DNA of 44,251 nucleotides, taken from the IMG/VR virus record IMGVR_UViG_3300035216_001600, positions 1 to 44,251 of that record. One strand, given 5' to 3'. A program made the position numbers and the translations under genes. The stretch is from a virus. Shown one piece after another: positions 1-44,251 of this stretch; positions within the stretch are counted from its first letter, which is position 1; every line of letters starts with the position of its first letter. The notes beneath the pieces were generated by a model, which worked only from the letters and a program-made list of their open reading frames with translations, did not search any database and was not told the origin of the DNA.

Positions 1-53
1 AAAGATGTGCCTTGATTGAAGGCTTGCTTAATTTGTTGTGTTACTTGTCGCAT
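1..53 (-). CDS. Partial small phage protein (N-terminus only)
   Basis: An ATG at the complement of 51-53 opens a frame that reads MRQVTQQIKQAFNQGTS and runs off the left edge. The short amphipathic opening resembles many small phage proteins of unknown function that begin with a VTQxIxxAF-type helix. It is the last visible member of a leftward run of small genes. Three 8-bp repeats lie immediately upstream. The function is unknown, and only 17 residues are visible. Confidence 0.5.
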   Translation of the reverse strand, partial: MRQVTQQIKQAFNQGTS

Positions 54-75
54 AGTGTTATAGTGTTATAGTGTT
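52..75. repeat. Three tandem 8-bp repeats
   Basis: The unit ATAGTGTT occurs three times in a row without mismatch, starting at 52, 60 and 68. It lies between the stop of the 73-residue gene and the start of the partial gene at the left edge. It could be a small iteron-like binding site or a simple slippage product. Confidence 0.7.
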
Positions 76-83
76 ATTAATGA

Positions 84-305
84 TTAGTTAGATAGTATCA
101 AGCCATCTCTTAGCTCGGCAACTTCTTTAGTTACCTTAGCAAACTCTTTGCGTGCCTGTTGTAGAGCGTGCAAAGCATGAAGGACTGCATCGCCTTGCGT
201 TATACTTGCCATGTTAGCAGATGCAAGAAATTTTAGATTGCCTTCGCACTTAGCAAGAGCAAGCGAGCATTCGAGGGTAGGATATGATTTGAATGAATGT
301 TTCAT
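84..305 (-). CDS. Small hypothetical phage protein (73 aa)
   Basis: The protein is about 73 residues, mostly helical, and starts MKHSFKSYPTLE. A longer frame could begin at 341, but a promoter (TTGACT at 336-341 with a -10 near 313-320) overlaps those extra codons, so the start at 305 is preferred. Residues around GDAVLHALHALQQA resemble NADMVLHALTLAEL in the 71-residue protein at 750-965, so the two may be paralogues. No catalytic motif or membrane segment is visible. It is the fourth gene of a leftward cluster of very small genes. The function is unknown. Confidence 0.65.
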   Translation of the reverse strand: MKHSFKSYPTLECSLALAKCEGNLKFLASANMASITQGDAVLHALHALQQARKEFAKVTKEVAELRDGLILSN

Positions 306-312
306 AATTATT

Positions 313-341
313 ATAGTATAGTGATTAGATGATCGAGTCAA
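313..341 (-). promoter_or_regulatory. Sigma70-type promoter for the small leftward gene
   Basis: On the minus strand TTGACT (336-341) is followed after 17 bases by TACTAT (313-318), or after 15 bases by TATACT (315-320). The ATG at 305 starts seven bases beyond the first of these, so the transcript would have almost no leader. Confidence 0.55.
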
Positions 342-344
342 GCA

Positions 345-515
345 TTAAGCGAATAAAGGATGTATTCTAATGTTGCGAGGATACCAAGCCATTGTTTTCT
401 GTGATCGATACAGACGGCAAAGCACTTGCTTGCCTAAGCGATCGTCTGTGAACTCTTTGATCACTTGATAGGTTTTATTATCTCTTGCGAGTACGATATC
501 ATTTTTATTATACAT
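345..515 (-). CDS. Small basic hypothetical protein (56 aa)
   Basis: This frame encodes 56 residues starting MYNKNDIVLARDNKTYQVIK and ending near RNIRIHPLFA. The pattern (short beta strands, basic, Trp/Tyr near the end) looks like a compact SH3-like or KOW-like fold, but no family is recognised. It lies 39 bp upstream of the 73-residue gene and 78 bp downstream of a 41-residue gene, all leftward. No Shine-Dalgarno is visible. The upstream region is A/T-rich, as for its neighbours. Confidence 0.55.
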   Translation of the reverse strand: MYNKNDIVLARDNKTYQVIKEFTDDRLGKQVLCRLYRSQKTMAWYPRNIRIHPLFA

Positions 516-593
516 ATTTTTTATTATTTTATTGTTACTATTTAATTTATCTTATACATACAATGTAACACACAAACCAAGGAAACGCAAACT

Positions 594-719
594 TTATTTT
601 ACTTTATTTTCGTTATTATTATCTTTAAAAAGATCTGCTTGTTTGTCAGTCATAGACCGAAACATAAGGAAGAAAGGAAACAACCAAGGAAGGATTAAAA
701 GAAGTATATCGTAATTCAT
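594..719 (-). CDS. Small single-pass membrane protein (41 aa)
   Basis: The frame encodes 41 residues. Residues 4-20 are a strongly hydrophobic helix (ILLLILPWLFPFFLMF), followed by a charged, Asn/Lys-rich tail (TDKQADLFKDNNNENKVK). The start is the ATG at the complement of 717-719, preceded by an A/T-rich SD-less leader like those of the neighbouring small genes. It sits between the 71- and 56-residue genes on the same strand. Small phage membrane proteins of this kind can act in lysis control or superinfection exclusion, but nothing here assigns a role. Confidence 0.45.
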   Translation of the reverse strand: MNYDILLLILPWLFPFFLMFRSMTDKQADLFKDNNNENKVK

Positions 720-749
720 ATTATTAATTTATTATGTTAGTGTTAAAGT

Positions 750-965
750 TTAAGCGAATTCGGAGATACCGATTGCTTCGATTCTGAAATCGTTAACGGT
801 TTCGAGATACGCTTCGCGTTCTGCGTGTTCTTCGGATCCTTCCTCCATATCCATTAAGGAAAGACGAGCAAGGGTAAACTCGTGGTTCAACTCGGCAAGT
901 GTTAGAGCATGAAGCACCATGTCAGCGTTAGGATTGGAGGCGAATTTAGGTTGTGATGATTTCAT
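750..965 (-). CDS. Small acidic hypothetical protein (71 aa)
   Basis: The protein has 71 residues and is helical and acidic (MDMEEGSEEHAEREAYLE). A central segment, NADMVLHALTLAEL, resembles a segment of the 73-residue protein encoded at 84-305, suggesting duplication. It is the first gene of the leftward small-gene cluster; its start faces the divergent control region. The leader is A/T-rich without a clear Shine-Dalgarno. The function is unknown. Confidence 0.65.
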   Translation of the reverse strand: MKSSQPKFASNPNADMVLHALTLAELNHEFTLARLSLMDMEEGSEEHAEREAYLETVNDFRIEAIGISEFA

Positions 966-1273
966 ATTATTTTTTTTATTGTATTATTTATTGTTAACTA
1001 TACCTAAAGAGTATCAGATTGAGTCAGTAAGTCAAGCAAAACGAAAAAAAAAGTGAAGAAAGATTCAATTATTTTATTGCACTATACCCCCCTACCCCCT
1101 TAGACCCTACCCATTAAATGGATTCATTTTTTAATTGTATTGTGCACAAAGTGCGGGGGGTGCCTTTTTTCAATATGAAAATGAGTCTAATAAATTATAA
1201 CATATTCGTCGATCCAAAAAAAAAGCCAGCCCCTATATAAAATAAGTAAAAAATGTGTATCATAATATGTAAA
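966..1273. other. Divergent control region with G/C runs
   Basis: This 308-bp stretch separates the leftward small genes from the rightward PhoH gene. On the minus strand TTGACT (1030-1035) is a possible -35 box, but no convincing -10 is seen at the right distance. Four C-runs at 1087-1112 make a G-quadruplex motif on the minus strand. A G-run after 1150 followed by six Ts could close a hairpin with the upstream C-runs or act as a rightward terminator. GTGTAT at 1255-1260 resembles the late motif upstream of PhoH. No further gene is supported. Confidence 0.5.
1087..1112 (-). other. Predicted G-quadruplex motif
   Basis: On the minus strand the runs GGG, GGG, GGGGG and GGGGGG are separated by loops of 2, 5 and 2 bases. 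This fits the canonical G3+N1-7 pattern and stands out in an AT-rich genome. It lies between two divergent transcription units. Confidence 0.6.
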
Positions 1274-2005
1274 ATGGCTCGAAAACGTAAACTACCCGAG
1301 ATAACAGACGAGAACGAGATTAAGAAAATCGCATCCTCTCTGCACAAAAGAAACGTCAAGCTGAAAAAACTAAGCCTAACTGACAAACAACTAGCTTTAT
1401 TAAAAATAATATTTGATAAAGAAACAAGCATTGTATTTATAAGCGGCCCTGCAGGCACAAGCAAAACTTATATAGCAATATATGGAGCATTACAATTATA
1501 CAATATGAATAATGATAATGGCATTACATATGTACGCACAATCGCAGAAAGTGGGGAAAAAAGCCTTGGCGCACTTCCTGGAGAAATGGCCGAGAAGATT
1601 AATCCATATATGATGCCAATGAACGAAAAACTCGACGAGCTTTTGGTTCCTGGCCAAGCCAGTATTTTAAGAGAAAAGGATATTATCAAGGGAATGCCTG
1701 TAAATTACCTTCGCGGCGCCAGTTGGATGAACGAAATCGTAATCGCGGACGAATCTCAGAATTTCACATTCAAAGAGCTTACTACTTTAATGACTCGGCT
1801 TGGTCGCGGCAGTAAATTGATCATTTGCGGCGATCCAATGCAAAGCGATATCAATGGAAGAAGTGGATTTGCAGATATGTATCGTATTTTCGATGATGAA
1901 GAAAGTAAAGAACGAGGAATTCATACATTTCATTTTGGAGCAGAAGACATAATGAGAAGTGAAATATTAAAATATGTAATAACAAAAATCCAAAATAAAA
2001 AATGA
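1274..2005 (+). CDS. phoH: PhoH-like P-loop ATPase
   Basis: This is a PhoH-family ATPase of about 243 residues, as found in many marine phages; the family's exact role is unsettled (possibly RNA metabolism or phosphate stress). Walker A is GPAGTSKT at about residues 57-64. The Walker B segment VIADESQNF is followed by the family motif LIICGDPMQSD. The length matches phage PhoH. The start at 1274 (MARKRKLPE) is preferred over an in-frame ATG at 1253, because the earlier one overlaps a GTGTA motif and adds a Cys/Ile-rich stretch untypical of the family. The next gene overlaps by four bases, indicating translational coupling. Confidence 0.92.
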   Translation: MARKRKLPEITDENEIKKIASSLHKRNVKLKKLSLTDKQLALLKIIFDKETSIVFISGPAGTSKTYIAIYGALQLYNMNNDNGITYVRTIAESGEKSLGALPGEMAEKINPYMMPMNEKLDELLVPGQASILREKDIIKGMPVNYLRGASWMNEIVIADESQNFTFKELTTLMTRLGRGSKLIICGDPMQSDINGRSGFADMYRIFDDEESKERGIHTFHFGAEDIMRSEILKYVITKIQNKK

Positions 2006-3195
2006 ACGAAGAAACATATTTACCAAAAATAGAAGTTAATGAAGAATTAACCAGCCTAAGTCAAAGAATTGACTGGGGATTAACTCAATCAAACGTTCCA
2101 GAAACTTGGAAGATAACCCAAGGAGAAGGAATCACTGTTCTTGTAATAGACACTGGAATGGTTGAACATCCAGACGTCGGAGATAATGCGATTCCCGGAG
2201 AAAATTTCATTCCAAATGAGCCTATCAAAGATGAAAACGGGCACCAAACTCACTGCGTTGGAATCATTTGCGCGAAAAACAATGGAATTGGCATGGTCGG
2301 CGTTGCTCCAAAAGCAAAAGCTATTTGCGTAAAAGCTTTAGGTAAATCTGGCGGAGGAAGTTATAGTGGTCTCGCGGCTGCTCTTGATTATGCTATAAAA
2401 ATTAAACCTGATATTGTATCAATGAGCTTGGGAGGCGGAAGTCCATCTAATCTTTTACATGAAAAAATAAAAACATTATATAAAATGAATATACCTGTTA
2501 TTTGTGCAGCAGGAAATACTGGCGAGGGCGGAGTTAATTGGCCCGCTGCATTTGAGGAAACAATTGCGGTCGCTGCACACGATCGTTATGGAAATATTGC
2601 AAATTTCTCTTCTCGCGGAGAAAAAGTAGAATGGGCTGCTCCTGGCGTAGGAATATATAGTACATTTATAAATAATATATATCGAAGTCTTAGCGGCACA
2701 AGTATGGCGTGCCCATTTATTGCTGGTGTTGTTGCGTTAATGTTATCAAAACATAAAAAACAAGAAAAAACAGAAAATAAAAATGACTGCCAAACTGTAG
2801 AACAAATTAGAGAACATTTATTAAAATATACAAAAGACAAAGGCGAAATTGGAAGAGATAACGACTGGGGATATGGAATTATTGATGTTGAAAAACTGAT
2901 CGGCGGAGACAAACCTAAACCCGAACCTAAACCCGAACCTAAACCCGAACCTAAACCCGAACCTAAGCCCGAACCTAAACCCGAACCTAAGCCCGAACCT
3001 AAACCCGAACCTAAGCCCGAGCCTAAACCCGAGCCTAAACCCGAGCCAGAGCCTAAGAAAAGTAAGGTTCATTATCTTCCGTGGATCGCTATAGGCGTAA
3101 CGGTTATTGTTGCAATAGCTATAGCGCTTTCGAGTCAAGAAGAGGGGTTGGATATAGATTTCGACAAAAAACACCAACAAGAAATAAATAAATAA
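2002..3195 (+). CDS. Membrane-anchored subtilisin-like serine protease
   Basis: This is an S8-family protease of 397 residues. The catalytic triad is visible: Asp50 in VLVIDTGM, His81 in GHQTHCVG (usually HGTHVAG) and Ser near 234 in SGTSMACP. After the catalytic domain come about 50 residues of repeating Lys-Pro-Glu-Pro, a hydrophobic segment at about 356-376 that should span a membrane, and a short charged tail. No classical N-terminal signal peptide is seen, so the domain may face the cytoplasm with a C-terminal tail anchor. It overlaps phoH by four bases. Substrates could be virion precursors or host proteins; the sequence does not decide this. Confidence 0.85.
   Translation: MNEETYLPKIEVNEELTSLSQRIDWGLTQSNVPETWKITQGEGITVLVIDTGMVEHPDVGDNAIPGENFIPNEPIKDENGHQTHCVGIICAKNNGIGMVGVAPKAKAICVKALGKSGGGSYSGLAAALDYAIKIKPDIVSMSLGGGSPSNLLHEKIKTLYKMNIPVICAAGNTGEGGVNWPAAFEETIAVAAHDRYGNIANFSSRGEKVEWAAPGVGIYSTFINNIYRSLSGTSMACPFIAGVVALMLSKHKKQEKTENKNDCQTVEQIREHLLKYTKDKGEIGRDNDWGYGIIDVEKLIGGDKPKPEPKPEPKPEPKPEPKPEPKPEPKPEPKPEPKPEPKPEPKPEPEPKKSKVHYLPWIAIGVTVIVAIAIALSSQEEGLDIDFDKKHQQEINK
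2917..3048 (+). repeat. Eleven 12-bp units encoding KPEP repeats
   Basis: A 12-bp unit of the form AARCCCGARCCW repeats about eleven times in frame within the subtilase gene. It encodes a rigid Lys-Pro-Glu-Pro spacer between the protease domain and the membrane helix. Copies differ mainly at third codon positions, so the array is not brand new. Confidence 0.85.
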
Positions 3196-3203
3196 GAAAT
3201 AAA

Positions 3204-3217
3204 GTGTAATACTTTAA
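3204..3217 (+). promoter_or_regulatory. Late-type GTGTA motif before the adhesin gene
   Basis: GTGTAATAC begins exactly 14 bases upstream of the ATG at 3218 and has no -35 box. The same motif at the same distance precedes several other genes here. It is read as a candidate late promoter with a nearly leaderless transcript. Confidence 0.55.
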
Positions 3218-4915
3218 ATGAGCGAAACTTTTTTCAACTCAGGGCAAAAATCAGCAAATGCTATTCGTGAATTCTTAAACGGTAAAGATGGAGTCGATAT
3301 AGGCGGGCAAAATATTTCTTTTGCAAATTTATTTTCCACTGCTCAATCCAACGAATTTACGCTTCCAAGCGGCAATTTTACTTCGCCGCATGGGCTAAGT
3401 GAATTTTCTGGAGCAAACTATACAAATCTAATAGAGAATTTTTTAATAAATAACCTAACCCCCAGTGCGCTTATGCACCGCGAATACAATCCAGCTCTGG
3501 GTGTATCCTGGGGAGATGATGGTTATGATGACGGGGCTTTAATTGATATAAATAGCGCAGGAGAAGATTTTGATTATTATTTATTTCGGTTAAAAGATGA
3601 GGACGGAACGTTAATTCAGAATTGGACAAGCGGTTCAAGATTCAAAATACAAAGGAACTTTAATTTTAATCCAGTATTTAACGGTATTACATACCACACA
3701 TACTTCTTATTGTATGGACTTAGCTCTTACAGTTTTAACGGCTCCCCTAAAGGTAGTGGGTATTATTACTGGCAACCTGTAACGAAAAACGGAGTGCTCC
3801 TTAATCATTTTATAGAAGAAAATGGCCCTTCCAATATGAGTAAAGTCAACAGTTCAGTTGGTTCTTCGGGGGGCACTAATGGCGTTAAAATTTGGGATAC
3901 GGTGAGAGATATTCACGCAAACCCATCTAATTACCATATCGCAAACTCTTCATCCAATCCGACTACAGACTCATCCATTCCTACGCACCCAGTAAATAGA
4001 ATCACTTCTGATTACGAAACCCATACTTTAAATAAATACTGGTTTTCAATACCCAGGGGCGGTGGTGAAACCTCCAATTCCTGGAACGGAAGCACAGATT
4101 TAGATTTCGGAATTGGAACCTCATTCAAAGCAGACAGTTCGCCAAATTCAAGCACATCTTCAGAGAGCGGAGGGACATGGACCTATACAGTTCCGTATGG
4201 TGTGACACAAATAGAAATCAGCGGAGTGGGCGGAGGCGGTGGTTCATGGGCAGCTCATGATGGCGGCTATGGCCAAAACGCTCGACCGGGCGGCGTAGGT
4301 AGCGGTTTTAAAGCTACGCTTAATGTTGTAGCAGGTGATGTATTTTCAGGAAACATAGGAAACGCAGGGGGCGCAGGATACTATAATGGTGGCATAGGAG
4401 GCCCTGGTAGCGCTACAACATTAAAAAAAGGTAGCACATTAATTGTTACAGCTAACCCTGGCAGCAATGGAAGTGGGGCAGCGAATGGGGCAAATGGCAC
4501 ATCGGTAAGAGCATCAGGTTGGAACACTCATGCAACATCAATTCAATTATATACTGGATCTACAGGGACTTTATTGAGCGGGGGAGATGGTTCTTGCCCG
4601 GCTTGCGGCTATGACCCGTGGGGTTATGTGGCGCATGTAAATTATACATCCTCGAATATTGGAACCGTAGCATTGTCGCCCCCGGGCTCGAGTGAAAGAA
4701 ATTTTAAATTTACCGTAAGAGCAGTAAAAGGAGGGGATGTCGATTTTTATGGCAATGCGGAGTTAACGGCGGCCTCTCAAGCGTTAGGATACACCATGCC
4801 AATAATCAAGGAGTCTGCAGAAATGGATATTTCAATTTCTGCCAGGGGCACTGCAGCTTCCATTGGGGGATTAGCTCAGGTAACTGGATGGATTTCAATT
4901 TTAACATTATCATGA
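3218..4915 (+). CDS. Glycine-rich tail adhesin / fibre-like structural protein
   Basis: This is a virion-type protein of 565 residues. Residues 1-60 (SGQKSANAIREFLNG, LPSGNFTSPHGLSEFSG) have the small-residue style of phage fibre N-termini. Residues from about 320 to 440 form a glycine-rich domain starting with WTYTVPYGVTQIEISGVGG, which is like the GRD modules of phage adhesins that contact host receptors. A CPACG knuckle lies near 464. No protease or lectin signature is seen. A candidate late promoter sits directly upstream and the next gene overlaps by four bases. I infer a receptor-binding or fibre-tip role. Confidence 0.7.
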   Translation: MSETFFNSGQKSANAIREFLNGKDGVDIGGQNISFANLFSTAQSNEFTLPSGNFTSPHGLSEFSGANYTNLIENFLINNLTPSALMHREYNPALGVSWGDDGYDDGALIDINSAGEDFDYYLFRLKDEDGTLIQNWTSGSRFKIQRNFNFNPVFNGITYHTYFLLYGLSSYSFNGSPKGSGYYYWQPVTKNGVLLNHFIEENGPSNMSKVNSSVGSSGGTNGVKIWDTVRDIHANPSNYHIANSSSNPTTDSSIPTHPVNRITSDYETHTLNKYWFSIPRGGGETSNSWNGSTDLDFGIGTSFKADSSPNSSTSSESGGTWTYTVPYGVTQIEISGVGGGGGSWAAHDGGYGQNARPGGVGSGFKATLNVVAGDVFSGNIGNAGGAGYYNGGIGGPGSATTLKKGSTLIVTANPGSNGSGAANGANGTSVRASGWNTHATSIQLYTGSTGTLLSGGDGSCPACGYDPWGYVAHVNYTSSNIGTVALSPPGSSERNFKFTVRAVKGGDVDFYGNAELTAASQALGYTMPIIKESAEMDISISARGTAASIGGLAQVTGWISILTLS

Positions 4916-5124
4916 ATAAAGAAGAATCAAATGAAGCATTAGAAGTCCTTAATAAGTTTATAAATCAGGGACGCACTCGCAAAGATTTAGACGAACCGTT
5001 TTTTGGGCAACAGGGCGAGGGGCAATTATCCCTAAGAGTTACCAGCTCTAAACTTACTTGCGTAATTACATACGACAATGGACAGGTTATTTCGCATCAA
5101 TCAAATGTTATCTATGATCTATAG
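4912..5124 (+). CDS. Small hypothetical protein coupled to the adhesin (70 aa)
   Basis: The start ATG at 4912 overlaps the adhesin stop codon (ATGA), so the two are probably translationally coupled. An earlier in-frame ATG at 4888 would overlap more and is less likely. The 70-residue product begins MNKEESNEALEVLNKFINQG and ends in beta-strand-like segments (LSLRVTSSKLTCVITYDNGQ). It could be a chaperone or accessory for the adhesin, by analogy with phage fibre-assembly genes, but no family is recognised. Confidence 0.6.
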   Translation: MNKEESNEALEVLNKFINQGRTRKDLDEPFFGQQGEGQLSLRVTSSKLTCVITYDNGQVISHQSNVIYDL

Positions 5125-5187
5125 CCACAATTTATCTGCATAAATAATATAAAAAGTTATACATACGAAATTTCAGAACAAAACAAA

Positions 5188-5201
5188 GTGTATAAATAAT
5201 T
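5188..5201 (+). promoter_or_regulatory. Late-type promoter GTGTATAAATA
   Basis: GTGTATAAATA starts 14 bases before the ATG at 5202 and contains TATAAATA, the T4 late-promoter octamer. No TTGACA-like box is present 17 bp upstream. This is the best single example of the motif in the window. Confidence 0.65.
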
Positions 5202-6398
5202 ATGTCAAATTATAGTTTAGAAGATGCCGCACTTGCTACCGCAACAAATGCGACAAATATAACCGCATTGCAAGATAGTATAACTGCCACGCAAACCGAT
5301 GTAACAACTTTACAGTCTAGCGGTGGCGGCGGAGGAGCTACTGGATTTCAGCGAACGAACTGCATGTGCTCACCTTCTGTTCTAACTGGAACGAATGGCC
5401 AGCAATGGGTGTATACCGTAAGCTATGGAGGTACCAGTACGGGTTACCATATGTCTCAGTTTGATATTGATGGTTCTTTTATCGGACACTTATTTCCAAA
5501 TTCAGCAGCAGGAAATTCAAGCGCTCCATCATGGCCATATCACCATACATCAGGTTGGGCCGCCACCTGGCCTCAGACTTGGATTGATGGAGGCAAGGGT
5601 TTAAATTCTGGTTATGCCTATATGTGGGTTAAGCATTCTGGCTCTTATCTTTTCTCTATGAAGTTAAGCTTAACTACTGGACAACCATATACAAATCATG
5701 GAGCAGACAGCAATAATCAACCTGCAGGAGATTACTGGGCAACAGAGGGTGTTCACACGGGTGGAGGAAATGCTTTCGGGGATGCTTGGAATATTATTGG
5801 TCAGGATGCTGGTAATGTGATTATGGCTTATGGATATGAAGCAACCGGCGTTAACTATGCAAATGGCACTACGATCTACATGATGTCCAAGGGGACATAC
5901 AATGCTGGCTTCGGGAGCTATAACTATACAGGCGTACAAAAATATTTACCTCAATGCACCGCTGGGCTAAATGGGTCAAATACCGGAGCGCAGCATAACC
6001 AAACTTATATCTTGGTCGCTGGAATAAATCCAACTAGCGGAAGGGTTTATTTACACAGAAGAGGTGCAGATGATGTAATGACTGTGATGCAACTCTCTCA
6101 AGCAAATGGAACTGGTCCAAGTAGGTGGTATAGGGCATTCCACTCCATGCTTAAAGCCGCACCCGATCAAGCAAATACTGGAACATATAAATTAAATTAT
6201 GTAACCCAGTTTGCAATTCCTGATGCAATAAATTCAGCCGGGGGCAATCAGACAGTTGGATATCAAGTACAATTTACTACACCAACTACTGCCAACCCAG
6301 ATGCAGTACCAACTTACCTTACAAGAGGAGGCCATTGGGGATCTTGGAATTATGGTGGCGCGCAAGTTATACCATGGCAATCAAGCTGGGAGACATAA
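5202..6398 (+). CDS. Putative tail-fibre protein with N-terminal coiled coil
   Basis: This is a 398-residue protein of structural type. Residues 1-40 (ATATNATNITALQDSITATQ) form a short trimeric-coiled-coil-like stretch, followed by a Gly-rich hinge (SGGGGGATG). The rest is rich in Gly, Asn, Trp and Tyr, as in beta-rich distal fibre domains. No enzyme motif was found. It has its own late-type promoter and is followed after one base by the next gene. It probably belongs to the host-contact apparatus. Confidence 0.6.
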   Translation: MSNYSLEDAALATATNATNITALQDSITATQTDVTTLQSSGGGGGATGFQRTNCMCSPSVLTGTNGQQWVYTVSYGGTSTGYHMSQFDIDGSFIGHLFPNSAAGNSSAPSWPYHHTSGWAATWPQTWIDGGKGLNSGYAYMWVKHSGSYLFSMKLSLTTGQPYTNHGADSNNQPAGDYWATEGVHTGGGNAFGDAWNIIGQDAGNVIMAYGYEATGVNYANGTTIYMMSKGTYNAGFGSYNYTGVQKYLPQCTAGLNGSNTGAQHNQTYILVAGINPTSGRVYLHRRGADDVMTVMQLSQANGTGPSRWYRAFHSMLKAAPDQANTGTYKLNYVTQFAIPDAINSAGGNQTVGYQVQFTTPTTANPDAVPTYLTRGGHWGSWNYGGAQVIPWQSSWET

Positions 6399-6399
6399 T

Positions 6400-6771
6400 A
6401 TGAAATTAATAATAGCATACTTAACATACCCTGACCCCGGACTTCTTGGTTCCATTAAGGGCAAGATTGAGGCATTTTCATTTGGTGATCTTGGAGGATA
6501 TGGGAAATCCTCGAGTGATAAACAAACGGGTGTAAGGGTGGAGAAATACTGCGAAGACAATGAAGTGGATGCTATTGTTGCATCTATAAGAGAATGTGTT
6601 ACTTGGGAGCCACCAGTACAACCATCTGAAGAAATTAAACAGGAGTTACTTGGACAGGGGTTCACGGAGGATGAGATTAAATCATACGATCCAATAAGAC
6701 CAAACGGTGAGGATTTAGGTAAGATAATTGTACTTCCTATTGAAGGAGTATATTCAGTCCGCCCCGCTTGA
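6400..6771 (+). CDS. Hypothetical protein in the tail-fibre region (123 aa)
   Basis: The start at 6400 lies one base after the stop of the preceding fibre-like gene; this is preferred over an in-frame start at 6256 that would overlap that gene by about 140 bp. The product begins MKLIIAYLTYPDPGLLGSIK and is acidic, with a short segment QELLGQGFTEDEIKSYDPIR. No family is recognised. Position and spacing suggest a fibre-assembly or accessory role, but that is inference only. Confidence 0.6.
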   Translation: MKLIIAYLTYPDPGLLGSIKGKIEAFSFGDLGGYGKSSSDKQTGVRVEKYCEDNEVDAIVASIRECVTWEPPVQPSEEIKQELLGQGFTEDEIKSYDPIRPNGEDLGKIIVLPIEGVYSVRPA

Positions 6772-6781
6772 TTAAAATACC

Positions 6782-6795
6782 GTGTAATTCTTTAC
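6782..6795 (+). promoter_or_regulatory. Late-type GTGTA motif
   Basis: GTGTAATTC begins exactly 14 bases upstream of the ATG at 6796, with no -35 box. It matches the spacing seen at 3204, 5188 and 10146. Confidence 0.5.
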
Positions 6796-7110
6796 ATGAT
6801 TTTGATTATAGAGTCTTGCTTAAGCGAACCTCCTAGCGAAATAACATGTTTTCGCGATATTACATTATTTAGTAAATTATTTATTTTTGAAGATGTATTG
6901 CTTGAATGCAAACCAGGAACTCGTGCAATATACTGGAATTGGTTAAAAAAGCACGGAGCTCATGATTTTATCTCACAAATTGTTCTTGAATCAGAAAAAC
7001 AAAGTGGCTATACAATAAAAACGACCCGTGGTGCAAATTACAAAACGGATCGCATAAATTATGATAACTTTAAGGATATTATTTATACCCTTAGAAGTCT
7101 AAAAGCTTAA
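6796..7110 (+). CDS. Hypothetical protein (104 aa)
   Basis: The product begins MILIIESCLSEPPSEITCF and contains LECKPGTRAIYWNWLKKHGA, which faintly recalls the cap-helix region of HAD-type proteins, but the nucleophile DxD motif is missing, so no function is assigned. It has a GTGTA motif 14 bases upstream. Its end overlaps by four bases with the oppositely oriented gene ending at 7107. Confidence 0.55.
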   Translation: MILIIESCLSEPPSEITCFRDITLFSKLFIFEDVLLECKPGTRAIYWNWLKKHGAHDFISQIVLESEKQSGYTIKTTRGANYKTDRINYDNFKDIIYTLRSLKA

Positions 7111-7409
7111 TTCTGAAGCTGAGCAGCTTGAGCTTCTGCTAGAGCGGCATCTCCTTCTTCGATTGCTTTTTTAATTTCTTCGTCGCTCATATCTTCAACT
7201 TGCTTTTTTGCTTGTTGAATAACTTGTTGTTGAACTAAATTAATTATTTGACCAAGTGGAACGAGTGAGAGTGCTTCTGATAAATTTACATTACCAAGCA
7301 TTTTGTTTGCTAAATGAGTTACTGCAGTATTTTGCTCTGGAGCGTATTGCCCTTCTTCGGCGACGTTATCTATTTTTTCTTGTTCGGGTTCTTGTGTTTC
7401 TGTTGTCAT
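7107..7409 (-). CDS. Small acidic hypothetical protein (100 aa)
   Basis: This acidic, Gln/Ala/Glu-rich protein has 100 residues. A disordered N-terminus (residues 1-28) is followed by helices (HLANKMLGNVNLSEALSL, INLVQQQVIQQAKKQVEDM). The composition resembles phage scaffolding-like or regulatory small proteins, but no family is recognised. A TATAAT lies seven bases upstream of its ATG, with only a weak -35. It is convergent with the gene at 6796-7110. Confidence 0.6.
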   Translation of the reverse strand: MTTETQEPEQEKIDNVAEEGQYAPEQNTAVTHLANKMLGNVNLSEALSLVPLGQIINLVQQQVIQQAKKQVEDMSDEEIKKAIEEGDAALAEAQAAQLQN

Positions 7410-7447
7410 ATATTATATTATAAGTTATTATTAAAAATTAAAGTTTA

Positions 7448-7675
7448 TTATTGAAGATTAAAGAACTTTTGCGGCGTATTATATATTTGTTTATTAACTG
7501 GTTCACTTATATCTTGAAGCGCAGCGTCCAATACTATGTTTTTAAATATTAATTGTTGTTGTAATTTTATTATTTCTTGATTTTGTTTTTCTATTATTGT
7601 TCTTTGATCCCATGCAAACCATCCCATATAAAATAACAAAAGCAATATACTCGTTACGCCCAATTGATTGTTCAT
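7448..7675 (-). CDS. Small membrane protein with coiled coil (75 aa)
   Basis: An N-terminal hydrophobic helix (residues about 5-20, LGVTSILLLLFYMGWFAW) is followed by a charged coiled-coil-like helix (TIIEKQNQEIIKLQQQL) and a short tail. This signal-anchor plus periplasmic coil layout is that of inner-membrane spanins, but a unimolecular-spanin candidate exists at 10591, so the role is open. It lies 38 bp upstream of the 100-residue gene on the same strand. Confidence 0.55.
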   Translation of the reverse strand: MNNQLGVTSILLLLFYMGWFAWDQRTIIEKQNQEIIKLQQQLIFKNIVLDAALQDISEPVNKQIYNTPQKFFNLQ

Positions 7676-7826
7676 GTAATATAGTAATGTAATATATAAT
7701 ATATTCTATGTTTGAAATTATTTTTTAATAGAATGTAGTTAAAATAATATGTATTATACAATAACAAAATGCAGAGAGTTTCTGCAGGAACCTTTTATTA
7801 ATTAGAAATAGTGTATATATAATTAT
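7676..7826. other. Intergenic A/T-rich region between divergent genes
   Basis: This stretch separates the leftward membrane-protein gene from the rightward structural gene. Apart from the GTGTATATATAA late-type motif at 7811-7822 I see only A/T-rich sequence, and no further gene or strong hairpin. Confidence 0.4.
7811..7826 (+). promoter_or_regulatory. Late-type promoter GTGTATATATAA
   Basis: The motif begins 16 bases upstream of the ATG at 7827. No -35 box is present. It belongs to the GTGTA-plus-A/T family of candidate late promoters. Confidence 0.5.
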
Positions 7827-8363
7827 ATGGCAAACAAGCAAATTAAAGACTTAAATTTAATCGGAAGCAATATTGACGCAGCTTCAGATTTCTTGATCAT
7901 ACAAAAGGCGGATGGCTCAACATATAAAGTAACCGTCGATCAACTCATAAACTCTAGCACAACAGTTTCTTATGGATCTTCGACCGGCGCACCAACTGTT
8001 ATCTCAGAAGACTGGGTGGATGGAGTCGATAAAACAATCACTGTAACTAATATGTTTGACACTACTTCTGCAGGAGTATTAAATATGAGAGTCTCGCAGC
8101 GTGAGACCTTTGGAACCGACCAATTAGTCAACCATGTCATAACCAAAGTCGCTGGATTGAATATAATTTCTTTTGGTGGGCAATCGATAACAGTGGGGGG
8201 ATCAGAGATACAAATACAGTCAGGACTAACGGTCCCGGCACACGGTCAGAGAAGAAAGTTACTTATGCATGTATCTTGCACGAAAAACTCTTTAATCATC
8301 AGAACTCAGCGTGGCATCCAAAAATGCGGGCTGACTGGACAAATCTCAATCGTGCCAAGTTAG
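7827..8363 (+). CDS. Putative virion structural protein (178 aa)
   Basis: The N-terminus (KQIKDLNLIGSNIDAASDFL, IQKADGSTYKVTVDQL) matches a pattern common at the start of phage fibre and decoration proteins, where a short stretch names a state and then 'D.fLiiqkaDGsTykvt'. The remainder is predicted beta-rich. The length is 178 residues. It is preceded by a late-type motif and followed by the separately promoted metalloprotease gene. A structural or fibre-associated role is likely. Confidence 0.65.
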   Translation: MANKQIKDLNLIGSNIDAASDFLIIQKADGSTYKVTVDQLINSSTTVSYGSSTGAPTVISEDWVDGVDKTITVTNMFDTTSAGVLNMRVSQRETFGTDQLVNHVITKVAGLNIISFGGQSITVGGSEIQIQSGLTVPAHGQRRKLLMHVSCTKNSLIIRTQRGIQKCGLTGQISIVPS

Positions 8364-8374
8364 AAAATATAATC

Positions 8375-8403
8375 TTGACTTGTCTCATAATATATGAGAT
8401 AAT
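8375..8403 (+). promoter_or_regulatory. Sigma70-type promoter for the metalloprotease
   Basis: TTGACT (8375-8380), a 17-bp spacer and GATAAT (8398-8403) precede the ATG at 8410 by six bases, so the transcript would be essentially leaderless. It is one of only two host-type promoters seen in the rightward half. Confidence 0.7.
8383..8399. promoter_or_regulatory. Operator-like inverted repeat in the promoter spacer
   Basis: TCTCATA and TATGAGA form a perfect 7-bp inverted repeat separated by three bases. It fills the promoter spacer and touches the -10 box of the metalloprotease gene. It could bind a dimeric repressor, host or phage. Confidence 0.45.
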
Positions 8404-8409
8404 TCATAG

Positions 8410-9912
8410 ATGAGATATTATTTACTACTTACATTTTTTTATTTTAATTTATTTGCGAATTCTTATGAAACGATTCATAATAGCGGATCGTCTGATAATA
8501 GACTAGATTTAGTATTTATTGGTGATAGGTATTTCGCTGATGAGATGGTTGATTATGAAAAAGATGTTGAAACCATATGGTCGGGGATGCAAAGCAACTA
8601 TGCCTTCTGGAATAGGTATAAAAATTTTGTTAATGTTCATAGAATAGACCTTGTTAGCGCTTTAAATAATCCAGACGATATAAAAGACGTTAACAATTCT
8701 GCATTTGGGCTTGATTTTAATCTTGGATATTGGGATGGCTGGAATGATTGGTTGAAATGCTTATCGATCACAGATGAGCTCAACATAGGGAATGAATGCA
8801 CTACCATTTTAACGAATAGGGTTTTTGGGCTCGGTACAGCACTCGACAGAAGCTCTACAAGCTTAATCTATGCTGCACCATGGACGAGTATAGTGGCTCA
8901 TGAAATAGGGCATACCCTGGGCATGGCGGGAGATGAATACCGAACTACTATACAAGAATATATGTATGATTATGCTTTTAATATGGCAAGATCATCAGAA
9001 GAAGCAAAACGGAGATGGGGTCACTGGATTGGATACAAAGATTCTTTTCGTGGATATGAAATTAATGAACCTCATCAAAAAGAAGGAGCAAATTATTTTA
9101 AACCAACATCGTATGACGGATTAATGAACAACTCAAATACCGGAGATTTTCACGCGGTAAATAGAGAGCAAATTATTCTGCAGCTTTATAAATATGTTTC
9201 GCCAATAGACAGCCATACAGAAACAAACTCTAGCGTAAATAACACCCACACTTTAGAAATTAATGTTGTAGATTCTAGTGTGGTCGATATTGCGTGGATT
9301 ATTGATGATAGTATCGTATCAAGCGAATCAACCCTACAAATTAGCCAATTAAATCTATCCCAGGACACATTAATTTATGGGTGTGCATGGGATAACTCCT
9401 TAAATACAGATTACCAAGAAGATGATCGCGGGGGATGGATCAGGAACGATGAACATAATCGAACTTTCAGAATATTATCTTGGCAATTTACAACCGACAA
9501 CTCAATCAAAGAAATTCATTCTCAGTCAAGCAATAAAGATTACCTTTCCTTGGTTCTCGAAACAACAACCGCAGTCCAGTATTTTAATCAAGAATTATTG
9601 TCTAAATCTGCTGGCCCTGATGTAAGCAATGCACGGTTTTCAGGAAACTCCCAGTCAGCTACCCAGTCAGCTATCCAGGAAGTTGAAGAGAAAGTTGTCT
9701 CGCTTGGATGGCAGAGAACTTGGCTTGGAGATTATTTACCATTCTCAAATGGGTGGATTTACCACGCAAAAATCTACTGGATGTATATCCAGCCAGATAG
9801 TCAAGATGGAATATGGGGTTATTTTCCGAACTATGGATGGATGTGGTCAAACCCTAGGATATATCCTTATTTTTACGCAAACAGCACTAAAGAATGGATA
9901 TATTTTAATTAA
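8410..9912 (+). CDS. Secreted M64-like zinc metalloprotease with surface tail
   Basis: This is a 500-residue secreted protein. The first 16 or so residues (MRYYLLLTFFYFNLFANS) form a signal peptide. The metalloprotease core has HEIGH at residues 164-168 and continues to GDEY at 174-177, as in M64 (IgA-peptidase-like) enzymes whose motif is HExGHxxxxLxDEY. The region DNRLDLVFIGDRYF near 29-42 also fits that family. The last 70 residues are rich in Trp/Tyr (GWIYHAKIYWMYIQ, WGYFPNYGWMW), a tail I associate with verrucomicrobial surface proteins. It has its own sigma70-type promoter among late genes, like a moron. It may cut host or competitor surface proteins. Confidence 0.8.
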   Translation: MRYYLLLTFFYFNLFANSYETIHNSGSSDNRLDLVFIGDRYFADEMVDYEKDVETIWSGMQSNYAFWNRYKNFVNVHRIDLVSALNNPDDIKDVNNSAFGLDFNLGYWDGWNDWLKCLSITDELNIGNECTTILTNRVFGLGTALDRSSTSLIYAAPWTSIVAHEIGHTLGMAGDEYRTTIQEYMYDYAFNMARSSEEAKRRWGHWIGYKDSFRGYEINEPHQKEGANYFKPTSYDGLMNNSNTGDFHAVNREQIILQLYKYVSPIDSHTETNSSVNNTHTLEINVVDSSVVDIAWIIDDSIVSSESTLQISQLNLSQDTLIYGCAWDNSLNTDYQEDDRGGWIRNDEHNRTFRILSWQFTTDNSIKEIHSQSSNKDYLSLVLETTTAVQYFNQELLSKSAGPDVSNARFSGNSQSATQSAIQEVEEKVVSLGWQRTWLGDYLPFSNGWIYHAKIYWMYIQPDSQDGIWGYFPNYGWMWSNPRIYPYFYANSTKEWIYFN

Positions 9913-10102
9913 TATTTTTTTTACTTTTTATTCTTTTAATTTCATCTGGTAATATTTTAATTACCTTGTCTGTTTTATTGTCCATCATTAATTCTGCTGG
10001 AGTTGATCCATCTAGTTTGGCATTTTCTGATTTTAGCCAGCATGTTGACTGGTATGAGTTTAAGCTTTTACTAAGAAGTTGTAGTATTGATTTTTTTGAC
10101 AT
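9905..10102 (-). CDS. Small DUF2384-like (Xre/MbcA/ParS tail) protein (65 aa)
   Basis: The product has 65 residues. The core WLKSENAKLDGSTPAELMMD fits the pattern W-L-x-x-x-N-x-x-L-x-G-x-T-P-x-E-L seen in the C-terminal domain of Xre/MbcA/ParS antitoxins, but there is no helix-turn-helix partner domain and no adjacent toxin. It might be a stand-alone regulator or an anti-toxin decoy. It overlaps the end of the metalloprotease gene by eight bases, in convergent orientation, and has a GTGTA motif 15 bases upstream. The family assignment is tentative. Confidence 0.5.
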   Translation of the reverse strand: MSKKSILQLLSKSLNSYQSTCWLKSENAKLDGSTPAELMMDNKTDKVIKILPDEIKRIKSKKNIN

Positions 10103-10117
10103 TAACTTATATTACAC
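10103..10117 (-). promoter_or_regulatory. Late-type GTGTA motif (minus strand)
   Basis: On the minus strand GTGTAATATAA begins 15 bases before the ATG at 10102. It shows that the motif also works leftward. Confidence 0.45.
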
Positions 10118-10145
10118 TGAAATAAATATTTTTAAAATTTAACAA

Positions 10146-10159
10146 GTGTATATATATGT
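10146..10159 (+). promoter_or_regulatory. Late-type promoter before the lysis cluster
   Basis: GTGTATATATA begins exactly 14 bases upstream of the ATG at 10160. No -35 box is seen. It would drive the holin-like, spanin-like and GAF genes as one coupled unit. Confidence 0.55.
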
Positions 10160-10594
10160 ATGGGCCCAATCATTAATACAATTATTGGAGCGGGTATAAA
10201 GCTCGCTTGCAACCTAATCAACTCTTGGTTAGAGCAAAAAAGACAAGACCAATTAGCCTTGGCGGCAAGGGACGATAAAATGCTACAAGCATTGATTGAC
10301 GGACAGAATAAAAACTCGAGCGATCCTTTTGTAAAGGTAACTAGAAGGATTTTGTTTATGAGTATCACTTTTACGATGTGCTTTTTAATGATATATTATG
10401 CAATGAATCCTCACATAGTATATAATGTCGTTGTCCCAAAGGGTGACGGAGCAAAGTGGGGATTCTTTAGCTGGGTGTTTGGAGGCAAGGATTGGGAGAT
10501 GGTTCAAATGACAGGTGGGTTGATGCTCGCCTCCTTCATGGATCTATGCTTCATGGTCGTAGGTTTTTACGCTATACCGAGCAAGCGAAGGTGA
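10160..10594 (+). CDS. Holin-like membrane protein
   Basis: This is a 144-residue protein with an amphipathic N-terminus (INTIIGAGIKLACNLINSWL), a basic linker, and two clear membrane helices (about residues 63-84, ILFMSITFTMCFLMIYYAM, and 118-139, GGLMLASFMDLCFMVVGFYA). The layout resembles the three-segment holins of phages and gene-transfer agents, with SSDPFVKVTRRI just before the first strong helix. A spanin-like gene overlaps its stop (GTGA), which supports a lysis role. No endolysin was found in the window. Holins are poorly conserved, so the name rests on topology and context. Confidence 0.6.
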   Translation: MGPIINTIIGAGIKLACNLINSWLEQKRQDQLALAARDDKMLQALIDGQNKNSSDPFVKVTRRILFMSITFTMCFLMIYYAMNPHIVYNVVVPKGDGAKWGFFSWVFGGKDWEMVQMTGGLMLASFMDLCFMVVGFYAIPSKRR

Positions 10595-10857
10595 GGTCTT
10601 TGTTTTTTATAACGTTTTTACTATGCTCTTGCAGCGTTGGTAAGGTTTTCAAACCAAACCCAACGCCTGCGCCCGCTGTTTCTTCTGAATTTGATAATCT
10701 GGACAAGAATAATGATTCAATGATTTCTATCAGCGAGTATCAAGGCTTGAGCCCTGAACCTTACGATTACGAAGGTCCTGTTATGTGGTTTTCTATTATT
10801 TTGTTTTTTGTATTTCTATTCTCTTTTGTTTTGGCGTATATAATTAATAGAAAATGA
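10591..10857 (+). CDS. Unimolecular-spanin-like lipoprotein with EF-hand motif
   Basis: The start is taken as GTG at 10591, overlapping the stop of the holin-like gene; a longer in-frame ATG at 10492 would overlap that gene by 100 bp. The 88-residue product has a lipobox (FLLCSC, Cys about 14) for outer-membrane lipidation, a Pro-rich linker, a calcium-binding-like loop DKNNDSMISISE, and a C-terminal membrane helix (about 68-85). Lipid anchor at one end and membrane helix at the other is the architecture of u-spanins, which fuse inner and outer membranes at lysis. The EF-hand-like loop is unusual for that family. The next gene overlaps by four bases. Confidence 0.6.
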   Translation: MRSLFFITFLLCSCSVGKVFKPNPTPAPAVSSEFDNLDKNNDSMISISEYQGLSPEPYDYEGPVMWFSIILFFVFLFSFVLAYIINRK

Positions 10858-11444
10858 ATAATGGATTAGATATAATTAGCGTGCTTACTGGTCTTATCTC
10901 TGCTGCAACTGCGGTATTAGGAGTCTGGATAAAGTTTAAACTTGACGAAAAAAAACATAAACAATTAAATTATGACCCCGCTTCTCATAGCAATATAATT
11001 ACAGCCTTGCAGTATATAGCTGATGAAACTTCTGCGGATAGGGCTTACATATTAGAATTCCACAACGGAGAGCAGTATTTCTCGGGCAGAGGGCAACAAA
11101 AGCTTAGTTGCACATATGAAATCGTAGGAGATGGAATAAGTGTTGAATGCCAGACCCTGCAGAACTTGAGAATTTCTAATTTGCATGGATTAATGGAACC
11201 AATAGCTCAAGAAAAAACATTTGAATGTATTGACGTTGAAAAATACAAAGGAGACTTCTCTTTTAGAGCTTTTCTTATAAATAAGGGGGTAAAAAGCATG
11301 TTTGCTAGACCTATTAAAACGATGAACGGCAAAATTATTGGTGTGATTTGTGTGGAGTACGTCAAGGAGAATAGGAAATGGAGTCAAGACTCCGAAGATT
11401 TCATAAAAAAGCAATCAAGGTTTATTAGCGGCTATTTGATATAA
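10854..11444 (+). CDS. Membrane-anchored GAF-domain protein
   Basis: The protein has 196 residues. Residues 1-25 include one membrane helix (ISVLTGLISAATAVLGVW). The rest is a GAF-type sensor fold: ITALQYIADETSADRAYILE, a central FECIDVEKY segment, and the closing strand GKIIGVICVEYV. There is no linked kinase, cyclase or HTH domain, so it would bind a small ligand or partner at the membrane. It overlaps the spanin-like gene by four bases (ATGA), which places it in the lysis unit; it may sense the state of the cell or control lysis timing. Confidence 0.65.
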   Translation: MNNGLDIISVLTGLISAATAVLGVWIKFKLDEKKHKQLNYDPASHSNIITALQYIADETSADRAYILEFHNGEQYFSGRGQQKLSCTYEIVGDGISVECQTLQNLRISNLHGLMEPIAQEKTFECIDVEKYKGDFSFRAFLINKGVKSMFARPIKTMNGKIIGVICVEYVKENRKWSQDSEDFIKKQSRFISGYLI

Positions 11445-11463
11445 TTTTTTTTAAAGCTATAAT
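11436..11463 (+). promoter_or_regulatory. Sigma70-type promoter for the sigma-factor/terminase operon
   Basis: TTGATA (11436-11441), a 16-bp spacer and TATAAT (11458-11463) lie eight bases upstream of the ATG at 11472. It overlaps the end of the GAF gene. A host-read promoter here would let the phage sigma factor be made before late transcription. Confidence 0.65.
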
Positions 11464-11471
11464 ATATTATT

Positions 11472-11858
11472 ATGGCTTTTTCTTATTGTCCCCATTGTGG
11501 TTTTAAAAATATGTACTCCCTTCAAGCTCCGAGTTTTTGCGGTGGCTGCGGCGAAGGTTTGAACATATTATCAGCAGCGAAACAAACGTCATCCTCCCCA
11601 GCCAAGGCTAAAGCAATCACAAAAAGATTGTTGCCTAAGCGGGGTAGGCCTATTCCTGATCTGGACGATGATCCCGAAGGTCTAGATATATATGAGGTGC
11701 CAAACATATCAAAACTTTCCTATTCAATAGAGAGAGATAATAATAAATTTAGCCTAAAGGATATTATGCCTATGGAGCAGTTTCAAGACTTCAAGGAAGA
11801 AAAAAATGTAGTTAAAGCCAAGCAGAAAAAAACTCGTGGCCGCCCAAGGAAAAACTAA
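11472..11858 (+). CDS. Zinc-ribbon protein with AT-hook motifs
   Basis: The protein has 128 residues. CPHCG and CGGCG near residues 6-27 form a zinc ribbon. Two AT-hook-like motifs follow, KRGRPIPD near 56-63 and TRGRPRKN at the very end, so it should bind DNA in the minor groove. It is the first gene after a sigma70-type promoter and overlaps the sigma-factor gene by 23 bases. A role as transcription co-factor for the phage sigma factor is an attractive inference, not shown. Confidence 0.6.
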   Translation: MAFSYCPHCGFKNMYSLQAPSFCGGCGEGLNILSAAKQTSSSPAKAKAITKRLLPKRGRPIPDLDDDPEGLDIYEVPNISKLSYSIERDNNKFSLKDIMPMEQFQDFKEEKNVVKAKQKKTRGRPRKN

Positions 11859-12579
11859 TTGCAGTTACGAGGATAAGTCTTCAGAGATTGATTTGGAGAT
11901 AAAAAAGAGAAGAGGCAAGTGGTTTCTTGACTCGTTAGCTTGGTTTGATTTTGAGGATGTTGAGCAAATAATTAGGGCGCACATTCATAAAAAATGGCAC
12001 CAATGGGATCAGAGAAGATCTTTGAAGCCTTGGATAAATAAAATAATAACCAACCAAATGAAGAATATCTTGCGCAATAATTACAGCAATTTCGTTAGAC
12101 CGTGCCTTAATTGCCCATTTAATCAATCGTGCGCGACTAAGGACGGAGGAGAGGCTTCGTTATGCGGTTTTACTAAGACGGGGCTTCAAGACTCTTCTTG
12201 CCCACTATACGCAAAATGGGAACGCACTAAAAAATCAGCATATGGAATAAAAATGGCCCTAACTCTCGAAAACCATTCTAATGAGGTTCAGGCTATGGAA
12301 GATAATAATTATAGCATTATCGATGCACAGAAAAAGCTCAACCATTTTATGGAAAAGGAATTGTCCGAAAAGCAATTTTTAGTTTATAAATTATTATTTA
12401 TAGATAATATAGACGAAGAAGAGGTTGCGGTTATAATGGGGTACAAAACTTCCGAAAAAGGCCGTAAGGCCGGCTATAAGCAAATAAAAAACCTTAAAAA
12501 AATATTCAAACAAAAGGCGCAAGAGATTTTGGAAAAAGAAGACGTCATTCCGGACACAAATGTTATAGCATGGATTTAA
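11836..12579 (+). CDS. Phage RNA polymerase sigma factor with Cys-rich insert
   Basis: This is a sigma-like protein of 247 residues, starting at a GTG codon. Residues 37-80 (FEDVEQIIRAHIHKKWHQWD, LKPWINKIITNQMKNILR) match region 2 of ECF/gp55-like sigma factors. Residues about 177-235 (ELSEKQFLVYKLLFIDN, EVAVIMGY) look like region 4 with a helix-turn-helix. Between them is a Cys-rich insert (Cys90, 93, 99, 110, 122) that could bind zinc. It would direct host RNA polymerase to phage late promoters, plausibly the GTGTA motifs. It overlaps both neighbours and is transcribed from the host-type promoter at 11436. Confidence 0.7.
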   Translation: MAAQGKTNCSYEDKSSEIDLEIKKRRGKWFLDSLAWFDFEDVEQIIRAHIHKKWHQWDQRRSLKPWINKIITNQMKNILRNNYSNFVRPCLNCPFNQSCATKDGGEASLCGFTKTGLQDSSCPLYAKWERTKKSAYGIKMALTLENHSNEVQAMEDNNYSIIDAQKKLNHFMEKELSEKQFLVYKLLFIDNIDEEEVAVIMGYKTSEKGRKAGYKQIKNLKKIFKQKAQEILEKEDVIPDTNVIAWI

Positions 12580-13622
12580 CAGAAGAACAGAAAAGAATCG
12601 TCTCTGAGAACGGCTCAAGAATAACCGACTTGACCGAATTGACTAAATTAGCGTTTCCCGGAGAAGAGAATATAGACGGAAGAAGCAAGCAGGGAAGGGC
12701 TGTTAGGGCATTCATGGTTCAACAGGGGATTGACTACGATACTAAGCATATATATCCAAAAGATAATGTGCAATTATCAGACTCCCAACAAGAGTTTATT
12801 TCCAATTCATGTCAAGATGGAATGAACGCATTGCAAATTGCTACTGTATTGTTTCCAGAAATAAGAATCACTAGAAATTCAAAAGAGTACTCTTGCGTTT
12901 TAGAATACATCGAAGCTCAAGAATCGCTAGATCTGCACCCCTCCGAAGATGCCGTTAATAGAAAATATTCTGCGCCGAAAGCCGTAAGCAAAATAATCAA
13001 AAAAATTAACGATTACTGCCAAAAAAATATCGAAGAAGCTAAATTGCATATAGGACAAAAGAAAGCTATAGAATCATTGGGAGCTTTTCTATCTTCCCCT
13101 CGATTCACTCAGGTTATAAACAACTACGATAGCATGGAGGATCGGGATTTATTTGAAGCGGAATTTGTAAGAGCTACCTGGGACAAGCCTGATTTAAGTA
13201 ACGATGAGATTAATTTATACATAAATGTATGCATGGATTATATTCATTTAAAAAATATCCAAGGAGCAATGAGCAAGCTAAACAGAATGTTTAATGACGC
13301 AGAGGATCAACAAGATTTAACTGTCAGATTGGCTGAGCTTTTAAAGACCAAGAGCGAGGAATATAATCAGTGTGAAAAGCGCATGGAGTCTTTAATTCAA
13401 AAACTACAAGGAGACAGATCAAAAAGAGTATCTTCTCAGCAAAAGCAAAACTCTAGCATATTAGCTTTAGTGCAATTATTTCAAGAAGAAGAGGAGCGGA
13501 AGGTTATGATAAAAATAGCAAACATGCAAAGAAAAGCAGCGAGAAAAGAAGCGGATAATCTTGAATCTATGCCAGACTGGAAAGCAAGGGTTCTTGGAGT
13601 CTCTAAAGACGATGTTACATGA
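12570..13622 (+). CDS. Helical hypothetical protein upstream of terminase (350 aa)
   Basis: This is an acidic, almost wholly helical protein of 350 residues. Two similar-looking N-terminal modules (LTELTKLAFPGEENIDGRSK and GMNALQIATVLFPEIRITRN) each resemble a winged-helix or HTH segment, and a coiled coil lies near 240-290 (LLKTKSEEYNQCEKRMESLI). Its place two genes upstream of the large terminase suggests a DNA-recognition role such as a small-terminase function, but no family is recognised. It overlaps the genes on both sides by 10 and 4 bases. Confidence 0.55.
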   Translation: MDLTEEQKRIVSENGSRITDLTELTKLAFPGEENIDGRSKQGRAVRAFMVQQGIDYDTKHIYPKDNVQLSDSQQEFISNSCQDGMNALQIATVLFPEIRITRNSKEYSCVLEYIEAQESLDLHPSEDAVNRKYSAPKAVSKIIKKINDYCQKNIEEAKLHIGQKKAIESLGAFLSSPRFTQVINNYDSMEDRDLFEAEFVRATWDKPDLSNDEINLYINVCMDYIHLKNIQGAMSKLNRMFNDAEDQQDLTVRLAELLKTKSEEYNQCEKRMESLIQKLQGDRSKRVSSQQKQNSSILALVQLFQEEEERKVMIKIANMQRKAARKEADNLESMPDWKARVLGVSKDDVT

Positions 13623-14554
13623 GAGCTCCAGAAGGAAAATTTATTTGCAAGGTTTGCTCTGAGATTTTCTCTTCAGAGAGAAGTTTGCATGCTCATTTAA
13701 AATCTCACAAAATGATACTTGCGGAATATTATACAAAATATTATCCTCGTTATAATTTATTCACTAAAGACCCGCTACCATTTAAGAATAAAGAAGACTA
13801 TTTTAATAGAGACTTTTCTACATATGAGCAATTGATAAGTTGGTGCGAGAAAACAAAGCCATTAGTGGTAAAAGAATACATAATTAATTTATTAAAAAAA
13901 AGGGTCGCCGCGAAAAAGTTAAAGCTTGGCCCCTCCCATGTTGAGTTGATAATAAATCATATGCCTACTATTGATATTTTTCAAAAGCATTATGGATCCT
14001 ATACTGCCGCTTGCGATGCTATAGGGATAAAACCTATGTTTGGCGAAAGATTACCGGAATCATTTAAGCAAAAAATAGATCCGCAAATGAAAATATTTAT
14101 AGATACTAGAGAACAGCAGCCTCTTGTTTTCCCTAACTCAGAACCTATGAAACTTGAATTTGGAGATTACGCAGTTGGAGGGGAAGATTATGATTATACT
14201 TATGTGGATCGAAAGGGAGAGCAAGATTTTAAATCAACCCTAAGTAAAAATAATTTAGAGCGCTTTGGTTACGAGCTTCAGAGAACTAAAGATTTTGATA
14301 GTTATTTATTCGTGGTTGTAGAAAGCGACTTGAAGCAAATAGAGTCTAACAATAAACGTGGAGCCCATAAATCTAATTTAAAATATATTTATCACAACAT
14401 GAGAGTTCTAAACCATCAATTCTCCGGCAACTGTCAATTTATATTTACCGGTAGTCGCAAAAAATCAGAAGAGTTTACCCCTAAGTTATTAAAGCTTGGG
14501 AGGGAATTGTGGAACGTTGATGTTCAGTATTATATAGACAGGGGTTTAATATAA
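13619..14554 (+). CDS. ERCC4-type nuclease with C2H2 zinc finger
   Basis: The protein has 311 residues. Residues 9-31 form a C2H2 finger (CKVCSEIFSSERSLHAHLKS). A segment near 120 (FQKHYGSYTAACDAIGI) resembles the DNA-binding repeat found beside homing endonucleases. From about 158 comes an ERCC4/XPF-type nuclease core: IDTREQQPLVF, FGDYAV and YVDRKGEQDF, matching the family's D..(x)GDY..ERKxxxD active site with Asp in place of Glu in the ERK motif. It would cut branched or flapped DNA. Lying directly before the terminase, it may resolve replication branches before packaging. Confidence 0.8.
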   Translation: MRAPEGKFICKVCSEIFSSERSLHAHLKSHKMILAEYYTKYYPRYNLFTKDPLPFKNKEDYFNRDFSTYEQLISWCEKTKPLVVKEYIINLLKKRVAAKKLKLGPSHVELIINHMPTIDIFQKHYGSYTAACDAIGIKPMFGERLPESFKQKIDPQMKIFIDTREQQPLVFPNSEPMKLEFGDYAVGGEDYDYTYVDRKGEQDFKSTLSKNNLERFGYELQRTKDFDSYLFVVVESDLKQIESNNKRGAHKSNLKYIYHNMRVLNHQFSGNCQFIFTGSRKKSEEFTPKLLKLGRELWNVDVQYYIDRGLI

Positions 14555-16425
14555 TGGCTTGGGAAATCGGCAATCAAGAGTCAAGAGGCACGGACGAAGA
14601 CTTTAATGAAAAACTTTTTGAAATGAAAGGATACCTAGAGGAGAGAGAGGCTAAAATTTTATTATATAAATTCTTGAGGGAGAATATAACTTTTACAACA
14701 GATTTAATATCTGGAGTTAAGCTTTTTCCTTTTCAGCACATGGCTATTAAGGCTATGTTTGAAACCGATTATTTTATGGGAGTATGGAGTCGGGGAATGA
14801 GTAAATCTTTTACCACCGCTATATACGCATATCTTGAAGCGATAATGAATCAGGGCGTCGAGATTGGCATACTTTCAAAATCTTTTCGTCAAGCCAAAAT
14901 GATATTTAAAAAAATAGAAGACATAGCTTCAAAGCCAGAAGCAATGTACCTCTCTCAGTGCATAACTCATAAGTCAAAAAGTAATGACGAGTGGCTGCTT
15001 GAGATTGGCAGCTCAAGAATTCGAGCTCTACCTTTAGGTGATGGAGAAAAACTGCGGGGTTTTAGATTTCATAGAATAATTATCGACGAGTTTGCTCTTA
15101 TGCCTGAAAGAATTTATAACGAGGTTATAATACCGTTTTTAAGTGTTGTTGAAAACCCAACTCAGCGAGAAGATCTTTATAACGTTGAAACCGAATTAAT
15201 CCGACAGGGAAAACTGCAAGAAAGCGATCGACATGCTTGGCCAAATAATAAACTTATAGCCCTATCCTCTGCCAGTTATAAGTTTGAATATATGTATAAA
15301 GCTTACGAGCAATTTGAGAATTTAATTCAAGTCGGAGGAAATAAACAAACAGACGCTCATAGAACTATTATGCAATTTAGTTATGATTGTGCGCCTAAGC
15401 AATTGTACGACAAAAACCTCCTCGATCAAGCAAAGTCTACAATGAGCCAAAGCCAATTCGACAGAGAGTTTGGAGCGATATTTACTGACGATAGCTCGGG
15501 GTATTTTAAGACCTCCAAAATGGCCGCATGCACACTAAGGGATGGGGAGCATCCATGCACGGAAATAGTTGGAAAGCCTGGAGATAAATACATTCTCGCT
15601 TTTGACCCAAGTTGGGCAGAAAGCGAAAGTAGTGACGATTTTGCAATGATGGTCATAAAACTAAACGAAGAAAAGAAGATAGGAGTTGTTGTTCATAGCT
15701 ACGCTTTAGCGGGAGCAAATTTAAGACAACATATAGATTATTTTTATTTTTTATTAAATCATTTTAATATTGTATCTATTATTGGAGATTATAATGGAGG
15801 TGTTCAATTTATAAACGCAGCCAATGAAAGTAATTTATTCAAGACTAATAAACTAAATATACAATGCTTAAATACAAACTTTGATGATGTAGAAAATTAT
15901 CAGAAGAAACTAATAGAAGGAAAGAGGGAGTATAACTTAGAAGATAAAACTATTTGTTATTTAAGGAAGCCGACAAGCCAATGGATCCGCAGGGCTAACG
16001 AACTTCTTCAATCTAACTTTGATCACAGAAGAATTCTATTTGGGTCTAGAGTTATTGACGATTCTTATAACGAGCAAAGAAGAAAAAAAATACCTATTGG
16101 TCAGATTCAATTTTTAAAAACCTCTCAATCCCAAGAGAAACAAAACGATTCTGCAAAAATGATAGATTTTGTTGAGCACCAATTTGACATGATGAATTTA
16201 GTAAAAACTCAGTGTGCGTTAGTGCAAATAACAACCACTTCTACTGGAACCCAGAATTTTGATTTGCCGCCCAGCTTAAAGCGCCAAACCGGGCCTGAAA
16301 AAGCTAGGAAAGACAGCTATTCAGCGTTGGTGCTTGGAAATTGGATGGTTAAACTTTATTATGACATGATGGATTCAAAAATAGAGACAGTCTCTACAAC
16401 CTTTACTCCCATGTTTATAAAGTGA
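14554..16425 (+). CDS. terL: Terminase large subunit
   Basis: The protein has 623 residues. The ATPase domain has a Walker A-type loop WSRGMSKSFT at about 78-87, as in gp17-like terminases, followed by Walker B IIIDEF at about 173-178. The nuclease domain opens with YILAFDPSW near 345-353, giving the first metal-binding Asp of the RNase H-like fold. It packages DNA into the prohead and cuts it. The start overlaps the preceding stop by one base (TAATG). Prohead protease and capsid genes follow, the usual order. Confidence 0.92.
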   Translation: MAWEIGNQESRGTDEDFNEKLFEMKGYLEEREAKILLYKFLRENITFTTDLISGVKLFPFQHMAIKAMFETDYFMGVWSRGMSKSFTTAIYAYLEAIMNQGVEIGILSKSFRQAKMIFKKIEDIASKPEAMYLSQCITHKSKSNDEWLLEIGSSRIRALPLGDGEKLRGFRFHRIIIDEFALMPERIYNEVIIPFLSVVENPTQREDLYNVETELIRQGKLQESDRHAWPNNKLIALSSASYKFEYMYKAYEQFENLIQVGGNKQTDAHRTIMQFSYDCAPKQLYDKNLLDQAKSTMSQSQFDREFGAIFTDDSSGYFKTSKMAACTLRDGEHPCTEIVGKPGDKYILAFDPSWAESESSDDFAMMVIKLNEEKKIGVVVHSYALAGANLRQHIDYFYFLLNHFNIVSIIGDYNGGVQFINAANESNLFKTNKLNIQCLNTNFDDVENYQKKLIEGKREYNLEDKTICYLRKPTSQWIRRANELLQSNFDHRRILFGSRVIDDSYNEQRRKKIPIGQIQFLKTSQSQEKQNDSAKMIDFVEHQFDMMNLVKTQCALVQITTTSTGTQNFDLPPSLKRQTGPEKARKDSYSALVLGNWMVKLYYDMMDSKIETVSTTFTPMFIK

Positions 16426-16440
16426 GTGTATTAAACTGAA
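16426..16440 (+). promoter_or_regulatory. Late-type GTGTA motif before the head genes
   Basis: GTGTATTAAA begins 15 bases upstream of the ATG at 16441, just after the terminase stop. It would separate late head expression from the earlier sigma/terminase transcript. Confidence 0.5.
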
Positions 16441-18057
16441 ATGCCTTTACCTTACAAATATACAACAAAATTCGATAACGTTATTTGCGCATCTAGCCAA
16501 ATGCAGGAATCGAAAATAAGTAAAGCCTCTATAGAATCGCTTAGGCCATTAATTCCCTCTAATATAAATTTAGATAAGAATATAGACTTGCTCGCTGTGG
16601 CATTTAACGCTGCGGTTGTTAATAAGTTTAATAAAAACGGCGACGGCATAGATAGCGAAACGGCTGTTGCCGTAAAAGATTATTTCGTCCATAAGCCAAC
16701 AAATATTGAGCACGATAGAGATAGAATAGTTGGCCATATAGTTTCCGCTGGTTTTTCTGAATACAGCCAATATTCTGAACTCATTAACGAAGAGGCGGCT
16801 CTAATCAAGGAAGAACCTTTTAATATAGCTCTTGCTGCAGTAGTATATAAAACCGCAAGCAAAGAATTTGCTGAGTTAGTTGTTAACTCCACGAATGAAG
16901 AAAGCGATTTCTTTCAGACTGTATCCGCAAGCTGGGAAATCGGTTTTAATGAGTATGTTGTCAGCGTGGGCGGAGACGATTTGTTAGAATCTACTATAGT
17001 ATCTGACCCAGAAGAAGTGAAAGCTTACACTCCGTACCTGAAAGCTTCAGGGGGAAAAGGCGAGCTGCAGGACGGAAGAAAAGTTAATCGATTAATTGTT
17101 GGGGATATATATCCGCTTGGAATAGGGTTCACATCGAACCCAGCTGCTGATGTAAAGGGGCTTGTGGCCGAAATGGGAGAGCCTCAAGAACAACAGTCTA
17201 GTCGCAATCAACCGATAGATAAAATAATTATTAAAAGTAAGAAAACTTCCCAATCAAAAAAACAAGATGTACTAAACAAAGAACAACATAAAAATTTAAT
17301 TATGGACACAAAACAAATTATCAACGAATTCCGAGCAGCTTTAGACGAAAAGCTTGGCAAGCAAGATTTCTCCGAAGAAACTGTCGCTAGCATTTCCAAA
17401 GTCTTTAGTGACGCAATAAAAGAGAAAAGCGAGCAGTATATTGCAGATCTAGAAAAAGCCAAAGCTGAAAAAGAAGAGGCTTCTCAAGCTCAAGCTTCTC
17501 TTCAAGAGAAAATGCTTGAAGTTGAAGAGCAACTACAATCAACGAAAGAAAAACTCATAGCTCTGGAGGAAGAAAATTCCTCAAGAGAAGCAGAGGTTAG
17601 ATTTAATTCTAGAATGGAAGCTCTAAGCGAAGTGTACGATCTTGACGATGAGGATCGTAAGATTTTAGTTTCAGAACTTACTCAGGTAGACGAATCAGAA
17701 GAAGGGTTCGCATCTTATCAAGAAAAACTCTCTAAGGTCTGGAAGCATAAAAATAAAGATTTTATTGCAGCTGAGCAAAAAGCTTTTGAAGCAAGAGTTG
17801 ATCAAGAAGTCGCTAAACGACTCGAAACCGTTGAAGCTACCGATACTGAAGAAACTTCAGAAGAAGTCGCAGAAATCTCGAAAGCTTCAGAAAACCAAGA
17901 GCAAGACTCCCCCGATGAGGTTGAGGATGCTTTAGAAAATGTACAGGTTGAAGATGCAGCTGTTATTAATAATAACGAATCTTCTTCTGAAACAAACTCC
18001 TCTCTTCGCGATCGTTTCGCTAAGACTTTTAAGGAGTCAGTTAAAATTTCATACTAA
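16441..18057 (+). CDS. Prohead maturation protease fused to scaffold
   Basis: The protein has 538 residues. The N-terminal part (to about 240) is of prohead-protease type: LLAVAFNAAVVNKFNKNGDG, then KPTNIEHDRDRIVGHIVSAG with a His that could be catalytic, and VSASWEIGF supplying a candidate Ser. From about 285 onward it becomes long charged coiled coil (EEASQAQASLQEKMLEVEEQ) ending in a basic tail, as expected of a scaffold core. An internal ATG at 17302 could make the scaffold alone. It sits between terminase and the capsid genes. Cleavage of scaffold during head maturation is the inferred function. Confidence 0.75.
   Translation: MPLPYKYTTKFDNVICASSQMQESKISKASIESLRPLIPSNINLDKNIDLLAVAFNAAVVNKFNKNGDGIDSETAVAVKDYFVHKPTNIEHDRDRIVGHIVSAGFSEYSQYSELINEEAALIKEEPFNIALAAVVYKTASKEFAELVVNSTNEESDFFQTVSASWEIGFNEYVVSVGGDDLLESTIVSDPEEVKAYTPYLKASGGKGELQDGRKVNRLIVGDIYPLGIGFTSNPAADVKGLVAEMGEPQEQQSSRNQPIDKIIIKSKKTSQSKKQDVLNKEQHKNLIMDTKQIINEFRAALDEKLGKQDFSEETVASISKVFSDAIKEKSEQYIADLEKAKAEKEEASQAQASLQEKMLEVEEQLQSTKEKLIALEEENSSREAEVRFNSRMEALSEVYDLDDEDRKILVSELTQVDESEEGFASYQEKLSKVWKHKNKDFIAAEQKAFEARVDQEVAKRLETVEATDTEETSEEVAEISKASENQEQDSPDEVEDALENVQVEDAAVINNNESSSETNSSLRDRFAKTFKESVKISY
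17302..18057 (+). CDS. Possible nested scaffold protein (internal start)
   Basis: An in-frame ATG at 17302 (residue 288 of the protease-scaffold) begins MDTKQIINEFRAALDEKLGK, a clean N-terminus for a 251-residue coiled-coil scaffold. The preceding 20 residues are Lys/Asn/Gln-rich linker with an A/T-rich, leader-like coding sequence. Phage lambda uses this layout for C and Nu3. It is an inference from layout; no strong Shine-Dalgarno is seen. Confidence 0.4.
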   Translation: MDTKQIINEFRAALDEKLGKQDFSEETVASISKVFSDAIKEKSEQYIADLEKAKAEKEEASQAQASLQEKMLEVEEQLQSTKEKLIALEEENSSREAEVRFNSRMEALSEVYDLDDEDRKILVSELTQVDESEEGFASYQEKLSKVWKHKNKDFIAAEQKAFEARVDQEVAKRLETVEATDTEETSEEVAEISKASENQEQDSPDEVEDALENVQVEDAAVINNNESSSETNSSLRDRFAKTFKESVKISY

Positions 18058-18088
18058 CACATATATAAATATATAGAAGAAAAAAATT

Positions 18089-18712
18089 ATGGCAAAAAGA
18101 ATACTACCATACCGAGACTACAGTGAACACGATGTTGTTAACTTATTCGCTCTTGACGTTACTGGAAAAACTCTATCGAGTTTTAAGTCTAACGGCACGG
18201 GAGACTTTGATGCAGGCGTTGTTGTTTCTGTAAGTGCGGGAGCTCTACCAGGTGAGGTTTCCGAATTGCGTGCAACTACCCCAGATAATCTTCGTGATTA
18301 TTTAGGTGCAAGTTTTAGTGGCGCGCATATTGGATTCAACGGATACCCCGCTAATACAGGTATGACCGTAGCTCCAGCTGATGGCACCGGACGAGCGCTT
18401 GGAATCACTTTACGTGAAACCTTGGCGTTTGATGAAAACGGAGAGAAGATGATATCTTACAAACAAAAACTAGACGAAGCTCAAGGCGTTCTTCCAGGTC
18501 AATCAGTTCCTATTTTGACCAAAGGACTTATTCTTTTGAGCGCTTCTGCTTTTTCAAGCGCCCCAGCTTTAGGAGACGACCTTGAGGTTTCTTCCACGGC
18601 AGGGAAACTTAAAAAAGCAGCTTCTGGCACTGTTGTTGGTTCTGTACTCGCTATCGGAGAAGAAAGCGATGACTCATCCAGCAAAAAATATCTCTGCAAG
18701 ATAAGCTTCTAA
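18089..18712 (+). CDS. Putative capsid decoration protein
   Basis: The protein has 207 residues and lies immediately before the major capsid gene. It is rich in Gly, Ala and Ser, with a beta-rich pattern and a C-terminal module (LGDDLEVSSTAGKLKKAASG, TVVGSVLAIGEE) like the head-decoration proteins that sit next to capsid genes and have a 'level, value, stability' repeat. No enzyme motif is seen. TATAAATA and an AGAAG-type Shine-Dalgarno precede the start. A decoration or stabilisation role is inferred from place and composition. Confidence 0.65.
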   Translation: MAKRILPYRDYSEHDVVNLFALDVTGKTLSSFKSNGTGDFDAGVVVSVSAGALPGEVSELRATTPDNLRDYLGASFSGAHIGFNGYPANTGMTVAPADGTGRALGITLRETLAFDENGEKMISYKQKLDEAQGVLPGQSVPILTKGLILLSASAFSSAPALGDDLEVSSTAGKLKKAASGTVVGSVLAIGEESDDSSSKKYLCKISF

Positions 18713-18728
18713 CACAGGAAATTTAAAA

Positions 18729-19874
18729 ATGAAAATTACTTTAGAAAGAACCCCCGAGCAAGTCGAGCTTGTAAAAGCTATGGCTTCGAAAAATAGAGAC
18801 GTTTCTTACGAAGCTCAAACTGCATTAGCCGAATTTATCGGCCCAGTTTTAGCGGAAGTCGTAAATAGCGCCCCTACCGTAAGCAACATGTTCTCTTCTC
18901 TTCAGTTTAATTCTGATGAAAGCCCAAGTATTCCATTGGACCTTTATCATGATATTACTGACGAAGATTACATTCAAGTTTGGAGTCAATCAGTTCCTGG
19001 TGGACTTCCAACAAATCAAGTCGCTCCTTCGCAAAGCGAGCTTAAGTTCACAACTTATACTCTCGACAGCGCTTTGAGCTTCGACAAGCGTTATGCTTCT
19101 CGTTCAAGACTTGATGTTGTAAGTAAAACATTCACACGCATGGCTCAAGAAATCCTTCTTAAACAAGAAAAGACTTCTGCAACCATGATAATGACTGCGC
19201 TTGCAAATGCTTCAACCAACAGCGAGCAGCACATAATTCGTGCCGCTCAAGCTGGAAGATTCCTTCTTTCGGACTTAAACAAGCTTTTCACTAAAGCCAA
19301 AAGAATTAATACTTCTTGGAATGGTGGAACTCCTGCTGAGCGCCGTGGTCGTGGAATCACAGATTTACTCGTATCTCCTGAAATCGTAGAAGAAATTCGC
19401 GGTTTAGCTTATAACCCAATAAACACTATTGGTGGAGCAGGCGGAGTCCCAACTGCTGGTGATGGCATCGCAGGTACAGACACTATGCGTGACGCTGTTT
19501 TTAATAGCGCTGGAATTCCTGAGTTTTACGGAGTATCCATTCAAGAGTATAATGAAATGGGTGTAGGACAAAAGTGGAACACTGTTTTTGGAACAGCTGC
19601 TGGAGCAACAACTTTTGCTGATAACTATTCAGTTCAAGCAAATGGTGGTGTAGCTCAAGCTATTCAAGCAACAGAGCAAGCTATTGTTGGTGTTGACTTA
19701 TCACGTGAATCAATGATTCGCGCAGTCGCTACCGATTCCGAGTCCGGCGAAGAGTTCTCTCTTATCGCTGACGATCAATTCGTAACACGTCAATCTAAAA
19801 TTGGTTATTACGGTTCTCTTGAAGAGGGTCGCATGATCATCGACGACCGCGTATTACTTGGTCTCATCGTTTAA
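18729..19874 (+). CDS. Major capsid protein (HK97 fold)
   Basis: This 381-residue protein has the expected length and placement of a major capsid protein. The N-terminal arm (VELVKAMASKNRDVSYEAQT) is followed by a long segment with helices suited to an HK97 spine (FTRMAQEILLKQEKTSATMI) and a C-terminal beta-rich part with FYGVSIQEYNEMG. The codons are more GC-rich at third positions than those of the neighbours, as is common for highly expressed genes. AGGA lies upstream as Shine-Dalgarno. A strong terminator follows directly. No close family name can be given from sequence alone. Confidence 0.85.
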   Translation: MKITLERTPEQVELVKAMASKNRDVSYEAQTALAEFIGPVLAEVVNSAPTVSNMFSSLQFNSDESPSIPLDLYHDITDEDYIQVWSQSVPGGLPTNQVAPSQSELKFTTYTLDSALSFDKRYASRSRLDVVSKTFTRMAQEILLKQEKTSATMIMTALANASTNSEQHIIRAAQAGRFLLSDLNKLFTKAKRINTSWNGGTPAERRGRGITDLLVSPEIVEEIRGLAYNPINTIGGAGGVPTAGDGIAGTDTMRDAVFNSAGIPEFYGVSIQEYNEMGVGQKWNTVFGTAAGATTFADNYSVQANGGVAQAIQATEQAIVGVDLSRESMIRAVATDSESGEEFSLIADDQFVTRQSKIGYYGSLEEGRMIIDDRVLLGLIV

Positions 19875-19902
19875 TTTTATTAAAATTAACGTTTTATAAA
19901 AG

Positions 19903-19932
19903 TCCACCCCGGGAAACTGGGGTGGATTTTTT
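19903..19932 (+). terminator. Strong intrinsic terminator after the capsid gene
   Basis: TCCACCCC (19903-19910) pairs perfectly with GGGGTGGA (19919-19926) across an 8-base loop, and six Ts follow. It ends the transcript carrying the capsid gene and limits readthrough into the next gene. Confidence 0.9.
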
Positions 19933-19953
19933 ATTTAAAATCATTATTATATA

Positions 19954-19964
19954 GTGTATAAACA
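19954..19964 (+). promoter_or_regulatory. Late-type promoter after the capsid terminator
   Basis: GTGTATAAACA lies 22 bases beyond the terminator and 34 bases upstream of the ATG at 19988. The leader carries AAGGAAAAAGG as Shine-Dalgarno. Unlike most GTGTA motifs here it leaves a normal leader. Confidence 0.5.
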
Positions 19965-19987
19965 CACAAAGGAAAAAGGTACAAATT

Positions 19988-20395
19988 ATGGCAAATAAAA
20001 AAACAACAAAAAAATCGAGTAAAGCTGGCGCAGGAAAACGCGTAAAGCTTGAAGAGTTAAACCAAACCACTGGAAAGAGCTACGAAGAGCAAGTCTCTAG
20101 AGCCAGGGAATTAGAGGATATATTAGGAGTTAAGAAAATAAGCCCTTTCAAGACAAATGACAAGAGAATATTTAAAGAGATGCTTGAGGATATGAATTTA
20201 ACGGACCTTCAGTCTTTTGCTGTAAAGGCCGGAGTGTTTCCGTCTGGGAACAAAACCGTCCTGAAAAATAAAATTAAAAGAGCTTTTGAATCAAGCTTAG
20301 TTGGACAGGGGAGTATTCAAGTAATGGGAGAACCTATTAAACTCGACCCTAATAACCCAAAGCATAAAGAGGTTCTTGATTATCTAGGAGGTTAA
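19988..20395 (+). CDS. SAP-like small protein in the head region (135 aa)
   Basis: This is a basic protein of 135 residues. The first 20 are Lys-rich (KKTTKKSSKAGAGKRVKLEE). Residues about 76-105 (MNLTDLQSFAVKAGVFPSGN, KTVLKNKIKRAF) fit the SAP helix-extension-helix pattern, so DNA binding is likely. It lies between the capsid gene and likely connector genes; it may be a head-completion or DNA-organising protein. The assignment to SAP is from pattern only. Confidence 0.6.
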   Translation: MANKKTTKKSSKAGAGKRVKLEELNQTTGKSYEEQVSRARELEDILGVKKISPFKTNDKRIFKEMLEDMNLTDLQSFAVKAGVFPSGNKTVLKNKIKRAFESSLVGQGSIQVMGEPIKLDPNNPKHKEVLDYLGG

Positions 20396-20396
20396 A

Positions 20397-20888
20397 ATGT
20401 CCCACTCGCCTATTAATCCGGAGACAAATATCGGAAAACTCGCATTAAATCTTTATGATCAAGATTTAGGTTTTCACGATCATGGAGAACAGAGAGATGC
20501 GGATATAGGGTTAGTGTCTGGTTGGCTAGAAGGGCATCTAGGCGAACTTAACACCGTATTATTCACTTCGTTCAGCGGAGATAATCCAGAAGGGTTAATG
20601 CTAGAAGAGCAGACTATACTTAGGGAGATGTACTTATCTGATTATAACCGAAAAGCAGAAAGGAACGCTCTTAGAAAAATGGATGGAGACGGCAAAACCG
20701 CTGGCTGGATAATGATTCAAGAAGGGGATTCTGTAATTAAAAAACCAAACACCCCGACTCCAAAATATTATCACGATGCATATTTAGCTTCACAGGAAAG
20801 ATTAAAGAGCTTAATATACGCTTACAATCTTTACGGAGCCAAACCAAAACAAGTGGCTGGTAAGGACTCCCCAATAAAGCAAGAATAA
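20397..20888 (+). CDS. Putative head-tail connector-region protein (163 aa)
   Basis: The protein has 163 residues and follows one base after the SAP-like gene with a perfect AGGAGG Shine-Dalgarno. It is mainly helical with an N-terminal SPINPETNIGKLALNLYD and a long central helix (EEQTILREMYLSDYNRKAER). Its place right after the capsid genes suggests head completion or head-tail joining, but no family is recognised. Confidence 0.6.
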   Translation: MSHSPINPETNIGKLALNLYDQDLGFHDHGEQRDADIGLVSGWLEGHLGELNTVLFTSFSGDNPEGLMLEEQTILREMYLSDYNRKAERNALRKMDGDGKTAGWIMIQEGDSVIKKPNTPTPKYYHDAYLASQERLKSLIYAYNLYGAKPKQVAGKDSPIKQE

Positions 20889-20902
20889 ATTTATAAAATA
20901 TT

Positions 20903-21412
20903 ATGACAGACGAAATGAACGAAACCAAAGCCGACTCAAACTATAAAAAAGTAAAATCAGAACTTTTTCATATTTGGAAAAAAGCCAGATTGCTTTACGA
21001 CATGATCACTGAAGAAAAAGACCTGCACGATTCGGTAAAGAAAAATATCACTTCTGCATACGAAGCTATTGATGAATCTATAAGATATATTGAGTATGAT
21101 GAGATATTCCCAAATAAAAAAGAGGAAGAGCAAGAAGATAATGAAAATAATTTTTTAACGAATCAGGACAAAAGGTATCCTGTGCCAGTCAGTTCAGAAA
21201 GCGGTGATCAGTTCGTTACAAGGTGCATTTTAGACGCTAATATGAAAAAAAGATATCCAGTACAATCAGACAGGTTTCAGGCATGTATGCAAGTGTTTAA
21301 CTCTAACAAGGGACAGCCTGGTTTAAGCCAAAATCCTGGAGAAAAATTCGAAGATCCTATGAAGCCTAATTCTCCCGAAATAAGCGACCCAATTAAGCCT
21401 CTTCTTCCTTGA
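20903..21412 (+). CDS. Hypothetical protein at the end of the head operon (169 aa)
   Basis: The protein has 169 residues: a helical N-terminal half (YKKVKSELFHIWKKARLLYD), an acidic linker (NKKEEEQEDNENN), and a C-terminal part with two similar motifs, KRYPVPVSSESGDQFVTRCI and KRYPVQSDRFQACMQVFN, each with one Cys. This duplicated K-R-Y-P-V segment is distinctive but not recognised. The gene ends the rightward half; the ClpC-like gene overlaps its end by 20 bases from the opposite strand. The function is unknown. Confidence 0.6.
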   Translation: MTDEMNETKADSNYKKVKSELFHIWKKARLLYDMITEEKDLHDSVKKNITSAYEAIDESIRYIEYDEIFPNKKEEEQEDNENNFLTNQDKRYPVPVSSESGDQFVTRCILDANMKKRYPVQSDRFQACMQVFNSNKGQPGLSQNPGEKFEDPMKPNSPEISDPIKPLLP

Positions 21413-23858
21413 TTTTATAAACAACCTCTCCTTTATTAAGGGAGAAGCTTATTGACTGATTCTCTGTAAGATCCTTGTTTAAAAGAAGGGTTGATAGTTT
21501 GTTTTCTATATTTTTTTGAATCAATCTTTGTATTGGTCTTGCGCCCATTTTTTCTTTCTCTGCTTGCTCTGATATATGCTTAATTAAAGAGGGGGTTGAG
21601 GATATCTTTATTTTTTTATTATTAAGTTTTTCTTGTATTTTAGATACTTCTAGCCTTGTTATCTTTATTAAGTCTTGTATAGTGAAGTTATCAAACATGA
21701 TTATCTCATTTAGTCTATTTAGAAATTCAGGCTTGAAAAAGACTTTTAGTTCTTCCTTTAGCTTATCTTTAGCGTGAGACGCCGAATGCCCAAAGCCTAT
21801 TGAAGGTTTTGTGATTTTTTCGCTACCTACGTTTCCTGTAAGTATAATTATACAATTATTAAAATTAACCCTACGACCCGAGTTGTCTGTTACAAAGCCC
21901 TCTTCAAGAATTTGCAACAATATGTTTAAGACGTCTGGGTGAGCTTTCTCTACCTCGTCGAATAGCACCACGCTGTATGGGTTTCTTCTGACTTTTTCAG
22001 TTAACTCTCCGCCTTCCTCATATCCCACGTAACCGGGGGATGCCCCAATTAATCTACTCGCAGAAATTTTCTCTGAGAATTCGCTCATATCTAACTGGAT
22101 GAGCTTGTCTTCTCCTCCGTATACGAATTTTGCTATACATTTTGCGGTATGAGTTTTGCCTGTACCGCTTGCCCCAACTAACAAAAAACTTCCAACTGGC
22201 TTTCTTGAGTCTTGAAGGCCTGATTTTGATCTCAGAATTGATTCAGAAATCTCCTTAATAGAATCTTTTTGGCCAATAATTTTTTTATTTAAATCCTTAG
22301 CTAAGGAGAGAAGCTTTGAGGACTCTTTTGTAGACATTTGAGTTACAGGCACGCCCGTCCTTGCTGAAACCACCTCAAATATATCTTTTTTGGTTACTTG
22401 TATTTTAGATTTTATAGTTTTTTTGGCCCATTTTTCTATTACTCTATCATACTCTTCCAGTAAAAATATCTGCTCATCTTCAATCATATCTCTCGAAGCT
22501 CCAATCATTTCAACATTAGCCTCCCTGATGCTTAAATCTTGTAACTTTTTTTCTATTTCTTTGGCCGCGTCCGGTCTTTGGATGTTTTTTATTTTAACCT
22601 TAGATCCGGCTTGATCCATGACATCTATCGCTTTGTCTGGAAATTGTTTATCGATCATGTACCTAGATGTTAATTCGATAATCAAATCAAGAGTTTCTTC
22701 TGGGTAATTTATACTATGAAACTGCTCGTATTTCTTTTTTATTCCCAAGATTATTTGTTTAGTTTCTTCTGCGTTTGGTTCGTTAACCTTTACTGATTGA
22801 AATCTTCTGTCCAAAGCTCCATCCTTAAGTATAGTTTTCTTGTACTCGTCTTGGGTTGTAGCTCCAATGCATTTCAACTCCCCTCTAGCCAATAAGGGTT
22901 TGAGCATGTTTGCTGCATCCATTGAGCCTTCGGCCGCTCCAGCGCCAACGAGGGTATGTATTTCGTCAATAAATAGGATTATGTTTTTATTTTTTTTAGC
23001 CTCATCTATTATGTTTTTTAACCTCTCTTCGAATTGTCCCCTGTATTTAGTTCCAGCTATTAAAGATCCTAGATCTAAAGAGTATATTATTTTTCCTAGT
23101 AAAAAATCAGGAGATTCAGCCCTTACTATTCTTTGAGCTAGCCCTTCGACTATGGCCGTCTTTCCAACACCAGGCTCACCTAATAAAACAGGGTTGTTTT
23201 TAGTCCTTCTGCACAAAATCTCACATACGTTGCCGATCTCTTCCTCTTTACCTATTATATTGTCAAACTTTCCTTTCTCAGCTAGAGAATTAAGGTTCAA
23301 TGCGTGTTTCTCTAGGTTTTGTAGGCTAGTGTCCTTTGCTTTTGGCTTTGACGGGAAATAATAACTCTCCTTTTTCTCGGTTTTGTTTTCTTTGGATAGG
23401 TGCAAGTATTCCCTTACTTCTGATATAATATCTTCTTCTGATGCATTGAAAGATTTAAAAAAACCAGGGATAGACGACCCTTCAAATTTTAATAATGCTA
23501 ATAATATATGCTCTAGCCCTACGTATTCATGATCTAGTTTTTCGCTTATTGACGCGGAAACTTTTAGTATTAAATGAAATTCTTCATCGTAGGAAGGGCT
23601 TTCTTCCACCTCATGCGAAAGATCTAGATGCTCGGATTCCTGCGATAGGGAATGTTCTATTTCGTCTTTTAATGCGAGTTGATCAATGTTTAATAAATAC
23701 AATATTTCACTAAGTATTCCTGCATTTAGCTTTACCATCCCGTAGAATAAATGTTCTATGGAGACAAATTCGCTTTTATATTTTTCGGCAACTTTTTTCG
23801 CTTCGTTTATCGCTTGCTGCGCACGTGGAGTAAAGTTTGGCTTTGGGGTCATCTTCAT
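21393..23858 (-). CDS. ClpC-like AAA+ unfoldase
   Basis: The protein has 821 residues, the length of bacterial ClpC. Two N-terminal Clp repeats (TPRAQQAINEAKKVAEKY; HEYVGLEHILLALLKFEG) precede AAA+ domain 1 (GEPGVGKT near 227), a short middle segment and domain 2 (GASGTGKT near 561). A loop SIGFGHSA near 685 matches the position of the ClpP-docking loop (I/L/V)-G-(F/L), so it may work with host ClpP. A GTGTA motif lies 9 bases before this ATG, or 15 before a second in-frame ATG at 23852. It lies 14 bp downstream of the polymerase gene on the same strand. A phage-borne ClpC could redirect host proteolysis. Confidence 0.88.
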   Translation of the reverse strand: MKMTPKPNFTPRAQQAINEAKKVAEKYKSEFVSIEHLFYGMVKLNAGILSEILYLLNIDQLALKDEIEHSLSQESEHLDLSHEVEESPSYDEEFHLILKVSASISEKLDHEYVGLEHILLALLKFEGSSIPGFFKSFNASEEDIISEVREYLHLSKENKTEKKESYYFPSKPKAKDTSLQNLEKHALNLNSLAEKGKFDNIIGKEEEIGNVCEILCRRTKNNPVLLGEPGVGKTAIVEGLAQRIVRAESPDFLLGKIIYSLDLGSLIAGTKYRGQFEERLKNIIDEAKKNKNIILFIDEIHTLVGAGAAEGSMDAANMLKPLLARGELKCIGATTQDEYKKTILKDGALDRRFQSVKVNEPNAEETKQIILGIKKKYEQFHSINYPEETLDLIIELTSRYMIDKQFPDKAIDVMDQAGSKVKIKNIQRPDAAKEIEKKLQDLSIREANVEMIGASRDMIEDEQIFLLEEYDRVIEKWAKKTIKSKIQVTKKDIFEVVSARTGVPVTQMSTKESSKLLSLAKDLNKKIIGQKDSIKEISESILRSKSGLQDSRKPVGSFLLVGASGTGKTHTAKCIAKFVYGGEDKLIQLDMSEFSEKISASRLIGASPGYVGYEEGGELTEKVRRNPYSVVLFDEVEKAHPDVLNILLQILEEGFVTDNSGRRVNFNNCIIILTGNVGSEKITKPSIGFGHSASHAKDKLKEELKVFFKPEFLNRLNEIIMFDNFTIQDLIKITRLEVSKIQEKLNNKKIKISSTPSLIKHISEQAEKEKMGARPIQRLIQKNIENKLSTLLLNKDLTENQSISFSLNKGEVVYKIKEEEA

Positions 23859-23872
23859 GTTTTACACGCTAT

Positions 23873-26434
23873 TTACTTAACTTCAGACATTTTCATATAT
23901 ATCTTTTCGTCCATAATTTTAATTGAGTCTAGAAATATTATATCCTCAGCTTTTCTTCCATAAGCTATTACAATGTTCTTTTTTGCTGGAGCTTTTTCGT
24001 TTTTTTCAAAATACCTATCATAGAAATTCCCTCTCCTGGAATTTAATAACATCGCATCCCATTTTCCGTTTTCATCTGACATCGAGAGCTTTATGTATTT
24101 ATTTCCATTTCTTGAAGTCGCTTTTAAACAATCATCCACGACTCCTATAAATTTACCTCCATCATCCTTATCCATTAGTTCTAGATCTCTTGAATCCTTC
24201 AGGTCTTTATAAACATCCTTGAAGCAGTTTTTTAATTTCGAGCTGTGGCTGTACCCTAGTAATTCATTCTCAAAGTACCAGTTTGCAAACTTTTCGTAGG
24301 ATTTATTCTTATCGTAAATAGATTTATATAGGTCGTATTTCTTTTTAAACGTCTTAAATCTTGATTCTTTCATCAGTGGTCTTCCGTCGTCCCCTACCAT
24401 ATTTTGACTTTTAGCGTCAGCTATGCAGTTTAATAATTTAAAGTCATATTTTTCTCCAATAAGTATAAAGTTCCTCTTTTCTCTGTCTGTTAATAGGTTG
24501 AAAGCTTGAGCTTCTAAAGCCATTAGAGACCTGTTCAAGCCCTTGCTCTCGAGAGCTCCGGCTTGACATAGCGATGATAATATTCCTATGTTTAGCCCTG
24601 CTTGTTTTGCAGATAAGAAAACATCATACTTTGTCGGGTTTTCGGTGGATCTAAAATCCCTTAGTGATTTTAGGGATTTTTCGCTAACCCCCTTAATGCT
24701 ATTAAGTCCAAACCTTATATCTTTACCTTCTGTAGAGAAATCCATTTTGGATTTTGCTAAATCTGGAGAAAGGAGCTTTATTCCAAAGTGAGATAGTTCT
24801 CTAGATATTGCAGCTATCTCTTCTTGTGGGGCCGGCTCATACTTAGTCATCTTTAACAACGACATGAAAAACTCTTGAGGGTAATTAAATTTAAGATAAG
24901 CGGTCCACGCAGCCAGCGTGGCGTACGCCAACGAGTGGGATTTATTAAAAGAATAGTTTGCACTGTCCTCTGCAACCCTCCATAAAACTTCTCCAACTTC
25001 TGTTGGTAAATCATTTTCTATTATTTTTTGCTGAATTTTAGCTTTCCACGCAGGCATTTGATCAACTTTCTTTTTACCAACTATCCTTCTTAATTGCTCG
25101 GATTCGTCCAAAGTGAATCCTACTTTAACCGCCATCTGCATTAACTGCTCTTGATAAAGAGGTATTCCTCCAGTATAATCCAAAACGTCTCTAAAGAATT
25201 CATGAATCACTTGAGACTCTCCTGTTTTAGAGTATGCAACATATGCATCCAAAAAGTCTAGGGCTCCAGGCCTTCCAATAGCGACTACAGCACTCAACTG
25301 CTCAAGACTTTTAGGCTTGATCTTTTTACACACCTTAAAGTTTGTGTCTGACTCTAGCTGAAATAGTCCATGAGGTGTTTTTAGCGACTGCAAAGGTTTA
25401 AAAATCTTTGTGTCGTTTAGGTCTATTTTAGATATATCTTGATCAATTGTCTTGCATACGTCATAGATAACACTTAATGTTCTTAATCCAAGAATATCAA
25501 ACTTAACCATTAATTCTGATACCCAGTTCATGTCGTAACCCGTAACTAAGTTTCCGTCGTTCGTTTTCTGAACAGGGCAAATATCAGTTATTGTGCTGTG
25601 GGAAATAGCTATTCCGCTGGGATGCACTCCTGTGTTTTTATTTAAACCTTCGAGCTTTAATGCGATTTCAAAAGTTTCTGGATTTTCAGAGGCCCAATCT
25701 GCGAATTTTTCGCTTTCTTGTATTGCCGAAAGTATTGGAAGCACTACGCCAAATTTCTTTGGTATGGTCGTGCTAACCAAGTTAACGTCTTGCTCGCTCA
25801 GTTCTCCTACTATTTTCCCACACTCCTTGACGCATAATTTGCCACTTAAAGTATTTAGGGTTAATATTTTAGCTGTTCGAGAAGGGTGTTTCTTTTCTAT
25901 GTACTCTATAACCTCAATCCTTCTTTCATAAGCTATGTCGTTATCAACATCCGCCAGAAGACTCCCGTCCAAAAAGGTCACTCCATCCTGTAGTGTTTTT
26001 TTTGCTCGGCTTTTAGAAACAAATCTTTCAAAAAACAAGCTATACTTTACGGGATCAACATCTGTTACCCCTATTAAGTATAAAACAAGCGACCCCGCAG
26101 CAGATCCCCTTCCCGGGCCTGTGGGTATATCTTCCTCGTGGCAAAAATTAATTATATCCCAGTTTAATAAAATATAATCAATAAAACCTAATTCTTCTAA
26201 GATTTTTAATTCTGACTTTGCTCTGTCGAAATAATCTTTCTTGTTTTTAAATTTATCAATCCCTTTATCGTAAACACCCTTATGGCATAGCTTTCTAAGA
26301 AAGTCAAAGTTAGATATTTTATTATCCGCCTCTAGCATATCGTAGTACTTTTGCTCTATTTGGATTTCTGGAAGGCGCACGCCTGGAGGGCAGCAATCCT
26401 TGTATTCTGTAAATTGTGTTGTAAAGCTGCTCAT
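23873..26434 (-). CDS. dnaE: DNA polymerase III alpha, catalytic part without PHP domain
   Basis: This 853-residue protein is a C-family replicative polymerase lacking its N-terminal PHP domain, which is encoded separately at 27567-28334. The palm has GPGRGSAAGS near 102 and the DVDND Asp cluster near 160. LFQLESDTNF, AIGRPGALDF, a helix-hairpin-helix region and a C-terminal OB fold (FIGVVDDCLKATSRNGNKYI) follow. The start at 26434 overlaps the exonuclease stop (ATGA); an alternative ATG lies at 26449. With the exonuclease it should form the phage replicase. Confidence 0.9.
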   Translation of the reverse strand: MSSFTTQFTEYKDCCPPGVRLPEIQIEQKYYDMLEADNKISNFDFLRKLCHKGVYDKGIDKFKNKKDYFDRAKSELKILEELGFIDYILLNWDIINFCHEEDIPTGPGRGSAAGSLVLYLIGVTDVDPVKYSLFFERFVSKSRAKKTLQDGVTFLDGSLLADVDNDIAYERRIEVIEYIEKKHPSRTAKILTLNTLSGKLCVKECGKIVGELSEQDVNLVSTTIPKKFGVVLPILSAIQESEKFADWASENPETFEIALKLEGLNKNTGVHPSGIAISHSTITDICPVQKTNDGNLVTGYDMNWVSELMVKFDILGLRTLSVIYDVCKTIDQDISKIDLNDTKIFKPLQSLKTPHGLFQLESDTNFKVCKKIKPKSLEQLSAVVAIGRPGALDFLDAYVAYSKTGESQVIHEFFRDVLDYTGGIPLYQEQLMQMAVKVGFTLDESEQLRRIVGKKKVDQMPAWKAKIQQKIIENDLPTEVGEVLWRVAEDSANYSFNKSHSLAYATLAAWTAYLKFNYPQEFFMSLLKMTKYEPAPQEEIAAISRELSHFGIKLLSPDLAKSKMDFSTEGKDIRFGLNSIKGVSEKSLKSLRDFRSTENPTKYDVFLSAKQAGLNIGILSSLCQAGALESKGLNRSLMALEAQAFNLLTDREKRNFILIGEKYDFKLLNCIADAKSQNMVGDDGRPLMKESRFKTFKKKYDLYKSIYDKNKSYEKFANWYFENELLGYSHSSKLKNCFKDVYKDLKDSRDLELMDKDDGGKFIGVVDDCLKATSRNGNKYIKLSMSDENGKWDAMLLNSRRGNFYDRYFEKNEKAPAKKNIVIAYGRKAEDIIFLDSIKIMDEKIYMKMSEVK

Positions 26435-27078
26435 ACCTCTATTTCCCATATCATTTTTTTAAAAACTTCATAATTAACTCTAATATCATATAATGCGTCA
26501 TGTAATTTTGTTGCGTCGAAAGGAACATCGAAGTCCTTGCAGCATTGTTTAAGGTTGCAGGATAAGCCTCTTTCTATTAAATGGTTCAATCTGTACTGCC
26601 AGGATAGAAAATTATCTTCATTACTTAATTTAATTTGTTTCTTCACTGCTTTGGCTAGAGATAAGGTATCTACTAGGTTATTCATATACGAAAAGTCTGA
26701 CTTTGCTTTGGGGTCGATCAATTTCCTGTGAAGGTTATGCATATATACATCAAACCCGAGTAAATTGTGGCCAACCTTAATGTAGGAATCGTCATACAGG
26801 TATTTTTCAAAATCTTCAAGAGCTATCTTGGGATCCACTGCATTCTTTTTGTATTTTGCTTGAGTGAATCCTGTGATTTTTGCCGCCTCCGGAGAAACTC
26901 TCAAGTCGTCCCATTTAAGCCAGTAGTCTTTTTCCTCTATAATTTTATTGTTTTCTATAACAAGAAACGCCAGTTGCCATGGTTTGTTGTGTCCAGAAAT
27001 TAAATTTAAATTACATGTTTCGTAATCGAAAAGTAAATATTTTTGTTTATTTTTAAATCTGAGTAGTTGTTCCTTCAT
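26431..27078 (-). CDS. DnaQ-like 3'-5' proofreading exonuclease
   Basis: This is a DEDDh exonuclease of 215 residues. FDYETCN near 18-24 holds the first Asp-Glu pair, VGHNLLGFDVYM near 102-113 the second motif, and LHDALYDIRVN near 193-203 the His and last Asp. It would remove mispaired bases for the DnaE-type polymerase, whose gene overlaps its end by four bases. It overlaps the SET gene start region by 26 bases. A separate exonuclease fits with the apparently degenerate PHP domain. Confidence 0.85.
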   Translation of the reverse strand: MKEQLLRFKNKQKYLLFDYETCNLNLISGHNKPWQLAFLVIENNKIIEEKDYWLKWDDLRVSPEAAKITGFTQAKYKKNAVDPKIALEDFEKYLYDDSYIKVGHNLLGFDVYMHNLHRKLIDPKAKSDFSYMNNLVDTLSLAKAVKKQIKLSNEDNFLSWQYRLNHLIERGLSCNLKQCCKDFDVPFDATKLHDALYDIRVNYEVFKKMIWEIEV

Positions 27079-27577
27079 GATTTTTCCAGTATTGTTCTCC
27101 GTAGTTTATTAATAATTCTTCTCCTTTTTTTATTTCTTTATTTGCTGTGTATTCAAACATCATATTTTCAACATCAACTTCATAGTTTATATTATTGTTT
27201 TTTGCGTGGTTATATATCATTCCGTTTCCGAGTACTGTCGCTGAATTAAAAAGCTTGTTTATATCTGCGTATCCCAGGTCTTGTAGGAAGTTTTTTAAAT
27301 GTTCTGTAATTTCTTCGTCTTCAAACATAGAGAGGAGTCTGATCTTAAATGAAATCTTTTCGTTTTCTTCTTTAGATAAGCTTGTATCAAAAAAAATATT
27401 AAACGCAAACCTTGCCAGCTCTTTATCTTGCATTTCCCTCATGCATCCAGAAACTATAAAGTGGCACTGCTCTATTAGCTCCCCTTCATCGATGTCTTCT
27501 GCCGCAAAAACGCCCCTGCCTTTGATTTTTGATTTATCAACATATACTTTGCTTGGTTGTATTAACTTATATTGCAT
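27053..27577 (-). CDS. SET-domain protein (lysine methyltransferase-like)
   Basis: The protein has 174 residues with start MQYKLIQPSKVYVDKSKIKG at 27577; a longer frame from 27622 would overlap the PHP gene further. SET motifs are visible: GRGVFAAEDIDEGELIEQC (cofactor-binding GxG), LGNGMIYNHAKNNN (the N-H of the SAM pocket) and GEELLINYGEQY (the catalytic Tyr). It would transfer methyl groups to Lys of a protein. It lies inside the replicase operon between the two DnaE halves, so the replicase itself is a possible substrate, but that is conjecture. Confidence 0.8.
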   Translation of the reverse strand: MQYKLIQPSKVYVDKSKIKGRGVFAAEDIDEGELIEQCHFIVSGCMREMQDKELARFAFNIFFDTSLSKEENEKISFKIRLLSMFEDEEITEHLKNFLQDLGYADINKLFNSATVLGNGMIYNHAKNNNINYEVDVENMMFEYTANKEIKKGEELLINYGEQYWKNHEGTTTQI

Positions 27578-28334
27578 TTTCTTGCTCCTTCCAGCTTTCG
27601 AAGCAAAACTCATCGCTTCCAAAATGGTCTAAATTAGGCTTTGATAAAGTTTTATTTCCAAAAGTTCTTCCTGTTATACATTTATATGTCTGAAGTGCAG
27701 AAACATCTTTTTTCTTTCTGTAATAAATACTTTTTACCATTTCTGTTTTGCATTTATTTTCTTCTGCAAATTTAATAACTCTAGATCTTAGTAACAAATC
27801 AAATGGTAGGCTATTATTTTCTATAAAATATACCGGTTTTGTAAAAGAAAAGTTTGGCGTGCAGTTTGAGAATTTTATATTATTATTAAATATAAACGAA
27901 TCATAAAAAGGAATTGCTAATATTAATTTTTTATTATCCCAGTGTTTTTTCAACATCTTTTCATCTACTGAATTAAATGCTTCTGAGTAAGCTTCGCTGT
28001 ATATCGAATTCAATAACTTGCACCCTTCGGAGTTCTTTGCAAAAATAACTATTTTGTGTCTGGATTTTACAGATTCTTCCTTTGGATTTAATTTTGAATC
28101 TTCACACATGTCAATTCTTAACCCAAACACCAATTTGACCGCCATTGACTCGGAAACTTTTTTTGCTTGAAGGAAGCCCGTTAAGGAATCTTCCACCAAC
28201 ACAACCTCTTTTAGGTTATTGTCTTGAGCTATCGAAAAAACACTATCTGTTTTACCGTCGTCTAGTGATGATGGATTGTTTAGCGTTAATATGCTTTTCC
28301 CGATTGAGAAGTGGCTTTTGAATAATGGTATCAT
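27567..28334 (-). CDS. DNA polymerase III alpha PHP-domain part (separate gene)
   Basis: This 255-residue protein matches the N-terminal PHP region of DnaE: FKSHFSIGKSILTLNN at the start, VVLVEDSLTGFLQAKKVSES, LVFGLRIDMCED, KIVIFAKNSEGCKLLNSIYS and closing FGSDEFCFESW. The family's metal-binding H-x-H at the start is K-S-H here, so the domain is probably not an active phosphoesterase. It is the first gene from a strong promoter and overlaps the SET gene by 11 bases. It likely joins the catalytic subunit non-covalently. Confidence 0.75.
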   Translation of the reverse strand: MIPLFKSHFSIGKSILTLNNPSSLDDGKTDSVFSIAQDNNLKEVVLVEDSLTGFLQAKKVSESMAVKLVFGLRIDMCEDSKLNPKEESVKSRHKIVIFAKNSEGCKLLNSIYSEAYSEAFNSVDEKMLKKHWDNKKLILAIPFYDSFIFNNNIKFSNCTPNFSFTKPVYFIENNSLPFDLLLRSRVIKFAEENKCKTEMVKSIYYRKKKDVSALQTYKCITGRTFGNKTLSKPNLDHFGSDEFCFESWKEQENAI

Positions 28335-28341
28335 GTAGAGT

Positions 28342-28370
28342 ATTTTACCAGAATTCCATTAAGTTGTCAA
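28342..28370 (-). promoter_or_regulatory. Sigma70-type promoter for the replicase operon
   Basis: On the minus strand TTGACA (28365-28370), a 17-bp spacer and TAAAAT (28342-28347) lie seven bases before the ATG at 28334. The transcript should be nearly leaderless and cover PHP, SET, exonuclease and dnaE. Confidence 0.8.
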
Positions 28371-28389
28371 TACTAAATTTACAAACAGA

Positions 28390-28401
28390 CCCTCTTTAGG
28401 G
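28390..28401 (-). terminator. Weak hairpin after the secreted cassette
   Basis: CCCT and AGGG form a 4-bp stem with a 4-base loop and are followed on the minus strand by a T-rich stretch broken by other bases. It lies just after the surface-protein gene and before the replicase promoter. It may be a weak terminator. Confidence 0.3.
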
Positions 28402-28411
28402 ATTTACTCTC

Positions 28412-29767
28412 TTACTCCAATATACTCCATTCTTTTTTTAGATAATTATATATCATTCGGCGGTTATTGATCATAGTTCCGTATATCCATGAGGAGCTGG
28501 CACTATCATAGTAATACGGTAATGTGCGGGAGGTCATATATACCCATTTAGTATCGGTCGAATATATCCAACCCTCTATTGGTAGATATGATATTGTTGA
28601 ATTTAGTTCTAAATTAACTTTACGATATAAATCCCTCTCTGCGGAAACTTCTTCTATTTCGTTATCTAATCGAGCGATGTATAAATCGGAAGCTATTATA
28701 TACTCCTCCAGCGCGCGGGACTGAGATGTGGTATCGATAGAGTTTGTGACTTCAGTAGCGTTTACGTCGACACTTTCCAATTTCAGTTGTAAGGTTGATA
28801 TAATTAATTCGAGTCCTGATACGTCATTATCTTGTTGTATTACTATAGCAGTTAATTGGTCATTAAATACTGATGCACTGCTCAAGCTATTTTCTAGAGA
28901 CAGTATTCTACTTTTTAATATTTCAATAGTAGAATTTAAACCATATATGGTATCGTTATAATCTATAATTATATTATTTTTAAATGATAATAAATTAGTG
29001 GTTATAGTTGCGTTTAATTTATAACTGTCAATAACACTTTGTTGAGTTTGTACTTTGGATTGTAATTCATTAGAGCTGTTTGTTAATTGATTTATTATCT
29101 GTTCTGCGTGATCGCTTATTAGGTCGTCTGTAGAATTGTTCTCAAATACGCGGATTGAAGTTCGATAATCATTTGAGCTATCTTCAAATAGATAACCTGG
29201 AATCCATTGAGATACCCTTACGGCTTCGGCTGGAGATATCTTAAAGTAGTGATTTACTGGAACTCCGGAGGTGAATGTTGGCCACGTCCATCCAGGGCCA
29301 GTTACGGCATTGTATCTGGTGGAGGCGGTTACTGAACTGCTATCATAAAACCTTATAGATAATGGTTGTCCTGATTGCGGGTTACTGTCAGTTATTACAA
29401 CTTGTGATTTGGCTAAATATGCAGCTGGGTTTGATGGGTATATTATAACATCATCTTTGTACTTTGTGAATACCGCTGTAAAGCTAAACTCTCCAGAGGT
29501 AAAGCCGTAACCGGAGCTTGAGTCTCCGACTCTTGTTCCTTGTGTTAGTTCGACCCAATCGCCCTTAAACGGAAACTCTTCTGTAGCGTCATCATAATAA
29601 CCTAACGTAGCCAAGCAGCCATCACCGTTGCTGGTGTGACCAGCAAATAAAGGGGATCCAAACTGATTCTTTAGTGTGCTTGTTGAGGTTGTCCAGTGTA
29701 TTACTATTTGTTGTTCTCTAGCAGAGCTTACGATGGTAGCTATAAGCAGTAGTATTACAAGCTTCAA
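28412..29767 (-). CDS. Secreted surface protein with coiled coil and Trp/Tyr-rich tail
   Basis: The protein has 451 residues and starts at TTG. Residues 1-16 (LVILLLIATIVSSARE) form a signal peptide. An N-terminal domain to about 170 is beta-rich (WTTSTSTLKNQFGSPLFAGH) and of a type I associate with PVC surface proteins. Residues about 215-390 form a long coiled coil (NELQSKVQTQQSVIDSYK). The tail (PIEGWIYSTDTKWVYMTSRT) resembles the Trp/Tyr-rich tail of the metalloprotease at 8410-9912. It is the last gene of a four-gene leftward cassette. The function is unknown; a host-surface-binding role is a reasonable guess. Confidence 0.65.
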   Translation of the reverse strand: MKLVILLLIATIVSSAREQQIVIHWTTSTSTLKNQFGSPLFAGHTSNGDGCLATLGYYDDATEEFPFKGDWVELTQGTRVGDSSSGYGFTSGEFSFTAVFTKYKDDVIIYPSNPAAYLAKSQVVITDSNPQSGQPLSIRFYDSSSVTASTRYNAVTGPGWTWPTFTSGVPVNHYFKISPAEAVRVSQWIPGYLFEDSSNDYRTSIRVFENNSTDDLISDHAEQIINQLTNSSNELQSKVQTQQSVIDSYKLNATITTNLLSFKNNIIIDYNDTIYGLNSTIEILKSRILSLENSLSSASVFNDQLTAIVIQQDNDVSGLELIISTLQLKLESVDVNATEVTNSIDTTSQSRALEEYIIASDLYIARLDNEIEEVSAERDLYRKVNLELNSTISYLPIEGWIYSTDTKWVYMTSRTLPYYYDSASSSWIYGTMINNRRMIYNYLKKEWSILE

Positions 29768-29791
29768 TAAATTAGCTGGTTTATATTTTTT

Positions 29792-31450
29792 CTATCTAAT
29801 AAGCTTGCCGTCCGTAAGGCCTCCGCTATGATTCTGTATGTCCAAACCAACCTTGCTAGAAGCATTCAGAATTAAGTCTAAATAGTATTGGGGGGTTCCA
29901 GAATCTTTTGCATGATATTCATCACTAAACACGATACCGTTCTTACTCTTTATATTGGCAGGGTTGTTGTCTTTGTGGTACCTCTTCAGATTGTCTGATT
30001 TTAAATAACCTTCGCCACGAAAAGCATTACCAACAAACTCTTTAAAGCTCTTTGCGAATGTTTTTCCCCGGTCGACTTGAAACATTACGCCTCTATAAAT
30101 CCCCTCGTAACCGTTGAGCGACGCTTTAAGTTTATTGAGGTCGTTTAGATAATCATCCTCTGGTCGTTTGTTAAAGTTAGGCAAATGATAGGCTGGTTGA
30201 GCTTCATCTTGAAACGCAATAGCCAACACATTATCCTTCTTGGCCGCCTCTTCGAAGAACTTTAATGTCCTCTCTCCAGAGTTGGATATGATCGTAACTC
30301 TACGATTGTATAATTCTTCATCGTTATTATAGTAAGGTAGCAGAGCTGTCTTGAGTAGGGTGTCTTTCATGATCTCTAATTGTTTCCTGGTATTAAGAAT
30401 GCTGCCGCTACCATCAACATGCATCATGATATGCAATGCTCCATCTTTAGGTAGATGATCGTAATTATAACCTCCTTTGCCTCCTCCAGCTCCAATTCCG
30501 GGAGGCGCTATACCTAAAGCGGCAATAACCTTACCAGTCATTAATCCCGCAGCAGCTCCAGCTCCAGCCCCGTTGGTTAAACCTCCAACTCCAGAAGCAG
30601 GCGCTCCAGCCCCGTTGGTTAAACCTCCAACTCCAGAAGCAGGCGCTCCAGAAGGAGGCGGTGCATACGAACCAACCCCGCCCAATGTAGGCACAGTTTC
30701 CCCATTCATTATTCCTTGCCCAACTCCAGCGCTCAAACCAGCCCCCAATCCGCCACCAGCCCCTAATGCTCCGGAGCCAATTCCAGCCCCTACACCATTT
30801 GATGGAAAACTATAAGCGTATAACTCACCACTAGCGACCTTGGATCCCTTACCGGTCGTGTTCTTAAAATCATCTCCTATATCTCCAATGTCATCTTTGT
30901 TGTCTGAGTCAGGTGTGAGGTTGCCTATATTAGTAGAGTCTTCATCATGATTAGTAGAGTCTATCTCACGCAATCGTCTGTCAAGCAAGCCTATGTCTGA
31001 GTCATCTCCATATAGTATATTAGAATTTACTTCATCTCCAATCCTGCTATTTTTTTTGCTTATAGATTTATTATGTGGTCTATCGTGATTATCTCGTCCA
31101 TGCTGGACTCCATCAACATAAGTGTCTCTAATTACATCATCTCTATAATCGTGACTCCATACCTTATCAACATGAGCGAAATCTCTCACGACACCCACAT
31201 CTCTTAGAGGCTGTGCGTAATGTTCCTGAGGACTACTCGTAGAAAACTCAACCCTATCTTTGTATACTATTCTCTCCTGTATAATTGTATTGTTTGTTTC
31301 AATAGTTTTTATATCAGCGCTATTGACTTCAGCGAGCTCCACGACACCTTTATTATCATTGCCACCGATCATAATCATTAGGATAAACGCTGCCCCTAAT
31401 ACGTAACCAGCGATCAAACTCGCTGTGGATATTTTTTTATTTCTTTTCAT
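29792..31450 (-). CDS. Membrane-anchored vWA-like protein
   Basis: The protein has 552 residues. A membrane helix at about 12-28 (LIAGYVLGAAFILMIMIGG) anchors it with the rest outside the cytoplasm. Residues 40-190 are low-complexity and charged; about 205-335 are Gly/Ala/Pro-rich with a 14-residue repeat. From about 340 the motif MHVDGSGSILNTRK gives a MIDAS-like DxSxS and thus a von Willebrand A-type fold. It lies six bases after the DUF1501 gene, so the two are one operon. It may bind a ligand or partner in a metal-dependent way. Confidence 0.65.
   Translation of the reverse strand: MKRNKKISTASLIAGYVLGAAFILMIMIGGNDNKGVVELAEVNSADIKTIETNNTIIQERIVYKDRVEFSTSSPQEHYAQPLRDVGVVRDFAHVDKVWSHDYRDDVIRDTYVDGVQHGRDNHDRPHNKSISKKNSRIGDEVNSNILYGDDSDIGLLDRRLREIDSTNHDEDSTNIGNLTPDSDNKDDIGDIGDDFKNTTGKGSKVASGELYAYSFPSNGVGAGIGSGALGAGGGLGAGLSAGVGQGIMNGETVPTLGGVGSYAPPPSGAPASGVGGLTNGAGAPASGVGGLTNGAGAGAAAGLMTGKVIAALGIAPPGIGAGGGKGGYNYDHLPKDGALHIMMHVDGSGSILNTRKQLEIMKDTLLKTALLPYYNNDEELYNRRVTIISNSGERTLKFFEEAAKKDNVLAIAFQDEAQPAYHLPNFNKRPEDDYLNDLNKLKASLNGYEGIYRGVMFQVDRGKTFAKSFKEFVGNAFRGEGYLKSDNLKRYHKDNNPANIKSKNGIVFSDEYHAKDSGTPQYYLDLILNASSKVGLDIQNHSGGLTDGKLIR
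30561..30644 (-). repeat. Perfect 42-bp direct repeat (two copies)
   Basis: Bases 30561-30602 and 30603-30644 are identical. The repeat lies in frame in the vWA-like gene and doubles a Gly/Ala/Pro-rich 14-residue unit (GAPASGVGGLTNGA). It points to recent in-frame expansion. Confidence 0.85.
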
Positions 31451-31455
31451 AAGTT

Positions 31456-32754
31456 CTAGTTGATTATGTTCATTAATGGTTTGCCGTCATGCGCCACTTT
31501 AAATGGTCTGCCAGAAGGAGATGTTTGTATTTTATTTAAAGGTAATCCCATCGCGTATGCTATAGTAGCATTCAGAGAGGCTGGGTCAATAAATTTCCCC
31601 TCTGCTGGATTTCTTCCTAGATCATCCATTTTTCCGTAAACCGTTCCTCCTTTGATTCCTCCGCCAGCGAGAAAAGCTGTAAATCCATAGGGCCAATGAT
31701 CTCTTCCGTCGCGCTCATTTATCTTAGGCGTCCTACCAAATTCTGAGGTTAAAACAACCATGGTTTCTTTAAGCAGTCCACGCATTTCAAGATCAATTAA
31801 AAGAGCGCTTAGAGCTTTATCAATATCTGCGCAATTGTCCGCAACAGATTCAAAGTTGTTATCGTGGGTGTCCCACCCTCCTCGACTAACTTCTACATAA
31901 CGAACTTGATTTTCTATTAAGCGACGAGCAAGCAAGCACCCCTGCCCGAAGTTAGTTTTTCCATAAAGTTCGTGCATTGACTCTGGCTCAAGAGTTATAT
32001 CAAAAGCTTTTAAGTCCTCGCTTCGCATGAGTTTGACCGCGTCTTTATAAAGATCAGAGTAAGCTCGAACCTGCTTCTGATCATATTGATTAAGGTAGGA
32101 GGAGTTCATTTTTTGAGCCATAGATAAACGACCCCCGAATCGACTTTGGTCAATATAGTCTGCCAGCTTACTGTTTGCTAGGCCACTACTTGGATTGCCT
32201 ATTGGGAGAGGCCCAAATTTAGACTCAAGAAACCCGGCTCCCGCCGGAGTAGATCCAATTTGCACATTTGACGGGATGGTACTATTTATCGATCCCGAAA
32301 GTTTTGACACCCAACTTCCGAATGTAGGGTGAGCAATCGTGCCTCGCTTTAAATAACTTGTATGCATCAAGTAACTCGCTTGTTCGTGAGCTCCTTGGCT
32401 TGTTGACATTGTTCGAATGATTGCAGCATTATGCATGTGTTTTGCGGTTAACGGAAGATTCTCAGAAAGAATAACCCCATCAGCAGAAGTCGGAATAGAT
32501 TTTGTTGGCCCTTGTATCTCTGGCACATCTGGGTTTGTTCCAAATGTATCGAGATGAGACATCGCCCCACTCATATTTAAGTAAATAACATAACGGGCGG
32601 TGGCAGGCCTAGGGCCAGTAGTAAAAGCTTCAGCGCTGTTATGGATGTAAGAACCAGCCATTGGCAGGAGCCCAACTCCAAGACATGCCTTGGCCGCGCT
32701 TGTAATAAACTCTCTTCTTTTTAATTCGTCTAATTTTTTAATATCTGTTTTCAT
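31456..32754 (-). CDS. DUF1501 family secreted protein
   Basis: This 432-residue protein belongs to the DUF1501 family, common in Planctomycetota and Verrucomicrobiota and structurally like sulfatase/alkaline phosphatase enzymes. A twin-arginine signal (KRREFITSAAK) is at the N-terminus. Family motifs are visible: MSGAMSHLDTFGTNP, VSRGGWDTHDNNF and LTSEFGRTPKINERDGRDHW, which carry putative metal-site Asp and His residues. The ATG at 32754 lies one base after the upstream stop; a TTG at 32766 is a weaker alternative. Next to DUF1549/DUF1553, as in PVC genomes. The biochemical role is unknown. Confidence 0.85.
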   Translation of the reverse strand: MKTDIKKLDELKRREFITSAAKACLGVGLLPMAGSYIHNSAEAFTTGPRPATARYVIYLNMSGAMSHLDTFGTNPDVPEIQGPTKSIPTSADGVILSENLPLTAKHMHNAAIIRTMSTSQGAHEQASYLMHTSYLKRGTIAHPTFGSWVSKLSGSINSTIPSNVQIGSTPAGAGFLESKFGPLPIGNPSSGLANSKLADYIDQSRFGGRLSMAQKMNSSYLNQYDQKQVRAYSDLYKDAVKLMRSEDLKAFDITLEPESMHELYGKTNFGQGCLLARRLIENQVRYVEVSRGGWDTHDNNFESVADNCADIDKALSALLIDLEMRGLLKETMVVLTSEFGRTPKINERDGRDHWPYGFTAFLAGGGIKGGTVYGKMDDLGRNPAEGKFIDPASLNATIAYAMGLPLNKIQTSPSGRPFKVAHDGKPLMNIIN

Positions 32755-32755
32755 T

Positions 32756-34900
32756 TTATTTAACAAACATAAATTCGTGACTATTTATTAGAGTCCAAAC
32801 TATGTCCTTATGGTAATCCTTGGTGTTTAGTTTTTTAATTGTTTCTTTAAAATCTTTTAGTTCTTTAGAATTAGGTTTTCTTTGTAAAATGGCAAGAAAT
32901 GATAAATTAATCCTTTCCTCCATGCTTGAAGCTTTGAGGATTTCACTGAGGGTGGCGGACTTTTTATTATTAATAATATTCTTTTCGACATAGCCATTGA
33001 TTAAAGCCAGTACTTGATTGACTGCCGCTTCCTTATGAGATACTTGTATTTGGTCACGAGGAGACCCTCCGAACTGTAAAATCATATGCCCTCTGGGCGC
33101 AGGATCCCCAACCTCAGAAGCCCTTAGGGAGTTTATATCGCGAGTTAAAAACCCTTTTCGTTTAGGGCTCGTCTTGCTGCTTGACTCCTGTTTTTTCATT
33201 GGGGTCATAGGGATAGCTTCTTGCTGTTTAAGTTTGGGTGCGATTTCTTGAAATATTTCTTCAGCCGTCATCTCTTTGTATCTAAGGTATTCCTCAAAAC
33301 CTTCTTCAGGAGCTCGAGAATTAATTCTATTATCTAAATCGTAAAAATTTAGAGTCACTAATGAATCCCAAATTTGCTCAGCGCTCATTCTTTGCATTAC
33401 GGGGCCTTGATAGAAGTAAGGTTTATTTCCTTGAGTTTTAGATATTACCCACTTTACCTCTGGAGGTAGCGAGTCATCTTTTGAGTCTCTAGGGATTATA
33501 TCTCCTACTGGAACCTCTCTTTGGAAAGCTTTTGTATTATAAATAATTCTTAAAAATTCTTTTGTGTCAAAGTCTAAGGCGACCATCAACTTTTCTAAAT
33601 GAAGCATCATTTCTGGATGAACCGGTAGCGTGTCATCATATATATTATCCACAGGCTCTATTAAACCATATCCAAAAGCAGATTTCCACAGACGATTCGC
33701 TATCACAGTTGAAAACCTAGGGTTAGTAGCAGACGCTAACCAACTAGCATAAGAAGTGCGGGAACCTTTTTGTTCGAGGTTTTCATCTAATTCTACGGCT
33801 AAGCCAAAAATAGTTTTAGCTTTTAATTTTTGCCCAGGTTTTGCGTTGTCGTATTGGTAATCCTTGGGTAAGGAAATCGACCCTTTACCTAAGTCGTCTA
33901 GACCTGGGGACAGTAAGTTTTGCACTGGAAGGAAAGCTCTTCGAATTTTATTTCTGTCTTCTGGATTTTCTTTCTGTAAGGCTCTTATGAGTTTTGAAAG
34001 TTTATTAAGTTCTTCATCTTTTCTTTTCATTCTTTCTGCTCCATTGGTAAATGCAGCCATTTCGTAAAACTGTTTTTGTGTCCAGCGATCGAAGGGGTGA
34101 TCGTGGCATTGAGCGCACTCCAAGCTTGTGCCGAGAAACACACGCACCGTGTTCGACATGTTATCTAGCCCCATACCTTGGTCTCGGTAAAAATAACCAA
34201 CAGCCCCGTTATTTATTTCCCACATAGGCCCTGTAGAAGAAAGCATTTCCTTAACCCAAGTATCGTAGGGCTTGTTTGAGGAAATAGAATCTTTTATGTA
34301 TTTTATAAATGGATACCCATCTGAACCTTGATTTCCTACTCGAGTTTTCGCTCGAAGTATATCGGCCCAATAGATATACCAATTTTTATCGTACCCTTCC
34401 GAGCTTAAAAGATTATCAATTAGTTGACTTCTGGATTTTTTATCCCTGTTTCCAAGAAAATCCTGAGCTTCTTTTAAGGTGGGTATCCTTCCAATAATCT
34501 TCAGGTAAGCTCTTCGGAGGAAAGCCTCGTTGGATATTTCTTTGTTGGGCCTTTCGCCGTAAGACCTTAGTTTCGATTCAATAATTTTATCTATAAATTC
34601 TGAATTAATTTTTAAATCTTTTTCTGAAAGAGGTTTCTTGAATGTGGGTAGAGATTCATGGTTAGGGGGAAAGTTGTTTTTTACGAAAGCTTGATCATCT
34701 TCTGTGAATATATCTAGTTTTATTCTAAATAATTGCATGTCATCTGATCTTTTAAGCAAGACATCCCCATTGTCGAAGTATTTTACTATCGATCCATTTA
34801 TTTTTTGCTTACTCTTTGAGTAAAAATCTCTATTAATTGAAGAGAAAGACGGTATTGATGAAAGTATTGATAAAAGTGTAATAATTACTAACTTATTCAT
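32756..34900 (-). CDS. DUF1549/DUF1553 (PSCyt2-PSD1) secreted protein
   Basis: The protein has 714 residues. A signal peptide (MNKLVIITLLSILSSIPSFS) is followed by an SHD1-like segment (GSIVKYFDNGDVLLKRSD). DUF1549 then follows (SNEAFLRRAYLKIIGRIPTL) with the typical CAQCHDHPFDRWTQ, which carries C-x-x-C-H. DUF1553 ends the protein (NPRFSTVIANRLWKSAFGYG; GPVMQRMSAEQIWDSLVTL; LQFGGSPRDQIQVSHKEAAV). The N-terminal PSCyt1 haem domain found in many relatives is missing. It is the first gene of the cassette and has a GTGTA late-type motif exactly 14 bases upstream of its ATG. The biochemical role of the family is unknown. Confidence 0.9.
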   Translation of the reverse strand: MNKLVIITLLSILSSIPSFSSINRDFYSKSKQKINGSIVKYFDNGDVLLKRSDDMQLFRIKLDIFTEDDQAFVKNNFPPNHESLPTFKKPLSEKDLKINSEFIDKIIESKLRSYGERPNKEISNEAFLRRAYLKIIGRIPTLKEAQDFLGNRDKKSRSQLIDNLLSSEGYDKNWYIYWADILRAKTRVGNQGSDGYPFIKYIKDSISSNKPYDTWVKEMLSSTGPMWEINNGAVGYFYRDQGMGLDNMSNTVRVFLGTSLECAQCHDHPFDRWTQKQFYEMAAFTNGAERMKRKDEELNKLSKLIRALQKENPEDRNKIRRAFLPVQNLLSPGLDDLGKGSISLPKDYQYDNAKPGQKLKAKTIFGLAVELDENLEQKGSRTSYASWLASATNPRFSTVIANRLWKSAFGYGLIEPVDNIYDDTLPVHPEMMLHLEKLMVALDFDTKEFLRIIYNTKAFQREVPVGDIIPRDSKDDSLPPEVKWVISKTQGNKPYFYQGPVMQRMSAEQIWDSLVTLNFYDLDNRINSRAPEEGFEEYLRYKEMTAEEIFQEIAPKLKQQEAIPMTPMKKQESSSKTSPKRKGFLTRDINSLRASEVGDPAPRGHMILQFGGSPRDQIQVSHKEAAVNQVLALINGYVEKNIINNKKSATLSEILKASSMEERINLSFLAILQRKPNSKELKDFKETIKKLNTKDYHKDIVWTLINSHEFMFVK

Positions 34901-34914
34901 AACACTATTTACAC
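34901..34914 (-). promoter_or_regulatory. Late-type GTGTA motif before the DUF1549/DUF1553 gene
   Basis: On the minus strand GTGTAAATAGTGTT lies directly before the ATG at 34900, with GTGTA starting at exactly -14. This is the same spacing as four other late-type sites. It ties the host-like cassette to the phage's own programme. Confidence 0.55.
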
Positions 34915-34932
34915 CAAATTAAAACTTTTACA

Positions 34933-35946
34933 TTAGAAGTCGTCCTCAAGAGATCCGCTTTGTTGATATTCCCTAACCCTCCTCTCGAAGAAGTTTCCCA
35001 TTGCTTGGACATCGACCACTTCTCCTAGCCAGGGGAAGGGGTTTTTGTCGCTTGGGAATCTATAGTCTAACCCTATCGCTTCTAGCCTGCGATTACCGAT
35101 ATAGTGCATATAATCAACAAACATATCTGCGTTCAAACCTAGAATGCCAGTTGGAAGAACGTCGTGGGCATAAGCTATTTCCAGCTCTACGGCTTTTTTC
35201 ATATGCTCAACAAATTCGTTTTGCATTTCTTTTGTCCAGATTCCTGGCTCTTGCTCTATAATTGTATTGATCAAGTAAGTACCAAATGCTATGTGAGAAC
35301 TTTCATCCCTTAGCGTATACTTAATTTGGTCAGAAACGCCTTGCAGTTTGTTTTGCCTACCTAACGCAAGAAGCATTGCAAAGCCGCTAAAAAAGAACGT
35401 TCCTTCGCACACTATCCAATATGTTAAGAAGTTTCTCAATATTTCCTGCTTTCCCTTGATTGAATTTGCGTCAAAATCTTGCGCGCTAATATCGTTGGTT
35501 ATTTGCATTAAGAAATCATCTTTAGCTTTTATGCTTGGAATGGTTTCGTAAGCGTTAAAAACTTCTTCTATATCGAGGTCAAGGCTATCGCAAATATAAA
35601 CTACCGTGAGGTTGTGAAGACTTTCTTCAAACGCTTGACGCAATATGTACTGGCGGCACTCAGCGTCCGTAACATAGCGAAAGGCAGATAACAAAAGATT
35701 ATTACCAACCAAAGACTCAGATCCAGCAAAGAACCCAAGGCAGCGTTTAACAAGTAATTTTTCATCTTCTGTAATTTCATTGTTTTTCCATTGTTTAATG
35801 TCAGCCTGCATTGAGATTTCTGTTGGCATCCAATTGTTTGCGCAACTTTTTAAGAATAAATCCCATGCGTATTTATGCTTATGGGGTAATATTCTATTTA
35901 CGCCCGCCACGTCTTCAGTTAATAGTTTTCCTGTTTTATCTTGCAT
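34933..35946 (-). CDS. nrdB: Ribonucleotide reductase small subunit, class I (Ic-like)
   Basis: This 337-residue protein is a class I R2 subunit. Metal ligands are visible: Glu77 (SES), Glu108 and His111 (ESLH), then CEGTFFF and RDESSHIAFG supplying the other Glu and His residues. The radical position, four residues after His111, is Val115 rather than Tyr; Tyr is used in class Ia and Phe in the Chlamydia class Ic enzyme, with which it also shares the following YICDSL. A Mn/Fe cofactor instead of a tyrosyl radical is therefore likely. It has its own promoter and follows nrdA by 51 bp. Confidence 0.9.
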   Translation of the reverse strand: MQDKTGKLLTEDVAGVNRILPHKHKYAWDLFLKSCANNWMPTEISMQADIKQWKNNEITEDEKLLVKRCLGFFAGSESLVGNNLLLSAFRYVTDAECRQYILRQAFEESLHNLTVVYICDSLDLDIEEVFNAYETIPSIKAKDDFLMQITNDISAQDFDANSIKGKQEILRNFLTYWIVCEGTFFFSGFAMLLALGRQNKLQGVSDQIKYTLRDESSHIAFGTYLINTIIEQEPGIWTKEMQNEFVEHMKKAVELEIAYAHDVLPTGILGLNADMFVDYMHYIGNRRLEAIGLDYRFPSDKNPFPWLGEVVDVQAMGNFFERRVREYQQSGSLEDDF

Positions 35947-35952
35947 AATTAT

Positions 35953-35981
35953 AATATATCATATATTAATAACGAAGTCAA
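35953..35981 (-). promoter_or_regulatory. Sigma70-type promoter for nrdB
   Basis: On the minus strand TTGACT (35976-35981), a 17-bp spacer and TATATT (35953-35958) lie six bases before the ATG at 35946. The small subunit can thus be made apart from nrdA, with an almost leaderless transcript. Confidence 0.75.
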
Positions 35982-35997
35982 CCTTTAAAAAGATCAA

Positions 35998-38433
35998 TTA
36001 TTGACAACTTTCGCACGTTTCTCCATTTTTCATAGCTTCGATACTGCAAGCTGACCCTTCTTCTGCCTTGTCTGATTCTGATGTTGATTTTTCAACTTTA
36101 GACGCAGCCCTATTCCTTAGGTAGTAAGTTGTTTTTAACCCAGCCTCCCAGCAAGACATATAAACATCATTTAAGTATTTTAAGGATGTCTCTTTATTGT
36201 ATAAATTAAAACTTACAGCTTGATCTATCCATTTTTGCCTAATTGCATTGCACTCTATTAACTTGAACATATCTCTATCGAATGCTGTTTTGTATTTTAA
36301 CTTTATCCACTCAGGGATATCTCCGTTTAATACAGACAAATCTCCGTCAGCGTCCTTAACTAACTTTGCAACATTAGCGTTCCATATACCTTCTTTTTTC
36401 ATGTCATTTATGAAATGCTGATTAGTTATGTAAAAATTACCGCTCTTATTTTCGTAAACAAATAGCACAGAGAAGTTTGGTTCAACACTTTGTTCTACTC
36501 CGTTTATGTATCCAATGGTTGCTGTAGGAGCAATAGCCATCACATTTGAGTTTCTCATGCCATGTTCGGCAATGTGTTCTCTAACCTCGCTCCAATCTAA
36601 TAAGGACTCAAGGTTTGTTTTCTTGCCTTTGTATTTCATTAGATCTGCGTAAGAATCGATCGGTAGCTTATCTTGACTCCATAGAGACCCTTTATATGTT
36701 TTATAAGGCCCTTTTTCTTTGGCGAGGCGAGAGCTGGCAAGAATAGAGTGATAAGAATAAAACTCGAACAATTTATCGTTAAATTTAACAGCTTCATCGC
36801 TATCGATATTTATATTCATTCGATGCAGTACGTCATGCAAGGCCATCATCCCTAAACCAATAGGTCTGTTTTTCAAATTAGAATTGCTCGCTTCTTTTGT
36901 TGGATAGAAGTTTAAGTCTATTACATTGTCTAGAGCTCTAATTGCTGTGTGAATTGTATTCTTTAATTTGTCGTAATCAATTGTATCATCTTCATTCATG
37001 TGATTAAGAATATTGATTGATCCGAGATTACAGACCGCTGTTTCGCCTATTTCTGTTTTTTCGCCTTTATCGTACTTCGAGGCTTTTGTGTGAAGGGTGA
37101 TTTCTGTGCAAAGATTACTGCTATGAACTACTCCTTCGTGTTGATTTGTATAGCGTATATTGCAGGGGTCTTTGAATGTATTCCATGGGTGAGAGGTTTC
37201 AAATAAGACTTTAAGCATTTTTTTCCAAAGCTCTTTTGCTGGAGTCACGCGATAGTTTTTAATCAAACCTTCTTCTGCGCCTCGGCATAAATCAGAGTAT
37301 CGCTTGTCAAATTCCTTGCCGAAGCAATCGTGAAGAGTTTTGCCTTCTTCGTCTTTAGTCTCCTTTGGATCAAAGAAATACCAAGCGTCTTCAGACTGAA
37401 CTCTGCGCATGAACTCATCAGGAATCCAAGAGGCAGTGTTCATATCGTGACACCTCAAGCGGTCATCTCCAGTATTCCTTCTTAAATTAAGGAAGTCTTC
37501 GTAGTCCAAATGCCAAGGCTCGAGATAGGCGCATCCCGCTCCAGGTCTTTTTCCTCCTTGATTTACCGCCACAAGAAGATCGTTATAAATTTTAAGCCAA
37601 GGTATTAAGCCTCCAGATATGCCATTCGTACCTTTAATGTGGGAGCCTGAAGATCTAAAGGGTGTTACGTCAAACCCTAATCCTCCTGCAAATTTTGATT
37701 TTCGAGCTTCTTGCCATGCGCCATCAAAAATGCCATCTATACTGTCATCAAAGGTATTGAGGTAACAAGAGCTTAATTGAGAATGAGTTGTGCCGCTATT
37801 GAATAGAGTCGGGGTAGAAGAAGTGTATAAAAACTGACTAAACATATCGTATATTTTAATTGCGCTTTCTTCTTTGTTTTCTTCGTTTAAAGATAGCCCC
37901 ATTGCAACTCTCATCCAGAAGCACTGTGGAGCTTCCATAATTTTATCGTCGTGCCTAATAAAGTATCTATCAGTTAAGATTTGAATACCTAAGTATTTGA
38001 AGGATTCGTCTCTTCTGATTCTTAATGCTTCAGATAGCTTTGAAAGGTCAAATTCAAGCATCTTGGGATTGAGTTTTTCTAGCTTTACTAACTTTTTTAT
38101 ATTTTGTATAAAGCTCTTTCTGTATTGAAGTTTAAATGTATCTGAGTCAACTCCTTCTTTAAACACTTCTTTGTATACAGTATTCAACAATAATCTCGCA
38201 GCGACAAAACTATAATTTGGTTCTTTTTCTATTTTTTCTCTAGCCGAAAGGGTGAGGGCTGTATCTATTTCGCTAGTTGTTATTTTATCGAATAGCTGTA
38301 ATTGCGCATCCAGAAGAACTTCGCTAACAGAGGTGTCTTCGATTCCCTCGCACGCTCGCTCTACGTTTGCGTTGATTTTTTCTACTAAAAAAGGTTGTAG
38401 TCTACCGTTTCGTTTTTTTACGTTTATGTTCAT
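35998..38433 (-). CDS. nrdA: Ribonucleotide reductase large subunit, class I
   Basis: The protein has 811 residues. The N-terminal ATP-cone (VKKRNGRLQPFLVEKINANV) binds the allosteric nucleotide. The catalytic core has LSSCYLNTFDDSIDGIFDGA, the active-site motif NLCTEI, and ends with the redox pair CESCQ at the tail. It reduces ribonucleotides to deoxyribonucleotides with NrdB at 34933-35946, and so feeds phage DNA synthesis. A strong promoter lies directly upstream. Complete length; no intein or frameshift. Confidence 0.95.
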   Translation of the reverse strand: MNINVKKRNGRLQPFLVEKINANVERACEGIEDTSVSEVLLDAQLQLFDKITTSEIDTALTLSAREKIEKEPNYSFVAARLLLNTVYKEVFKEGVDSDTFKLQYRKSFIQNIKKLVKLEKLNPKMLEFDLSKLSEALRIRRDESFKYLGIQILTDRYFIRHDDKIMEAPQCFWMRVAMGLSLNEENKEESAIKIYDMFSQFLYTSSTPTLFNSGTTHSQLSSCYLNTFDDSIDGIFDGAWQEARKSKFAGGLGFDVTPFRSSGSHIKGTNGISGGLIPWLKIYNDLLVAVNQGGKRPGAGCAYLEPWHLDYEDFLNLRRNTGDDRLRCHDMNTASWIPDEFMRRVQSEDAWYFFDPKETKDEEGKTLHDCFGKEFDKRYSDLCRGAEEGLIKNYRVTPAKELWKKMLKVLFETSHPWNTFKDPCNIRYTNQHEGVVHSSNLCTEITLHTKASKYDKGEKTEIGETAVCNLGSINILNHMNEDDTIDYDKLKNTIHTAIRALDNVIDLNFYPTKEASNSNLKNRPIGLGMMALHDVLHRMNINIDSDEAVKFNDKLFEFYSYHSILASSRLAKEKGPYKTYKGSLWSQDKLPIDSYADLMKYKGKKTNLESLLDWSEVREHIAEHGMRNSNVMAIAPTATIGYINGVEQSVEPNFSVLFVYENKSGNFYITNQHFINDMKKEGIWNANVAKLVKDADGDLSVLNGDIPEWIKLKYKTAFDRDMFKLIECNAIRQKWIDQAVSFNLYNKETSLKYLNDVYMSCWEAGLKTTYYLRNRAASKVEKSTSESDKAEEGSACSIEAMKNGETCESCQ

Positions 38434-38446
38434 ACTTTATCTTATA

Positions 38447-38475
38447 ATGATATCATCTTAATGAGCATATGTCAA
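38447..38475 (-). promoter_or_regulatory. Sigma70-type promoter for nrdA
   Basis: On the minus strand a perfect TTGACA (38470-38475) is followed by a 17-bp spacer and TATCAT (38447-38452). The ATG lies 13 bases downstream, leaving a short leader. Confidence 0.75.
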
Positions 38476-38560
38476 TTTAAAACTAACCGTTGTAAATAAC
38501 TTTTTCTGCAAGCAATGAAATATAAAATACACAATAAATTAGAGAAGGGTTGTGGAGCAC

Positions 38561-38581
38561 AAAAAAACCGCCCGAAGGCGG
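38561..38581 (-). terminator. Intrinsic terminator after the small membrane protein
   Basis: On the minus strand CCGCC and GGCGG pair around a TTCG loop and are followed by seven Ts (38567 down to 38561). It closes the two-gene barrel/membrane-protein unit. Confidence 0.9.
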
Positions 38582-38607
38582 CTTGGTTGCTTGGGGTAGA
38601 TTATTTA

Positions 38608-38847
38608 CTAACCTTTGTCGGAACTCGGCCTCAATAGAGCGACCAACAGCAGCAAGGTGATAATTCCCGCTAGGGAGGCACCTTGCCCGACAAATCCAGT
38701 TACGACATCTTGAAGATTGCCGATTACGTTAATAGGAGCTCCTTCGCCAAAGACGACTTGAGCTACGACCAGAAGGCCGATTATTGACAAAAGAACGCTT
38801 GTGACGCCTCCTGCATATGATTTAATCGTATCGATTGTATTTTTCAT
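38608..38847 (-). CDS. Small two-helix membrane protein (79 aa)
   Basis: The product has 79 residues. Two hydrophobic helices are visible (about 15-34, VTSVLLSIIGLLVVAQVVFG, and 53-70, QGASLAGIITLLLLVALL). The N-terminus is short and positively charged, the C-terminus ends in RPSSDKG. It is cotranscribed with the outer-membrane barrel gene 18 bp upstream and is followed by a strong terminator. The layout recalls small phage holins or the two-helix subunits of some pilin and secretion systems, but neither can be shown. Confidence 0.6.
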   Translation of the reverse strand: MKNTIDTIKSYAGGVTSVLLSIIGLLVVAQVVFGEGAPINVIGNLQDVVTGFVGQGASLAGIITLLLLVALLRPSSDKG

Positions 38848-38865
38848 AAGTTGATATTGGGGTAA

Positions 38866-44251: not shown

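Follow-up and report, generated by a model that had tools for sequence, protein, structure and literature searches.

Separate genes for the PHP and catalytic parts of DNA polymerase III alpha in a lineage of uncultured phages

We find that the alpha subunit of DNA polymerase III (Pol III) is divided between a PHP gene and a catalytic gene, an arrangement that has become fixed across a large lineage of uncultured phages. In every one of the 155 contigs in which the region is complete, among them the 44,251-nucleotide stretch of viral DNA analyzed here (the window), the PHP protein, an exonuclease, and the catalytic polymerase protein (POL) are separate genes in the same order; another 8 contigs, interrupted by a contig end, were left out. 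The canonical single-chain architecture, with PHP, palm, thumb, and fingers together, is found at none of the 155 loci, and all C-family members are said to hold four domains in one polypeptide (PMC3666897). We consider it likely that Pol III alpha has been divided at the PHP/palm border, with the PHP protein as a non-catalytic subunit docked on POL and the exonuclease proofreading in trans.

Two genes that together make up a DnaE chain

On its minus strand the window encodes, in order, the PHP protein, a SET-domain protein, a DEDDh exonuclease, and POL (Table 1). Open reading frames, Pfam and PHROG matches, and predicted folds bear out the four genes where a preliminary description of this DNA had placed them, and sequence, fold, and comparative data support its reading of the PHP and catalytic genes as one Pol III alpha. 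The split genes each have their own start and stop. POL begins at an ATG that overlaps the exonuclease stop (ATGA), giving 853 aa, and the TTG start of the SET gene at 27622 is probably unused because the ATG at 27577 follows AAGGAG. The candidate promoter lies directly upstream of the PHP start codon and is weak evidence alone, since the whole region holds 42 sigma-70-like matches against 34.2 +/- 5.0 in shuffled sequences.

Table 1. Features of the divided Pol III locus in the window
Feature	Position	Strand	Description	Basis
PHP protein, 255 aa	27567..28334	(-)	Stand-alone degenerate DnaE-type PHP domain	PHROG 405, Taq DnaE profile, AF2 fold
SET-domain protein	27053..27577	(-)	Cargo gene between PHP and exonuclease	PF00856, AAGGAG
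DEDDh 3'-5' exonuclease, 215 aa	26431..27078	(-)	Putative proofreading exonuclease	PF00929, PHROG 192, motifs
Catalytic Pol III protein without PHP, 853 aa	23873..26434	(-)	Palm, thumb, fingers, HhH, OB	PF07733, PF17657, PF14579
Sigma-70-like promoter	28342..28370	(-)	Candidate operon promoter	TTGACA-17 nt-TAAAAT, 11/12 consensus matches

Both sequence and fold identify the 255-aa protein as a DnaE-type PHP domain. Its Pfam PHP match falls just below the gathering score (24.1 vs 26.4 bits), PHROG 405 matches it at 7.7e-13 over profile positions 61-294, and a profile match places it on residues 49-250 of Thermus aquaticus (Taq) DnaE (E 0.0037-0.0053). Its AF2 model (pLDDT 89.4) covers residues 6-251 of E. 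coli DnaE and aligns with residues 7-262 of Taq DnaE (2hpi) at Z 23.4. Across DnaE PHP domains the scores are 22.9-23.4, whereas the highest-scoring free-standing PHP enzyme reaches 12.4, and other PHP families (histidinol phosphatase, RNase AM, and similar), at about 12 or below, are thereby ruled out.

POL is a C-family, DnaE-type catalytic core with its domains and three catalytic aspartates present. Matches to PF07733 (DNA_pol3_alpha, 2.8e-60), PF17657 (finger, 7.4e-34), and PF14579 (HHH_6) all exceed the cut-off, and a profile match spans Taq DnaE 383-953 (E 2.9e-114). The AF2 model (pLDDT 86.6) aligns with residues 286-1123 of 2hpi at Z 35.9 and covers E. coli DnaE 270-910 in 2hnh and 259-1074 in 5fku. 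The motifs LADVDND and KFDILGL align with PDIDTD and KMDFLGL of Taq, and D162, D164, and D313 are invariant in 36 sequences. Taq DnaE runs to residue 1220, but the match stops at 1123-1124, so POL seems to have no C-terminal domain. The PHP and POL models thus tile a single DnaE chain (Taq 7-262 and 286-1123) with little left between them: the end of one and the start of the other lie within about 25 template residues with no extra sequence, so that intein halves, whose absence the preliminary description had correctly noted, would not fit.

The PHP protein has lost most of the ligands that define a catalytically active PHP metal site, HHDHEH[C/H]DH (PMC12926913). About seven of the nine are missing, a loss that the earlier report of an altered K-S-H motif caught in kind and understated in extent. 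In 82 of 85 representatives the first ligand His is replaced by Lys, in 82 of 85 the Glu is replaced by Arg or Lys, and at the DxH site (KSIYY) neither D nor H occurs in any of the 85; the ligand Asp, the His of TDH, and the Cys are absent from the alignment as well. Judged by these residues, the lineage PHP does not have an active metal site. Loss of PHP ligands alongside a separate exonuclease is a known pattern (PMC3666897), in agreement with the suggestion made at the outset that the degenerate PHP fits with the neighboring exonuclease.

That exonuclease matches PF00929 (RNase_T, 8.1e-14) and PHROG 192, "DNA polymerase exonuclease subunit" (5.6e-18). The motifs D.ET, GHN..GFD, and LHDA..D are kept in at least 90% of the 85 representatives, and by its DxE, Exo II, and HxxxxD motifs it is predicted to be a DEDDh proofreading exonuclease. 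In E. coli, epsilon attaches to the PHP domain of alpha through its C-terminal tail (PMC3666897). The window exonuclease stops 17 residues past its final active-site Asp, too few for an epsilon-like tail; by sequence, then, it would not be classed as a bona fide epsilon subunit, which is defined by that alpha-binding tail (PMC3666897).

A lineage-wide split

Comparison across the lineage separates the constant parts of the locus from the variable ones. The preliminary description proposed looking for the split in related phages, and all 155 complete contigs have it. Of the two genes it saw between the halves, the exonuclease holds its place in all 155, whereas the SET gene (PF00856, 6.2e-15) occupies the PHP-exonuclease position in 17, and a core role for the SET protein is thereby ruled out in favor of incidental, variable cargo. 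Other, assorted genes often intervene among PHP, exonuclease, and POL.

PHP and POL co-diverge under purifying selection: their distances correlate strongly (Mantel r = 0.916; 0/2000 permutations), and PHP dN/dS, at 0.015-0.17, is similar to that of POL and the exonuclease (10 computable pairs). Physical coupling is not thereby proved, because PHP diverges faster (mean distance 0.50 vs 0.40 for POL) and the gap between the two genes, which can hold other genes, reaches about 1.8 kb.

We searched 24 related contigs (46-211 kb) over their full length, and each yielded a single Pol III core. A second intact dnaE, or a 255-aa protein that was not PHP, had been named as evidence against the split; the Taq profile and fold identify the protein as a DnaE-type PHP, and no second intact dnaE occurs in the 24 contigs, none of which is certified complete, the window itself being a 44-kb fragment. 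Within 13 large related contigs, we detected no family A or family B polymerase (B: PF00136) and no sliding clamp (PF00712), while the clamp loader (PF13177) gave one sub-threshold match only and a DnaB-like helicase was present in 12. Replication may rely on the clamp of the host, or a phage clamp may be too divergent for detection. Two relatives come from MAG contigs assigned to Flavobacteriaceae and Flavobacteriales bins, at most a tentative lead to the host, as phage contigs can be misbinned.

Comparison with other polymerases

Canonical DnaE of E. coli and T. aquaticus has the same domain order (PHP, palm, thumb, fingers, HhH, OB) and the same catalytic Asp, and E. coli likewise pairs an inactive PHP with a separate DEDDh exonuclease. 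The divided enzyme here differs in having PHP as its own gene, in the apparent absence of the C-terminal domain, and in an exonuclease without an epsilon tail. In PolC the exonuclease is inserted within the PHP domain (PMC3919608), and PHP and polymerase share one chain, unlike here. Cyanobacterial-type split DnaE carries intein halves at its break, which the window's genes do not.

Among phages, separate PHP and Pol genes are not wholly unprecedented, and the lineage's split is a new, lineage-wide variant. Separate genes have already been remarked on in the Microbacterium phages Krampus and AnnaSerena (PMC7302621), which qualifies the initial reading. In Microbacterium cluster EF (Krampusvirus: Krampus, AnnaSerena, Cybele) gp56/gp57 are a separate PHP of 345 aa and polymerase of 767 aa, broken at the same domain border as in the lineage. 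Unlike in the lineage, these genes adjoin with no exonuclease between them, and the Krampusvirus PHP, judged by eye, keeps its metal ligands (HSHSTYSYMDG, TEHGN, GLEAY, WHMTML, SGC, SSDVHYP). In our polymerase tree, a quick one with long branches and moderately firm placement, Krampus groups with Corynebacterium phage P1201 (SH-aLRT 100) apart from the lineage (99); with moderate firmness, these different supported branches argue against shared descent with the Krampus polymerase.

Other phage splits fall elsewhere. Group 2.2 jumbo phages have a Pol III alpha relative as two proteins with the break inside the catalytic module, no PHP, widely spaced genes, and a family B polymerase alongside (PMC7824862). 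The lineage, by contrast, has PHP, keeps its catalytic module undivided in a single ORF, and showed no family B polymerase in the 13 contigs. DnaE is likewise in two ORFs in Cellulophaga phages phiST and phi19:2, Corynebacterium phage P1201, and Rossellomorea phage phiT1, but these breaks lie inside the polymerase core (POL profile position 145/153 or about 331) rather than at the PHP border. Pseudomonas phage PB1 (Pbunavirus; gp58-gp57) resembles the lineage in its exonuclease gene, which immediately precedes the polymerase gene, and differs in that PHP and Pol form one chain. No close relative of the split lineage was found in the phage collection searched, nor any paper on its split in the literature searched, with preprints and most subscription papers outside reach.

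How a divided polymerase might work

In the arrangement that we favor, POL would be the catalytic core of the lineage's replicative Pol III, and the PHP protein most likely docks where PHP sits in single-chain DnaE, stabilizing POL. The E. coli PHP domain plays a structural part: when it is mutated, Pol III becomes less stable and less active (PMC3666897). The exonuclease would proofread in trans with PHP and POL, and we propose that the PHP active site has been free to decay because proofreading is supplied in this way. The ancestral gene was probably a fused PHP-POL. More tentatively, the inactive PHP may be an exchangeable third core subunit that recruits the exonuclease in a docking mode unlike that of epsilon, its release having let the operon accept regulatory or nucleotide-metabolism cargo between the subunit genes.

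Alternatively, the free PHP protein might act elsewhere, for example as a regulator or host-interaction factor, with POL working without a PHP domain. Such a role would suit the less conserved member of the pair, one that frequently has unrelated genes between it and POL and is stripped of its catalytic residues; we nonetheless regard it as unlikely given the full-length DnaE-specific fold (Z 23 vs 12 for free PHP enzymes), the constant gene block, the co-divergence with POL and purifying selection, and the presence of PHP with every POL whose upstream sequence is complete. It is similarly improbable that the main role of PHP is that of an adaptor, recruiting the exonuclease and possibly cargo proteins to POL in a three-chain core echoing the domain order of PolC. 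The constant PHP>EXO>POL order at 155/155 loci, the docking of epsilon on the E. coli PHP domain (PMC3666897), and the exonuclease inside the PHP domain of PolC (PMC3919608) speak for such an adaptor, but the exonuclease here has no epsilon-like C-terminal tail, and the gene order needs no separate PHP because the exonuclease gene also adjoins the fused DnaE of PB1.

Assembly error, frameshift, an intron, or a trans-splicing intein could make the break an artefact or one repaired at the RNA or protein level, but such explanations seem very improbable. Disrupted dnaE genes do occur, as in Bacillus phage KLEB27-3, where an HNH gene sits in the break, and in phiT1 and P1201, which are broken inside the polymerase core. 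Here, however, 155 contigs show the break, with intact genes between and separate starts and stops, which rules out an assembly or frameshift artefact, and the tiling of the PHP and POL models, together with an Rfam search of the window that returned no match, group I/II introns included, rules out an intein or intron.

The role of PHP in enzymes where it is inactive has so far been argued from point mutants (PMC3666897). Because cellular relatives are single-chain, this lineage allows a direct test of that role: with PHP separate yet under strong selection, binding, stability, activity, and exonuclease recruitment become testable by adding or omitting one protein. On the present tree, quick and with long branches as it is, a break at the PHP border has been reached at least twice in phages. 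A fixed gene break at a domain border, our findings indicate, need not keep a replicative polymerase from working.

Two chains of one polymerase and their gene block

The preliminary description read the PHP part and the catalytic part of one polymerase III alpha as separate genes, and domain matches, profiles and structure models of both chains agree on this. The DNA_pol3_alpha, finger and HHH_6 domains all lie in the 853-aa polymerase (POL), which aligns by profile with Taq DnaE residues 383-953 (E 2.9e-114) and whose AlphaFold2 model (pLDDT 86.6) matches Taq DnaE 286-1123 with Z 35.9. The 255-aa protein narrowly misses the Pfam PHP cut-off and matches PHROG 405 (DNA polymerase) at profile positions 61-294 and, also by profile, Taq DnaE 49-250. 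Its model (pLDDT 89.4) gives Z 23.4 to Taq DnaE 7-262 and 22.9 to E. coli DnaE 6-251, far above the best free PHP enzyme (Z 12.4). Jointly, the two models leave uncovered only the C-terminal domain of the DnaE chain and some 25 residues where PHP meets palm, so the break falls at a domain border, without an intein half, as originally noted.

Features of the window around the split polymerase
Feature	Position	Strand	Remark
PHP protein, 255 aa	28334-27567	minus	first in transcription order
SET-domain protein	about 27577-27053	minus	second in transcription order, after PHP
Exonuclease, 215 aa	27078-26431	minus	third in transcription order
POL, polymerase, 853 aa	26434-23873	minus	fourth in transcription order
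ClpB/ClpC-type double AAA+ ATPase, full-length	21393-23858	minus	directly downstream of POL
DUF1501 and PSCyt2/PSD1 (DUF1549/DUF1553) genes, adjacent	31456-34900	minus	in phage contig
Ribonucleotide reductase small and large chains	34933-38433	minus	large chain with ATP-cone; same strand block
TnpB-like protein, 483 aa	40201-41652	minus	PF07282, Cas12f1-like TNB domain

In the window, an ATGA overlap joins the exonuclease stop to the POL start, the PHP stop and SET start likewise overlap, with AAGGAG in front of the latter, and a candidate sigma-70-like promoter (TTGACA-17-TAAAAT) lies immediately 5' of the PHP start codon. The SET protein within this phage replication operon carries GRGVFA and INYG motifs, and its PHROG matches are solely to families without known function. 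The 44-kb IMG/VR record is probably a genome fragment. DUF1501 and PSCyt2/PSD1 proteins are characteristic of Planctomycetes and Verrucomicrobia; 9 of 16 related contigs also carry DUF1501, which therefore belongs to the phage group rather than to contamination.

Conservation of the split and variation between the halves

Searches of viral and genome contigs yielded 162 loci, a few contigs being fetched twice, with POL roughly 51-96% identical to that of the window. The split recurs throughout: PHP, exonuclease and POL are separate genes in the same order in 155 of 155 three-gene loci (window included), a count that contains near-identical and a few duplicate contigs and reduces to 85 representatives at 95% polymerase identity; the other eight loci are interrupted by a contig end. 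The lineage forms a single clade on a long stem (SH-aLRT 99) in a quick maximum-likelihood tree with long branches. In the GenBank phage collection the nearest POL matches are only about 29-33% identical, and the PHP protein has only four weak matches. PHP and POL distances are correlated (r = 0.916), and PHP dN/dS is 0.015-0.17 across ten computable pairs.

A second intact dnaE was also sought: full-length searches of 24 contigs (46-211 kb) gave exactly one polymerase III core in each, the window genome being incomplete and none of the relatives certified complete. Neither a family A or B polymerase nor a beta clamp was found in 13 of the larger contigs, 12 of which have a DnaB-like helicase. 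With one polymerase III core and no family A/B polymerase, the split polymerase is therefore the sole replicative polymerase detected.

The exonuclease described between the halves lies there in all 155 loci, whereas the SET gene, present in 17, is not a constant part. Both junctions are tight in only 31 loci; the PHP-exonuclease gap is at least 100 nt in 70 (maximum 1850) and the exonuclease-POL gap in 88 (maximum 1182). Other cargo genes, named by eye from sequence, include a GMP-reductase/IMP-dehydrogenase-like gene in eight related loci, where it occupies the SET slot between PHP and exonuclease (L034, L039, L047, L048, L053, L060, L069, L072), JmjC-like genes between PHP and exonuclease in two (L044, L069), an HNH gene in one, and further kinds. 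Between exonuclease and POL, directly upstream of POL, 76 loci (L074-L081 and most of L162-L241) encode a protein of about 71 aa (MASLDDIYDMIQKLDD...); this recurrent protein is a candidate for a small factor associated with the polymerase. In locus L037, the POL frame stays open over about 253 codons 5' of the usual start (9242-10001), possibly encoding an extended N-terminus or a fusion to a cargo protein; between PHP and exonuclease, the same locus has on its other strand a pair of similar ORFs of 153 aa each (7548-8491, minus).

Active sites and a possible mode of working

Active C-family PHP domains have the ligand set HHDHEH[C/H]DH (PMC12926913). Read from an alignment with fused DnaE over the 85 representatives, the first His is Lys in 82 and the Glu is Arg or Lys in 82; KSIYY replaces DxH, and the Asp, the TDH His and the Cys are likewise lost. 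The second His is kept in most representatives and one more His in about half. The altered metal motif first noticed thus extends to a loss of about seven of nine ligands and, judged from these residues, the lineage's PHP is catalytically dead. The polymerase aspartates of POL are invariant and the exonuclease retains D.ET, GHN..GFD and LHDA..D; both look catalytically intact. The suggestion that PHP decay fits a separate exonuclease agrees with a pattern described previously (PMC3666897).

In E. coli DnaE the PHP has no catalytic activity but is a main structural element; its mutation reduces stability and activity, and epsilon docks on it (PMC3666897). By analogy, the simplest and most likely interpretation has the free PHP protein rejoining POL at the usual DnaE PHP position, a binding that we infer, and playing the same structural role there, while the exonuclease would proofread in trans. 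The exonuclease ends 17 residues past its last catalytic Asp, and therefore cannot dock through an epsilon-like tail. The gene order PHP-Exo-Pol resembles that of the domains in PolC; order alone, however, proves nothing, because phage PB1, with a fused DnaE, also has an upstream exonuclease gene.

Relation to known split polymerases

In group 2.2 jumbo phages the minimal Pol III is split within the catalytic module and lacks PHP (PMC7824862), and the break is likewise inside the polymerase core in Cellulophaga phi19:2 and phiST, Corynebacterium P1201, Rossellomorea phiT1 and Bacillus KLEB27-3. In phi19:2 (L256), a cultured flavobacterial phage, a palm break yields two adjacent ORFs of 525 and 673 aa (3903-7503), a further split type that merits laboratory testing. 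The closest precedent is Microbacterium cluster EF (Krampusvirus), in which gp56 corresponds to PHP and gp57 to a polymerase without it, a separation mentioned in one sentence of PMC7302621. Unlike those of our lineage, gp56 and gp57 are adjacent with no exonuclease between them, the PHP retains its metal ligands (by eye), and a quick tree with long branches places Krampusvirus beside P1201, apart from the lineage. Because gene layout, PHP state and tree position all differ, separation at this border probably arose at least twice. Against the mainly open-access journal literature searched, the novelty lies in how large and deep this lineage is, in the catalytically dead state of its PHP, and in the exonuclease and cargo genes that lie between the halves.
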